A stretch of 64,000 nucleotides of DNA from Mytilus galloprovincialis (Eukaryota; Mollusca; Bivalvia; Mytilida; Mytilidae): contig NC_134848.1 in the NCBI RefSeq assembly GCF_965363235.1, positions 60,722,181 to 60,786,180 of the forward strand, read 5' to 3'. The notes under the pieces are model-generated. The model was not told the DNA's origin. It did no database searches and saw nothing but the letters and a program-made list of their open reading frames with translations. A program made the translations under genes and the position numbers. Of the stretch, positions 1 to 64,000 are shown one piece after another (the first letter of the stretch is position 1; the number at the start of each line of letters is the position of its first letter).

Positions 1-1530
1 GAATTATACATACACGATGATTCCAGTACCAGATTCTATTACAAACGAGTCGCTCTAAATTTTGCCTCACCTGTTAGTACTATAACATATTTGAAATCAA
101 ATGAAATATACATTTCCGTACTTATTCGGTATTTAAGAGCTTGTAAGTGATACTGAGATGATCGCATAATTTTATGTCAGATTTATTCCTGAAAACACTT
201 GCATTCAATTATATGTTATTATGCTTCTGATTACTAGTACCTTGACTGATTTCTAAGCAAATTATCCTATGTACCCATGGTCATTTGACTAAAATTTCTA
301 ATGAAGCTAGTGGCAATATGTGTTGCATTTAATTTTAACTTTTGTTGACGAGGGCTATTCATATCTTGAAAAAAGTATACATGTCTTGATGTTTTTTTTA
401 TGTCTATACGTTTTTTTTATCGACATCTATCAATCATATTCGTTTCTACCTATGACAAAGTATTTGCGAAAAAAAATGGGAATAAGAGAAACAAAGTTGC
501 ATATAATAAATAGAAAACGAAAATGTACACATCAAAAACAAAATATAAAACTGGAATACTGAGTAACTAGAGGCCCACCTAAACTCTAGTTGATAACATA
601 TAAATATGTTCGGGAATGGTTATTGTAGCTTTATATTTACAAGCCAAGTTTACAAATCTTGAAAGCTGAACGATCAGGATTAAAATATTGCAACAGCTTC
701 ATCAGTCGCCTGTAATCAATAAAATTCTGTTTTATGTCCTGGTGTTCCAGAATTCAAAAAAATTATCAAATGAATGTTATTTCAAGTCCATTATGTTTTT
801 GTCTACCCCTCTAAACATACATCACCGATTACTAGTATTAAGTAGTTTGAGTTAATATATAAATATAATTGAACCTTCATCACGAGTTTTTGCATACTGT
901 GTAAAAAGATGATGACAACTATTCACAGACAGGTTGCATCAATGTGACTTTGATTGACATTAATTGTATCGCACTAAAGTAAGTTATATGTTTCAACATT
1001 ATAAACACACATTATACTGAATAAATTGAAAGAAGCGGTAATGAATTACTGACTGAACGTAGCAAGATAGCACAACAAAGCTAAACTATACATCTTTGCA
1101 TTGCATCTGCTGCCTTGTCTGATTTTAGTACTATAAAATTTCAAAAGAAAAAAGTATTTTTTTCAAAAGTATTAACATGTGTAGTTTGTTCCGTAGAATG
1201 ATTTTATATTAAAAAAAGGCGTCACACTGTATACTCATGTTGTCTATGGAATATTTAGTGTAATATGAGTGTGTTTAGATGCTAATGTCTGTTAAACCTT
1301 TCGTGCAGGCTAATACATTCTGATAATTTTAACGTCAGATTGTCTGATAAATTGTTGGCGCATAAGTGTGTTTTGATGTCTTTGTCGATTAAACCTTTCG
1401 TAGAGGTTGATACACGTTCATCATTTTAACCCGGTGTTAACCGAAAAGAATAAACTGACGTGACCTTATACAAAATACAAATTAAAAGTCATTGCAAAGT
1501 CCACTAATATGTATAAAAAAGTAAAATAAA
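1..1530. other. AT-rich intergenic stretch, nothing recognised
   Basis: No open frame here has recognisable protein character, and I saw no splice-bounded exon, terminal repeat or tandem array. The frame at about 320-562 is low-complexity AT-rich translation. Confidence 0.5.
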
Positions 1531-1765
1531 AAAAGATATTGATTTCCGAGGAAAATTCAAAACGGAAAGTCCCTAATCAAATTTCAAAATCAAAAGCTCA
1601 AAACATCAAACGAATGGATTACAACTGTCGTATTCCTGACTTGGTACAGACATTTTCTTATGCAGAAAATGGTGGATTAAACCTGCTTTTAAAGCCAGAT
1701 AAACCTCTCACTTGTATGACAGTAGCATCAAATTCCATTATATTGACAACCAGACATAATAGGTA
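1530..1765 (+). repeat. Dispersed repeat family D, partial copy
   Basis: This segment shares long stretches with 23575-23850, 41938-42155, 59700-59900 and 60400-60720, and in inverse with 4255-4740 and 24955-25145. Shared landmarks are a run resembling CGAATGGATTACAACTGTC, the phrase GTGGATTAAACC and a tail with TCAAATTCCATTATATT. The short frame crossing it is a by-product of the repeat. The class is unknown. Confidence 0.75.
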
Positions 1766-2885
1766 AACATGATATTTGTTCCACAGTTTACATAGATTTG
1801 TGTTTAATTTATAGAGTTATCACACTCTTGAATGCATTGTATATAATGAAAGATGGCATATTATTAAATCATTTTCTGTATATGATATATATAGCCATAT
1901 ACAAATAAGGAAAATGCTTAGAGAAACATAACTAAATTACAGTGATCAGGCTTGTTGTAGTTGTATTGAACACATTTAAATTATGTTGTATTTTCGATCA
2001 GTGTTTTTTTTAAAAAAACAGATAATTTTATGCACTTATAGAATGCAAAGATTGAGACGTTTCAAAATATGAAATAACTATTAATTTTACAATTTTCCAT
2101 GAAATTAGGAAAATTCGATTATATCGATATCTGTACAATTTTTGTACTTATCTTTTTCATGTTTTTGAAATTGAAATAGTGAAATTGACTTTGTAGTTTT
2201 AATGATAGACATTGTGTGACAATTAATAAATGAGTGGAATATTGAATCATTTTTATGAGTGATGACTCTCAAAGAAAAGGCTTTTAATTATTAATTGAAA
2301 AGAAAATATTATGGGAGACAGTAATTAGCGATTTAAAAAAAAAAATTAACTATTTACAGCAGAAACCAATAGTATAGACATTTAAACGAGTTTTTAATAT
2401 AATTAGTTCAATTTTGCCAATCAGAAGCACTTAATACTAAACACGTTAGCAATATGTACGCTTTGATAACCATGCAAAATTACAAAAAGAAGCACTCATT
2501 TCGTATAAGTACATTTGGATGTTGCAACTATGAAATTTATTTGCCAATGTATACTGTATAAATCAGGCGGTGGTGAAAACATGACAATCAAGCACCTGAA
2601 ATTTACATTTGCTATAGGTCAACACGAATAACGCTACACAAAGATACCATGATTTTTCTTTTCCTATTATGGTATTTTAAAATACGGATCGGTTGAATTA
2701 AAAATTAATGGGAACTAACGCCGTTATTTACTATTATTTAAATTAAAATTTCATAACCCTTTTTTTTTTTTTATTAAACTTGTATCCGGTTTTTTTTAAT
2801 GTTCACAAAATCAAACTCTAAACCCGGTATAGATAACAGTTAAACTACAGCAAATGTGTTTTAAATTAGGGATTGGATCTACAAT
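1766..2885. other. AT-rich intergenic stretch, nothing recognised
   Basis: Homopolymer-rich AT sequence without a convincing exon or repeat border. Confidence 0.45.
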
Positions 2886-3212
2886 CTATATGAGATCCGT
2901 GGTGTAGTAGTTAGTGCATCGGACGACTAACACAAAGGTTCCTGGTTCGATTCCCGTCCGGGATGAAAATTTCAGGGACTTAATTTTCGGCTCTCCCTTG
3001 ACACCATTTGCGAGTATGGTCTTGAGGAAACGATGATAGTCCGTCGGAAGGGGACGACAAATGGCTGACCCGTGTTAAGAGAGAGTCATATCTCTTGCAC
3101 GTTAAAGACACCCTTGTAGATTTCGAAAAAGAGCAGGCTAATGCCGCTACAAGGCAGCACTCGCACCGCAATGTGGAAAGGGATTAATAAAAAATGCAAA
3201 AAACTTGTTTCC
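2886..3212 (+). repeat. tRNA-derived SINE
   Basis: The head is tRNA-like. An A-box-like TGGTGTAGTAGTTAG lies near 2900 and a B box GGTTCGATTCC near 2943, at normal RNA polymerase III spacing. A GC-richer body of about 230 bp follows, containing TGATAGTCCGTCGG and CTCTTGCACGTTAAAGACACC, then an A-rich 3' end. The body resembles the conserved central domain of widely distributed metazoan SINEs (MetaSINE-like); that label is recall. It is not a functional tRNA gene because the head does not fold into a full cloverleaf and runs straight into the body. Confidence 0.75.
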
Positions 3213-3309
3213 CAATCCACTATAAATAAATATGTTTAAACTAAACTATATGTCAATTGATCGTACTGTGAAATTGAAGGAACGATACAACAAATTCGGT
3301 TGGAGAAAT

Positions 3310-3600
3310 ATGTTTAACCCCGCCTGCATGTTTGCGCCTGTCCCAAGTCAGCAGCCTCTGGCCTTAGTTAGTCTTGTATTATTTTAATTTTAGTTTCTTG
3401 TGTACAATTTGGAAATTAGTATGGCGTTCATTATCACTGAACAAGTATATATTTGTTTAGAGCCAGTTGAAAGACGCCTCCGGGTGCGGGAATTTCTCGC
3501 TACATTGAAGACCTTTTGGTGACCTTCTGCTGTTGTTTTTTCTTTGGTCGTGTTGTTGTCTCTTTGACACATTCCCCATTTCCATTCTCAATTTTATACA
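3310..3600 (+). repeat. Family A retroelement 3' tail, truncated
   Basis: It shares its length with 4838-5108, 11875-12215 and 38930-39232, and in inverse with 8970-9120, 52540-53010 and 61630-61950. Landmarks are GCGCCTGTCCCAAGTCAG, GGTGCGGGAATTTCTCGCTA and a terminal CATTTCCATTCTCAATTTTA. At 38045-39232 the same tail follows a reverse-transcriptase C-terminal frame, so this is read as a 5'-truncated 3' end of that element. The open frames here are antisense by-products. Confidence 0.75.
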
Positions 3601-4250
3601 AAACTTGCCGGATGAAAAAAGACGAGACAACGACTTTTTATAAATTATTGCAAATATCTTAGCAACACAAAAATTAATCAACCCAATAAAAAACAAGACC
3701 CCAAGTCCCTATAAAAACCAATGTGCCCGGTTTACCATCCAACATCATATGCGATCTTTTTTTAGACTCTGATATCACGTACTGAATTAAAAACTACACA
3801 AATAAGTGAACTCTTTATTGGAAAATTATTGAAATTGCAGTCTATATATATATATGTTTTGAATGAATTTGTAGGTTATATTATATCTTGTGATTGTTGC
3901 ATCGAAATGTATCGTATATGAGATACAATGTATAAGCGTTGGTTCAATTATGTTTTCTATTTTCTCGGAGGTATAGATATTAGCAGATCAATACGAAACA
4001 AATACAGTACTGTTCTATAAATTATAGAAGATGGCGAACAATTTGATTTGAATTTTTTGACAACACTTTATCCCTATCAACAAGAATTCCGGCGATTTGA
4101 AAGTATCTGAAAGACAATTCACAACTATATTCAATTTGTGATTTAGATAAACTAATAACGTGACTCTGTAACTTGAAAATCCCGTCAGTATGATATTGTT
4201 CTATTTTATGTCATTATGATATATTTCTATTATGAATTAAAAAATACGTT
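3601..4250. other. Intergenic stretch, nothing recognised
   Basis: AT-rich sequence between repeat copies. No exon or element border is visible. Confidence 0.45.
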
Positions 4251-4254
4251 GAAC

Positions 4255-4740
4255 TTCAAACGTCAAAATCATTCAATCGCGTAGTGGAATTAACTATTTG
4301 TGGATTCTTATCAATTCTATATAACTTTTGGACTACTGATTCTGACGTCAGACACTCAAATCAAAGAATGTGTTTGTAGATAGATGTATTTGTGCTCTGT
4401 TAAATTGTTCCTTTTAAAATTGTTACACGATGATGACTGCTGTACCCATATTTTGATTATTTTATCTATTGTGTCGGTTTAGTTCACGCATCATTGTAAA
4501 TATAACTGAATTTGATGAGACTGTCATCAAAGTGACAGGGTTAGCGCTATAAAACCAGGTTTAATCCACCATTTTCTACATTTGAGAATGCCTGTACCAG
4601 GAATCAGTCAGGAATATGACAGATCTTGTCCATTCGTTTTTGATGTGTTTTGTTTTTTTCTGATGATGGACTTTCCGAATTGACTTTCCTCTAGGTTCAG
4701 TATTTTTGTGATTTTACTTTATAATTTATCGAAATTGTAC
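4255..4740 (-). repeat. Dispersed repeat family D, inverted copy
   Basis: Its reverse complement matches 23650-24180. Both have the ACACATTCATTGATTTG-like block, a TCTGACGTCAGA core and ATTCACAAATAGTTAATTCCA. This copy lacks an internal part present in the 23.6-24.3 kb copy. Confidence 0.7.
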
Positions 4741-4837
4741 TGTAGTCATGTGACTCAAGCTATTGATATTTGACATTTATTGAAAACATATCCATCTAGA
4801 ATATCGGAGATAACCATATCTCAAAAATGTTTTACCT

Positions 4838-5108
4838 GCAGCATTTTGCGCCTATCCCAAGTCCTGAACCTCTGGCCTGTTTATTTTTTTATTTTTTTTT
4901 TTTTTTTTATATATATTTTTCAAATTGGTATGACGTCCATTGTCACTGAACTACAATATGCATTTCTGTAGGGGACGGGTGAAGCATACCAACTGGTGCG
5001 GGATTTTCTCGCTACATTGAAGACAAATAGTTGCGTTTGGCTGGTATTTGCTCTTTGGTCGGGTTGTTGTCCCTTTGACACATTCCCCATTTCCTTTCTC
5101 AATTTTAT
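4838..5108 (+). repeat. Family A retroelement 3' tail, truncated
   Basis: Same tail as at 3310-3600, with an internal T-rich expansion near 4885-4920. It ends in the same CATTTCCTTTCTCAATTTTA block. Confidence 0.75.
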
Positions 5109-5319
5109 ATCTATATTTTGATAAATTGATTATCACACTTTCAGTTTAAAAATAAAATTTGAAAACACATTTTACATTTGGTAGAACGCGCATTACTACT
5201 AGACTATATATGCCTATTTTGGACTCAATCTATTCATGCAGCAAAGTAGTCATCCAATTATGACTACTGTACACCACCAAATATCATCTTTTCTTTTCTT
5301 TCATTATGCGTTTGGTTGA

Positions 5320-5480
5320 AAAGAGGGACAGTCAAACTCATAAATCGAAAATAAACTGACAACGCCATGGCTAAAAAAGGATAAAAGACCAACAGACAAA
5401 CAACAGTACACAAGGCACAACATAGACAATCAAAGACTTAGGAACACGAAATTCCCTACGGATCACTTATAGTGTAAAAT
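5320..5480 (-). repeat. Family B retroelement 3' tail, fragment
   Basis: It matches the 3' tail of the element copies at 27757-28400, 35450-35700 and 42950-43700. Landmarks are GAGGGACAGTCAAACTCATA, AAATAAACTGACAACGCCATGG and AGTACACAAGGCACAACA. On the minus strand it reads as the 3' end of an element whose longer copies carry a reverse-transcriptase C-terminus. Confidence 0.7.
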
Positions 5481-5586
5481 ATAATGCACCTCATAGTTTG
5501 ATATAAACTTGAATATTCATGAAGTAAGAACAAATGTTACAGTGTATGAACAATACAAATTCGTTGTAAGTGATTATGAAACGAAC

Positions 5587-5592
5587 TTTATT
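5587..5592 (-). terminator. Candidate polyadenylation signal for CTL1
   Basis: AATAAA on the minus strand about 250 nt beyond the CTL1 stop codon. I found no closer canonical signal. Position and motif are the only support. Confidence 0.35.
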
Positions 5593-5838
5593 AATAAGGC
5601 ATACACTGTTTTCTATTCATTTTTTTAATGATAAATTTACCACAATTTTTTTTAGTTAAATTCAGGTTTTAACGAATTATTTAAAATAAATATGTTCTAT
5701 CTTTTGTCTGGCCACATTTCCTTGAAAAGGTCAAAACTGTACATGTTATACAGCAATTTAAATGACAATTATGTTGTTTTTACTTGTATTTGTATAACCC
5801 ATAAAACTATCAATTTCCTGAAAGTATTTCTTCTCCAT

Positions 5839-6647
5839 TTAATGCTGATCACAGTGGCTATTCTACAAATTTAAAAAAAAAGCGGATTACTTGTTATATT
5901 GTTATCTCGGGTTCCAAATAAGTTTGAAATTCAATTTGTTTATCTTGTTTTATATGTTGTTATGTTGGATAGTACCTAATAATTAATGCATAAAATTATT
6001 TGATCAATTGGTCCAAAATGGTCAATAAATACGCAGATCTATCATGACATAATGTACAACGCACTTCCGTTAATGCTGAACCGAATCGAATATTACGTTA
6101 TAAGATATGAAACTGACTGTAGAAGATATTTGAGAATTTAAGATTAGGAACAATACATTTTAAAACATTAACACAATAAAGAGTCATGAAATGAAGGTAC
6201 CGCAACTAAACTTTATCGACATATACATTAAGGATAAACTAGATGGACAATTGCTTTTGCTTGAACTTGAATCTCATCTTAATCCAATTTTTATAACCTT
6301 GAACATACACACATACAAATGAAAGGAGAGTGTGGACTAAAATGACAAATTGCAATTTGTTTATTTTCATAACTTACCATAGGTCGCTTGCAAACAAATC
6401 TTGCCTTTCGACTGCACATAATATCATTCCATTTACCATTGTCATACATGCCATACATGTGGCAACAGTTTTCGCCTTGATCTCTGTGGTTATTTGGTTC
6501 TCCGGTATTCCAATTAGAGTAGGTTAAAGGTACATAATCGTATGACCAGATCCAAATTCCTGTTTCACTATCTGTTGCTCCAATCCAGTAAAGATCAGTA
6601 CCTGCAGTAGACATATGTGTAAGTATGTATGTGTGTGTGTGTGTGTA

Positions 6648-6707
<60 letters not shown>

Positions 6708-8592
6708 ACAGATTGGTATGCCTAAACAGGTATTTAAACTTGTTTATCTTAATTTAACTTTTTTTTTAAATTTTAACCAACTTAACTCTTCTGGCATTTA
6801 AAATAATGGACACACGTATTGAATTTGAAGGTTGTGTGATGAAAGAGCATCTAGTAACTGTATATAACAACATCATAACATTATTGTTGATAGTCTGTTT
6901 TGCAACTGTAACACATCTAATTATTTCTATTTCTATGTTATTCCGTTATTTTGTTTCTAATGATATACATATTCCTTCATTCTTGATTATTCAATATTTA
7001 TATTACTATTCATGTTGCTCAGGTTGAACTGTATCCAATTGTTTTCAGTAACATCTCTTATGTATGCAAGGAATGCATTTTGGGACCTGCAGTATCTCTG
7101 AAATTCAAAAGTATCGATTTTGAAAATAAATATGTGATATATGCATCAAGAGTTTAATACTAAGGGCATACCATACAATTTTGATCCCACGGTAATGTTT
7201 TGAATAAAATTTGTATGCACACTATTTTTACGTAGCCAATTCAAATAATATGTAATAAAGAATAATACTTTTTGTTCTACTTTTGAAAATAAATTTGTCG
7301 AACTTTTGGACATTTACATTTGTAAACAAGATACATTTATTCTTTGAATAGACTTACTTAACTTGTTTTTTTCAAGATACACAAATGTAATCAAAGCCGA
7401 GTTTTGATAATACATTCATTTAATCGTCTCTACATAAATTGACTCTTGGTTTGTGTTTCAAAAGTTTGCAAATGATTCATTTCTATAACATGAAGCTAAA
7501 AAAAAATGTTTGTCCGATTTTTGAAAAATCACTGTTTGTTTTAATAATCTCAATACTGAATCAAGTACATGTATTTTAAAATGAGGGCCCCTGTTAAAGG
7601 CTGTACATTAACCTATAAGTGTTTTCTTTTCGTACATTGTGAATTGGATGTTAAGTTGTCATTTTGACACTCATGCTATACCTTCATATTAAGAATTGTT
7701 AAAATCAGTCGAAGAATGTATTGTTTCAAGTATGGATAGTTTGGCGTCACAAAAAAAAAATACATTTTATGTTAGCACCGTAATTGCTTCCCCGTTACTA
7801 CGTCGAGTGCCTCCAAGTCAGAACAATATTACTATATAGTAAAGCAACAACAATACTTCAAGAATATTTGAAGCGTATTATCATACTGTATATAAAGTTT
7901 GATTTACTATACTATCGATACATTTTTGGGATGACTAAGCAGAATATTCACCCTTTCAGTGAAACAAATTCTTAACACGCAATATTCTGTCAATATCACG
8001 TATAGGCCCTCTCATTTCCTGAAGTTATTTATATCAGTCATTTGATACACATTTACAAAACAAAGAGAAACACACGTTTTCAAACTAGTTAAGAAACATA
8101 TACAATACAACAACTGACTGTTGTGTTAAACAAAAGACATGATAGACATACCTCTGCTTCAAACCAGGACCTCTGGTCATCGCTAAAATAATAGCAGTGA
8201 CCTTTGAACTGTTCCCATTCTGACTTACAGGAGCTGTCCTTATCTAATGAAGAAGAAAAGGAATCGATAGTTACATGTGAAAATGTTAGAATTCAGTATT
8301 GTTTGCTTTCTACACCCAACAATTTAGGAACCTATGTTGTAAAAAATCCGTCTGGACATAATCGTAACATTTATAATAAAGGCACTTACTGGTTTATAGA
8401 TATAAGTTCCACGAAAAATTATGATATGTTCTAAAATTAAAGAACCTAATTACCTTGGAGGTCTACTTCTAAATCTTTTACTGTTTGTTCTATGTATTCT
8501 AAATTAGTTCTCCACTGTTGTTGTTTTGACTCCGTAAGACATATATCAGCATTTGCGGAGGCTATTACCAAGATGATTGTGAGCAGCAACAT
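5839..8592 (-). CDS. Secreted C-type lectin, single CRD (CTL1), five coding exons
   Basis: Predicted coding exons on the minus strand are 8592-8454, 8243-8152, 7097-7007, 6601-6378 and 5862-5839; phases agree and give 189 aa. Residues 1-15 (MLLLTIILVIASANA) are a signal peptide, followed by a short helical neck and one carbohydrate-recognition domain from about residue 53. EPN (142-144) and WND (165-167) form the family's Ca2+/sugar site, and EPN normally means mannose-type specificity. Conserved CRD cysteines include those in HCYYF, RYC, ENCC and FVC. The protein probably acts outside the cell in recognition of microbial or mucus glycans. The last exon adds only seven residues. CTL2 at 30448-35003 has the same exon plan. 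Oddity: the exon 3 donor used in CTL2 is destroyed here, and an A|GTAATA 12 nt or so downstream keeps frame and adds three residues. A non-coding first exon probably ends at 9840. Confidence 0.88.
6625..6703 (+). repeat. Compound (GT)n(GA)n microsatellite in CTL1 intron 3
   Basis: About 80 bp of GT then GA dinucleotides. On the transcribed minus strand this reads (TC)n(AC)n and ends roughly 25 nt before the exon 4 acceptor, so it sits where the polypyrimidine tract belongs. Confidence 0.95.
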
Positions 8593-8969
8593 CTCTAAAA
8601 AATTTAAAATACATGGTGGAAATTATTCTAACAATGAAATATTCTACAGTGTTACATAAACTGTGAAGAGCAAAACAGTCATAAAATATATGTAAAACAA
8701 TTGGAAGACTTGAATACTGTATCTATATGGTCGGCAGCTCCTATACCAATGTCCTTTTCGATCATATAGCTCTTAAACTGTTTAGTTTTTGATACATTCT
8801 TGGCTTCCGAATATTTGACTTTGAGCATTCATGTTCAAAGTGAATCAATAAAGGCGCGTCGGACGCATGAAATTTATTACATGTTGTTTAAAAAAAAATT
8901 ATCATTGTTCGATGCTTATTACATTTTCAAGAATGTCTTTTGGATTTATCCTTAACAGAAGGTGTGAAT

Positions 8970-9120
8970 AAAGTTAAAAATGAAAGCGAGGAATGTGTCA
9001 AAGAGACAACAACTAGAACCAAGAAGCAAAAGCAGCTCTAGGCCACCGAAGGGTTTTCAAAAAATAGAGAAAATCCCACACCCAGAGGCAGACATAATTT
9101 AGCCTCTAATCAAAATGTGT
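8970..9120 (-). repeat. Family A tail fragment, inverted
   Basis: The reverse complement matches the family A terminus: GAATGTGTCAAAGAGACAAC is followed by a diverged copy of the CCCACACCCAGAGGC-type block. It lies in intron 1 of CTL1. Confidence 0.7.
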
Positions 9121-9835
9121 ACAAGTTCACACGCCATGTAAAGAGTCAATTCTCTCTGCTATTGAACATGAATGAGAAAACTGGACAGGTAGATCCACGT
9201 TAAAAACTATAACGTCTCCATATTCCATTTTGACAGATTTAGAAAATACATGTTATATATATTTAGATCCTTGGACATTAAATCAAGGGTGTGCCATTTC
9301 TTAATCTGTGTACGTGTTACCGAGGTCATACATTGTTCGGCCAGCAACTGCTATCTGTAGTTACGATATTTCAAGTAATAAATGTGCAATCGTTTCTGCA
9401 CATATATATAAATGATGATGTTAGTTGTAAGTTCATGATCAATGAGACACAGTTACCAAAATGTAAAAAAATGTGCATACAAACTTATCTTAAAAAATGG
9501 CTTGCAAATTTTAAAAGTTTTAACACATGTACATCCAGGATGTACTACAAGGGATTAACAAAGGGACATGTACAGCTATAAAGAAGAAGTTTAAACCCAT
9601 AAGAACTTCATTTACATGTAGCATATGTTATTTTATATACTACTGTATATAGTAACAAACAAATACATGTGCCTGCCCTGCAACTGTTAAGATCTTTCAA
9701 AAAGGAGATACAAGGTTGACTTCTGTAATACAGCTATTTAACGAAACAATAAACAAAAATAATGTTTGTGTTTTATTTGTGCTTGTTTTTATTTTCTCAA
9801 TATTGTTTTTTTTCTTTTAATTATTGATGCCTGAC

Positions 9836-9990
9836 CTACCTCGTATTCTTATCACACCATGCATCTTCATCTTTATGTTAAAGAATACTTTCACGTAGAT
9901 TAATCACTGTCTATTCGTAATACAGTATTTTCCTGTTACAATGTAGTTTACATGTACGGAAGAACGACACATTAGTTTCCGAATAAAAAA
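9836..9990 (-). promoter_or_regulatory. Non-coding first exon and promoter region of CTL1
   Basis: The reverse complement of 9840-9860 reads ATAAGAATACGAG then GTAGGT, aligning with CTL2's ATAAGAATGCACG then GTAAGT at 37500. The two genes stay alignable upstream, through TTCTACG-like and CTTCCGTACATGT blocks. Where CTL2 has TATAAAAA, CTL1 has a degraded TATTACGA, so CTL1 appears to have lost its TATA box. Exon and promoter status rest on this homology and on the donor. Confidence 0.5.
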
Positions 9991-11870
9991 ACAACGTAAT
10001 AAGATGCGTAAATATAGCATGTACCAGTTTTTGGCTAAATCTAAAATATTAATATAAATTTTGATAGAATATTTGTAAATAATTGAACAGGTTTTTTTTT
10101 ATCAACATCGCCTACTATTCGTCCACACGTTTTTTCATCTCAAAGGCTCTCTAACAAAAATCTTTCTAGGTTTATGCAAAATGTTATTTTGCAAATGATT
10201 TTTTTCTTGGATTTTGCAGTTACCTCAGTGAAAAAATATATGAAGTTTATTTCACTTAGTAAGCAATATTCAATACATACCTTTAAAGAAATTAGTGTTA
10301 CCATCCAAATTGTAAACGTTATCTTCACAGACAACTCTCGTTTTCTTTCATTATAATGATTTACACTACCAGTGCAACATACTTTGCTTTAACTTGTGTT
10401 TTAGCTGATTTGAAATAACCAGAACGTTCAGGATAGAAAAGAACAAAGAAAGCCTTATATTCATAAACTAAGAATTTAGAGAAATTGCGAAATCGGTTAA
10501 AGTTCTAGTTTACAATGTTCTAGTTTTTTTATTTGACATCAACATCTTTTATTTAAAACACGTTTAACATTATATTTGCAGGTTCCCATATTCATTTCTA
10601 TGTATTCACTTTAGTATTTACATCAATTTAAGAATAATCAAATAGCTGTACATTCCCCCAAACAAATTAGACTAGAAAGTTAAGCTAAATGTAAAATGTG
10701 TATATAGCAGGTCTACACGATATTACTGGTTTCTGTTTAAAGTTGAATAGCTTTTGACATTTGAATTGTCGGTTTAATAAATAAATTCAAAACAAATAAA
10801 TTTTCTGATATCTCTTTTTTTGTTAAAGAAAAAGCAGAGGAAGCCATACAGTATCCTATTTATTTCATTGCTAAATGCAGTACGGTGATAAATAATGGCT
10901 TCCATCCACCCATGTGAACTTTGTGGATAGTTGTTACATTACCAGTCGAACCACAGGTACTTACTTATATATTAAGCAGACGGCCAAAAATTACAAAAGG
11001 ACAATTAAACTATTCGTAAATCTCAATTTTTAAGCAAGCTCTTATTTAAGCAGTTAGGCCCGGTTTTGGCTCAAGAAAATAAAATGTTTGATAACTGTTT
11101 CCAAATGGCACATACTATTTGGAAATGAATTGGGTCAAGCAATGTAAATGAAAAACATAAAGATTTTTATCTGATGACGTCCAAATTTAGTTATAATAAG
11201 AACAGTTTTTGCAAAAACACTGAAAAATGCAGAATTTATGCAATTTCCATCGTTATGTCCCTCGTTGAAACATCATAGGCAGGCAAGAAACAACACAGAT
11301 ACGCTTTATCATAACTATTGACATAATTTCACCAATTTTAAAGTTGTTTTTTGGGTGCGCACATACTTTTCCAAAAAAGCATACTTCAAATTTTATGACA
11401 AACATGGAAAATCAGGATTTGTTTTCAAAATATGCAAATTTAGTCATGGTTTGTTGCCATGGTTTGTTGGAATGGTGTTGTTAAATGTGATTGTTTTTCT
11501 CTGAAAATACCTTGTACAAATGTAGTTTAGTCTTGTTTGGACACATTTATTAATATGTGTGATAATTTTTTAAATTTAGGTTATATATGCCCCTACTCCT
11601 TTGTTTTCCCATGCGTATATTGACGCCTACAGAAAAAACGAATTAAATCAAGTTGGCATGCATTTAATACATTTAAGTAATTTAATGATTAAATGATGCA
11701 CATGTTGTTACTTTTTAAATACAAATATAATTACTACTATGTGTTACAATGAGCAATTATATATATAAATTTTTAATTAAATATATATGTACATGCTGTT
11801 ATAGTACGTACACTTATAACTCTTTCTTCTTTTTGTTTTAAATATTTAACTATTTTTTTCTTTGAAATGT
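9991..11870. other. CTL1 upstream region, then AT-rich intergenic DNA
   Basis: Up to about 10140 it is alignable with the CTL2 upstream region (37590-37810). Beyond that I recognise no gene. The short frames near 10.2 kb on both strands are AT-rich artefacts. Confidence 0.45.
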
Positions 11871-11874
11871 TACC

Positions 11875-12215
11875 TAATTCTACATTGGCTAAAGGTATTT
11901 AGGATGGGAGGGGGTTGAGATCTCACGAAAATCATTTTTAACCCCGTAACATTTTCAGGAGCCTCATGCCTTTTTCAGTCTTGCATTTTGTTTTTAATTT
12001 TAGTTCATATATATGGTTTGGAGTTTAGTTTTACGTCCATTTTCACTGACAAGTACACAATTTTATTTAAGAACCAGCTTAGGACCACCTCGGGGTGCGA
12101 GATTTTCTTGCTGCGTTGAAGACCTACTGGTGGCATCCAGCTGTTATCAGCTCTGTGGTCGATTTGTTGTCTCTTTGACATATTTCCAATTTTCATTCTC
12201 AATTTTTTTGCATTT
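11875..12215 (+). repeat. Family A retroelement 3' tail, truncated
   Basis: Contains GGTTGAGATCTCA, CCCGTAACATTTT in place of the usual GCGCC block, GGGTGCGAGATTTTCTTGCT and the terminal TTTCATTCTCAATTTT. It is more diverged than the copy at 38.9-39.2 kb. Confidence 0.75.
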
Positions 12216-12900
12216 AAATTTTTCCATTCAAAACTTTGAGGACAAGTTGAAAATTTTTTTCAACAAATAATCTGTATTCTATCAAATCATTATCTTCGAA
12301 TATAACCATCTTACATCAGTACAGTCGTGGATATCTTTATAATATTGATTAAGAGCCAGTCTGCCATAAAACCATGCAAAATCTCATATTTCGTCCAAAT
12401 TGGTAGTTACAACTTGGCAACATTATATATATTTTCAAAATCTTTGGGTATTTAGGAGTTAAGATAAAAAAATTTTTTTTTGTTAATTCACACTATTTTC
12501 CATTTAACAGCCTTATTTGCATATTTGTGAATTATTAAAAAAAAATGCAAAAAAAATCACCAATATTTAGGTACTTTTTAAAGGTCTGGATAATTGATAT
12601 ATCTCTTAAATATAACATTATCTTGTTATATTTTGCAAAGAAAATCATTAAAAAACAAAAAAAAAATGCATTTTGAGATTTTTTTACCTTTTGGCAGGTT
12701 GCCAGAGAGGTTCATGCAACATATGTATTAGATAACTTGCATGTAGTACATGTACTAAGTAGGTGTTTTCTCTCAAGATCATATTTATTTTTTTTAACTT
12801 TTAGGATTTTTTTAAAGGTGCATATCAGTTCTAAGACAAGTGAAAAAATTTAGCTTGGCAAATAATGGGAAGTTAGTAAAAAATGCTCTCAAAATATCTA
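12216..12900. other. A/T-homopolymer-rich stretch
   Basis: Many A and T runs, no exon. It directly precedes the ~160-bp tandem array and may be its diverged flank. Confidence 0.4.
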
Positions 12901-12904
12901 TAAA

Positions 12905-13520
12905 ATGCACTAATTTCGGACAATAACTTTAGTTAAAGTGTATAGATCTTTATGATTTTTTTTCAGAAGGTTTAATACCACAAAAGGAAGGTTGGGATCG
13001 ATTTTGGGGATGATGGTCCCAACCGTTTAGGAATTAAGGGCCCAAGAGGGGCCCAAAACAAGTAATTTATATTTTAAGGATAATTACTTGTGTATAAGTA
13101 TTTCAATCGCTCTGATATTGTACCACAATGTTTAAAACCACAAGTAGAAGGTTTGGATTCATTTAATGTGTTATGGGTTCAAAGTTAGGAATTAAGGGCC
13201 AAAAAGGGGCCAAAGACAAGCATTTTCTAGTTTCAAGACAATATCTTGTGTGTAATTGCATGGATCTCTCTAAAATTGTACCACAATGTTCCATATAACA
13301 AAGGGGAGGCTGGGATTAAGTTTTGGATTAATTGCCCAAAATATGTAGGAATTAGGGGCCAAAAAAAGGCCAAAAAGAAGCATGTTTCTAGTTTCCAAAC
13401 AATAACTTGGGTTTAAGTGTATGGATCTCTCTGTAATTGTACTACAAGGTTCCATACTATAAAGGAAAGGATGGGAATGATGAGTTTAAGGGTTATTGCT
13501 TAAAGGGGTTTTTCAATAAG
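12905..13520 (+). repeat. ~160-bp imperfect tandem repeat, about 3.5 units
   Basis: Units start near 12980, 13141, 13300 and 13460 (last one partial), with a partial leading unit. Each carries AGGAATTA(A)GGGCC followed by a second GGGGCC, then a CTTGTGT.TAAGT block, an ATCTCTCTAAAATTGTACCA-like block and a GTTCCATA-like end. Units are clearly diverged. The array ends in a G-run at about 13523-13533. Confidence 0.85.
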
Positions 13521-13805
13521 TGGGGGGGGGGGGGATCTGCTTACAATTTTAAGTGATTTCTTTTTTTTTCAAAATTTTTCAAATTTCAAATTTTGAAAAG
13601 TTTCAAGAAGAAATCTTCAAGTGCACAGTATTGTGCAATAGATTTGTTTGATCTTTGACCACATTTATTTTGTAACAAAAATTCAATCACAATCCAAATT
13701 CAGACAGCATCAAGCTTGAACATTGTGACCAAATTTAATTTGCTCCAATCGTTCAGGGTCCAACCACTGCGGTTGTATTAAGCTGCGCCCTGCAGAGCAC
13801 CTGTT
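13521..13805 (+). repeat. Repeat segment abutting the tandem array
   Basis: Contains AATTTTTCAAATTTCAAATTT and a GC-richer end around GTTCAGGGTCCAACCACTGCGG and AAGCTGCGCCCTGCAGAGCA. I recall this ending as common in bivalve DNA next to such arrays, probably the end of a mobile element. Its class is not resolved. Confidence 0.45.
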
Positions 13806-14204
13806 TTTCACATACTTTCAATTGATGACAGTCTTTTATAAAGCTTGTTATATGAAACAGAGTTGTGAACATACTTGTACATCAAAATATCTTCCTCTTT
13901 AAAACTTTTGATTGGAATGAAACCAATTATAGGGGCAATCACTCATTGAGTGTCTAGATTAGAAAGTTGTGTCTATCAGAGCGTATGTAAAAAAAATGTC
14001 GCCATTTTTTTTTCTACGAAAAAAGTTTATATGTGCATATATAATGTGCCATATAACAGTTTTTGATTGATATCTCAGATTAAATCCAGATAAAAGAGAG
14101 ACAGTTGAGGTGACCCTACTTCTTCAATAACCGAAAGCTTTTCCAAGATTATCTTGAATGTCCCCTCTCCAAAGAGCATCTCTTTCCTGTTTGTTGATAC
14201 TTTG

Positions 14205-15230
14205 AGATTTTCATTTTTAGTCCCCTAACGGCTAACGTCGAAGTGGACTTAGGTTTGCACTGCGTCTGTCCGTCTGTCTATCTGTCAGTTCGGCAAATCA
14301 GACTTTTTTTGTGCTTGTAGATTTTGATTTGATATTTAGTTTATTGATTTATTATGACAAGTTACAGGTCAAATTCAATTTTCACGCTTTAAGATTTTCT
14401 CTTTGTTCAGTTAAAGCCCTTTCTCTAGAATTAAATTTTTGATGAAATACTTATTCATTAGAAGATTTCTGTTCAAACGGAAATAACTCATTTTTTAGCT
14501 CAGCTTTTCTCATCACTTGGCGTCCGTCGTCTGTCGTCGTTAACTTTTACAAAAATCTTCTCCTCTGAAACTACTGGCCACAATCATCATTGAGGTATCT
14601 AGTTTAAAAAATGTGTCCGATGATTCGGCCAAACTACCAAGATGGCCGCCATGGCTAAAAATAGAACATAGGGGTAAAATGCAGTATTTGGCTTATAACT
14701 CAAAAACCAAAGCATTTAGAGAAAATCTGAAAGAGGGCGACATTGTTTATCAGGTCAAAATCTATCTGCCCTGGAATTTTCAGATGAATCGGATAACCGG
14801 TTGTTAGGTTGCTGCCCCTTAATTGGTAATTTTAAGGAAATTTTGCCGTTTTTTGTTATTATCTTGAATATTATTATAGATAGAGATAAACTGTAAACAG
14901 CAATAATGTACAGCAAAGTAAGACCTAAAAATAAGTCAACATGACCGAAATGGTCAATTAACCTCCTAAGGAGTTATTGCCCTTTATAGTCAATTTTAAA
15001 CAATTTTCATAAAATTTGTAAATTTTTACTAGCATTTTCCACTGAAACTACTGGGCCAATTTCATTATAGATATATATAATTGTAAGCAGCAAGAATGTT
15101 TAGTAAAGTAAGATCTACAAACTCATCACCATCACCAAAACACAATTTTGTCATGAATCCATCTGTGTCCTTTGTTTTAATATTCACATCGACCAAGGCG
15201 ACGGACACAGGCTCTCTAGGGCCTCTAGTT
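14205..15230 (+). repeat. Interspersed repeat with CCGTCTGTC-rich cores
   Basis: Two GC-richer cores, near 14215-14295 (GTCTGTCCGTCTGTC) and 14510-14545 (GGCGTCCGTCGTCTGTCGTC), sit in sequence with the phrases CCGATGATTCGGCCAA and CCAAGATGGCCGCCATGGC. These are typical of abundant bivalve interspersed repeats. The frame at 14613-14807 lies inside it and is not treated as a gene. Confidence 0.55.
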
Positions 15231-15960
15231 TAAAGACAAAATGATATTTTGGCTGTTTTTGGAATTTAGTGGTTCAATTTCGTTCCAGTCTGATATTTGT
15301 GTTCAGAGTTGTGGTCTTTGGACATAGGAAATTCACTTAGATAGTCAGAATTCAACAAGTTTTTCATTATGATTGAAGATTTTGTCTCGATATTTTTATG
15401 TTGTTTAAACCATGACAAATTATAGATCAAGTTAAAATTTTGTTCCATTACAATGAATTTGTATCGGGTTGGGGAGTATGTATTGCCATGCATTACTCAC
15501 AAAATGCTTGTTTTTATCAAAATTTTCCCAACTCTGATGCTGCAAAATTGTTTGATATTTAGTTAAAATAGATATTGATGACTTTATTTTGTTAATTTTT
15601 TTTCAGATCTATCAAACTTTTATATTCTTTTTTGCTAATACCTTCATCTTGTTAATTCATGACTAAAAACATGTATTTAGACTATTTTGCACTTTTTTAG
15701 TACTTTTACGATAGTCTTTTTGTCTAAATTGTAAGGAGCTGCATTCATGTTGAGTCTCTATCTTTTATATGTTAAACAGTTTTATGAATCATTATCAAAT
15801 ACAACATGTTTTAAAACTTTGAGACTGAACTCAATTGTGGCCACTTTGGATTTAGACAAAAAGCGTCTAAAAACTAGAATATTATAAAATGCTAAAATTA
15901 TGAAGAACTCATGATGATATTACCTGATGAGTGTGCATAGTATTGTAAATAAAACAGCCC
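15231..15960. other. Intergenic stretch, nothing recognised
   Basis: AT-rich. Short frames on the minus strand have no family character. Confidence 0.45.
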
Positions 15961-15964
15961 ATTT

Positions 15965-16245
15965 TTATGCCCCACCTACGATAGTAGAGGGGCATTATGT
16001 TTTCAGGTCCGTCCGTCCGTCCTTTCGTCTGTTCGTTTAGGTTAAAGTTTTTGGTCAAGATAGTTTTTGATGAAGTTGAAGTCCAATCAACTTCAAACTT
16101 AGTACACATGTTCCCTATGATATGATCTTTCTAATTTAATTGCCAAATTAGAGTTTTGTCCCCAATTTTACGGTCTACTAAACATAGAAAATGATAATGC
16201 AAGTGGGACATCCGTGTACTATGGACACATTCTTGTTAAGTTTCT
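15965..16245 (+). repeat. Interspersed repeat with GTCCGTCCGTCCG core
   Basis: Begins with ATGCCCCACCTACGATAGTA, carries GTCCGTCCGTCC near 16008 and ends near TGTGTACTATGGACACATTC. The 14.2 kb repeat has the same style of core but a different body. Confidence 0.6.
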
Positions 16246-17840
16246 AAAGTAGTTTTCTTTTTAATAAGTTTATATTTTAAACATATTGTAAAAATGCTCA
16301 GTTTAGGGGCAAAAAAGGCAAAAAAAGGGGTCTTACTGGGTTTACTCCTTTAGTATATTTTCTAACTTAAACTAAATTAAACTTGGTTTATTCAATTAAT
16401 ATAACCAGTAAACATTAGTTCAGTCATTATTTTTTTTTTTATATTCTGACTATCACATACTTTTGAAAAGTTTCTATTGAAACAGATAAAAAAATCAAAA
16501 ATTCGGCAAAATTGCCATCATGCCTATCTTTAATTATTATTTTATCGTAAGAAGGTATCATTTGCCGAGCACCGTTTTCTTGCATTTTGTAGATAAATAT
16601 ATAAGCTTCATGAAATATTACATTTTTTTGAAAATAAAACATGATCTTACAAGATTCAAGCCTTTAAAAATATACAAATTTTGCAGAATCAGGCCTTTTT
16701 CAAAACCATGCAATTTCAACCTGTCAGTAGGGGTATTGAGAAATGTCACAACTTTTTGAATTATCCTAATTTCCTTTCATTTTAAGTTGTTTGTTAATAT
16801 ATTTGTTATCATTTAGCTGTAATTTTTCTATAAAACAAAAAAAAATCAGGTCAAAATACCCTAAAATAGGCTTAAAATTGCCTTTTGTCAGTACAGAAAT
16901 GGACAATTATCGAATGTTCGGCATACTCAAATAATGGCTGAATATTTTTTCAAAATATTTTGCACAAATAGTTATTACATATAAGGTATCTAAAATACAA
17001 AATATTTGTTTATCGATTAGTGATTGTAATATTATTGAGAAAATATTATTCAAGAAAAATATAAAATTACCTCTTTCTGCAATTACAATTGAAGTATTAA
17101 AAAGACATTTTATATATAATTCTGTTTTATTCTATTGTAAACATACGAAGATATCAAAGACATTTTTTTTATAGTGCTATTCCAGAAATAAACCATCCAC
17201 CCTATGGAAGACATCAAATGTAAAAAAATATTCCGTGGAAATAGTTTTTCGCCATTGCCAAAATCTTCCGGAATTCCAGAATTTAACTGATCAATTAGTT
17301 AAGTCTGGTAATAGATATCAAAATCTGTATTTTTCATCCTTTTTATATATAAGGATTAATCAACACAAATAAATTATGCAATTTGATATATCCTTAATTT
17401 TAGGATGAAATTTAGGGTTTGTCCTATACCAGCCTATAACATTATTATCGAATGCCAGACTTTAGGTCACTTCATCTATATAGTCAGAACACTTACCAAT
17501 TACCAGGTAATTGATACATCATTTATTCAAACACACTTGTTTGTCTTCACAGCAGGAAATTGTCTGATTACCACAATATTGTAGAAGACTGACCAGAAAT
17601 GACTAGCTGTGGATTATGACTCTACTATGAATTGCAAAATACTGATACAAATAATAGATTGTTATCAGAGTCAATGGAAACTTTCTATTGACTTTTGAAT
17701 TTACATACAGAAGATCCCCCTTTTTGTTCTAAAATTTAAAAAAAAACAAGGCATTAGTTGAGTATTTCTGTTAGTGTTTTATTTTCACTTGAAAGCATAT
17801 ATAAAGATTAGTAAAATGAATATGAATAAGACATTACAGA
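16246..17840. other. AT-rich intergenic stretch, nothing recognised
   Basis: No exon, terminal repeat or array visible. The overlapping frames around 16.5-16.7 kb are AT artefacts. Confidence 0.45.
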
Positions 17841-17844
17841 TGTT

Positions 17845-18118
17845 TTTAAAAAGAACTAAGTATGTGCCTGTCCTAAGCCAGGAGCCAGTAATTAAGTGGT
17901 TGTCGTTTGTTTATATGTTACATATTTGTTTATTGTTCCTCTTTAGAAAAAAAAAATAAGGTCATTAGTTTTCGATTGATTTTTTTACATTGCCATATCG
18001 GTGCCTTTTATAGCTGACTGTGCTTTACGGGTCTTGCTCATTGTTGAAGACCGTACGCTGACCTATAGTTGTGCATTTCTGTGTCATTGGCAATCATACC
18101 ACATCTTCTTTTTTGTAA
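17845..18118 (+). repeat. Dispersed repeat family E, 3' tail type
   Basis: Landmarks are ATTGCCATATCGGTGCCTTT, GCTCATTGTTGAAGACCGTA, TGACCTATAGTTGT and the terminal CATTGGCAATCATACCACAT. Inverted fragments lie at 45035-45200 and 58440-58600. I recall this as an abundant mussel repeat tail. Confidence 0.7.
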
Positions 18119-18119
18119 C

Positions 18120-20365
18120 CTTATTTTAAAAATATTTTTTGTGTGCAAGTTTGAATGAAACTGTAAAGATATGAAATGCAATATTCTACACCAATTGCGT
18201 AATCTGAAATTGATGTCTAAAACCTGCCATGAGTTTTGAAAATTTAAAAAGTTGATAAAAATTCATTTCACAAAAAAAAACCTCACATTCTAAATATATA
18301 TCCTGTTTGACAATTTACTATTTGTCTAGCCTGCAACAACTGACAGACACGTCTTCTATACAAAGATAGAATCCAGAGATTTTATTCTTTTTTACAGTAC
18401 TTAGTATTTCATTCATATAATGCACCATGGAAATAAAATGACTATAGAAATTCCATGAATGGACTAAGTTTCATTTTGCATTAACATTTATGTAATACTA
18501 TTCTAATCTTCGAATTTTTCAAAATACTAAGGTTTTTTTTATTCCAGGAATAGATTAGAAGAAATGGCGATGTAACTTTCATCTGTTAAATAGGGCTACC
18601 ACTAATCGAATAAGAAATATTGATATTCAACAGGTCACATGTACATTATTTAATAGTTGACACGATTGATGTTTAGTACAAACATCCAAGCATGAGCAAT
18701 ATGTCATCTAATTCATTTGTAAATAGCTGTTGATTCTATAAGTTAACAGCGAAATTGTACATGTATTATTTGCAACTTTTGATCTAAATATTTATAGTTA
18801 CTGCAGCGAATAAGAGAATGAACCCAAAACCACTTTTTTATGCAGTTAAGCTGCATTATGTGAGCACCCTAGATTTATGTTCTACCCAATAAATGCTTAA
18901 ATACTTGCCATTATTATTATCTAGCTGGCTACTATGTTATATATAATTAATTGAACCCTTTTTGGTACTTTTTATTCTGGATAACAATTAATATTACCAG
19001 AAAAAACTTAAATGATCTTCGAATCACCGAAAAGTTTTGATGTTGCACATAGGAAGTAGTGCTCATTAGGAATCCTTATGTAGTTTATTATTGCCTGTGC
19101 TTTTGGCTAAGATTCCAAAGAACAAGTGTATGAAATATTTAATCGGCGAAAATCTCTGAAGACAAGTAGTTTAGATTTCCCAAATGGCAAAAGTCTTAGG
19201 GATATTGTTTGTCGTCAATACGTAGTCAACTACGTCAGTAGTCTATTATATAATAAGTTCAACTGTTTATGCTGTTGGCGGCAATTTCAAATTAGAAGAC
19301 GAAATTTTCGTATCTTTTCAGTTTTGAGACAGGGGTTCAAATTAGCGGTGGTCCGAGTCCCTGACCTTCCACTTTTGCGATCTGACTTTCAACTTGGTTA
19401 CTTGCTACATTTTTACGCCCGACAGACCATCTACTGACTTGAAAGAAAATAAAAAATAACTTTGCAAACTTTTTCAACAAAGTCTCCAAATACATGATCT
19501 CAAAACTTATTTTCATCATTATTATTCATGTAAGCGATGTTCATTTTGTTCAACCGCTAGCTTTATACAGAAAATCGCCAACAAATTATGTGTAGATTCG
19601 AGTAAAATCATATATGACTGACAAAAACAACATTGTAAACAAAATGACGATAGATGCCTTTATTACAATATCGGATCCGATTCCGGAAGCGGATAAGGGT
19701 AATTCCGGGTTTTGGCGATCAACCTAAAAAAAAAAATCCAGGCAGGTGACAAAATACATCTTTGTATGGTAAATGATTATAAAAACTTGAATTGAAAACC
19801 AAAAGATATATGTAAAAGAAAGAAAAGCAGAAAATATTTTATACAGAAACTCAAAATAACTTTTTGACAAATTTTAATGTCAAAATCCAATACAATGTGA
19901 CAGCTGGGAACAGTTAACAGTATATATAGGGGAGTCCCTGTGGTCACTGTACACCCTCCTGTTTGAGAACTTGAAACTGGTCGAGATCCACATCCATAAA
20001 CCATATAAACTCATGTATTGTACTATACATCAAATCAAATGAAATATAAGGGGAGTTCCTGTGTTTACCCTACCCCCTCCTGGTTGATAACTTAATATAT
20101 TTTATATACAACGTCTTCTTCTAGTAGCGGAGACAGGTAAACGGACAGTAAAACTACCAATGGACGTCCGCAAAGCTTCAGATACAATACAGTTATCTCT
20201 ATTCTCATGCAAAACAAGTTCATAATTAAATTTCAATCATTATTTCAGTGTAAAATCTTCATTAAAGAAAATTCCGCTAAAAGATGTAATCTTCATGGGT
20301 CCTTACACTAGGTGACGTCATAGGTATGCTTCCGGCGTCAAACATAAACACCGGGCGTATTCTGG
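18120..20365. other. Intergenic stretch, no gene recognised
   Basis: Two related short blocks, GGGGAGTCCCTGTGGTCACT near 19930 and GGGGAGTTCCTGTGTTTACC near 20050, suggest a small local duplication about 120 bp apart. Otherwise nothing. The frame at 19126-19437 has no family features. Confidence 0.45.
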
Positions 20366-20369
20366 CTTC

Positions 20370-23300
20370 TGTGCCGCTTCAGAATGTTGTAGTTGACTGT
20401 AGTGCTAGATATCAAGGTCATTCTTTGAATGATCATTTGTAACAAGGATCTGACAAGGACCTGACCTAACGAACACTCTTATTGGAGTACTGTGATTTTG
20501 GAAAGAACAATTAGCTGTGATTTGTGATATAGAACAAATGTTTCTTTAGTTCAAAGTAAATAAAGATCATAGAGTCTACTTCAGATTTTTGTGGTGGAAA
20601 GACGACAATCTTCATGGAGATCTTATAGAATATCGTATGAACGTTAACTTATTCGGAGCCGCTTCTTCTACGGGTTGTGCCAACTTTAGTCCGAAAAGAG
20701 TTGCTGACGATTACGAAGATGAGTTTGGATCAGATATTTCAGACTTTTTGCGAAATGATTTCTACGTGGATGACGGTTTGAAGTCTGTTGCGTCCGTCGG
20801 TGATGCTGTAAGCGTAGTCAAACGAAGTCAGAATATGTGTAACAAAGGAGGTTTAAGATTGCATAAGTTTCAGGCTAACTCAAAAGACGTTTTAAATCTA
20901 ATACCAATCGAAGATAGAGCAAAAGATCTAAAGAAATTAGATTTATTAAATGACAAACTACCGATTACGAAGACTCTAGGCATACAATGGTGTATCGAAT
21001 CCGATTCTTTTCAACTTCGCCTTGAACTTACGAACAAACCACTCACTTTCAACGTTAAGTCCTGTGTATGATCCCTTGTGATTTCTTTCTCCTTTCGTAC
21101 TTCTACGAAAACAGATTCTACAAGAATGTTGTAGCGATCAAATTAATTGGGACGAACCGCCTTCTGAAACTTTGATACACAGATGGCAACAGTGGCGAAA
21201 TGACATACAGAATCTAGTGCAACTGGGAACTCAGCGATGTTTAAAACCAAAAGACTTTGGAAATATAACAGTATGCGAACTTCATCATTTTTCTGATGCT
21301 AGCACTTTAGGTTATGGACAATGCTCGCATCTCCGATTAATCGATGAAAATGGACTCATTAATTGTACACTTCTAATGGAAAAAGCCAGAGTTACTCCAC
21401 GACGTTTATTAACAATTCCTCGTTTGGAATTGTCCGCCGCTCTAGTATCAGTCAGAATAAGTCAACTTCTGAAACACGAACTTCGATATGAGAACATTAC
21501 TGAGTGGTTTTGGACTAATAGCAATATCGTTCTCGGTTATATTGCGAACGATAACCGAAGATTTCATATATTTGTTTCAAATGGAGTGCAACACAGTGGA
21601 AGTATGTATACACGGAGGAAAACCCTGCAGATGTAGCCTCACGAGGGTCAAGCGTAAATGATTTGGTGAAGAACTCAAATTAGTTAACCGGACCGAAATG
21701 TTTATGGACACTTCAATCTTTCGACGTAGATGCGAATAAACCCGATTTGACACTTACTACTTAATGACCCTGAAATACGGGTAGTGAAAGCATTTTCTAC
21801 TAGGATGAATGTTATTGAATTTGCGTCAATGATTGAACGCTTGGAATATTTTTCTAATTGGAATCACGCAAAGCGAGCTGTTAGCATTTGCTTAAAACTA
21901 AAGGACACACTAAGAACAAAGAATAAGAGTAAAAACAATTCACCCGTGAGTAAATTGTGCGTAAACGACATGCAACGTGCAGAAATTGAAATTATCAAAC
22001 AATTGCAAGCATCGTCATTTAACGAAGAAATAGCTGTTTTACCATCGATGGATGAAGGTAAAACCTATGAAGATAGACATTCAACCCGAATTCGAAATGT
22101 TAAATTGAAAAGAACTTCATCATTATATATACAAGTTAGACACGTTTCTCGATTCGGATGGAATTATTAGAGTTGGTGGTCGTATTCGACGAGCCGAGTT
22201 TAACTTAGTAGTTAAACATCCAGTGATCATTTCAAGACATTCACACGTAACAAAACTAATCATACGACATTTCCACGAGAAAGCCGAACACCAAGTAAGA
22301 AAGCATGACAATAAATGTAATACGTGCGAACGGATTTTCGATAATTGGTTGTAGTACTGCCGTTTCCAAATATCCAGCAACATATATTATTTGTAGAAAA
22401 CATAGAAGTAATACTCAAGAACAAAAAATGACTGACTTACCGATTGACAGGTTTAATCCGGTACCGCCTTTCACCTATAGCGGAGTTGATTTATTTGGAC
22501 GATGGTACATTGAAGAAGGACGTAAAGAACTTAAACGCTATATGGGGTCCTGTTTACGTGTCTATCATGCCGAGGAGTACATATAGAGACAGCAAACTCA
22601 CTTGATACCATTCATAAATGCAATGCGTTGCGTAGATTTATAGCCATACGTTGCCCTGTAAGACATCTAAGGTCAGATAGAGAAACCAATTTTGTAGATG
22701 CGGAACGAGAATTGCGAGAAGCTATTCAGAAATGAACGATAAAAGTATAAGACAATTTCTTTCGAATGAAAGGTGTGATTTTGTAGAATTCAAATTGAAT
22801 GTCCCATTTGCCAGTCACATGGGCGGAGTTTGGGAACGCCAAATCCGGATGTTAGAAATGTTCTTGCGTCATTAACAGATTAATGCATCAATCTGGTACA
22901 CAATTGGACGATGAATCTTTGAGAACTTTTATGGGAAGCCGCAGCAATTGTGAACGGCCGTCCTTTAACTCTTTACTATTTGAATGATCCCTTATCAGAG
23001 GAACCCCTAACACCAAATAATATACTTACGATGAAGTCAAAGATTATTCTTCCTCCACCTGGACAATTTCAAAGAAGTGATATTTACTTTCGAAAACGCT
23101 GGAGGCGAGTTCAGTTCTTAGCAAACGAGTTTTTGAATAGATGGAGAAAGGAGTATTTGTCTAATCTACAATCTAGAAAGAAGTGGACTGCTCCGAGACG
23201 AAAGTCCGCGATATAGTAATGATCAAAGATGAACAAGCCGCGCGAAATCAGTGGAGTCTTGGGAAGATCAACACAGCACACGTAGATGAGGATGGACTTG

Positions 23301-23460
23301 TTACAAAAGTGCGGGTGACGATCGGTGCTCAAATTGATAATAGTGGAAGGAGGAATTCACCTCTTCAGGAATTAGATAGGCCGATTCAAAAACTAGTGTT
23401 AGTATAAGAAGTAGGAGAAACCGAGGAAGTCCCCATCGAGGAGCTTGATGACATTTAGTA
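20370..23460 (+). pseudogene. Decayed Bel/Pao-type LTR retrotransposon pol
   Basis: Fragments in order match a Bel/Pao polyprotein: reverse transcriptase from about 20370 (YFRFLWW, LFGAASS and the DFYVDDGL catalytic region near 20756-20786), RNase H around 21290 (HHFSDAS), an integrase-linked region to about 22860, and a C-terminal domain at 23217-23400 (NQWSLGKI). The frame is broken several times: in-frame stops occur upstream of FLWW (for example in the stretch corresponding to the IEQMF motif), and frame changes occur between 21071, 21172, 21636, 21784, 22170, 22305 and 22950. Gag and protease are not recognised. GGGGCGCCATGTTACCG near 23535 could be a polypurine tract meeting a truncated LTR, where family D begins. 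It is non-functional as it stands. The breaks are described only; no restored sequence is given. Confidence 0.88.
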
Positions 23461-23574
23461 TGCGATGTCCAATAATGGTAGTATAGTGGTTATAGGACTA
23501 TGATATATTGAAAAAAAAATAAACATTAACTTTGGGGCGCCATGTTACCGTTGTACATTGATTAGGAGTAAAAT

Positions 23575-24300
23575 ACATTTTACAATTAGAAAAAAGTAAA
23601 ATCACAATTAGCGGAAAATCGATTCAGAAAGTCCATAATCACATGGCCTAAAAAAAAAAAAAAAAAAAAACGCATAAAAAACGAATGGACAAGAACTGTC
23701 ATATTCTTGACTTGATACAGGTATTTTCAAAAGTAGAAAATGGTGGATTAAACTGGTTTTATATCGCTAACCCTCTCACTTTGGTGGCAGTCTCATCCGT
23801 TAGATTTACAATGGTGAGTTAACTAAACAGACACAATAAATAAAATAGTCAAAATATGGGTACAGCAGTCATCATCGTGTAACAATTTAAAAAGGAACAA
23901 TTTAACAGAACACAAAAACATCTATCTACAAACACATTCATTGATTTGCGTGTCTGACGTCAGAAATTTTATACGTCACATATATTTGTCGCTCGATGTA
24001 CATACAAACAATTTTAAAATTTCCCATAGGCAATGTTATAATACAGGGTTAAAAAATCAAAAGTATGTAAGAATAAATTTCAGAAATAGACCGAGATTTA
24101 AAATAGTACAAACGTTATATAGAATTTATAAGAATTCACAAATAGTTAATTCCAATACGCGATTGAATGATTTTGACGTTTGTGGTTCTAAGAACCTAAG
24201 TAGTAAATTGTCGTTTCTTTCCCCGATACATCAGATTCCCGTGAACGAAGCACGATGCTATGAACACAAATTTGGACATGTTAATGGCCCAAAGATGTAA
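23575..24300 (+). repeat. Dispersed repeat family D, longest copy, with 119-codon open frame
   Basis: The first part matches the family D copies at 1.5, 41.9, 59.7 and 60.4 kb; the later part (23930-24190) matches the inverted copy at 4255-4400. It carries a 20-nt A-run near 23650. A frame at 23941-24300 stays open for 119 codons, which the 4.3 kb copy does not retain. I recognise no domain in it. It could be a remnant of the element's protein or chance. Confidence 0.65.
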
Positions 24301-24950
24301 TTTGAACGTTATTAATGTAATAAATGTCTTATAATATGCATAATTGATATATTCGCATAGTCATTATGCTATTGTGTAAGGTTATACTGCGATTTGTTTA
24401 TATTTGGTATGCAACAGGGGTTTTGCATTGAAACTTATTTATAGTTCTTTTTTGTCTACTTTCAGTTCTTACTTGCGTAACAACATATACTAGATCATGA
24501 ACTTTGTATAATGTTAGACAACTGGGTGAATGTAAGCGATGCACTGTATGTTTATTTGATAATTGCGACATGAATAAAGTATCAGAACTTTCAGTGTATT
24601 TTCTTTGCGACGCCCACAGCTACGGTTTCGATGTCTATATTATATTATTTTTGAAACATATATTCCATAACAGACCACGAACTATTGGTGACATTCATAA
24701 AGCAAAAATATTTTGCCTGAAGTTGACTTTAAGGAAATAAGAAAAAAAAAAAAACACTGCACCTTCTTTTACAGATTATATGAATCTTAATCTTTCTGCG
24801 CTTCGTTGGGGTGACGATCATTTTAAGAATTTAAATCTAAAAATTAAATGTATAATTTGCACAACGGTTAATAGGAATTGGCTCTGTCTAACATAATGTA
24901 TATATTAAATAATTGATGATTTCGTTAATTTCTTTTCATTTCTGGTATCA
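24301..24950. other. Intergenic stretch, nothing recognised
   Basis: AT-rich. The 78-codon frame at 24504 has no family features. Confidence 0.4.
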
Positions 24951-24954
24951 CCTC

Positions 24955-25145
24955 TCTCTCCATAAAACCAGGTTCAATCTGCCATTTTCTACATTTGAAA
25001 ATGCCTGTACCAGGTCAGGAATATGACAGTTGGTGGCCATTTCTTTGAAGTGCTTTGACATTTGATTTTGCCATTTGATTAGGAACTTTATGATTACATT
25101 TTTCTTGGAGTTCAGTGTTTTTGTGATTTTACATTTTCCAGATAA
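24955..25145 (-). repeat. Dispersed repeat family D, inverted fragment
   Basis: The reverse complement contains AGAAAATGGCAGATTGAACC and the CTGTCATATTCCTGACC block. It lies in inverse orientation 1.1 kb from the long family D copy. Confidence 0.7.
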
Positions 25146-25468
25146 TGTAAAATGTACTCAAAATTTGTCTTCAGTAATAAAAAGGCTAAACGATTGGTGA
25201 ACAATTTAACAATTAGTGGGAGTTCCTTAATTTAGATAATGAGCATTACGTAAATTTTGTCTGACATGACATCATCCAACCAACATAATTGGCATGCATG
25301 TAATCGCCTGTTGTATAATACCTCATCAAGGGTAAGAAACCATCAACTGACGAAATCAGAAGTAAGGCTAAATGTGCTAACTTCTAATTTTTTTTTTAAA
25401 TTGTCATTTTGGTTATCACTAGCAGAGCCTTGCTTCTGAACGAGTCATGTGAAATATTGAATATATAT

Positions 25469-26056
25469 TGTTATGATATTGTAATTATTGTATTTATGTT
25501 GGCCTGATTTGTGTTGTGTGGCCTGATAGTTGTTTACAGAATAATCTTAGAACTGTGCAGTTTAGAAATCACTGGAACAGTTACAGAATGATTGGAACTT
25601 TCCAGAATGATCCTAATAAAAGATACGTTATATAAAACTTCTACATTTTACTAGAAACTTCTGTTGTAACTTTCTAGGATGTTCCATTATAGACTGTTCT
25701 AGAATCTTCCATGACAACTATATATATATACAGACACTAAAGTTAAAGACTCACTCTTGGACTTAGACATCGATAGACATTAATATTCATAGCATTTGGA
25801 TTGAAACTTTAATTCTACAAACAACTTCATACTGGATTTTGACCTTAGTCGTGAATGTAATATTCAGATTGGATTCCTATAAGATTTCCGGATACAGATA
25901 AAGATAAAAGATTGGACTCATATTTTGACAGTTAAGTTGACAGTAATATTTGTGTAATACTTCTTGTAAACTTTTGTATAATAAATATTGTTAAATTTTA
26001 CTATTGATTTGTGTCTTTTGTTGGCTACAATTTAAAGGTAATTTCTGGCCGTAACA
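25469..26056 (+). mobile_element. Probable solo LTR, 588 bp
   Basis: Begins TGTTATGATATTG and ends GGCCGTAACA, so the tips TGTTA/TAACA are inverted as in LTRs. It is flanked on both sides by ATAT (25465-25468 and 26057-26060), a candidate 4-bp target duplication, although the flank is AT-rich and this could be chance. The inside has a TATATATATACAGAC promoter-like stretch near 25720 and AATAAA at about 25981 near the 3' end, in the expected LTR order. No internal domain or partner LTR was seen in the window. Confidence 0.6.
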
Positions 26057-26059
26057 ATA

Positions 26060-26800
26060 TAACAGTTGAAGAACTATATTAGACAATGATAATATACCAA
26101 TGGCATATACAGCATGATGTTTTATACGCACATGATGCATTGTAACCATATAAGAAGAAACATTCCTAACAAACACAAAATATGAGACCATAAAATTGTT
26201 GCCTCTTTACCGATAGTTTCAATTTTAACCTAGCAGTGTCGTGTTTAGTGAAACCATGCCTCTCTTGGATTGCTGTGTTATATCTTTAACAGAATAAAAG
26301 AATGGTCATTGCATTGTTTTTCAGCTAATGGTTTAACTAAATCGTGAGATTATATTCTTTCCTAGACCATTTATAGATTGATTAAAAATATACACTAATT
26401 CAACAAAATCAGAACCAATGAATCTCTCGAAGTCTATTCAATCTTTTTATATTTTTTTCAACAATATTATTGCACATGCTGTTAACATATTTCTTCACTG
26501 GTACAGCTATTTTAGTAGAGATCCCTGTATATTAGTACCTTAAGATTGGATTATCTTCAGGTATATATTTATAATTTCGATAATATATAAATGACTGAAT
26601 AAATAGTCAACGATTAATTTTACAGGGTGATGGATCATGTAATATGTTACAATACACTACAAAATATAATATATAACAAGTCAAAAAGAGGACAACATCA
26701 CCATCAAATAACTATAAAATGAACAAATATTAGATATTTCGGATAAAATATATCCTTCTTAGGTAATAGCACGATGCAAAATATATATTATATGTTATTC
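26060..26800. other. AT-rich intergenic stretch, nothing recognised
   Basis: No exon or clear element border. Confidence 0.4.
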
Positions 26801-26804
26801 AGGT

Positions 26805-27475
26805 CTCAGACAGGGTATATACTGTGACATTCGGGGCTTAGAGTTTATATCCCCAGAGACCTGAATTACACATATATTGCGGATTACCCCTGACTTGATG
26901 TTATTTTTCAGTGCAGGTATTTGTTGAACATTCACAATGCAGCTTGTATATTCATTAAATGTTTTTTGTCTTTTTAACATTTTGAGTAATCCATTTAAAT
27001 GCACGTTTTTTATCTTGACAATTTTTTTTTCCGTTAAAAATAGTTTCAATAAAGTTTTTAGATATCATATTTTGTGTTTGTATGTGTATATGGCTTTGCT
27101 TTTTACAACACATACATTGAAAAACCCAACCTGATATGTTTGGCATACGTGAGGAACTTTCTAATTTGCTGTGAACATAATTTTATTGTGTATGTAACAA
27201 TTTATAACATTTTTAACATTAAATTTAAGTATTAAAAGTGTAAATTGCATGATTGTGTATTAAAAATGTATTGTTTACTGAAGCACGTCATTATTTTCCC
27301 TCTGTGAGCCTCTGTCATTCCTTACTGTTCTGTATAGCTTATGACTACGTCACATAGTAACCGGTGCAATGATGACGTTATTAAGGATCTAATTGGGGAT
27401 AAAAACGTCGTATATACCCCGGCAGTTTCCTGAAAATATACTGACATCTCTGTGTTGTTATCCAATCACAAACCT
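26805..27475. repeat. Candidate element with loosely inverted ends
   Basis: The left end has AGGGTATATACTGTGAC then TTTATATCCCC. The reverse complement of the right end has GGGGTATATACGACG then TTTATCCCC. The match is imperfect and the borders are uncertain. Confidence 0.3.
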
Positions 27476-27484
27476 TGACACATT

Positions 27485-27486
<2 letters not shown>

Positions 27487-27519
<33 letters not shown>
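27487..27519. repeat. (TA)n microsatellite
   Basis: About 33 bp of uninterrupted TA dinucleotides. Confidence 0.95.
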
Positions 27520-27521
<2 letters not shown>

Positions 27522-27756
27522 TCTGTCATTCATTAATAAATTATTTTCCATTAAAACATTATTCATCATCAAAATATGATTTCTCTATCATTTTACTATT
27601 ATTTAACTCTGAATATGAACTTTATATATACAAAAAAAAACAGTTTCCCTTAATATATATAAATTGCAACTATCTGAAAGGTAAAACTAAACAAAGGGTT
27701 ATAGTAGCATGTTAGTAATTTGGTTTGTGGTTTTATAAATTTTCTCTGTCGCCCAG

Positions 27757-28400
27757 TATAAAAGAGGGGCGAAGGATACCAGAGGTACATGCAAAGTAAT
27801 AGACCGAGAGAAAACTGACAACGTCATGGATAAAGAGGAGAAAAACAACTAGACAAACAATAGTACACAAGACACAACAATGAAAACTAAAGACTAAGCA
27901 ACACGCATCCTAACAACAACTTGGGGTGATCGCAGTTGCTCCATAAGGTTAGGCAGATCTAGCTCCTTCTTGGCACCCGTCGTGTTGTTCATGTTATTAC
28001 AAACCCAGTTATTCGGTAGGACACATTTGTGAAAAAGAAGGGGATTGCAGTTACGACATAATAAACATATACGATATCATCTGTGGAACGGTAACTCCAT
28101 AACGGTCAAACAGCTCGCGATGGTGTCCGTAATATTTACGAAGGGATGATTTCAACTTCACCATTTGCAACACTTGGTTTAATAACTTCCTTGTGATCAG
28201 AAACCCTCTATCAAGGAGATCATAATAGGAAATAAAAGTCCGGGAATATTGTATCATTTGGGAGATATATACACCGTATGTAGACGCTGCTGGAATGTCG
28301 CTACATTTGTACATAGAAATGGACAGTTTACATTTTGGAAGCTGTAATCATCTCTTTGGTCTGAAAGTTTTGAAGTTTTGTTTTAAACCGACCCTCATGA
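27757..28400 (-). mobile_element. Family B retroelement, 5'-truncated, with reverse-transcriptase C-terminal tail
   Basis: The minus-strand frame at 28314-28051 contains YGVYISQMIQYSR, LLDRGFLITRKLLNQ and VKLKSSLRKYYG. From memory these match the conserved C-terminal tail after the reverse-transcriptase domain in bivalve and cnidarian retroelements. Whether this is Penelope-like or another non-LTR group is not resolved. The polymerase motifs are absent, so the copy is truncated. The rest is the element's 3' tail, shared with eight other fragments in the window. Confidence 0.7.
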
Positions 28401-28599
28401 CATTTTGTTTTGTCTTTTCCTGATTAATTACTTTAACCACGTGATTGCCAAACATGATTGTATTAGCTACGGAAGTCAAGTTAACATACAAATTTGGGTC
28501 TCATGTTGTAAGCATAATTTGTATTTTTTTCCATATACTATACAAATATAGTATATACATATGAGAAAGAAATAAGAGGTACTTTTTTTTAGATTGAAC

Positions 28600-28930
28600 A
28601 AGTTTTGATATTTTAGCTCGAGCGCAAAGGACATGAAGGAAAAAACTTCAATTATATTGTTTAACGAGTGGTTTCATGCACAATAACGGGTGCCACATGT
28701 GACGCAGGGTCTGCTAAATCGTTCGTAACCTTTGAGATTACCCCTTGATTTTGTGTGGTTCTTGTTGCACTTCCGTCTTCTCTGTTTTGTTTTATTTACT
28801 GTTGTTTGTATGTTTTTCTTTTTCAATTTTTAGCCTGGGCGTTGTCAGTTTGTGTTTGCCTCGCGAGTAGGGATATCCCTTTTTCACTCTTTCTGGTACG
28901 TGGTTTTATAGCAAGACAAAATCGGCAACT
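28600..28930 (+). repeat. Family B 3' tail fragment, plus orientation
   Basis: Contains GGGTGCCACATGTGACGCAG and TTTTTAGCCTGGGCGTTGTCAG, the sense version of the tail read on the minus strand at 27.8 kb. Confidence 0.6.
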
Positions 28931-29539
28931 TGTATGACAATTGTTTATAGTTTTGTTATTTTGACAACATTGAATGAGCTACCCAGTCAGTAGTTATAAA
29001 TGTTACTATCAAATAGGTCAACAATAATGAAATATCGGGATCCAGCAACAACATTGTGTTACTCAAAGGCCCAACATAATGTGTGCCGTTATCCATAAAT
29101 TAGAAACACAACTTTAAAGAACTAACAAATCAGTTTGTGATTATTCCACGCATTTTGCAAAATGTGCACAATTAGATGTCAACAAATGTTTCGGCTGTGC
29201 GTTCATTGATAATAATTTTAAATAAAAACTATGTGGGTCTGTGGATACACATGCTACATATATTCATCAAGACTAAAATGTTTCAGAGTACCAGACCTAC
29301 CGCCATTACACTTCTATGCTATTATTGTCTCGTCAACAAAGCCCCAAACATTATCGTGTGAATCACACAACACGAAAACTGTTTAAAAATTAGAAGATTA
29401 TTTATTGACATTATGGACCTTTTTTTGGAAAATATGACCCAAACATAATTACTGTATGAGAGCGTATATTTCGAGGTTGTACTGTCATGCAATTCACAGC
29501 AATTACCAGGATTGGTCAAATGAAAGACAGAAATGGTTT

Positions 29540-30110
29540 CCTATTTTACCGCCCACATTACAAATGGTGAAGTTGAAATCATCCCTTCGTATATTTTACG
29601 CACGCCATCACGAGTTGGTTGACCATCATGTAATAACCGTTTCACAGATGATATAGGATGTGTTCCTTACGTTGTGACTACACTACGGATTTGTTATCAC
29701 ATCAGCAATGCAACGGGTGCTACATGTAGAGCAGGATCTGCCTACCCTTCCAGAGAACCTGATATCACCCTAGTTTTTGATGGGGTTCGTGTTGATTATT
29801 TTCTAGTTTTCCATGTTGTGTCATGTGAACTATTGTTTGTCTTTTTCATTTTTAGCCATGGCGTTGTCAGTTTATTTTTATTTGTGAGTTTGACTGTCCC
29901 TCTGATATCTTTCGTCCCTCTTTTACAGTGAAATATTCTGTTTTCACGTGTTTGGTTTTAAAAAGGCACCTTGAATCATTTATAATGTAAAATATAATGC
30001 ACCTAATGACGTGACTGTTTGTCTTTTTCTTTTTGAGCCATGGCGTTGTTAGTTTTTTCTTTTATCAATGAGTTTGAATGTCCCTCTGGTATCCTTCGCC
30101 GCTCTTGCTT
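29540..30110 (+). repeat. Family B retroelement tails, plus orientation, two fragments
   Basis: 29540-29940 holds a diverged reverse-transcriptase tail (VKLKSSLRIFYARHHELV) and the 3' tail ending in CTCTGATATCTTTCGTCCC. A second short tail end lies at 30000-30110 (GAGCCATGGCGTTGTTAG). Stops and frame changes show both are dead. Confidence 0.65.
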
Positions 30111-30387
30111 AATATTACTGATATAAACCTTAGAATCACTTTCAAGTTAACATACTCATAAAGAAGAAAAAATGATACAGTGTTAAGATATTAGTATACT
30201 TTCTTGAGAAGCTCTGGTTGCTTACTACATTTCATCATATATGTACCACGGCAAACCAAGTCAAATTTGGTTTTTAACGAACTAATCAAATACTGATTTT
30301 CTCTGTATTGTCTGGATATTTCATATTTTCTTAAAAGGGGCGAACTTACAAATGTTATGCAGTGATTAAAATGACGACTTTGTAGTT

Positions 30388-30399
30388 TTTATTTTTATT
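30388..30399 (-). terminator. Polyadenylation signals of CTL2
   Basis: Two AATAAA hexamers overlap in tandem on the minus strand about 50-60 nt past the CTL2 stop codon, at good spacing for a short 3' UTR. The aligned part of CTL1 has lost them. Confidence 0.55.
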
Positions 30400-30447
30400 T
30401 GTGTACTTCATCAAACTTTCCATTTTCTGAAGGTATTTCTACTCCAT

Positions 30448-33400
30448 TTACCGCTGATCAAAGTGGTTATTCTAAAAAAGAAAAAAAAAACTTGTTATAT
30501 TCTGTAGGTATAAATTATCAGTGTTGTTTTTGGTTTCTAATTAGTTTGGTATTCAATTTGTTTAGCTCATAGATATATCTTGTGTTTGTGGATAATAACT
30601 AATAAGTGATATGTATGGTTAAGAGATCGATTGGTTAAAATGGCCAAGAAATAAGCAGATCGTTCAAATGTTTTCCTGATTTACAAAATACTTTCGTTCA
30701 AGCCGATTTGAAACAATTACCGTGTAATAAAATATGAAAACAAAACTGTGGAAGACATTTAGGCATTTTACGTAATGAACAATACCTTGCAATACTTTAC
30801 ATATTTAATAGTGGGAAAATATAATCGACAAAAATTAACATGTTGGAAATATGCTTCAAAAGACATTAACATACAATGAAATTAATTTTTGAATACATTT
30901 TAAGCTTTTTGTAAAAATACGTCAAGAAAGACTTACTGTATCATGTATATTTGTTTTTCTCTAAACGAGAAATGCAATACCGGAACTACCGCTAAACTTA
31001 ATCTATGATTTATATACTGAAAAATAACCACACTACACATGTAAAGAGAGTGTTGATTAAAATATCAATGTATATATACTCATTACTTACTGCATGTCGC
31101 TTGCAGACAAATTTTGCTTTACGTCTGCACAATGTATCATTCCATTTTCCGGTTACATACATGTGACAACAGTTTTCGCCTTGACCTTTGGCATGTCGTC
31201 TGTTATTTGGTTCCCCCGTATTCCAATTAGAGTATGTCAAAAGTGAGTAATCATATGACCAGATCCACTCTCCTGCATCAAAATTTGTTGCTCCAATCCA
31301 GTAAATATCAGTGCCTGCAAAAATAAATCTCTTTCGATTAACCATACTTGGAACAGGTGTAGGAATGCAACGTTTATCCATGTTTTATGAGATCAATACC
31401 CCTTTTTTTAGCATTTTATGATAAGTCACAAGCAGAGGTAACATATTGGTTGGTTAAATGATTGTTGTTATTTTTAGCGCCACTTCGGCTATTTCATGGA
31501 GACCGGTTTTATTTGGTTGAAAAATTTGGTTGCAGAAGCCGGATTGTCCTAGGAAAACTGAAAATCCTTATCAATTAAGATTAGGGTCGAGTCCACGGGT
31601 GTTGTACCAACTCACAACCTGAGTATTGACTGACTGGTAATTACAGCACTGTAGTGGAACTACTAAAACCGCATGGTCACAACCCCCTCCCCGGATGTAA
31701 CACAAAACACTTATCAATATAACAATGATTAACATGAATTAAAAAAAGAAGTACTAGCAGTTATTGATATGCCAGTTTAAGACCTCTATCAAGTCATTGA
31801 AAGATTATTTCTTCGTTGTATGAAAATCAAACTCAATCCTTCTTGTAGGATTCCAGTATCATATCATCATAAAGTATACGAGTAGAACATAACCCGTACC
31901 AACAACTTGCTGTAGAATAAATGTTTTGTATTTCAATGCAATGGGACTATGAGTAAATCAATATTAATCCTACAGAGTGGCATATGTAAGGACATGCTAA
32001 CAGTACCGTTACGGTCACTATATCCCTCCTTTATAAATCTGTTTAAAGGTTAGTTAAGCCTCTGAGATGAATGAGGACATTTGTGTGGTTTATATAGAAT
32101 ATTACCATACATTATGGGATTTGAAATATCTTAACGTATCAGATGTCTCATGTAGATTAAAAGTTACGAATGCTGTCATGTGCCAATGATACAATTTGAT
32201 ATTTGATAAGTACCTGCAGAAAAAAATGGTCTTTCGATGTGTCTTACTTGGAACTGGTGTAAACATGCAACAGGGTTAAACATTTTTTATGAGATCAACT
32301 TCTCCCCTAAGCATTATAAGAAGTTACAATACGAGGTAACAGATTGCTTGATTGATTGTTGTTTTTTTAAACGCCACTTTTTAGTGCCACTTTCGGTATA
32401 TTTAATGGAGGCTGGTTTTAATTGGTTGAGAAAGCCGGATTGTCCTAGGAAAACTGACAATCCTAGTCATTTAAGATAAGGGTCGAGTGCATCCGCACGG
32501 GTGGGGTTCCAACTCCCAACCTCAGTGTTGACTGACTGGTAATTACAATACTGTAGTGGAACTACTAGGATCACATTACTACAACCCCCCTCCCCGGAGG
32601 GAACACAAATCACTTATCAACATAACAATGATCAACATGATTTAAAAAAGAAGTACTAGCAGTTACTGATATTCCAGCTCAAGTCATTGAAAGATTGTAT
32701 CTCCGTCGTATGAAAATTAAGCACAATCCCTCTTGTAGGAATTTAGTATCATATCATCATAAAGTATACACGAGTAGAACATAACCCGTACCATGCATGC
32801 AAACAACTAGGACTAGGAGTAAATCAATAATAATACCACAAAATGGCGTCTTTAATGGCATACCAACAGTATCGTTACAATAATTATATCCCTTTATAAG
32901 TCTGTTTAAAGGTTAGATAAGTTTTAAAGATGAATGAAGACATGTGTGTGGTTTGTATAGAATATTACCATACATGATAAGATGTGACATATCTGAAAGT
33001 ATCACATGTCTACAGGTAGATTGATATACCGGAACACTGGCATGTATCAATGATACAATTTTGTAAATGTTATAGAGAGTCCGAAATATCAAAAACAGTG
33101 TAATAATGTTCCAATACTACATAGAATTCTTAAGTTGCAATCAATTACGTTGTTTCAAACACGAGTGCATCGAACAAGTCGAAATAAATAAACACCATTA
33201 GATGTTGCTTAGTGAACTTTACCATCTAAAAATGAATAACTAACGATTAGAATTCTAAAGATATTTTTTTTCATTTGGCTTTGAGATTGTATTGCTATTC
33301 AGTTTTTTGTTTACCCTTTAGGTTCGATTGTATCCAGTTATTTTCAGTAACATCTCTCACATCTGCAAGAAATGCATTTTGAGTCCTGCAGTATCTCTGA

Positions 33401-35003
33401 AATTTATAATTATCTAATTTGATGTACAGTTATTAATATCATGAATATCTGAATAAAACATCAATTTACGTTAGCAACGTCATAACTTTCCTCATATATC
33501 ATGTATATGTATCTTATTGCTTGATTCAGAAGTAGGAACCTTCAAATAATTTTATCTTATAATTTCCATATACTAGTAAAGTGAATAATTTAATACTTAC
33601 AAAAATAATTATAGTATATTGTCCTTCAGTATTATAAATGTTAAATTATTATTGTCACGAGGTTTCATTGGTGGTATAAGCAGATTATCATGTTTGTATG
33701 TTAAACATGTTAAACAAAAGCTTATAAAGCATATACTGTATATAATATTCCGTCACAAAAAGGTATGCATCTTTTCATTATTTGATTTATTTAAACCCGT
33801 CGTATTAGATAAACTCATCATAGATACCAGGACTAAATTTTATATATACGCCAGACGCGCGTTTCGTCTACAAAAGATTCATCAGTGACGCTCGAATCCA
33901 CAAAAGTTATAAAAAGCCAAATAAAGTACGAAGTTGAAGAGCATTGAGATCCAAAATTCCTAAAAGTGTTGCCAAATACAGCTAATGCACATTGCAAGTA
34001 CGAAGAGAAACCCTCTGTTAAAAACTAGTTTTTAAACACATACAATTTAAATACTGAATGTTATGTTTACAAACATGACATTAAATACATACTTCAGCTT
34101 CAAACCATGTCTTTTTATCATCGCTAAAATAATAACAGTGAGAGTTGAACTGTTTCCAACCTGACTTACAGGGGATTGCAGGATCTAATGAAATAAAATG
34201 AAACACATTTATTATGATGTACATTTTGCATAGTATGACAGCTACCTAAAACCTGCCCCAAAGGAAACAAGTATACAATTGATTCAAATTGTTTACAGTT
34301 GTATCGGCCTATGGTTTTTCTGTTATATTTATAACTGTTTTGTTTTAAAATTTTGAATACTAGGTGTTTTAATTGGTTGTATCTAACTTGAAATTTTAAC
34401 TTTGCAATAATGGATTTGTAGCAGTACGACGTGGTTTGTAACTATGCAACTATATTAATTTTGAACACTTACGTTCCATGTTAGAAAATACATTAATGGA
34501 TATGTTATGATTTATTCCCTTTGGCACTTAAAACATGCGTAAATAATCCAACTAAACACAATATAAGCTCCTTATACTATTTAGTATTTCAGCCGCGTTG
34601 GATAGAAATCGACCTTTTGCAATTGAATATCAATACTACTGTAAACTTATTTCGGGTTGGAAATATCTATATGCAAAGTATGTAACTGTTTAAAATTAAG
34701 ATCATATAAGAAACCTACAAAACAAACCATAATTCAATTTTTATTCAATATTTGAATGTTCCAAAATCAATCACAGTTTCATACATGTTCATGTATACAT
34801 ATATTATGTTAAATATTTGCCAGTTCACGTATGAATAAACCAAAAACACAATATAATTTGTACTTAACTTTGAACAAAGAATTACTTTGTAGTAATTGTT
34901 CAATGTCTCCTAACTTAGTTCTCATCTGTGACCATTTGGACTCCGTCAGACATATATCAGCATTTGCAGAGGCTATTACCAAGATGATAGTCAGTAGATA
35001 CAT
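30448..35003 (-). CDS. Secreted C-type lectin, single CRD (CTL2), five coding exons
   Basis: Predicted coding exons on the minus strand are 35003-34886, 34184-34093, 33396-33315, 31314-31091 and 30471-30448; phases agree and give 179 aa. A signal peptide (MYLLTIILVIASANA) is followed by a short neck, then the CRD with EPN (132-134, mannose-type) and WND (155-157) Ca2+/sugar-binding motifs and the usual cysteines (HCYYF, RYC, ENCC, FVC). Exons 2, 4 and 5 are exactly as long as in CTL1 (92, 224 and 24 nt). The neck is seven residues shorter than in CTL1, and exon 3 ends at a good G|GTAAAC donor. A TATA-driven non-coding first exon ends at 37500. Introns carry a 0.9-kb tandem duplication, a SINE-like unit, a Helitron and a MITE. 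It is probably an extracellular pattern-recognition lectin; the ligand is inferred from EPN only. Confidence 0.9.
31560..31720 (-). repeat. Decayed tRNA-like SINE, unit 1
   Basis: On the minus strand, GCGGTTTTAGTAGTTCC resembles an A box, and a degraded B box (GGTTGTGAGTTGGTACAAC) lies about 60 nt further. It was carried into both units of the intron duplication. Confidence 0.5.
32465..32620 (-). repeat. Decayed tRNA-like SINE, unit 2
   Basis: Duplicate of the unit at 31560-31720, with a B-box-like GGGAGTTGGAACCCC on the minus strand. Confidence 0.5.
33810..33990 (+). repeat. Dispersed repeat family C
   Basis: Landmarks are CCAGACGCGCGTTTCGTCTA, AGTGACGCTC and AAAGTACGAAGTTGAAGAGC. A second copy lies at 44120-44290. 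It sits in intron 2 of CTL2. Confidence 0.8.
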
Positions 35004-35449
35004 CGCTTCAAAAATGAAAAAAAAATGATGTATTCTTACATGTTTTCAAACTACCTTTGGTTTTGGACTACTTTAAACGCGTTATACCACTTGAACACAT
35101 AGCTCTACAATAATAAATCTTTCCGTGACCGGGTGTTACCTTTCCTCGTCAGTACTTATCTAACGTTGCATCACAATACATGATATATAAGGCATGATGA
35201 TAGTATATTTACAGATTAGCTGAATCATCTATCGATAAATATACCAGCTACATGTGTCAGGCAAAGTGGTAGGCGATTTGGTGCCACAATATCACAGTAG
35301 CATGAGGTCAAATCACGGAAGATTAGAATAAAAAAGTTGCCTACGCAGATTTAAAGATCTAACATTCGTTTTGTATTGTATGGGGTTAAAAAGATGTAAC
35401 AGCTACCTAAGAGGGTATTTAAAGTCGATCAATGATTGGCAAAGTCAAA

Positions 35450-35700
35450 AAAAAGTTGGACGAAAGATACCAGAGGGACAGTCAAACTCATTAATCGAAA
35501 ATAAACTGACAACGACTGGCTAAAAATGAAATAAGATAAACAGACAAACAAAAGAACACATGACACAACACAGAAAACTAAAGAATAAGAAACACGAACC
35601 CCATCAAAAACTTGGCGTCATCTCAGGTGCTCCGGAAGGGTGAACAGATCCTGCTGCACATGTGGCACCCGTCGTATTGGTTATGTTATAACAAACAATA
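35450..35700 (-). repeat. Family B 3' tail fragment
   Basis: Contains GATACCAGAGGGACAGTCAA, TGCTCCGGAAGGGTGAACAG and CACATGTGGCACCCGTCGTA. It is in CTL2 intron 1. Confidence 0.7.
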
Positions 35701-35857
35701 AAAGTTGAGGATGTGTCATCGTGTTTGAAATAATTTTTTTCTACAATCAAACTTAAAAACAAAATCTTTATATCTGTGGAAAATTGCAGTAAAGATTTCA
35801 ATAAATTGTAGTAACGAAATCACTGACTCAATAGTTTTTCTAGTTATACATAGATTA

Positions 35858-36318
35858 TCTATACTATTAAACGAGAAGACCTCATTTTGGGTGTCGCTTC
35901 TCTTCCTTCCACAATAAATCAATCATCATGCCTCTGTGTCTTATAGGTAACATGCATAGTCGCATTTGTCATCCATTCTTATGATTATTCAGATTGAGTT
36001 ATTTTGGGAGAAAAACGACAAAAAAGGAGTTCGGATATGATTCCGTCATCGGACTGACTTTTAGTCATAGATAAGACTTCCGGTTTTAAAGATGCACAAA
36101 TACAACCAATCGTATGATAGATGACAAAAATGAAGAATAAATAAGCCAATCAGAGCGTTCTCCATATCATGGTGTTTAGATCGCAAGAACCACAACTATT
36201 ATACCTCCTTATAGAGGACAATTATTTTTCGGGTTTATCTACATGTAAACTACGATGAAACTACTTTAATATATAGAGACAAGCTGTATATGCCCGCGAT
36301 TTCGCGGGTGTGTTCTAG
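35858..36318 (+). mobile_element. Non-autonomous Helitron, 461 bp
   Basis: The 5' end is TCTATACTATTAAACGAG preceded by A. The 3' end is CTAG followed by T, giving the canonical insertion between A and T without target duplication. A short GC hairpin, CCCGCG-ATTT-CGCGGG (36293-36308), stands about 7 nt before CTAG, as Helitron 3' ends require. There is no Rep/helicase frame inside, so it would depend on an autonomous partner. It lies in CTL2 intron 1. Confidence 0.88.
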
Positions 36319-36319
36319 T

Positions 36320-37255
36320 GTTCATTAAAATCTGAAAAGTCACAATAGACGCGGCCATCTGTAAATCACCAATCAAAAAAAAAGAAGAAAAAGTTACAAT
36401 AGGGAACGAATAATCTTCTTTTTAGTCATAGTGACGAGTTTCCCGTGTAAAACTGACCTATCTAAATCTATGAAAGAACAGGTATAACTGTTTACATTCA
36501 ATTTATTTAAAGTAAGTTGGTTTTGGTAAATTTATGCAGTATATTCAGAAATCCTTGATTATTTAAAAAAAATATCATTAATATAACGGAAATTGTTGTT
36601 GAATTTATCAAATAAACTAAAATAAATTCATCATTGATATCAGAATATCACCATGGAGTTCCAAAAATTCCTGCAAGGTTTTGCTAATAAAAGCTAAGGT
36701 AATCTGTTTCTGAGTTAGATATTTATACGGGTCATTATTAAGTTCGATCATAAACTGTGATCAACAACATATCAAAACAAGTCTGATATTAAAAGGGCAC
36801 AATTAGTGCCCACAGGAATACCTACAATCTTTTAAAAAACGTTGTTGGCGAAACGTTCATAAATATAACCAAAGATAAAAGTAACAACTGAAATCATCTC
36901 ATTACACCTCAAGAAGTATAGCTAGCTTGTTTCCTTTCTCATTAGGGAAGAAGGCTGAAATGATTTACAAAAAATATATTCGCATTCAGATACACCAAAG
37001 GACAATTTGATTAAATACGAAAACTTCTGTTTGATGTGGTTGTATGGAAATGAAGAGTAGGCAAGAAAAAATATGTCCAAAGAATCAAAAGAACCACCAA
37101 AAGCACGTAATTTATCAAAATACTTTTTTATCCTTAACAAAGGTGTACATACGTATGTGGTACAACAATTCAAAGCAAAACTAAACTTTTGACTGTTTGT
37201 ATTTTATTTCACTTCTATTTACTTGCTTTTGTATTGCTTCTTTTAATTGTAAATG
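36320..37255. other. Rest of CTL2 intron 1
   Basis: AT-rich intronic DNA. The minus-strand 83-codon frame at 36922-37173 faintly resembles mobile-element protein (no clear motif) and is left uncalled. Confidence 0.4.
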
Positions 37256-37258
37256 ATA

Positions 37259-37477
37259 CTGTAAACCAACTTATTTTCGCGGATACTTTATTGCGCGTTT
37301 AGCCCTTTCTAGTCCATTTCGCGGCGATTTAATTTCGCGATTCTCAAATTTACTTGGTGTAGTTAAGTAAGGAAACATCCGAGTTTGACATATGTGCGAC
37401 GATTCATATTCGCAATATTTTTTCCAATCGCGAAAGTCGTGAAATTAAATCGCTCGCGAAAACTAGTTGGTTTACAG
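37259..37477. mobile_element. 219-bp MITE with CTGTAAACCAAC termini
   Basis: The left end CTGTAAACCAAC and right end GTTGGTTTACAG are perfect 12-bp inverted repeats flanked by TA on both sides (37257-37258 and 37478-37479). The inside is rich in TTTCGCG/CGCGAAA motifs that also pair between the halves. TA duplication suggests mobilisation by a Tc1/mariner-type or other TA-targeting transposase. The right tip is about 22 bp from the CTL2 first-exon donor. Confidence 0.85.
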
Positions 37478-37499
37478 TATAGAGAAATTATTGACTTAC

Positions 37500-37545
37500 C
37501 GTGCATTCTTATAACAAAACAAATCTCCTTCCCCGTGTAAAAGAA
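37500..37545 (-). other. Non-coding first exon of CTL2 (predicted)
   Basis: The donor ATGCACG|GTAAGT at 37500/37499 is consensus-quality and is matched by homology at CTL1 (9840). The exon's 5' end is set by the TATA box about 30 nt upstream, so it is approximate. Confidence 0.55.
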
Positions 37546-37569
37546 CTCTTCGACGTAGAATAAAGTGTG

Positions 37570-37577
37570 TTTTTATA
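37570..37577 (-). promoter_or_regulatory. TATA box of CTL2
   Basis: TATAAAAA on the minus strand, about 25-30 nt upstream of the presumed start of the first exon. The aligned CTL1 position is degraded. Confidence 0.55.
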
Positions 37578-37589
37578 CTTGTGCATTTT

Positions 37590-37810
37590 CCGGTAGGTTA
37601 ACATGTACGGAAGAGCGCAACATTTTTATCCGGATGAAATTACCACGAATAAATGCGTATATGTAGTTGTCATGTACCTGTTGCAGTCCAAGTTTAAAAT
37701 CATGATATGTAATTTGAAAGGGGCAAATTGTGTATATTTGCAAATATTTGAAAACATGTTTATTTTTTTATTCAAATCGCTAACAATTTGTCCACAGATA
37801 TCTAAACGTT
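37590..37810 (-). promoter_or_regulatory. Conserved upstream region of CTL2
   Basis: It aligns with CTL1 upstream sequence (9950-10140) and with extra copies near 39380-39620 and 40470-40800. Landmarks on the plus strand are TAGGTTAACATGTACGGAAG and CCGGATGAAATTAC. Conservation could reflect regulation or merely shared duplication. Confidence 0.45.
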
Positions 37811-38044
37811 CTCTACAAATACTAAATCTCTATGCTATTTCCTGATTCCAAGTTATAATTTAAAAAAAAGATGCTAATTGATACGTTTATATAAAGAGAT
37901 ATGCAACAAATTTTTAAATAGACATTTTAAATTGGTAATTTCAAACTCTTACTTTACTATATCTCAACCAAATGTTATGAAACTTAAACACAATGCCTGG
38001 CTAATCTTATCACAAAGTATACAGCAACAAATGGTATTTAGTTT

Positions 38045-39232
38045 CAAAGATGCCGCATCCCGAGTTTGTTTGTAAAAATACATTGATTCATGCATATGAT
38101 AAAAGAGATGATTTTTCATATCCTATCGTTAATTATCCATGTTCAGATGGTGACGTTCCCTTGTCACAATCTTACGGTGTTTATATATCTCAACGTGTAC
38201 GATTCGCTCGTGTATGTAACAATGTTTTAGATTTTAACGAGAGAAATTTATGTATTACTGAAAAATTATTACACCAGAGTTTTCGACATCACAAACTAGT
38301 CAAAACATTTACTAAACTTTAACATCCATAAAAGGACATCATTCGTAAATATAGCTCAACATACAGACGTCTTATACGTTCAGGTATTTCACATCCAATT
38401 TTTATGGAAATATTCTTTATAAAGCACAAACATGTCAGTATTCAACTAAGAAGCCAACAAAACCTTTGAATAGACTTATTAAGAAGGGGTATAGTTACGA
38501 TACTGTTGTCAGGTCATTAAATATTGCATATGTTAGCGTTAATATTGATTCACTTATAGGTTCTTTGCATCGGAACTAAAAACATTTATTTAAAAACCAG
38601 TTGTTGGCATGACACGGGTTATGTTCTTCTCATATATATATTATGATGGTATGATACTAAACCCCTAACGGGAAGGATTGTTCCTGATATTCATATGATG
38701 AAGACATAATCTTTCAATCAGTGTATTTGAAGTCTGGAGCTGGCATGTCAGTTAACTGCTAGTAGTCTTTTGTTATTTATGACTTGTATTATTGTCATTT
38801 TTGTTTATTTTCTTTAGTTACATCTTCTGACATCAGACTCGGACTTCTCTTGAACTGAATTTTAATGTGCGTATTGTTATACGTTTACTGTTCAACATTG
38901 GCTAGAGGTATAGGGGAGGGTTGAGATCTCATAAACATGTTTAACCCCGCCGCATTTTTTGCGCCTATCCCAAGTCAGGAGCCTCTAGCCTATGTTAGTC
39001 CTGTAATATTTTTAATTTTAGGTTCTTGTGTACAATTTGGAGTTTAGTATGGCGTTCATTATCACTGAATTAGTATATGTATTTTTTTAGGGACCAGCTG
39101 AAGAAAGCCTCCGGGTGCGGGAATTTCTCGCTATATTGAAGACCTGTTGTTGACCTTCTGCTGTTGTCTGTTCTATAGCGGGTTGTTGTTTCCTTGACAC
39201 ACTGCCCATTTCCATTCTCAATTTTAAATAAA
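38045..39232 (+). mobile_element. Family A retroelement, 5'-truncated, with reverse-transcriptase C-terminal tail and full 3' tail
   Basis: The frame at 38050-38322 reads HAYDKRDDFSYPIVNYP, then YGVYISQRVRFARVCNN and LCITEKLLHQ. This is the conserved tail after a reverse-transcriptase domain in bivalve retroelements (recall; Penelope-like or another non-LTR group). Stops follow. The remaining ~900 bp is the untranslated tail whose truncated versions appear at 3.3, 4.8, 9.0, 11.9, 52.5 and 61.6 kb, which links family A to this element. No catalytic domain is present. Confidence 0.75.
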
Positions 39233-39660
39233 CAAGCAAAGGTAACATCCTTTAGATAGGACAGGATATTAGAGAAGTAAGCATTGAACAGACCATGTGT
39301 TGGTCCATCGATATTAAAACTCATACTGGCATACTTTAAATTTATCAAAATCATCCATTATACTTCAGTTTTGTTACGGATACATGTACGGAAATACGAA
39401 ACATTATAATCCGGATGAAATTACAAGTAAAAACAATGACTACATGTATATGACATGTACTAGATGCAGGACAAGTTCAAAATTTTAATATAGGATTTGA
39501 AAAGGAATTTTATATGCATATTTGCAGTGTTTAAATTTATTAAAATCGTAAACTATGTGTTGGTCAATTGATATTAAAACTCATACAGGCATATTTCAAA
39601 TTTGTTAAAATCATCTATTACATGTGCACATGAACAAATTTTGAAAGTACAAAAAATATA

Positions 39661-39836
39661 CAGTGAAACCCGTTTAAACCGAACCTCTCCGGGACTTAAG
39701 ATTTTGGTCGGTTCAACCGATGTTCGCTTTTATCAGGTTCATAACGCACATAATTTGATATGACGGTACATAAGAACATGTTTGGTTTAGGCAGGTTTTC
39801 GGTTTATGCAGGATTGAATTTAGTCAGGTTTCACTG
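39661..39836. mobile_element. 176-bp pogo/Tigger-type MITE
   Basis: The termini CAGTGAAACC and GGTTTCACTG are inverted, flanked by TA on each side. The CAGTG..AACC tip is typical of pogo-like elements. It has no coding capacity. Confidence 0.8.
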
Positions 39837-39884
39837 TATTTGCATTTTGCCAGGTTATTTTCTTTAAACTTCAGTATTTTCCGG

Positions 39885-40467
39885 GCTCAACTTCGATTCG
39901 TCCAACTCGGGTTAACTCTAGTTGAAAGGTCAGTGTTAATGCGCATGTGCGCAACCGTTCCGAATCGAAGTCAAAACTCTACCATCGAATTGACTATTAT
40001 AAGGGAGGTGAAAACAATGTTTCTGCTGAGTATTAAAATAAAAAAAATAAAGATATAAAGTCCTGATCCTGTTTGCTTTTGAAAAATAGTTTGTTAGTGA
40101 GGTAAAAAAAACAGTTGAAAAAAATTCGTTCAAAGAAAAAATTTAATTTCTATTTCATTTCTAACCACCACCGACAGCTGATATACACATGAACAATATT
40201 GGCTGATTCCGAAATACAAGCAATACATAAATTCCCCTTGTCAGCTTTATTTTTTTTTGGTCAAATACCAGTTTATTTGTATCACTTTTATTTGTTGCAA
40301 CTACTTGACGCCATCTTGGAACTCGACTAATCCTGCCCCGACCCAGAGTTGATGTCGAGTTACCTCGGGTAGGTTCAGAAGGTCAAAATCGGGGGGGGGG
40401 GGTTCGGTTGTCAGTCGAGTCAACTCGAAAGACTCTACTAACCCGAGTTGGACGAATCGAAGTAGGC
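39885..40467. mobile_element. 583-bp element with ~30-bp inverted termini and CCGG duplication
   Basis: The left terminus contains CTTCGATTCGTCCAACTCGG (39891-39910), the right its reverse complement (40442-40463). CCGG flanks both sides (39881-39884 and 40468-40471). The uninterrupted site ATTTTCCGGTAGGTTAAC is visible upstream of CTL2 near 37590, which shows the insertion directly. A G-run lies at about 40391-40402. There is no transposase, and the superfamily is not assigned. Confidence 0.8.
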
Positions 40468-40489
40468 CCGGTAGGTTAACATGCACGGA

Positions 40490-40560
40490 ATAACCTATCG
40501 GCAATCCTCGGGTGACTCCGCTACTCTCCTTCTTCGGAATCGGCCGAGTTGTTACGAATG
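40490..40560. mobile_element. 71-bp insertion flanked by CGGA
   Basis: Compared with the CTL2 upstream region (ACATGTACGGAAGAGCG), this copy carries 71 extra bases after GCACGGA, followed by a second CGGA. It is GC-rich (GACTCCGCTACTCTCCTTCT, ATCGGCCGAGTT). It may be a fragment of a larger mobile family; no inverted ends were seen. Confidence 0.6.
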
Positions 40561-40929
40561 CGGAAGAACGAAACATTAGTATCCGGATGAAGTTATCACG
40601 CAATTAAATACATACATGAAGTTGTCATTTACCAATTGTAGGCCAAGTTTAAAATATTAATATATAAATTGAAAAGGAATTGATTATGTATATTTACAAA
40701 TAATCAAAAACATGACTTTTTTTTATCTATTAACATCGCCAACTATGTTTTGGTCAATTGATATTAAAACTAGTACATGCATCTTTCAAATTTAGTAAAA
40801 GCATCCATAAGATGTGCACATGAAATAATTCTGAAAGATAATAACACATGTACTTGCATTTTGCCAAGTTATTTTCTTTTTTTCTTTAAATTTTTAATGC
40901 TTGAGTTAAGATATACACAATTTGCGTGT

Positions 40930-41670
40930 CGGAGTTCTCTGCAGTCCCTATTAATATATAATAAATTAGGTAAATATTATGCAAGTAACATTCATTTCTT
41001 AAATATCTTGCAGCTACCACCTGGTAGGTATTTCCTTTTTCACATTGTAAATAAGTTTATTTTTTTATTCATGGTGATTTTAAATGTGATAATAGACTGA
41101 TATCTTTTTAAACAAGTTTTAACCTACAAAACATCCAAGGCTGCAGCTTGTTTTTTTTTGTGTTAATGGAGTGGGAAAAAAGGTAACTCTAATAGTATAC
41201 ATGCAGATATTGGAACAGAATATATTGACATTGACCGATTTATAACTGCTCTGTGAAGATGAATGGGGAAGTTTTATAACAGAAACAATTATCCATAGTA
41301 ACCGAAGTAAAACAACTAGAGGGTGAGTGGGGGAACGTTTACTGCAAAAATATTGACATATATTACAAACTACAGTATCTTGTCTGATTGTAGAACATAC
41401 GCGTACACATTGTTATATATAACTAATAAAATCCCTAGATGTTGTTTCACTGAATAGTATGACATGAAGTTGTTAAGCACAGAAAAACATTACAATCATT
41501 TACATTTGTAGAATTGAAAATAACAAAACGCCACACATGGTGTCGTTTTCGTTGCTCTTTTAAAGTAATCCACAGTAAGAAAACACGAGTCCGCCTCATT
41601 GAACATCCTCTGATACACATAATTCAGCACGACCTTAAACTTGGCCGTGATGATGAACAACATTTGCAAA
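40930..41670. other. Intergenic stretch, nothing recognised
   Basis: AT-rich. The minus-strand 154-codon frame at 41496-41960 crosses into a family B tail and is a by-product. Confidence 0.45.
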
Positions 41671-41674
41671 ATAG

Positions 41675-41900
41675 AGGTGAAAGATACCAAAGGGACATTC
41701 AAACTCATAAGTCGAAAATAATTGACAAAGCCATGGTTGAATGAGAAAAAAACAACAGGTAAATAACAGTACAAAATACGCACGTAAGATTGAGAAACAC
41801 AAACCCAATTAAAAATTTGTAACATTGTTATGTGCTCCGCAAGGGTAAGCTGATTTTGTTCCACATGTTGCACCGTTTTGTTGCTTATGCAAGTCTTCGT
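41675..41900 (-). repeat. Family B 3' tail fragment
   Basis: Contains AAGATACCAAAGGGACATTC and a diverged GTTCCACATGTTGCACCG. Confidence 0.7.
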
Positions 41901-41937
41901 AAGGCTGTTACTGTAAACAAAATGAGATAAAAAAGTA

Positions 41938-42155
41938 CTGATTTCCGAGGAAAATTCCAAAATGGAAAGCCCTTATTCAAATGGCAAAATCAAATAATTA
42001 AAAACATCAAACGAATGAACAACAACTGTCATATTCCTGACTTGGTACAGGCATTTTTAAAAGTAGAAAATGATGGATTGAACCTGATTTTAAAGCACTA
42101 AACCACTCACTTTTATGGCAATCGCATCAAATTCCACTATATTTACATTGATGAC
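41938..42155 (+). repeat. Dispersed repeat family D fragment
   Basis: Matches 1530-1765 almost end to end, including GATTTCCGAGGAAAATTC and CATATTCCTGACTTGGTACA. Confidence 0.75.
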
Positions 42156-42159
42156 GTTT

Positions 42160-42940
42160 GATTAATTTGAGATCTTCAACATGTAGCTATAAATATTTTA
42201 CACTTTTCGAAATGTTTATCCTAACGAGATTCTTCATATTATAATATAACACAGAAATGAGAGGAATACATTTTCGGATTAACTTTAATTCTATCAGAAT
42301 ATGAGAAATTAAACATTACAAATGTTCCTATAGAACACTAGACCCTTCACCTGATTTATATTACGGTTTGTTTCATCTTCCTATTTCTTTGTTTCTTTGA
42401 ACTGATGTTTGACCGTTCGTTACTTTTTCTTGGTCATGGGGTTGTCTTTCGACTCTGGACATATTTTGTTTATTGTGATTTTGAGTTTACTTTTATTCAT
42501 TACCCTAATTAGAAAGCTACATGTAGTCATGAGATTAGGATACCAATCAATAACCATTTGAAATTGCGACTGCATGAATCACTACGTAGAACGTCACTTG
42601 CGGGTAAATTGCTATTTGTTTCCTTTTTAAGAACTGTTAGCACAACAAAATGTATCGCACGGAAGGAAATGATAACTGATATATTACCAAGAAGCAGAAG
42701 TAATCTTCCATTTTGGTCTTTAACCTGAAACGACCCTCCTAAGTTTCACGTGTCACATATTTCAAGACTTTAAACATTGTTAAATAAAAGTGTTATCAAA
42801 TAAAATTCTTTTTGGCGGCTTTTTTTTTATATAGAAATGAATTTCACAGAACCCAACGAAGTGCTTGCTCTACAGTCAATATTTCTTAATTCTTATCATA
42901 ATTTTCATCAACATGTATAGTGGCGCACTTGTACGCATAT
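42160..42940. other. Intergenic stretch, nothing recognised
   Basis: No exon or element border seen. Confidence 0.4.
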
Positions 42941-42949
42941 TTGGCATCT

Positions 42950-43700
42950 AAAAAGGGACGAAAGATATCAGAGGGATTGACCAACTAATCAATCGAAAAT
43001 AAACGGATAACGCCATGGCTAAAAATGAAAAAGACAAACAGACAAACAATAGTACACATGACACAACATAGAAAACTTAAGAACCACACCACACCAAAAA
43101 CTAGGGATGATCTCATGTGCTCTGGAAGGGTAAGCAGATCCTGCTCCACATGTGGCACCCGTCGTCTTGCTCATGTTATAACAAATCTAGTAAATAGTCT
43201 AATTCGGTAGGTCCCATTTGTGAAAGGGAAGGGGATTGTAGTTACGACGTAAGGAACATATTCGATAACATCTGTAAAACGGTTATTCCATAATAGTCAA
43301 CCAACTCGTGATGGCGTCCGTTAAATTTACGAAGAGATGAATTCAACTTCACCATTTGGAATTCTTGGTTCAATAGCATCCTTGTTGTGAGTAATTACCC
43401 TCTATCAAGAAAATCATGTTAGGAAATACAAGCACGGGAATATAGTATCAATTTGGAGATATATCCTCCGTATGTAGGTTCTGTTGCAATGTTGCTACAT
43501 AGAAATGAAAAGTTCACAATTGGAAAGCTGAAATCATCTCTTTTGTCGTAAAGTTTTGTTTTCAACCGACCCTCATTGTCAATTTATAGATGTAAGTCAA
43601 GATATGAGGCCGAGTTAACTATATCTGTTGTATCCTTTATCTCCAGTTCGATGGGATAAATGCATTCCACATAGTCATCTAACGGGAGTTAGACATTCAT
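42950..43700 (-). mobile_element. Family B retroelement, 5'-truncated, longest copy
   Basis: The 3' tail (42950-43210) is followed on the minus strand by the remains of the reverse-transcriptase C-terminal tail, now broken by stops. It aligns with 27757-28400 over most of its length. A further upstream piece reaches about 43700 (TCAAGATATGAGGCCGAGTT). Confidence 0.7.
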
Positions 43701-43704
43701 TGAC

Positions 43705-44115
43705 ATAGGAATATATTTGTATTAAGACTAAGTGTACGTAATACACTACTCAATATATTTTGTTTCAAATTTTACATGTGGATGCTCCTTGTAAAAAAAA
43801 ACACCAGAAAATAAAATGAAAAAAGGGGGTAACTGTTTCCGTTTTGCAGAATCAAGCTGTTGAAATTATCAGCATGAACCATCAGAAATACAAAGGATAT
43901 ATAGGAAAAAAACATAAAAAATGGCATACATTTTTATTTTATTAAGTTTCTATAATTCGTTGGTCTACAGTAAAATAAATCGAAAGGCGATTCTCAAATG
44001 AACATCGAATCCATTGGTACACATAATTCGTGGACAACCGTGCTAGTTTTCAAGTTGTATCCACTGAAAATTTAATTTTGAGCAGATATCTAACAATTAT
44101 TCAGCGACATAGCGG
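43705..44115. other. Intergenic stretch, nothing recognised
   Basis: AT-rich, no exon visible. Confidence 0.4.
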
Positions 44116-44119
44116 CTTA

Positions 44120-44290
44120 GGAATAAACTCATCGGAGATACCAGAATCGAAAGTTTATATTGACACCAGACGCGCGTTTTGTCTACAAAAGACTCATAAG
44201 TGACGCTAGACTAAAAAAAAAAATAAAAAAAAAAATAAAATAAAGTACGAAGTTGAAGAGCATTGAGGACCAAAAATTTCTAAAAGTGCT
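44120..44290 (+). repeat. Dispersed repeat family C, second copy
   Basis: Shares CCAGACGCGCGTTTTGTCTA and AAAGTACGAAGTTGAAGAGC with 33810-33990. An A-rich expansion separates the two halves. Confidence 0.8.
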
Positions 44291-44294
44291 CCAG

Positions 44295-45030
44295 TAATTA
44301 TATATAAGACGTCATATGTTCCTTTCCGGTTTCAAACATTAACATCAAACATTATAAGACTGTGTGTACGCTTCGGAATGTAATAAAATTTAAAAAAAAA
44401 AAAAAAAAATTCGGATGAAAATTTTTTTTTATATACTATAGGACAAATTATAATTGTATGTTGCCATGGTATTAACCAGTAAGTATATAATTCGTGTAGG
44501 AAGAAAAGTTAAACGATTAATGTTACAATAAAAAAACCCACTTTAAATTTGACTCTTCAAAGGACCGACATTAAGTCATAAAAAGTAAGTAAAATATATT
44601 TTTATTGTTCAAGGATTATAATATTTCAATGTACACGGGTAACCGCTTGACCAAGAATTCAATAACAAATCATGCCTGCTTATATTCATTTGAATTGATT
44701 GTTTTTTTTTTTATATTCTCCATATCTGTTTTTTTATTTATAGTGCAGCAAATTTGTAGATACATTTAAATCTGTGAACCCTTCACTAGGATCAAAAGCA
44801 TCATCGAATGCCAAAAGTTTGCAAGACTAACATGATAAATATTATTTCTTCAAATTTACTTATTGCAGCTTATGTATATCAAACGTGTTTAAGAAATTAC
44901 TATAGCTCGTGATATCTATGGTGATACAACAATGGAAATATAAACAACTTGTTTTTTTATATAACGTGTTGAATGTAATAAGGTGACAAACTCTGAATGA
45001 ATCCGAAACTTAAAGATATAGCCATATATA
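44295..45030. other. Intergenic stretch with A- and T-runs
   Basis: Nothing recognised. Confidence 0.4.
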
Positions 45031-45034
45031 TAAA

Positions 45035-45200
45035 AGAAGACGTGTTGTAGTTGCCAATGAAATAACTCTAAATAAAAGACAACATTACACAGAAATAATT
45101 AACTTAAGGTCACCGTATTATGGCCTTCAATAATAAACAAGGCTTATACCACATAGTCATCTTCAAAAAGCTTCGAAATTACCCCCTTCATGTTAAGGTA
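45035..45200 (-). repeat. Dispersed repeat family E fragment, inverted
   Basis: Contains TTGCCAATGA, AGGTCACCGTATTATGGCCT and ATAATAAACAAGGCTTATAC, the reverse of the family E tail. Confidence 0.6.
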
Positions 45201-45215
45201 TTGAAGAGAGCAAAA

Positions 45216-45221
45216 TTTATT
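45216..45221 (-). terminator. Candidate polyadenylation signal for the kinase-like gene
   Basis: AATAAA on the minus strand about 235 nt beyond the stop codon at 45455. Confidence 0.35.
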
Positions 45222-45454
45222 TACAAAATAACTGGCAACTGCAACCTTGACCTATCATCAGAAAATCGACTGAACTGCTTAAATGATTATCTCTATACAT
45301 GCAGTTAAGACCATTTTTGGAAGAAAGATGTCGAAATAATTGAATTCTAAACATATATTTTTTTTTCATTTTAAAAATGTAAATATCAATTTTGAAAATA
45401 ACTAATCATTTCATCCGAAATATATACAGAACAATTGCATTTAAAATTGATTAG

Positions 45455-48400
45455 TCATTGATTCATGTAATCATCCTCTTCCACTTCGTCCACTTCATCA
45501 TATCCATGTTCCGTACAAATTTCGTAGTCACCAAAAAAGTGGGATATGTATTCAAATGTTATTCGAGAATCCGGGTCTTTAGACCAGCAATCTATGGCAT
45601 GATCATAAATAGCTTCAGGACAACAATCAGGTCGTATGTGCCTTAAGTCCCTTTTTATTCTGTTAAATACCTCTGGATCTTTCAAGTCTGAAATGAAAAC
45701 AACAATATATAAAATACTTGAAATATATGTGTAAATGGTTTATAAGATTAGTACAATTTATGATTAGATTGCAATAAAGGAAAATAAAAAAAATTATAAC
45801 AACACAATCAAAATTTCCTGTAATTATAATTTGCTGAGATAGTGACTAAAGTTCACATTCATGGGAAAATATTTTTCGCTATTCGAACACACTCCGTATT
45901 TTAACACAAGTCTTTTGGTGTAAACAGATCTTACATGTCATATATGTGTCCAGAGAAACTCTTCTATGATCGTGAATTTTTACTATCATTTTAGGAAATT
46001 CAGTTTTAGTCGAACAATAGTCTTACGCATTGTTTGTGTTAGTATTACCAAGGGTATGGTTGATTCATTTAAATTGTTCCGTGTATATATATTTTGTATG
46101 TTATTCGTCAACTTAAAAAACCTGGCCATCATATCATAATTATTTTTATATTTGTATACGATTGACAAGATAAAATAACAAACGTATGTGACACAATTTT
46201 CGAAATTCAATTGTTTAAACTTCTTCCACTTGTTAATTCTTTTATTTGACCATTTAGATTTTATTTATAGTAGGTAACACTGGTTTAGTTTAAACATATT
46301 TTATTTGCTGAATTAAAGCAAAATGGATAAGACACAAGTAAATTGTACTTATGAAGTCTTCTCTATAATACAATATAAAGTTACAATAATAGTATAATAT
46401 AATAATATAATGGACATGCATATAAAACAAACAGTTTCTACAATATAATACTAGCTTTCATAGGTGAACAAAGAGGAGAGAAAGTAAAAAGAGAAAAAGA
46501 AAGTTTGAAAAGTCGTATTATTCTGTGCCGATGACTTGTGAATTGATGCTAACGATGACGCTCCATGTCAGCAATAACAACGCTCTATCAAGGCATAAGA
46601 AATCTGTTTGACCTTTTTATGAAATTTTGAACATGTTTGAAAATTTGAGAATATTTTGTTCGTTCGAAAGTTCCAAGTGTCCGCAAATTAATAGTTTTGT
46701 ATCTAAAACTAAGTTTTCAGATAGCCAGTTAATGTTATGAAATAAGGTTTTTCTACATAATGTGTATTTTGGACAAACCAAGAAGTAATGGTAGACATCC
46801 TCAATATCGGACCCACAATAAAGGTAACACTTGTGAGTCACAGAAAGATGAAACGATGTCTTGCGTACAAAATATAAGTCATTTTTACCGAACCTAAATT
46901 AGGCGAATGGTGGATTTACATTGTTTAAATTATAAATTGTTAACCAAAAATGTCAAGAATACAATTTCCTTATACATGTGACGTATGTAATTTTTACCAT
47001 TTCAATAATATTATCTAAAAGCGAAATTTAAAAAAAAAAAACAATATATCTTTTAAATTTACTGTAACATCTGGAAACATTACCTTCATAAGGTATTTGA
47101 CAGTGTCCAAACACTTCCATTAATAGTATTCCAAAAGACCACACATCAGATTTGGTTGTTGCTTTTTCACCTTCGATTATCTCTTGTGCCAACCATCTTA
47201 CCGGAGGAATAGTGCCTACATGTAGTTTAATAACATACTTTAATTGTATTTTCTATTGCTAGCTAAGGTAAAGATAATGCTTTCTCTATCTGTTTTTCAT
47301 TCAACTTGGGTAGTTGTAGATTTTAAAAAATAAATATTATATTCTCTAAAAAAACAAGCCAAAAAAAAAAAAAACCAGACATTGCTATCCAATTTCTAAG
47401 TGCTCACCATTTATAACTATGCTGTTTTATTCTGTAAACTAGAACTACAGCAGCTAAATATGGACAACTATTATTTTTTTTACATTTAACTGAAAGGGAT
47501 TAGTTTTTATCCGTTAGATGAATTAACGTGAACCTGCATTCAAATGATTGACGAGTTGAATATTTTTTATAAAGAGTTATACAGACTTTGGCAATATCCC
47601 AAATAGAAAATCCAAGAAAATATCATTGCTTCTCTACCCCCTAAAAATTGTAACCAAGGAAAATAATCAAATTTAAGTATTTAAAATTGATTTGATACTA
47701 ATGTAATGACGTAATATTCCAATTTGAATCAGTATCATTGGCTCTTAAACGTATTAGATAACATTTTTATCAATTTCGTAATTTTAACACCGATTTACGC
47801 ACTTTTAGCTTTTGCATTGCTGTCAGCTTTTATTGATCGAGGAAGCAGTAGTATAAACTATTATTACTGGATTAGCAAATATTTCTTCATCTTGTTCCTC
47901 TGCGTCATTGGTTTGATTTATAGGTACAAGAATCGTCGTCTGATCATAATTGTACTTATTTGTGTCATATTCCTGATAACGAAATTATGACAGAAAATGC
48001 ATGCAAAGTATGATACGGGTTCAGTCCCAAGCCATACTTTGATTGGTTTCCTATATACCGATATGACAGATCTGAATATCAGTCAACATGTTGCCGTTAT
48101 TCATACAAAACTATGTTAGATCTAGACGTTTAATATCAATGTTTTCAGACATTTGCATTTACATATTTTAGCTAGTTTAGATGTTACTCACGTCTTCGTT
48201 TGGGATCTATTGTATGGTCGTTTGTCATATGCGCAAACTTAAACCCACAAACTTTCGGGGTCCAATTAGTTCCAAATAATATATTGTCTGCTCTTAAATC
48301 GGAATGGATAATCTCCCTTGTTCCTAGAAAATCCATTCCTTTAGCAATCTAGAATATACAAAATTTAAACTCAACGTACAGTTTTTTTTTATATTGATAA

Positions 48401-51400
48401 ACTTTATATTTCGTCGTGAACGAATACATACATACGGTTAACTATGTTAAATATAATTAAACAAGGTAGCTTTTACATTAACTCCAAAAACTGTTACATT
48501 TCGGCTATTGTTTTTGATCTGACAGACTATGAGCATAGACTTATTGTAGTTTCTTACTAGTTTTCATATAGATTCAACCACTGTATTAACATGATCGAAT
48601 GTGTAAAGATATTTCTTGCATCGAGGCAGATTAATTTAAGAAATGTAAACATGAGGCTTACTGAGCTTTTCAAGTGTTTAAAATTGAACTGTTCAGAATG
48701 GAGAAAATCGTAATGCATGATATATTTATAGTGGCTGTATTTGTTCCTCTCGTGAGATTTAGACGATACTGAAAACAAATGTATCTTTTCTTTTTTAACA
48801 TTCTCAGAACGTTGTGGTTTTATATAATTAAATAATCAGGCATTGTCTTTTTTTAAGAAGTCATATAGGAACTCTAGAAGAAAGCAACAAAATGGAGGTT
48901 ATAATTGAATTTTGACCAATTAATTGGCGAAAAAAAATCTTTTCTGTATGAAAAACCTTTCTTTTTAAGCTAATCATGAAATGTAAAAATAGCTTCAAAA
49001 TCCTTATTAACTATATGGAAAGATACCCGATACTGCGATTTTTTTCGAGTTAATTTCAAAGAATTTTATATAAAACGCCTTATTCAAGAAATGTCTATAG
49101 AAACTAAAAAATATTTTGTGTATTAAAACGACATGAAAAGTTTTAGTGGAAACACAAATCGAGCATTACAGTTTATATCTTGGGATGGGAATGAAGAACG
49201 TAGATATATTGTACATTCTGTTAAAAGCGTCAACTACCTAAGTCTTGACATATATGGTTTATCTATTGAGTAGTATGAAAAAAGGTAAGATTGAAAAGAC
49301 TCGTGAAAACATTATTTGTTTTGGAAAAGAACACTGTCACCTTAGATGTCATTTCAGTCATATGCTTCATAGACGTGTCCATTGATGTATGCTCATCTAA
49401 TAAAATCTGTTTTAAGGTATATTCCGTAAGATATTCCATAACTAGAGATACTGGATGGTGCTCTGTGCTGACTCCTATCATTTTGATCACGTTCTCATGA
49501 GATGTCCCCTTTAAAATGTGAGCTTCCTTCAAAAAGGACAACGGGTTATTATCAACGTTTTTCTTCACGGCTATTGTAGAACCTTGAAACGTTGCTGCAA
49601 ATAATCAGAGGTCAAAATGTTGTTTGTTTCTTTTTCAAATATCAAATTGTATTGGAAATACATATTAAATGCAAAACAAACAATACAAAAATAGAAAAAA
49701 TACAATGCGAGCCCTACGTGGTTGGTGGATCCAATGATTTAGTTTTAGGTATATGACTTTGCATGTAATACAGTCTTTACAACTGAGGGTCTATTGTGTG
49801 ACTTTACATTTTGATACAAACTTTCTAGTGATCAGATAACATCTATAATAATCAGACTTCAATAAGACAATGAATGCATAAACATTTTTGTTATTCATAT
49901 GACATGTATAAAGGCAAAACAGTTGACATTGTTTGGTGAGTAATTATCCCTATTGCATACATACCTCGTATTTGTATGTTCCAATTGCAGATTAATCACT
50001 TTTATTTATTGTACGAATATTTATATTTATATATATTATGTTAAATAGACATTCATTTCAATTTGAACTGTATCACATTTTCAATTGTTCGTTTTTAGCT
50101 TACCCTTCCAAACTCGCCCGGAATAAACAGTTTTTTCAAACCGATCAAGGGATGATCTTTTAATATCAGGAAACCATCCTACAGTGATAAAAAATAGTTT
50201 GAAATGCATTATTCTCTGGTATTTTATTGAACAAAAGAATACGATTCAAAAATATTATATAGATCTACATGTAGAAACTTTCAAAAATAAACAAAAACTC
50301 TGCAATAAACTATGAGATAATATTCGATTCTGCAAAACGAAATGTTAGTATTATAGCTGGTATATTTTTCACAATATTAACAGCATTTATAAACAATATT
50401 TCAGATGAACATTAATTAATGTAATAAGGATGGTAGCGTTTTTTTTTTTTATTCCAAAATGAGACTATTGTAAATAGTACGATTAGCTTACACATGTTCT
50501 TCAGAAAAAGACTGTACCAAGATAGGAATACAACTGTCGTTTTCCATTCATAAAGTCGAATATACGAAGTGTTTCCGAAAAAGAAAATTTTTGGCATACT
50601 TTTACGAGGAACTTTGAGGTTTGAAACATATATCTATATATATATACGAGTCTAAATTGAAAACTACGTTCAAACCTATGATTGAGTTGGATAAAAACCG
50701 CAATTTTTATACGTGTGCATGTAAAACAAATTTCGTTGTAGAAGGGTCTAAAATCAGCACAAACAACATTTTCAAAAAGACCAAAAAAGTGAAAAAGTAT
50801 ATCTAAACAAAAAGCATTTGACTAACAGGTCGAACAACTGATGTCCTTTAACCCTGCTGACTGCCATTGGCGATTGCCAAATAAAATTGATCACAAGATG
50901 TAACAAAATGTATCTTAATATAAATTTAATAAAAAAAACAGAAAGAAATAAAATTTTGGCCACGATGTTATACCACAAACATACGGTATCAATATTTTTT
51001 TAGTACACCAGATCCGGATTTCGACAATAAATGAAGTACGTCTGAGTCAGTGACAACTCTACAACAGATATATATCCACTTTCATTTTTCGATAATAGTG
51101 TCGAAATTTTTAAAATCGTATACAATTTATTACTAGGATTTTGATATACGGTGACTAGACACGCCTAACTTTTTTGTTTTAGAAGATAATTGCTAGCTGA
51201 GTTTTATAATTATAGATTCTACCACTGCATCGAGTGTAATACGATATTTATCACCTCGAGACAGTTAAATTTTCAAATTTAAAACGCGAGGCTTGTCCGA
51301 GCGTTTTAGATATTTAAAATTTAACTGTCGAGAGTGGATAAATATCGTATTACACGAGATTTGGTGGTAGAATCTGTTTCTCTTAAGATTTTCTAACATT

Positions 51401-52215
51401 ATGCAGGCAAACTTATTCCGTATTTTCGAATTATCTGCAAAATGTGTGTTCTTTCTATGTGACGTCACCAGTCATGATCGCCTTTTTTCACGCCGTCACA
51501 ATAGGAAATTCAGAAGAAATCAAGAAAATTCGATGTCATGATCGGATTTTAACCAATGAAGTACTGAGATCAAACTAACTACACGTTGATTAAATTTTTT
51601 TATACAATGGGAGCAGAAAGGGATAAATTGACGAACGAAGAATTAGAGAACAACATATCCAATATCGTTTCATCATAAATATACAATAATCTTGTACTAA
51701 AGTTCTTTAAACTCGTTTTTAAGGATTCATGCCCGTAAATTTCATATATTTATCAAATTAGAAAAATAATATTCATGATTTCTTCATAAAAAGTGGTACA
51801 AATAGTCTTCATATATAAGCAAGTCATTTATAAAAAAATAGTTAATGTATTCATTTTAAACTAATTAATAAAATCTGTCGAACATGCATCTTTTCCCGAT
51901 ATTTCATTGTTTGACGTGGCGAATAATAATATTTTACTCTAGCGACGTCATGACCTCCCCTCTCACTGTGTCTTATGCCTTAAAAGTGGTTACTTACATT
52001 AGTCATTATGGTATAACGTGTTTGTTGTGAACTTTATACATACCGGTCGAGGTTTTTGTTTTAGGTTCTGTTAATGCAGTTTTCGGATCTGAAAAATAAA
52101 AATACTATTTCTATAAAGCATGGATATATTTTGAGTCATTGTCATATGGTAGAATAATCCACTGATATGTTTGCATTCATTTGTTATAAAACTTACCTGT
52201 ATATTCTAGAAGCAT
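45455..52215 (-). CDS. Src-type tyrosine pseudokinase domain (possibly 3' half of a TRIM-like fusion gene)
   Basis: Minus-strand exons are 52215-52197, 52088-52044, 50178-50104, 49594-49341, 48348-48192, 47215-47084 and 45687-45455; splice sites and phases all agree and give 304 aa if translation starts at 52215. The order is linker, then kinase domain from about residue 29. The beta3 lysine (IAVK, K57) and alphaC glutamate (E70) remain. The glycine loop is shortened to VYSGRVWK, HRD is HSD (146-148), DFG is GFK (166-168), APE is AQE (193-195), and the activation loop has no tyrosine. The C-lobe (SDVWSFGILLMEVF, ITFEYISHFF) is close to Src/FRK kinases. The protein ends EEDDYMNQ. SH3 and SH2 domains are absent. 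It is therefore probably a pseudokinase acting by binding. An alternative 5' end joins the TRIM-like exons upstream; residue numbers follow the short form. Confidence 0.82.
46600..46920 (-). pseudogene. LINE reverse-transcriptase C-terminal fragment
   Basis: The minus-strand frame includes RFGKNDLYFVRK, CYLYCGSDIEDVYHYFLVCP and LLICGHLELSNEQN. This is the cysteine/histidine C-terminal region of non-LTR retrotransposon ORF2 (CxxC...HxxxxC). No reverse-transcriptase core precedes it. It sits in the last intron of the kinase-like gene. Confidence 0.7.
51214..51375. mobile_element. 162-bp palindromic MITE
   Basis: The halves are near-complete inverted repeats. GTGTAATACGATATTTATC and CAGTTAAATTTT in the left arm pair with GATAAATATCGTATTACAC and AAAATTTAACTG in the right, around a short centre near GAGGCTTGTCCGAGC. 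The ends are GATTCTACCA and TGGTAGAATC. It is intronic in the kinase-like gene. Confidence 0.85.
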
Positions 52216-52539
52216 CTGATTGTGAACATAGATAAAAATGTTAAATATACGTTTAAAAGTATAACAAAACTTTCTAACTCCAAGTTATTTTCAAAATGCA
52301 GGAAATGGAGAAAAAATATCTGCCAAAGTCAAGTTATACTGTGTCCACTAACTGAATAAATGAAAAACAACTATCATATTTAGTTTTGGGACAAGATTTC
52401 TCAAAAGAAAAATGCTAGATTTAACAAGGATTGAAAAAAAAAAGAAGTATGACCTCTCGCTATTAATATAGTAGGTAATTGAGTTAAACAAAACATAAAA
52501 TATGTATGGCGAAATATTCGAATTCAAACTGTGTCAACA

Positions 52540-53010
52540 CTATCAGATAAAATTGAGAATGGAGATGAGGAATGTATCAAAGAGACAACAACCCTACCAT
52601 AGAACAGACACCAGCAGAAGGACAGCAACAGGTTTTCAATGCAGCGAGAGAAAAAAATATAAAAAGACTAACAAAGACCAGAGGCTCCTGACTTAGGAAA
52701 GGCGCAAAAATGCGGCAAGGTTAAACATGTTTATAAGATCTCAACCCTCCCCCTATACCAGTAGCCAATGTAGAAAAGTAAACGCATAACAATACGCACA
52801 TTAAAATTTAGTTGAAGAAAAGTCCGAGACTGACGTTAGAAGATGTAACCAAAGAGAATAAACAAAATGACAATAATATATAAATAACAACAGACTACGA
52901 GCAGTTAACTGACATGCAAGCTCCAGACTTAAATCAAACTGATTGAAAAATTATGTCTTCATATTAATATCAGGCACAATCCTTCTCGTTAGGGGTTTAG
53001 TATCAAACCA
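52540..53010 (-). repeat. Family A retroelement 3' tail, inverted
   Basis: The reverse complement matches 38600-39232: AGGAATGTATCAAAGAGACA, AGAGGCTCCTGACTTAGGAA, CATAACAATACGCACATTAA. It lies between the TRIM-like exon 2 and the first kinase exons. Confidence 0.8.
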
Positions 53011-53138
53011 TGAAAACAAATATGAGAAGAAAAGCCTACATCATTAACACATTAAACACCTGGAAAAAAATCTAACAAGCAAACAAAAGAATCTCAGAAA
53101 GACTTACAACTCACAACTGTTTAATCGGGATTTCCCAT

Positions 53139-56100
53139 CTATCTATTTTCAATTTTTGGAATATACTTTATTTCTCGTTTCTCACCTAAGCAATGCGATT
53201 TGATGCGCTCTTTCGGGATATTCTTTTCTTTGATGCTTTCAGCATTTTGTCTGTGTTCATGTTCTTCGCCTTCATTATGCATTAACACATTGTCTTCTGT
53301 TTTAACGATAATTGATCCAAGTTTCTGGATACGAATGATGTTAGTATTTGCTAATTTGATATAGAATTTCTGCATTTTAGCGTTAGTTGTCTCATATCTC
53401 TTTTTGATAGTAGACAACTCCTTGATCATATTTCCTCTAAGTCCAAATTTATTATTTGCAAAATCGTAATTTTCTACAGATGCAAGATGTTGTAGAAACT
53501 CGTCCAAAGATTTTTGAATATCAAGAAGTTCTCTTTTCTGGGTATCGTACGATCCTTTGCATTTGTCTATTTCAGATGATAACGTACCCTTTAGCTCAGA
53601 CTCAAGCTTCAAAAATGTACACTCGATTTCTTGTCTTACTTCTGCAATTGCATCAACAACTTCATTTTCTTGAACTTTAAGGTTTAGGTTATTGTGTTCA
53701 GTTAGCTCTACCAATTCATGTATTTTGTTTTTCACATCTGTACATTCATGTACCATTTCTTTGTACCATGAAGATCGTTGTGGTAATTTCTCATTACAAT
53801 CAGGACTTTGAGCTTTATTCCAGCAAACCTCGTAACCTGTACTAGATAAAATCACCTCATGTTGTAATGTAAACTTGTTACGCTTATGTGCGTCTGCGCA
53901 TGCCACACACAACGGTTCTGAGCACTCAGTACACCAGGCCGCTGTGCTGTTGTGTAAATTGCCTCTTTTGCAAGACTCACATAGTTGTGGGACTACCAGA
54001 TTATAGCTACATAGAAAGAAAGGTGTTAACGTCAATGTTTTTAAGAACTTTATTGTCTATTATCCCCTTCACTGTCTTTAAGATACAAGGAGAGAAAAGT
54101 CAAACACAGTGTTGGCTTATGTTTTAAATTCTACTAAAATAAATATTTACATTCATATACATACAAAGAGGAAAAAAAAACAGGTCACTAATTAACAACA
54201 AAAAAAATAAAAATAAAATATTTTAATAATAAAAAACCAAGCGTTGTCAAAATTGAATAAAATTAAACTTAACAGATAGATTTCGCGATCGTTATCACTT
54301 CTTTAACCACTTATCTATTAAAAAAGATATGTAATTATATAATAAACATATACCAGAAATATGATAACGTAGAACTTCAACTGACTTAATAAAATAAGGT
54401 CTGAAAATACTGTTTGATGCATACTAAAATATAGCTTTCTTTTATTGTGGTAAACAATATTCATTTCCTGTTGATAGACTAATTCGATGGTACTAATTGT
54501 TTTGTATATTGAAGGCGATACCAGTATAATGGTAACAATATAAAGACATGAAGAAATATCAAATACAATATCTTTCAAGAATCCCCAGACTTCGTGTGTT
54601 TAGAACCAGTTTTAATTGATTACGGTTAAAGCTTCAAAACAGTTTACGTGTGCACACCAATTAGTTTCATTGTTAAAATTAAATGACCTCCCAATAAACA
54701 TAACAACTTTTTTTAATGTCTTGATACACAGTCCCTTTGTTCTACGTTGATTGTATCTGGTTTACCTTGATTGTATTAATTACATATTGTCCTACTTATA
54801 TATTTATTTGATTATAACAATAAACACACATAAATATATAGTTAAGATGTTTGATCCATAACCGTATTAATTACGACATTTTAAAAGTGATATAATATCA
54901 AAACAACAAAGGTAATGTATAGCACATATTTGCCATTTTGTACCTATACCAAAGATAAACTTAATTCACAGCAACATAATTTATGGTTTCATAGTATTTG
55001 ATAGAAATTTGAAATTGTATGGCAAATAAATGCATGACGAAATTATGTTAAAAGATCATAGTATAGCTAACTAGGTAGCATTATGTCATAAAACTAGAAA
55101 AACATATAATTCACGTTATCATAGTTATGGTCCCTTTAAATTTAAAAAAGTTAAATTCAATTTATTTATTATAATTATGTATTCCGTAAAATTATATTTT
55201 AAATGAGGTCAATGGTAGTTAATACTTAAAAAAGGAATTTCTGTTCTTCCTCGTAAACCGTAATACGAATGTAGATCTAGTTGAATAAAAGTATAAAATC
55301 AAAGTAAAAAAAAAAATGTTTTCTAGAATCAACGTAACAAAATATGAATGCCTTAGCTTGTTTTAAGATGACATCTGTATTTCAAAAATGATGCAATACA
55401 CATAATACATAGAACCATTGACAACTTATAACTTTTACTTGCTTAAATATACTTAAATTGCAAAATGTAGGAAAGAGGATTAGGGTTGGAACCAAGTTAA
55501 AAGCTAATGTAATGATATATTCTGTTGATTTAATCATTGCAATGTTTGCACACTTCTTGTTGCTTCGTTGATACATAATTTCTGTATACAAGCATATTTC
55601 AATTCATATCATTTTATGAAATCCATAAAAGTCGATATCATAGGAAAAATGACTAATCGATGTTATGCTGTCGACATTGTGACATTAACCTTTATTTGTG
55701 TAAAAATGAACTATCTTTTATTTTATTATCTAAAAACTGCAGTTGGTTGAGTTGTTTGTTCGTGCAGATATATAAGAGCATTTTTTCAGCTTTCTTTGCA
55801 CAAATAGTTTATTTCATTAGTATACAGAAGGAGAAAGATGATAGCATTTTCAACATTTGGTTTTGTTAGTTTATTTGTATCCTTGAGCATGATAACAGTC
55901 ATGTATAATTTGAACTTTAAAAAAAAATGAAATTGCGTCAATGTTTTTGTTGATTCGCAAACACGATTGGCAAAGTTTACATGTTTGATCCATTTTTTAG
56001 CAAAGCTAATGATCCTGTAAGTATACACTCGCTTTGATTGGTATTTATAATGACTGCATTTGTACTGTTTCTGCTTGTAACTTCGATGTATCTCGTAATA

Positions 56101-56955
56101 AAAGTAACCCTGTTTCAAAATTCAAGGTCCAGGTTAACATATAATATGCTATGATTCACTTGTAATTTTAGTTTTATTGAAATAAATGTAAACCGATTTA
56201 ACTGCATTGATATTTAAATCATTGCGTGATAGTTTTATAGATACCATACAGACAATATGCATTTTAACTTCCTGATTTGAACGTTGTTCATGTTCAGTCT
56301 ATGGAAGAAGCGAATCGATAAAAACTTGTCATATATCAACGAGCGATATTGCCTTATACCAACGAGTTGCATTGTGGGAAATTTCAGACGCATGTTAGCA
56401 TTTGAACGAAGTAAGGCAGATTTCTCGGTATAAAGTAATGACTCTTTTCTTAACACAGGGTGACATTTAACTCCGACATACGTCTGCTGTATAACTTCCA
56501 TGAATTATTTTATATTATAGCAAGCGATGTGTATTTAAACGAGAAAATTGAATTGTTGAATAAATGAAACATAAATGCACGATTTATCATTTGTAGATGT
56601 ACACATTCAATAAATATCACGTAGCAAATTCAGTGGAATGCAATTGAGATGAATTCAATTGTTTGCTAAGTCAAAATCACCTATAAGACAAAGATACTGC
56701 TATATTTTATTACAACAATGCAATGTTTGTCTTATGTCATAGCGATCCTTTTTAAATATCAAAATTTAAAACAAAATGCGATATCGATTTATATTTAAAA
56801 AGTACTCACGCATGTGTCAATGTTATTTTATTTAATCTATGAGCCGCTGTACAACTGGGACATAGAAATTCATCACACGACGGACAAAATGAAATTGCGT
56901 CAATGTTTTTGTTGATTCGCAAACACGATTGGCAAAGTTTACATGTTTGATCCAT
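53139..56955 (-). CDS. TRIM-like protein with two B-boxes and coiled coil, no RING
   Basis: Exon 1 is 56955-56810, starting AAAATGG and ending CATGC|GTGAGT. Exon 2 is 54006-53139. Phases match, giving 337 aa. Residues 5-48 form a first B-box-like zinc module (CKLCQSCLRI, CPSCDEFLCPSC, AHRLNK, TLTH). Residues 58-98 form a B-box 2 (CESCKRG, WCTECSEPLCVAC, AHKRNKFTLQH). A charged, heptad-like stretch from roughly 130 to 260 is predicted coiled coil for oligomerisation. There is no RING finger, so no evident E3 ligase activity, and no NHL or other C-terminal domain if it ends at the TAG at 53139. Such TRIM-like proteins are numerous in bivalves and tied to immune signalling by analogy. A strong donor (TTAG|GTGAGA, 53186/53185) 15 codons before the stop could splice into the downstream kinase exons. 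The methionine at 54035 is intronic. Confidence 0.82.
55924..56783 (-). repeat. Tandem duplicate of TRIM-like promoter plus 5' part of exon 1 (copy 1, intronic)
   Basis: It aligns with 56886-57690 at an offset of 962 bp. It carries a second ATG (55993) and the first 24 codons of exon 1, then diverges at AAATGAAATT into T-rich DNA with no donor. It is a truncated exon inside intron 1. Confidence 0.88.
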
Positions 56956-57690
56956 TTTTCAGCAAAGCTAATGATCCTGTAAGTATACACTCGCTTTGAT
57001 TGGTATTTATAATGACTGCATTTGTACTGTTTCTGCTTGTAACTTCGTTATATCTCGTAATAAAAGTAACCCTGTTTCACAATTCAAGGTCCAGGTTAAC
57101 ATATAATATGCCATGATTCACTTGTATTTTTAGTTTTATTGAAATAAATTTAAATCGATTTAACTGCATTGATATTTAAATCATTGTGTGATAGTTTTAT
57201 AGATACCATACAGAAATGTGCATTTTAACTTCCTGATTTGAACGTTGTACATGTTCAATCTATGGAAGACGCGAATCGATAAAAAACTTTTCTTATATCA
57301 ACGAGCGATATTGTCTTATATCAACGAGTTGCATTGTGGCAAATTTCAGACGAATGTTAGCATTTGTAAAACAGGGTGACATTTAACACGACATACGTCT
57401 GCTGTATAATTTCCATGAATTATTTTATGTAATAACAAGCAAGTTGTATTTAAACGAGAAAATTGAATTGTTGAATAAATGAAACATAAATGCACGATTT
57501 ATCATTTGTAGATGTATACATTCAATAAATATCACGTAGCAAATTCAGTGGAATGCAATTGAGATGAATTCAATTGTTTGCTAAGCCAAAATCACCTATA
57601 AGTCAAAGATACTGCTATATTTCAATGCGATGCTTGTCTTATATGATAACGATGCTTTTAAAATATCAAAAATTTATGAATGCGATACTT
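56886..57690 (-). promoter_or_regulatory. Promoter region and exon 1 start of TRIM-like gene (copy 2, intact side)
   Basis: Upstream partner of the duplication. It leads into the complete exon 1. Shared landmarks are GTAAGTATACACTCGCTTTG and GTTTGCTAAG.CAAAATCACC. No TATA box is assigned. Confidence 0.55.
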
Positions 57691-57977
57691 TTCTAATATA
57701 ACTGCTATAGTTTTCTTATATAAAATGAATACGATGACACGTCACAATGCATGTCAAGAAAACCGCAAACATAATTCACAAACTTAGTTCATGACGACAG
57801 ACCGGCTTAATGTTTGAGGATCAATATCACTTGATAGTTGAAAGTATTAACAACCTGTTCAGTCTTTTGTTTTCAATCACATGGTTTAACCGACTAATTC
57901 TATTTGAAATGGTGATGCAATGGAAGAATTTAAATGCGGTTGTAAATACTCTACCGACCTATTAGATTCTAATATAG

Positions 57978-58130
57978 GTCCAATGGTGGATCAAGGGAGG
58001 AGGGTCCGGGGGTTGGAAACCCCCTTTTTTTTGCCGATCATTGCATTTGAATGGGGACATATTGTTGGACCCCCCTTTATCCTCGGTTTGAAATCCCCAT
58101 TTTGAAAACGTCTAGATCCACCCTTTAGGT
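57978..58130 (+). repeat. Short repeat with GTGGATC/GATCCAC ends and G/C runs
   Basis: Starts ATGGTGGATCAAGGGAGGAG, carries GGTTGGAAACCCCC and ATTGCATTTGAATGGGGACA, and ends CTAGATCCACCC. I recall this as a widespread invertebrate repeat. The frame through it is a by-product. Confidence 0.6.
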
Positions 58131-58439
58131 CACACTGTTATAGCCTATCCACATGGGTAATATCGAAATAGACAAAAAATAGCATTACTTAAAAGAAAAA
58201 AAATATTCCAATTAAATCAAAATGTACAAATGCTGATGTCCCGAACTTTGAAGATACCAACTGAGTTGCCTCAGACTATAAATTGAACGACTTCAGATAC
58301 AACGAAAATCAAAACTGTCGTTCCTGTTAAAGCTTTAGAAGTGTGCTAGTTCATATTGCACTTTACAAAAGATTCAGCACCCAAATGACGTTTTTGTAGG
58401 ACTGGAAAGCAACTATTTATTAGGGAAAATTTAAAAAGA

Positions 58440-58600
58440 TTTATAAATATAAGAAGATGGTGCATGAGTTCGAATGAGACAACTTTCCATCAAAGTAAAA
58501 AATTGATTCAAGTAAACCATTATAAATCAAAGTAGGGCCTTAAACACGGAGCCTTAGCTCACAGCGAACACCACGCTATATAAGAACAAAAACATTACTA
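58440..58600 (-). repeat. Dispersed repeat family E fragment, inverted
   Basis: Diverged reverse of the 17.85 kb tail, with AATGAGACAACTTTCCATCA and GGGCCTTAAACACGGAGCCT. Confidence 0.5.
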
Positions 58601-58608
58601 GTGTTAAA

Positions 58609-59435
58609 CAGGGTTGGCAAAAAACCGGGTTTTATGAGTATTGCCAAGCCCAGTGGGAAATACTGGGAAAACCCGGGTTTTACTGGGTTTTAGTGGGTAA
58701 TACTGGGCAATACTGGGTAATATAAAACACTGGTCTAAATTGTATAGAGGATTCAGTGATCTAACACAAATGTTATACATTTAAGATATTTATAATCTAT
58801 TTTGTTTGTCTGGATTGGTAAAACTGTAAAAAAATTATTTTCTTTTAAATAAATATAACTCCTACTAGGAATTAACAATTACATGTAAGAAAAATTACAT
58901 TTAAATAATGTATATTTACTGTCACTAATTAATAAGTAATTATTCAGATTAGAATGCAGTTTGTTTATGTAGCAATAATCAGCCCTTTCAATTCTATAAG
59001 TGTTAATGGCATGACCCCTTAGGGTGTTTATTTAGCAGTATGAATGTATAACATTTAAAATTAACAATGCACTTAAACACTTTTTTTTCAAAGTCTGAAT
59101 TATTGAAACAATGCTTGGTAATTAACAAGCTAGGTATCCCTAAATGTGCAAAATCTTGTATTGTGTCTACATACATGACATAGAAGAGAACGAAATTGAA
59201 TTATTCATTCTTCTAGAAATAACTGTCAATGGTTATCTGTATAAAAAGTATATATTTAACTGTAATACTATGAAACTACACTAAGTCTTTGCTATTTTGT
59301 GTTAAAATAAGCTTAAAAAATCATATTGCCCAGTAATGCCCAGTATTACCTAATTCTGGGAGTATTGCCCAGCCCGGGAAAACCAGGGTTTTCCCACCCG
59401 GGAATTCCCGGGCTGGTAATACTTTGCCAACCCTG
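58609..59435. mobile_element. 827-bp non-autonomous hAT-type element
   Basis: The tips CAGGGTTGGCAAA and TTTGCCAACCCTG (the latter preceded by AC) are inverted. The eight bases GTGTTAAA are repeated perfectly on both sides (58601-58608 and 59436-59443), the 8-bp duplication expected of hAT transposons. Subterminal regions are packed with repeated TACTGGG/CCCAGTA motifs on opposite strands, likely transposase-binding arrays. There is no transposase frame inside. Confidence 0.92.
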
Positions 59436-59699
59436 GTGTTAAACCATTCAAACAGGAAAACCAACGGTCTGATTTGTATAAAAAGGGAGATTCAAAAGTA
59501 CAGGTCAGATTTTGTCGAATCAATCTGAACGAGGACAATATGATTCATTTTTGTCACAAGTTAGTTTCATTGTTATCAATAAAGAAAGTCTTCCATGCGT
59601 GCGTTGCGAGCATATCAGATATATATTATTTTGGTGCGATCATTATAGAATTTGCTAAATGTTATATATGTGAACAATAATGTTGATACTTAGCTATTT

Positions 59700-59900
59700 G
59701 ATTAAGACATTGTTTATTAAACCCAAAAGGTACTGGCATTTTCAAATTTTTAAATGGTGGATTGAACCTGGTTTGATAGTGCTAAACATCTCACGGGTAT
59801 GACAGTCTCATCAAATTCTGTCATATTTACAATGATGCGTGAACAGAACACACATAATAGGTAAAATTGTCAAAATATAGGTACAGCAGTCAAATATTAA
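59700..59900 (+). repeat. Dispersed repeat family D fragment
   Basis: Contains GGTGGATTGAACCTGGTTTG and AAAATATAGGTACAGCAGTC. Confidence 0.7.
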
Positions 59901-60179
59901 TACTAATGAGTACTAATATTGATATAACAAAAACACCGCTATGATATTTTAAAAGTATCGCATTGATATTAGAAATAATAGCATTTGTATATTCATGTAT
60001 ATAAGAAAAACACAGCACTTCAAATTTTACACGGACATAAACGTTTGCTTCTAACTAACTTCTAAATGTATATTTAGACTCAATTGTTGTTAATATTTGA
60101 ACAATAAGTTTTAAAGTTAGTATTTTCTTAATTTTTCGTTGCCGAAAACAACATTTTCCACATAGAATGTCTGCATATT

Positions 60180-60255
60180 TACAATTGATATTAGACAATA
60201 TCGCTATGTGATATAAGAAAAGTTTTTATCGATTCGCTTCTTCCATAGACTGATG
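60180..60255 (-). repeat. Inverted copy of a TRIM-like upstream block
   Basis: The reverse complement matches 57245-57320: CTATGGAAG, GCGAATCGATAAAAA and GATATTGTCT blocks. It shows that part of the promoter-side sequence is itself dispersed. Confidence 0.6.
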
Positions 60256-60399
60256 TTATAAACATGAATTACTTTAAGTGTTTTATAATATTACTATAAA
60301 ACTTAATATTAAACATGAGACCTGATAAAAACAATAAGGAAATAATCTAAGTTAAATATTGGAAAGCACATATACTGATATTTCACATAATATTGTTTC

Positions 60400-60720
60400 A
60401 AAAAGTAAAATCCAAAAAATAGCGAACGCCGAGCAAAATTCAAATCGGAAAGTCCCAAAAAATGGCAAAACCAAAAACTTGATCACATCAAACGAATGGA
60501 TAACAACTCTCATATTCCTGACTTGGAACAGACATTTGTTTTATGTAAAATAGCGGATCAAACCTGGTTTTATAGTTAGCTTAACTTCTAACTGGTATAA
60601 CAGTCGCGTCAAATTTCATTATATAGACAATGAGGCGTACACAAAACAAACAGACATAATAGCTAAAATGTCAAAAGATACAGCAGTCACCATCTTAAAA
60701 CAATCTTAATCACAATAAAA
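60400..60720 (+). repeat. Dispersed repeat family D fragment
   Basis: Contains CATCAAACGAATGGATAACA, TTCCTGACTTGG and AAAGATACAGCAGTCACCAT. Confidence 0.7.
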
Positions 60721-61104
60721 AAACAACGAATACGTAATTTATTAATGACTTGTTTCACCTCAACACGCAGTACTTACAAATTAGAATTATCAAAATATAT
60801 TAATGTGATTTTTATGGATATTTAGCAATGTTAAACAAATCAGAGGTTAATCTTGTCATTACTACATTTAAACATCAGATAATCTCGATTAAAACAGATG
60901 ATTAATTGTACTAGTTTTTCGGATGTCATAAATGAATGGTGCAATGACACATATTTAAACTACCTGCTCACATTATTTAAACAATGAATCATTTAACAAC
61001 TGATATTTCAATATCAAAGAGTGCCATACATGTCATATAATCAGATTTTATGATATTCACATAAACAAGGTTGAGTCTTCTTTTCCTATTACTGAATGTG
61101 CACT

Positions 61105-61225
61105 TACATCAGCAACACGACGGGTACCACATGTGAAACAGGATCTGCCAAAGCACTGAAGATTAGTCCTAGCATTTGTTTAAGTTCGTGTTACTCTGTC
61201 TTCAGATTGTGAACTACTGTTTGTC
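61105..61225 (+). repeat. Family B 3' tail fragment
   Basis: Contains ACGGGTACCACATGTGAAAC and AACTACTGTTTGTCTTTTTA. Confidence 0.55.
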
Positions 61226-61629
61226 TTTTTACTGAATCTTATTACACAGGGATTATACAATACTTTCATACACAGACTCTTTGAGAGAAAAAAAAATGAT
61301 TTGATTCACGCCAAAATTAAGATGTGATGGATTACACGGATGAGTGTAAGGTAGAAGGATTTATTTTATATTTGGATAATATTATAATGTTTCATACTTA
61401 AGAATATTTTGGTTTCAATAAAACCTTCATAAATGACACATTAAAATGGAATAATATGTTTTATTCTCTAGAACATTGTATACAATAATTTATAACTGTA
61501 TATGAAACAACAGATAGATGTCTGCCCCGTTTGGAGCCTTTAGAGGCTTCCGGCTGGGAAGCGCGTGCTTTTCATCTTCTTTTCGTAAAGTCGGTAAAAT
61601 TACAACTTTATTCCTAAAATCGTAGGGAG

Positions 61630-61950
61630 AAATATGAATAGAAATGGAAATAAAGAATGTGTCGAAGGGACAAAACCCGACAAAGAGCAGAGAACAGCCA
61701 AGGGCAACCAATGGTTCTTCAATACAGCGAGAAAATCCCTATACCTCTACTCAATCTAGAAAAAACAAACACACGACAATACACACAGCTAAACTTAGTT
61801 TAAAAAGAGACCGAGTCCGATGTCAGAGTAGACAAGACACTAAACAAAAGGACAATGATATATGAATGAATAAAGGACTATCATCAGTCACTTACTTAAG
61901 CTACAGAACTCCATTAAGTTGCTAGAAAGATTATGTCTCTACATATTTAT
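61630..61950 (-). repeat. Family A retroelement 3' tail, inverted and internally deleted
   Basis: Contains AAGAATGTGTCGAAGGGACA, CTATACCTCTACTCAATCTAG and AACAAAAGGACAATGATATA. Middle portions of the family A tail are missing. Confidence 0.65.
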
Positions 61951-61954
61951 ATAT

Positions 61955-63065
61955 ATCGAAATGTTTTGTATTTTTTCCGGACTACAACTTGTTCTTATAT
62001 CACGTGCTTCTTTTGCTTTGTGAATAAACCCATGCCCTAAATCAAATAAAGTTTGTTTGTACATGCGTATATTAATTACAGCAGGATAATGAATTTTATC
62101 AAATTGGTATGCATTTAATTTACTTAAAGTACGGAGTTACGTTATAAGAACAAAAAACAAAAACAAAAAGTCGCATATACAAAACACACCAGCAAAAAAG
62201 AAAGATAATACAAACACATTGACGGGATGTTTGAGTACCTAGCCATGTTAAATGGATATCAAATTAAACAATCAAACAGTAAAAGTAATATTGATAATAG
62301 AACACAGACAAATGAATGAACAATATAACACGTTTTTAAGATGATAAACAACATCAGTACACAGAATCTATACATCAAGACCATCATGTATTATTTGTGC
62401 AGTTTATACGGAATAATTATCAACAAGGTCTTGGTACCTTCGATGAACTTTTTTAGGGAAAAGGCGAGACTAATTCATTCATTATGGCTGTCATGTGCTG
62501 CAATTCGAAATTGACATATTTGACCTAGATACGACAACGGTTCATGATGGCTGTTCATAACTCATCCCTCTGAAAATCACATTGCCAGTCGTTTACTTTT
62601 TTTCCAAACAAAAAGGGCGGTTCATGGAAGAGCCTACACAATCTCTCCATACCTATACTCATCGGACAAATAAATTACCTTAATTCTCCTAATCAAAATC
62701 GACATAATTGATGCAAGTTATACTTTATTGTAGTATTAACATGGGCAGGCATTATATTTGTGTTATTTTAGCCCTCACTGTCGCTCAGGAAAAATAATCA
62801 CGAATATAATGCCTTATCATGTTAAAACTAGCTTGCATAAATTATTTCTTAAATACACACCAAACAGAGGGAGAGGTTGGATTGGTAATCTTGAACATTA
62901 TAGAGACAAAGTAGATGACACATATTTGAGGTTTTACACGTAAAGTGCTAGGAATATATTTTTGCATTAATAAAGAAGATTGTGAGAAGCTAAATTGGGT
63001 TACTATATAAGTCCGTAGCACACATTAAATCATATTCTGAAACACAATATACATAAAAAAAAAAA
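61955..63065. other. Intergenic stretch, no gene recognised
   Basis: AT-rich. The frame at 62758-62943 has no recognised domain. Confidence 0.4.
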
Positions 63066-63071
63066 CTAAGG

Positions 63072-63650
63072 AAAAATTCGTATAGTCAAAACCCTCAATA
63101 CACCATTATTTATTTGTTAGCGAACGTTATTTTTTTTATGAATTTCAATATATTTGATCTAGAGAGACACATCTTGATTTTTGTATGAGATGGTAAAAAT
63201 AAAAGAGATAGAATATATAAGTTTGATAGAATATTTTAATCACTGAGGGCTTCAACAACTTCAATAGCTTCTTACCATCTCTCAAGAAAAGATGGGTGTC
63301 AAGATTGCCACAATAATAAACAAATAATTGGAGGATGATCCTTAAACTATTCTAAAAAATCCGGAAAAATTCTAATAGTCAAAACCCTCAATACACCATA
63401 ATCTATTTGTTAGCGAACGTTAATTTATTATGAATTTAAATATATTTGAACTAGAGAGTCAATTCTTGATTTCTGTATTATATGGTAAAATGGAAAGAGA
63501 TAGAATATATAAGTTTGATAGAATATTAAGATTATGGAGGGCTTCAACGACATCAATAGCTACTTATCATCTCTTAAGAAAAGATGGGTGTAAAGATTGC
63601 AACAATCATTAACAAATAATTGGAAAATGATCCCAAAACTATTCGAAAAA
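63072..63650. repeat. Tandem pair of ~288-bp units
   Basis: Unit 1 is 63072-63359 and unit 2 is 63360-63650. Both share GTCAAAACCCTCAATACACC, TTGTTAGCGAACGTTA, GAGATAGAATATATAAGTTT and AAGAAAAGATGGGTGT. In unit 2 a 60-codon frame is open; in unit 1 it is interrupted. Confidence 0.88.
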
Positions 63651-63654
63651 ATCC

Positions 63655-64000
63655 GGAAAAAAACTAATTCATTTTATAATGAAATTTAACAACGATGTCC
63701 AAATGCTCTAGATATACAATGATATAACTAAAGATATTACTATTATCTATTAAGGTACTAATAAATGTAAGTTTGATTATAATTTTTGTAATACAAACAC
63801 AAAATTGAATCAAAGCGCGAAAGCGCTGTAAAGGCAGTTAATTACAGGTTGTGTGTATTTCTAGTCCATGACCAGTTATATCATTATCTTCCACAGAACA
63901 GAGGTGGCTTGTAGTATTTAAGATTTAGAGTTCTCTTGTTCCTAGTTCACCTATGTTTATAGTCTACTGTTTACTGTATATTTTCTGTACCTCGCCATGG
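63655..64000. other. Window end, nothing recognised
   Basis: AT-rich DNA with a small AAAGCGCGAAAGCGCT motif near 63813. No gene was seen. Confidence 0.4.

Follow-up and report, generated by a model that had tools for sequence, protein, structure and literature searches.

TRIM proteins are known to self-associate through their B-box and coiled-coil parts, and TRIMCyp carries a RING. STRAD pseudokinases, which belong to another kinase group and are devoid of a B-box, have Gly at the position of the DFG Asp and are regulatory rather than catalytic. Mind bomb and HERC2 contain RING or HECT domains and have no tyrosine kinase domain. In the accessible text of the respective papers, TRIMCyp is described as a TRIM5-cyclophilin fusion that arose from a retrotransposed cyclophilin A (PMC4378998), an expansion of Src is reported for the oyster kinome (PMC4883820), and B-box and Mib-herc2 orthogroups are both tabulated in a study of bivalve gene family expansion (PMC8382680).

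The locus described here lies in a 64,000-nucleotide stretch of Mytilus galloprovincialis DNA (C11:60722181-60786180, hereafter the window), at window positions 45455-56955 (C11:60767635-60779135), and it was compared with a genome of 1.38 Gb. We consider it probable that this region is one gene coding for a B-box-(B-box)-coiled-coil-Src-type pseudokinase, in which the front of Src has been swapped for exons of the ubiquitin system. As in TRIM proteins, B-box zinc fingers are followed by a long helical region, but no RING is matched by the regular expression described below, and the C-terminal part is a Src-type pseudokinase. TRIMCyp likewise joins a TRIM-type front to a new C-terminal domain, which in that case is not a kinase. 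The window kinase scores best against Src and Lck, and its intron phases match those of the mussel Src gene; the gene differs from the Src family in having no SH2 match nearby, in the loss of the DFG Asp, and in a degenerate glycine loop. As in STRAD, Gly takes the place of that Asp. A likeness to Mind bomb and HERC2 appears elsewhere in the genome, where a related pseudokinase at C14:66.13 Mb is preceded by MIB_HERC2 and ZZ exons and MIB_HERC2 exons are found at two more loci.

The gene model consists of eight exons on the minus strand, all introns are GT-AG, and the joined frame is open over 620 codons. Exon 1 (56810-56955) contains the ATG and the first B-box (49 aa) and ends at the donor GC/gtgagt in phase 2; a truncated tandem copy of it, 97% identical at a repeat spacing of 962 bp, is located at 55924-55993 on the same strand. 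Exon 2 (53186-54006) encodes the second B-box and a predicted helical/coiled-coil region and ends at the donor TTAG/gtgaga in phase 1. Since the stop-to-stop frame of exon 2 (53139-54056) contains no Met ahead of its B-box, the start is supplied by exon 1. If the exon 2 donor is not used, the frame reads on through a tail of 15 codons, including the split one (GEKREIKYIPKIENR, 53139-53185). An optional, phase-neutral microexon of 9 nt (52197-52205), when included, gives 623 instead of 620 aa. The linker exon (52044-52088, phase 1-1) starts with AT, completing the split codon G/AT, and it is followed by an exon with linker and degenerate glycine loop (WFPDIKRSSLDRFEKTVYSGRVWK, 50104-50178, phase 1-1), the N-lobe exon, in which the AVKK lysine and the FLKEA glutamate are retained (49341-49594, phase 1-0), the catalytic-loop exon, with HSDLRADN for HRDLAARN and CGFK for ADFG (48192-48348, phase 0-1), an exon in which AQE replaces APE (47084-47215, phase 1-1), and the C-lobe exon running to the stop (45455-45687), with a Tyr near the position of the Src tail Tyr (TEHGYDEV) and an acidic tail.

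This reading agrees with the original prediction in the phase-1 donor at 53186/53185, in the two codon-completing bases at the start of the linker exon at 52088-52044, and in the order of two B-box exons upstream of Src-type kinase exons on the same strand, the last being borne out by Pfam and by a PDB sequence search. The frame is open to the kinase stop as predicted, and the longer product is indeed 623 aa, but the shorter one counts 620 rather than 621 aa; likewise, the seven exons assigned to the kinase side are obtained only with the microexon, and six remain without it.

In the front part, Pfam recognized ANCHR-like_BBOX (4.9e-7) and zf-B_box (7.5e-7), two stretches each and over the cut-off, and by inspection the zinc-ligand Cys and His residues are present in both B-boxes. 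The second of these is not a true B-box 2: at that place, about 28 aa present in the two parallel loci described below (P1 and P2) are missing from the window copy, which instead carries an extra upstream B-box exon. For exon 2, an AF2 single-sequence model gave two long helices at low confidence (mean pLDDT, 54), and in a heptad test 29 of 300 shuffles scored as high as the window sequence, versus 1/300 for P1 and 53/300 for P2, so that a coiled coil in the window copy is weakly supported. A C3HC4 regular expression for RING had no match on the minus strand of window positions 45001-64000 plus 9.8 kb upstream, nor at P1 or P2; it was run frame by frame, to which an intron-split RING is invisible, and its single match over all 90 loci makes a weak control. 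With no RING found by this expression, an E3 activity of the protein's own is unlikely. Most of the B-box relatives listed in this genome consist of one long open frame of roughly 550-600 aa.

The kinase part matches PK_Tyr_Ser-Thr in Pfam at 6.1e-58, and Src and Lck chains are its top-scoring sequences among solved structures. Its DFG motif reads GFK, with the Asp lost, and its HRD motif reads HSD, with the Asp retained; the beta-3 Lys is retained, and the N-lobe Lys and Glu are both kept. The lost DFG Asp supports the assignment of this domain as a predicted pseudokinase, as had been claimed. The model begins with MDQ, so the Gly2 for myristoylation is absent.

When the genome was searched with the kinase part (72 matches, 148 of 212 candidates scored) and with the B-box part (38 matches, 137 of 983 candidates scored), both queries listed the same two loci, C2:11.19 Mb (P1) and C2:46.85 Mb (P2), with the B-box first and everything on one strand. 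P1 can be read as six GT-AG exons with an open frame of 647 aa, P2 has a P1-like order with a long first intron, and in both models the ATG is immediately ahead of the first B-box. Pfam finds the kinase domain at both loci; in the front, B-box 2 of P1 alone exceeds the cut-off, the other B-box of P1 and the two of P2 matching below it. The window gene, P1, and P2 all share a B-box/coiled-coil exon, a phase-1 intron, and a Src-type pseudokinase, with phase 1 at the junction of B-box and linker, phase 1 between glycine loop and N-lobe, and then phases 0, 1, and 1; the window gene differs from both in one additional phase-1 intron within the linker. In P2, the activation loop can also accommodate an SH3 exon without a break in the frame, and this exon, used as a single-exon genome query, found 25 places, none of them on C11. 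Because the same genome holds other genes so built, we reasoned that the window gene probably belongs to a real gene family and does not represent two neighbouring genes. The claim of a single fusion gene is thus supported by P1 and P2 in domain order, split-codon phase, and kinase intron phases, and further by the lack of SH2 matches near them and by the joint seen in a Src gene, all of these being features of genomic sequence.

A canonical mussel Src gene, with VAIK, HRD, and DFG intact, is located at C1:86.23 Mb, where SH2 (of which the end was read) is followed by a phase-1 intron, a linker exon, and phases 1, 0, 1, and 1. Since these phases match those of the window gene, the B-box exon occupies the place of SH2, pointing to replacement of SH2 by a B-box exon through exon shuffling. 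We considered SH2 exons hidden upstream of the window kinase and rejected this idea, as a whole-genome scan with PF00017 (54 matches, 81 of 81 first-look candidates scored) revealed no SH2 within 2.6 Mb of the window gene on C11 or in the neighbourhood of P1, P2, C14:63-66 Mb, or C13:8.2 Mb. SH2 matches do lie upstream of kinases at C1:86.23, C1:34.30, C1:130.92, C2:1.80, C3:64.18, and C8:86.15 Mb, as compared by eye.

The last kinase exon of P1 has its closest kin at C14:66.14 and C14:63.14 Mb (58-59%). Upstream of the kinase at C14:66.14 Mb there is a MIB_HERC2 (3.5e-14), a ZZ (1e-4), and a second MIB_HERC2 (1.7e-10), and the last MIB exon likewise ends in phase 1 with G/AT. A genome scan for MIB_HERC2 yielded 37 matches (125 of 125 candidates scored). 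Six of these, including one below the family cut-off, form pairs on the same strand upstream of pseudokinases at C14:66.13, C14:63.13, and C13:8.22-8.23 Mb; about 0.002 such placements are expected by chance. The MIB-kinase locus at C14:66 was read, and those at C14:63 and C13 were joined by position alone, with selected exons read and a gap of 10.5 kb between MIB and kinase at C13:8.22-8.23 Mb. The group has a B-box/coiled-coil front at three loci, all of them read, and apparently a MIB_HERC2 front at three others. At all seven pseudokinase loci read (window, P1, P2, C14:66, C14:63, C13:8.22-8.23 Mb, and C13:8.16-8.18 Mb), Gly replaces the DFG Asp, the motif being GFK in the window, GFG in P1, GLE in P2, GFR at both C14 loci, and GFH at both C13 loci, versus an Asp in all four comparison mussel kinases of the 10-row kinase set. 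All six aligned pseudokinases have an Arg-His pair in the C-lobe, which those four kinases lack. Loss of DFG is also found outside the group, in the kinase at locus L018 (SLS).

How closely the window gene is related to P1 and P2 was assessed from scores and trees. Among the fetched loci, gapped comparison of the window B-box exon gave P1 as the best match (83.6 bits, the next being 68.6), and P2 scored 59.7 bits, below several unrelated B-box loci; the B-box exons of P1 and P2 are mutual best matches, both among the fetched loci and genome-wide among the candidates scored. In the genome-wide search with the window B-box exon, the top single piece was C14:16855756 (36.7 bits) and not P1, which was split into pieces of 33.2 and 30.9 bits. 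Summed scores for the window kinase were 134 for P2, 130 for P1, 129 for L022, and 116 each for L015 and L019, and by identity its nearest kinase is canonical Src (34-35%). The wider kinase tree had 14 rows (of 12 candidate loci, two gave no match and one was too short) and left the pseudokinases unresolved. In a 10-row tree, for which seven distant kinase rows were dropped and three added, the pseudokinases were grouped with support 64/88 and in 60% of bootstrap trees, 2 of 500 shuffles being as low, and the window, P1, and P2 together had support of 41/71. The B-box tree of 28 rows (three models plus 25 loci with a match of >200 query positions) also grouped the window with P1 and P2 (70/28, 68% of bootstrap trees, 1 of 500 shuffles as low). 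The groupings in the kinase and B-box trees are weakly supported, and the window branch is the longest in the B-box and 10-row kinase trees and among the long ones in the 14-row tree. Since canonical Src is the nearest to its kinase by identity, the window copy may have evolved fast within the group or may stem from a separate fusion event involving a related core.

Proximity was also weighed against chance. The probability that one given B-box place lies within 12 kb upstream, on the same strand, of any of 138 kinase places is about 6e-4, and the expected number of chance neighbours is about 0.004 for 127 B-box places and seven loci, about 0.1 for 3307 first-look B-box candidates and seven loci, and about 2 for the 3307 first-look candidates and all 138 kinase places. 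Because this estimate depends on the counts used, the argument for a fusion rests on best relatives, order, frame, and phases and not on proximity alone.

The interval between the B-box and kinase exons bears on what is transcribed from the locus. It had been claimed that no AATAAA occurs on the minus strand down to about 52500; as stated this is right, since none was found between the window B-box stop and 52216, but it lends little to a fusion. Much of the interval is a dispersed repeat (52547-53031, minus strand), whose genome copies mostly show about 90% over 53031-52654 and in one case 84% along the entire repeat (40 of 7060 candidates scored), and ATTAAA, a possible alternative poly(A) signal, lies on the same strand at 53120-53125, 13 nt after the read-on stop. 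The absent AATAAA is therefore weak evidence, and we rejected it as an argument for the fusion. The linker frame also has an in-frame ATG at 52215-52213, just upstream of the microexon and followed by a phase-1 donor. Given this ATG and the ATTAAA, separate or dual products are possible.

A reading compatible with the fusion, to which we assign an appreciable chance that falls somewhat short of even, is that one gene yields two products, a short B-box/coiled-coil protein through intronic polyadenylation and a long spliced fusion. A poly(A)-type hexamer is found soon past the read-on stop both in the window and in P2, where the B-box stop is followed within about 230 nt by AATAAA at 4102 and 4186, and the B-box exon has a short read-on tail in the window, P1, and P2 alike. 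However, neither AATAAA nor ATTAAA was found in the 404-nt interval after the B-box stop of P1, and hexamers are common in window DNA, with 12 AATAAA in the 2803-nt intron 1.

It is unlikely that the region holds two neighbouring genes, one of them a B-box/coiled-coil gene that stops at 53139 and the other a pseudokinase standing alone, with its start at the ATG at 52215, even though the ATTAAA and the ATG with its donor could serve them and false novel architectures from wrongly merged neighbours are documented in the accessible text of PMC4967905. The arrangement recurs at P1 and P2 with an agreeing split-codon phase in all three; at P1, the intron between B-box and linker is just 415 nt long and no in-frame ATG lies ahead of the linker exon, so that no independent start is evident for the P1 kinase. 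A Src-type kinase without SH2 or another front module also seems unlikely. That the B-box-pseudokinase family is represented in the window by a decaying pseudogene, to which the long branches in the trees, the gap at the true B-box 2, and the truncated copy of exon 1 could be attributed, is quite improbable in view of 620 codons without stop or frameshift, splice dinucleotides all kept despite large divergence, and the zinc ligands present in both B-boxes.

Thus, we favor a single fusion gene and infer that its B-box and pseudokinase exons are co-transcribed. The SH3-SH2 front of a Src-family gene would have been replaced via the phase-1 intron before the SH2-kinase linker, the incoming exons being ubiquitin-system modules, either B-box/coiled-coil or, apparently, MIB_HERC2. 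In the protein, the B-box/coiled-coil part would self-associate, and the kinase domain without the DFG Asp would keep its fold and may bind nucleotide; since neither that Asp nor the glycine loop is kept, normal Mg-dependent transfer should fail. Such an oligomeric dead-Src protein could function as a multivalent scaffold or decoy: by binding the partners or substrates of active Src kinases it would modulate Src-dependent signalling, perhaps in immunity. A short B-box/coiled-coil isoform may arise via the ATTAAA after the read-on stop. On a broader and rather doubtful view, mussels would possess a "swap-head" family, in which an inactivated Src core receives interchangeable ubiquitin-system fronts by phase-1 shuffling, and whose members, including P2 with its SH3 exon, would be integrated decoys guarding Src signalling.

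The original prediction held this architecture to be undescribed. No protein with a B-box or MIB joined to a tyrosine kinase was found among the literature matches listed, with preprints, most subscription papers, and architecture databases outside the scope, and the same architecture is absent from the accessible text of PMC4883820, PMC8382680, PMC11817969, PMC4967905, and PMC5549309. This suggests that the B-box-Src-pseudokinase combination is undescribed, in the sense of not found in the literature searched.

Taken together, the locus would be an animal case of a tyrosine kinase whose regulatory front has seemingly given way, at one defined intron, to modules of the ubiquitin system. This apparent replacement affects three fully read loci, and perhaps as many as six within the genome; every member that was read has lost the DFG Asp. 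If the swap-head view is true, members of the family may sense or blunt attack on host Src signalling. If expressed, these genes would make it possible to test how inactive Src kinases rewire signalling when B-box or MIB modules cluster them, in an animal that lacks adaptive immunity.

Among the related pseudokinases of the same genome, a different front was found on C14, where exons encoding MIB_HERC2-ZZ-MIB_HERC2 are followed downstream by a Src-type pseudokinase carrying the motifs HRN and GFR (C14:66129101-66144274; fetched stretches L076+L075+L030). This locus has a near copy at C14:63.13 Mb. Upstream of a pseudokinase at C13:8.2 Mb, MIB_HERC2 matches were also detected.

P2, a locus with a B-box/coiled-coil exon ahead of its pseudokinase, contains an SH3-encoding stretch (PF00018, 3.9e-17) at reverse-complement coordinates 12599-12778 of L073+L074 (C2:46840501-46857000). 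Flanked by the acceptor tttcag and the donor atcg|gtaagt, this stretch is of phase 1-1 and fits in frame between the catalytic-loop exon and the next kinase exon. Of the other SH3 places detected genome-wide, the closest to it is at C10:10119144, with 54% identity.

Loss of DFG was also observed outside the B-box/MIB_HERC2 pseudokinase family, in a tyrosine-kinase-like ORF (1375-2004 of L018, C3:17643143-17646622) that has SLS at this position.

In the window, the gene's exon 1 lies within a duplicated stretch (55924-57674) whose pieces are 85-97% identical, with copies spaced 962 and then 907-915 bp apart; the downstream exon 1 copy is truncated. A 292-bp unit is repeated twice in tandem at 63070-63668 (86% matches). 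Two minus-strand ORFs (6291-6743 and 31010-31384) containing WIGATD...NWNTGEPNN...CCHMY presumably resemble C-type lectin domain exons, and we take the plus-strand ORF run at 20550-23216 to resemble BEL/Pao-type retroelement polyprotein fragments.
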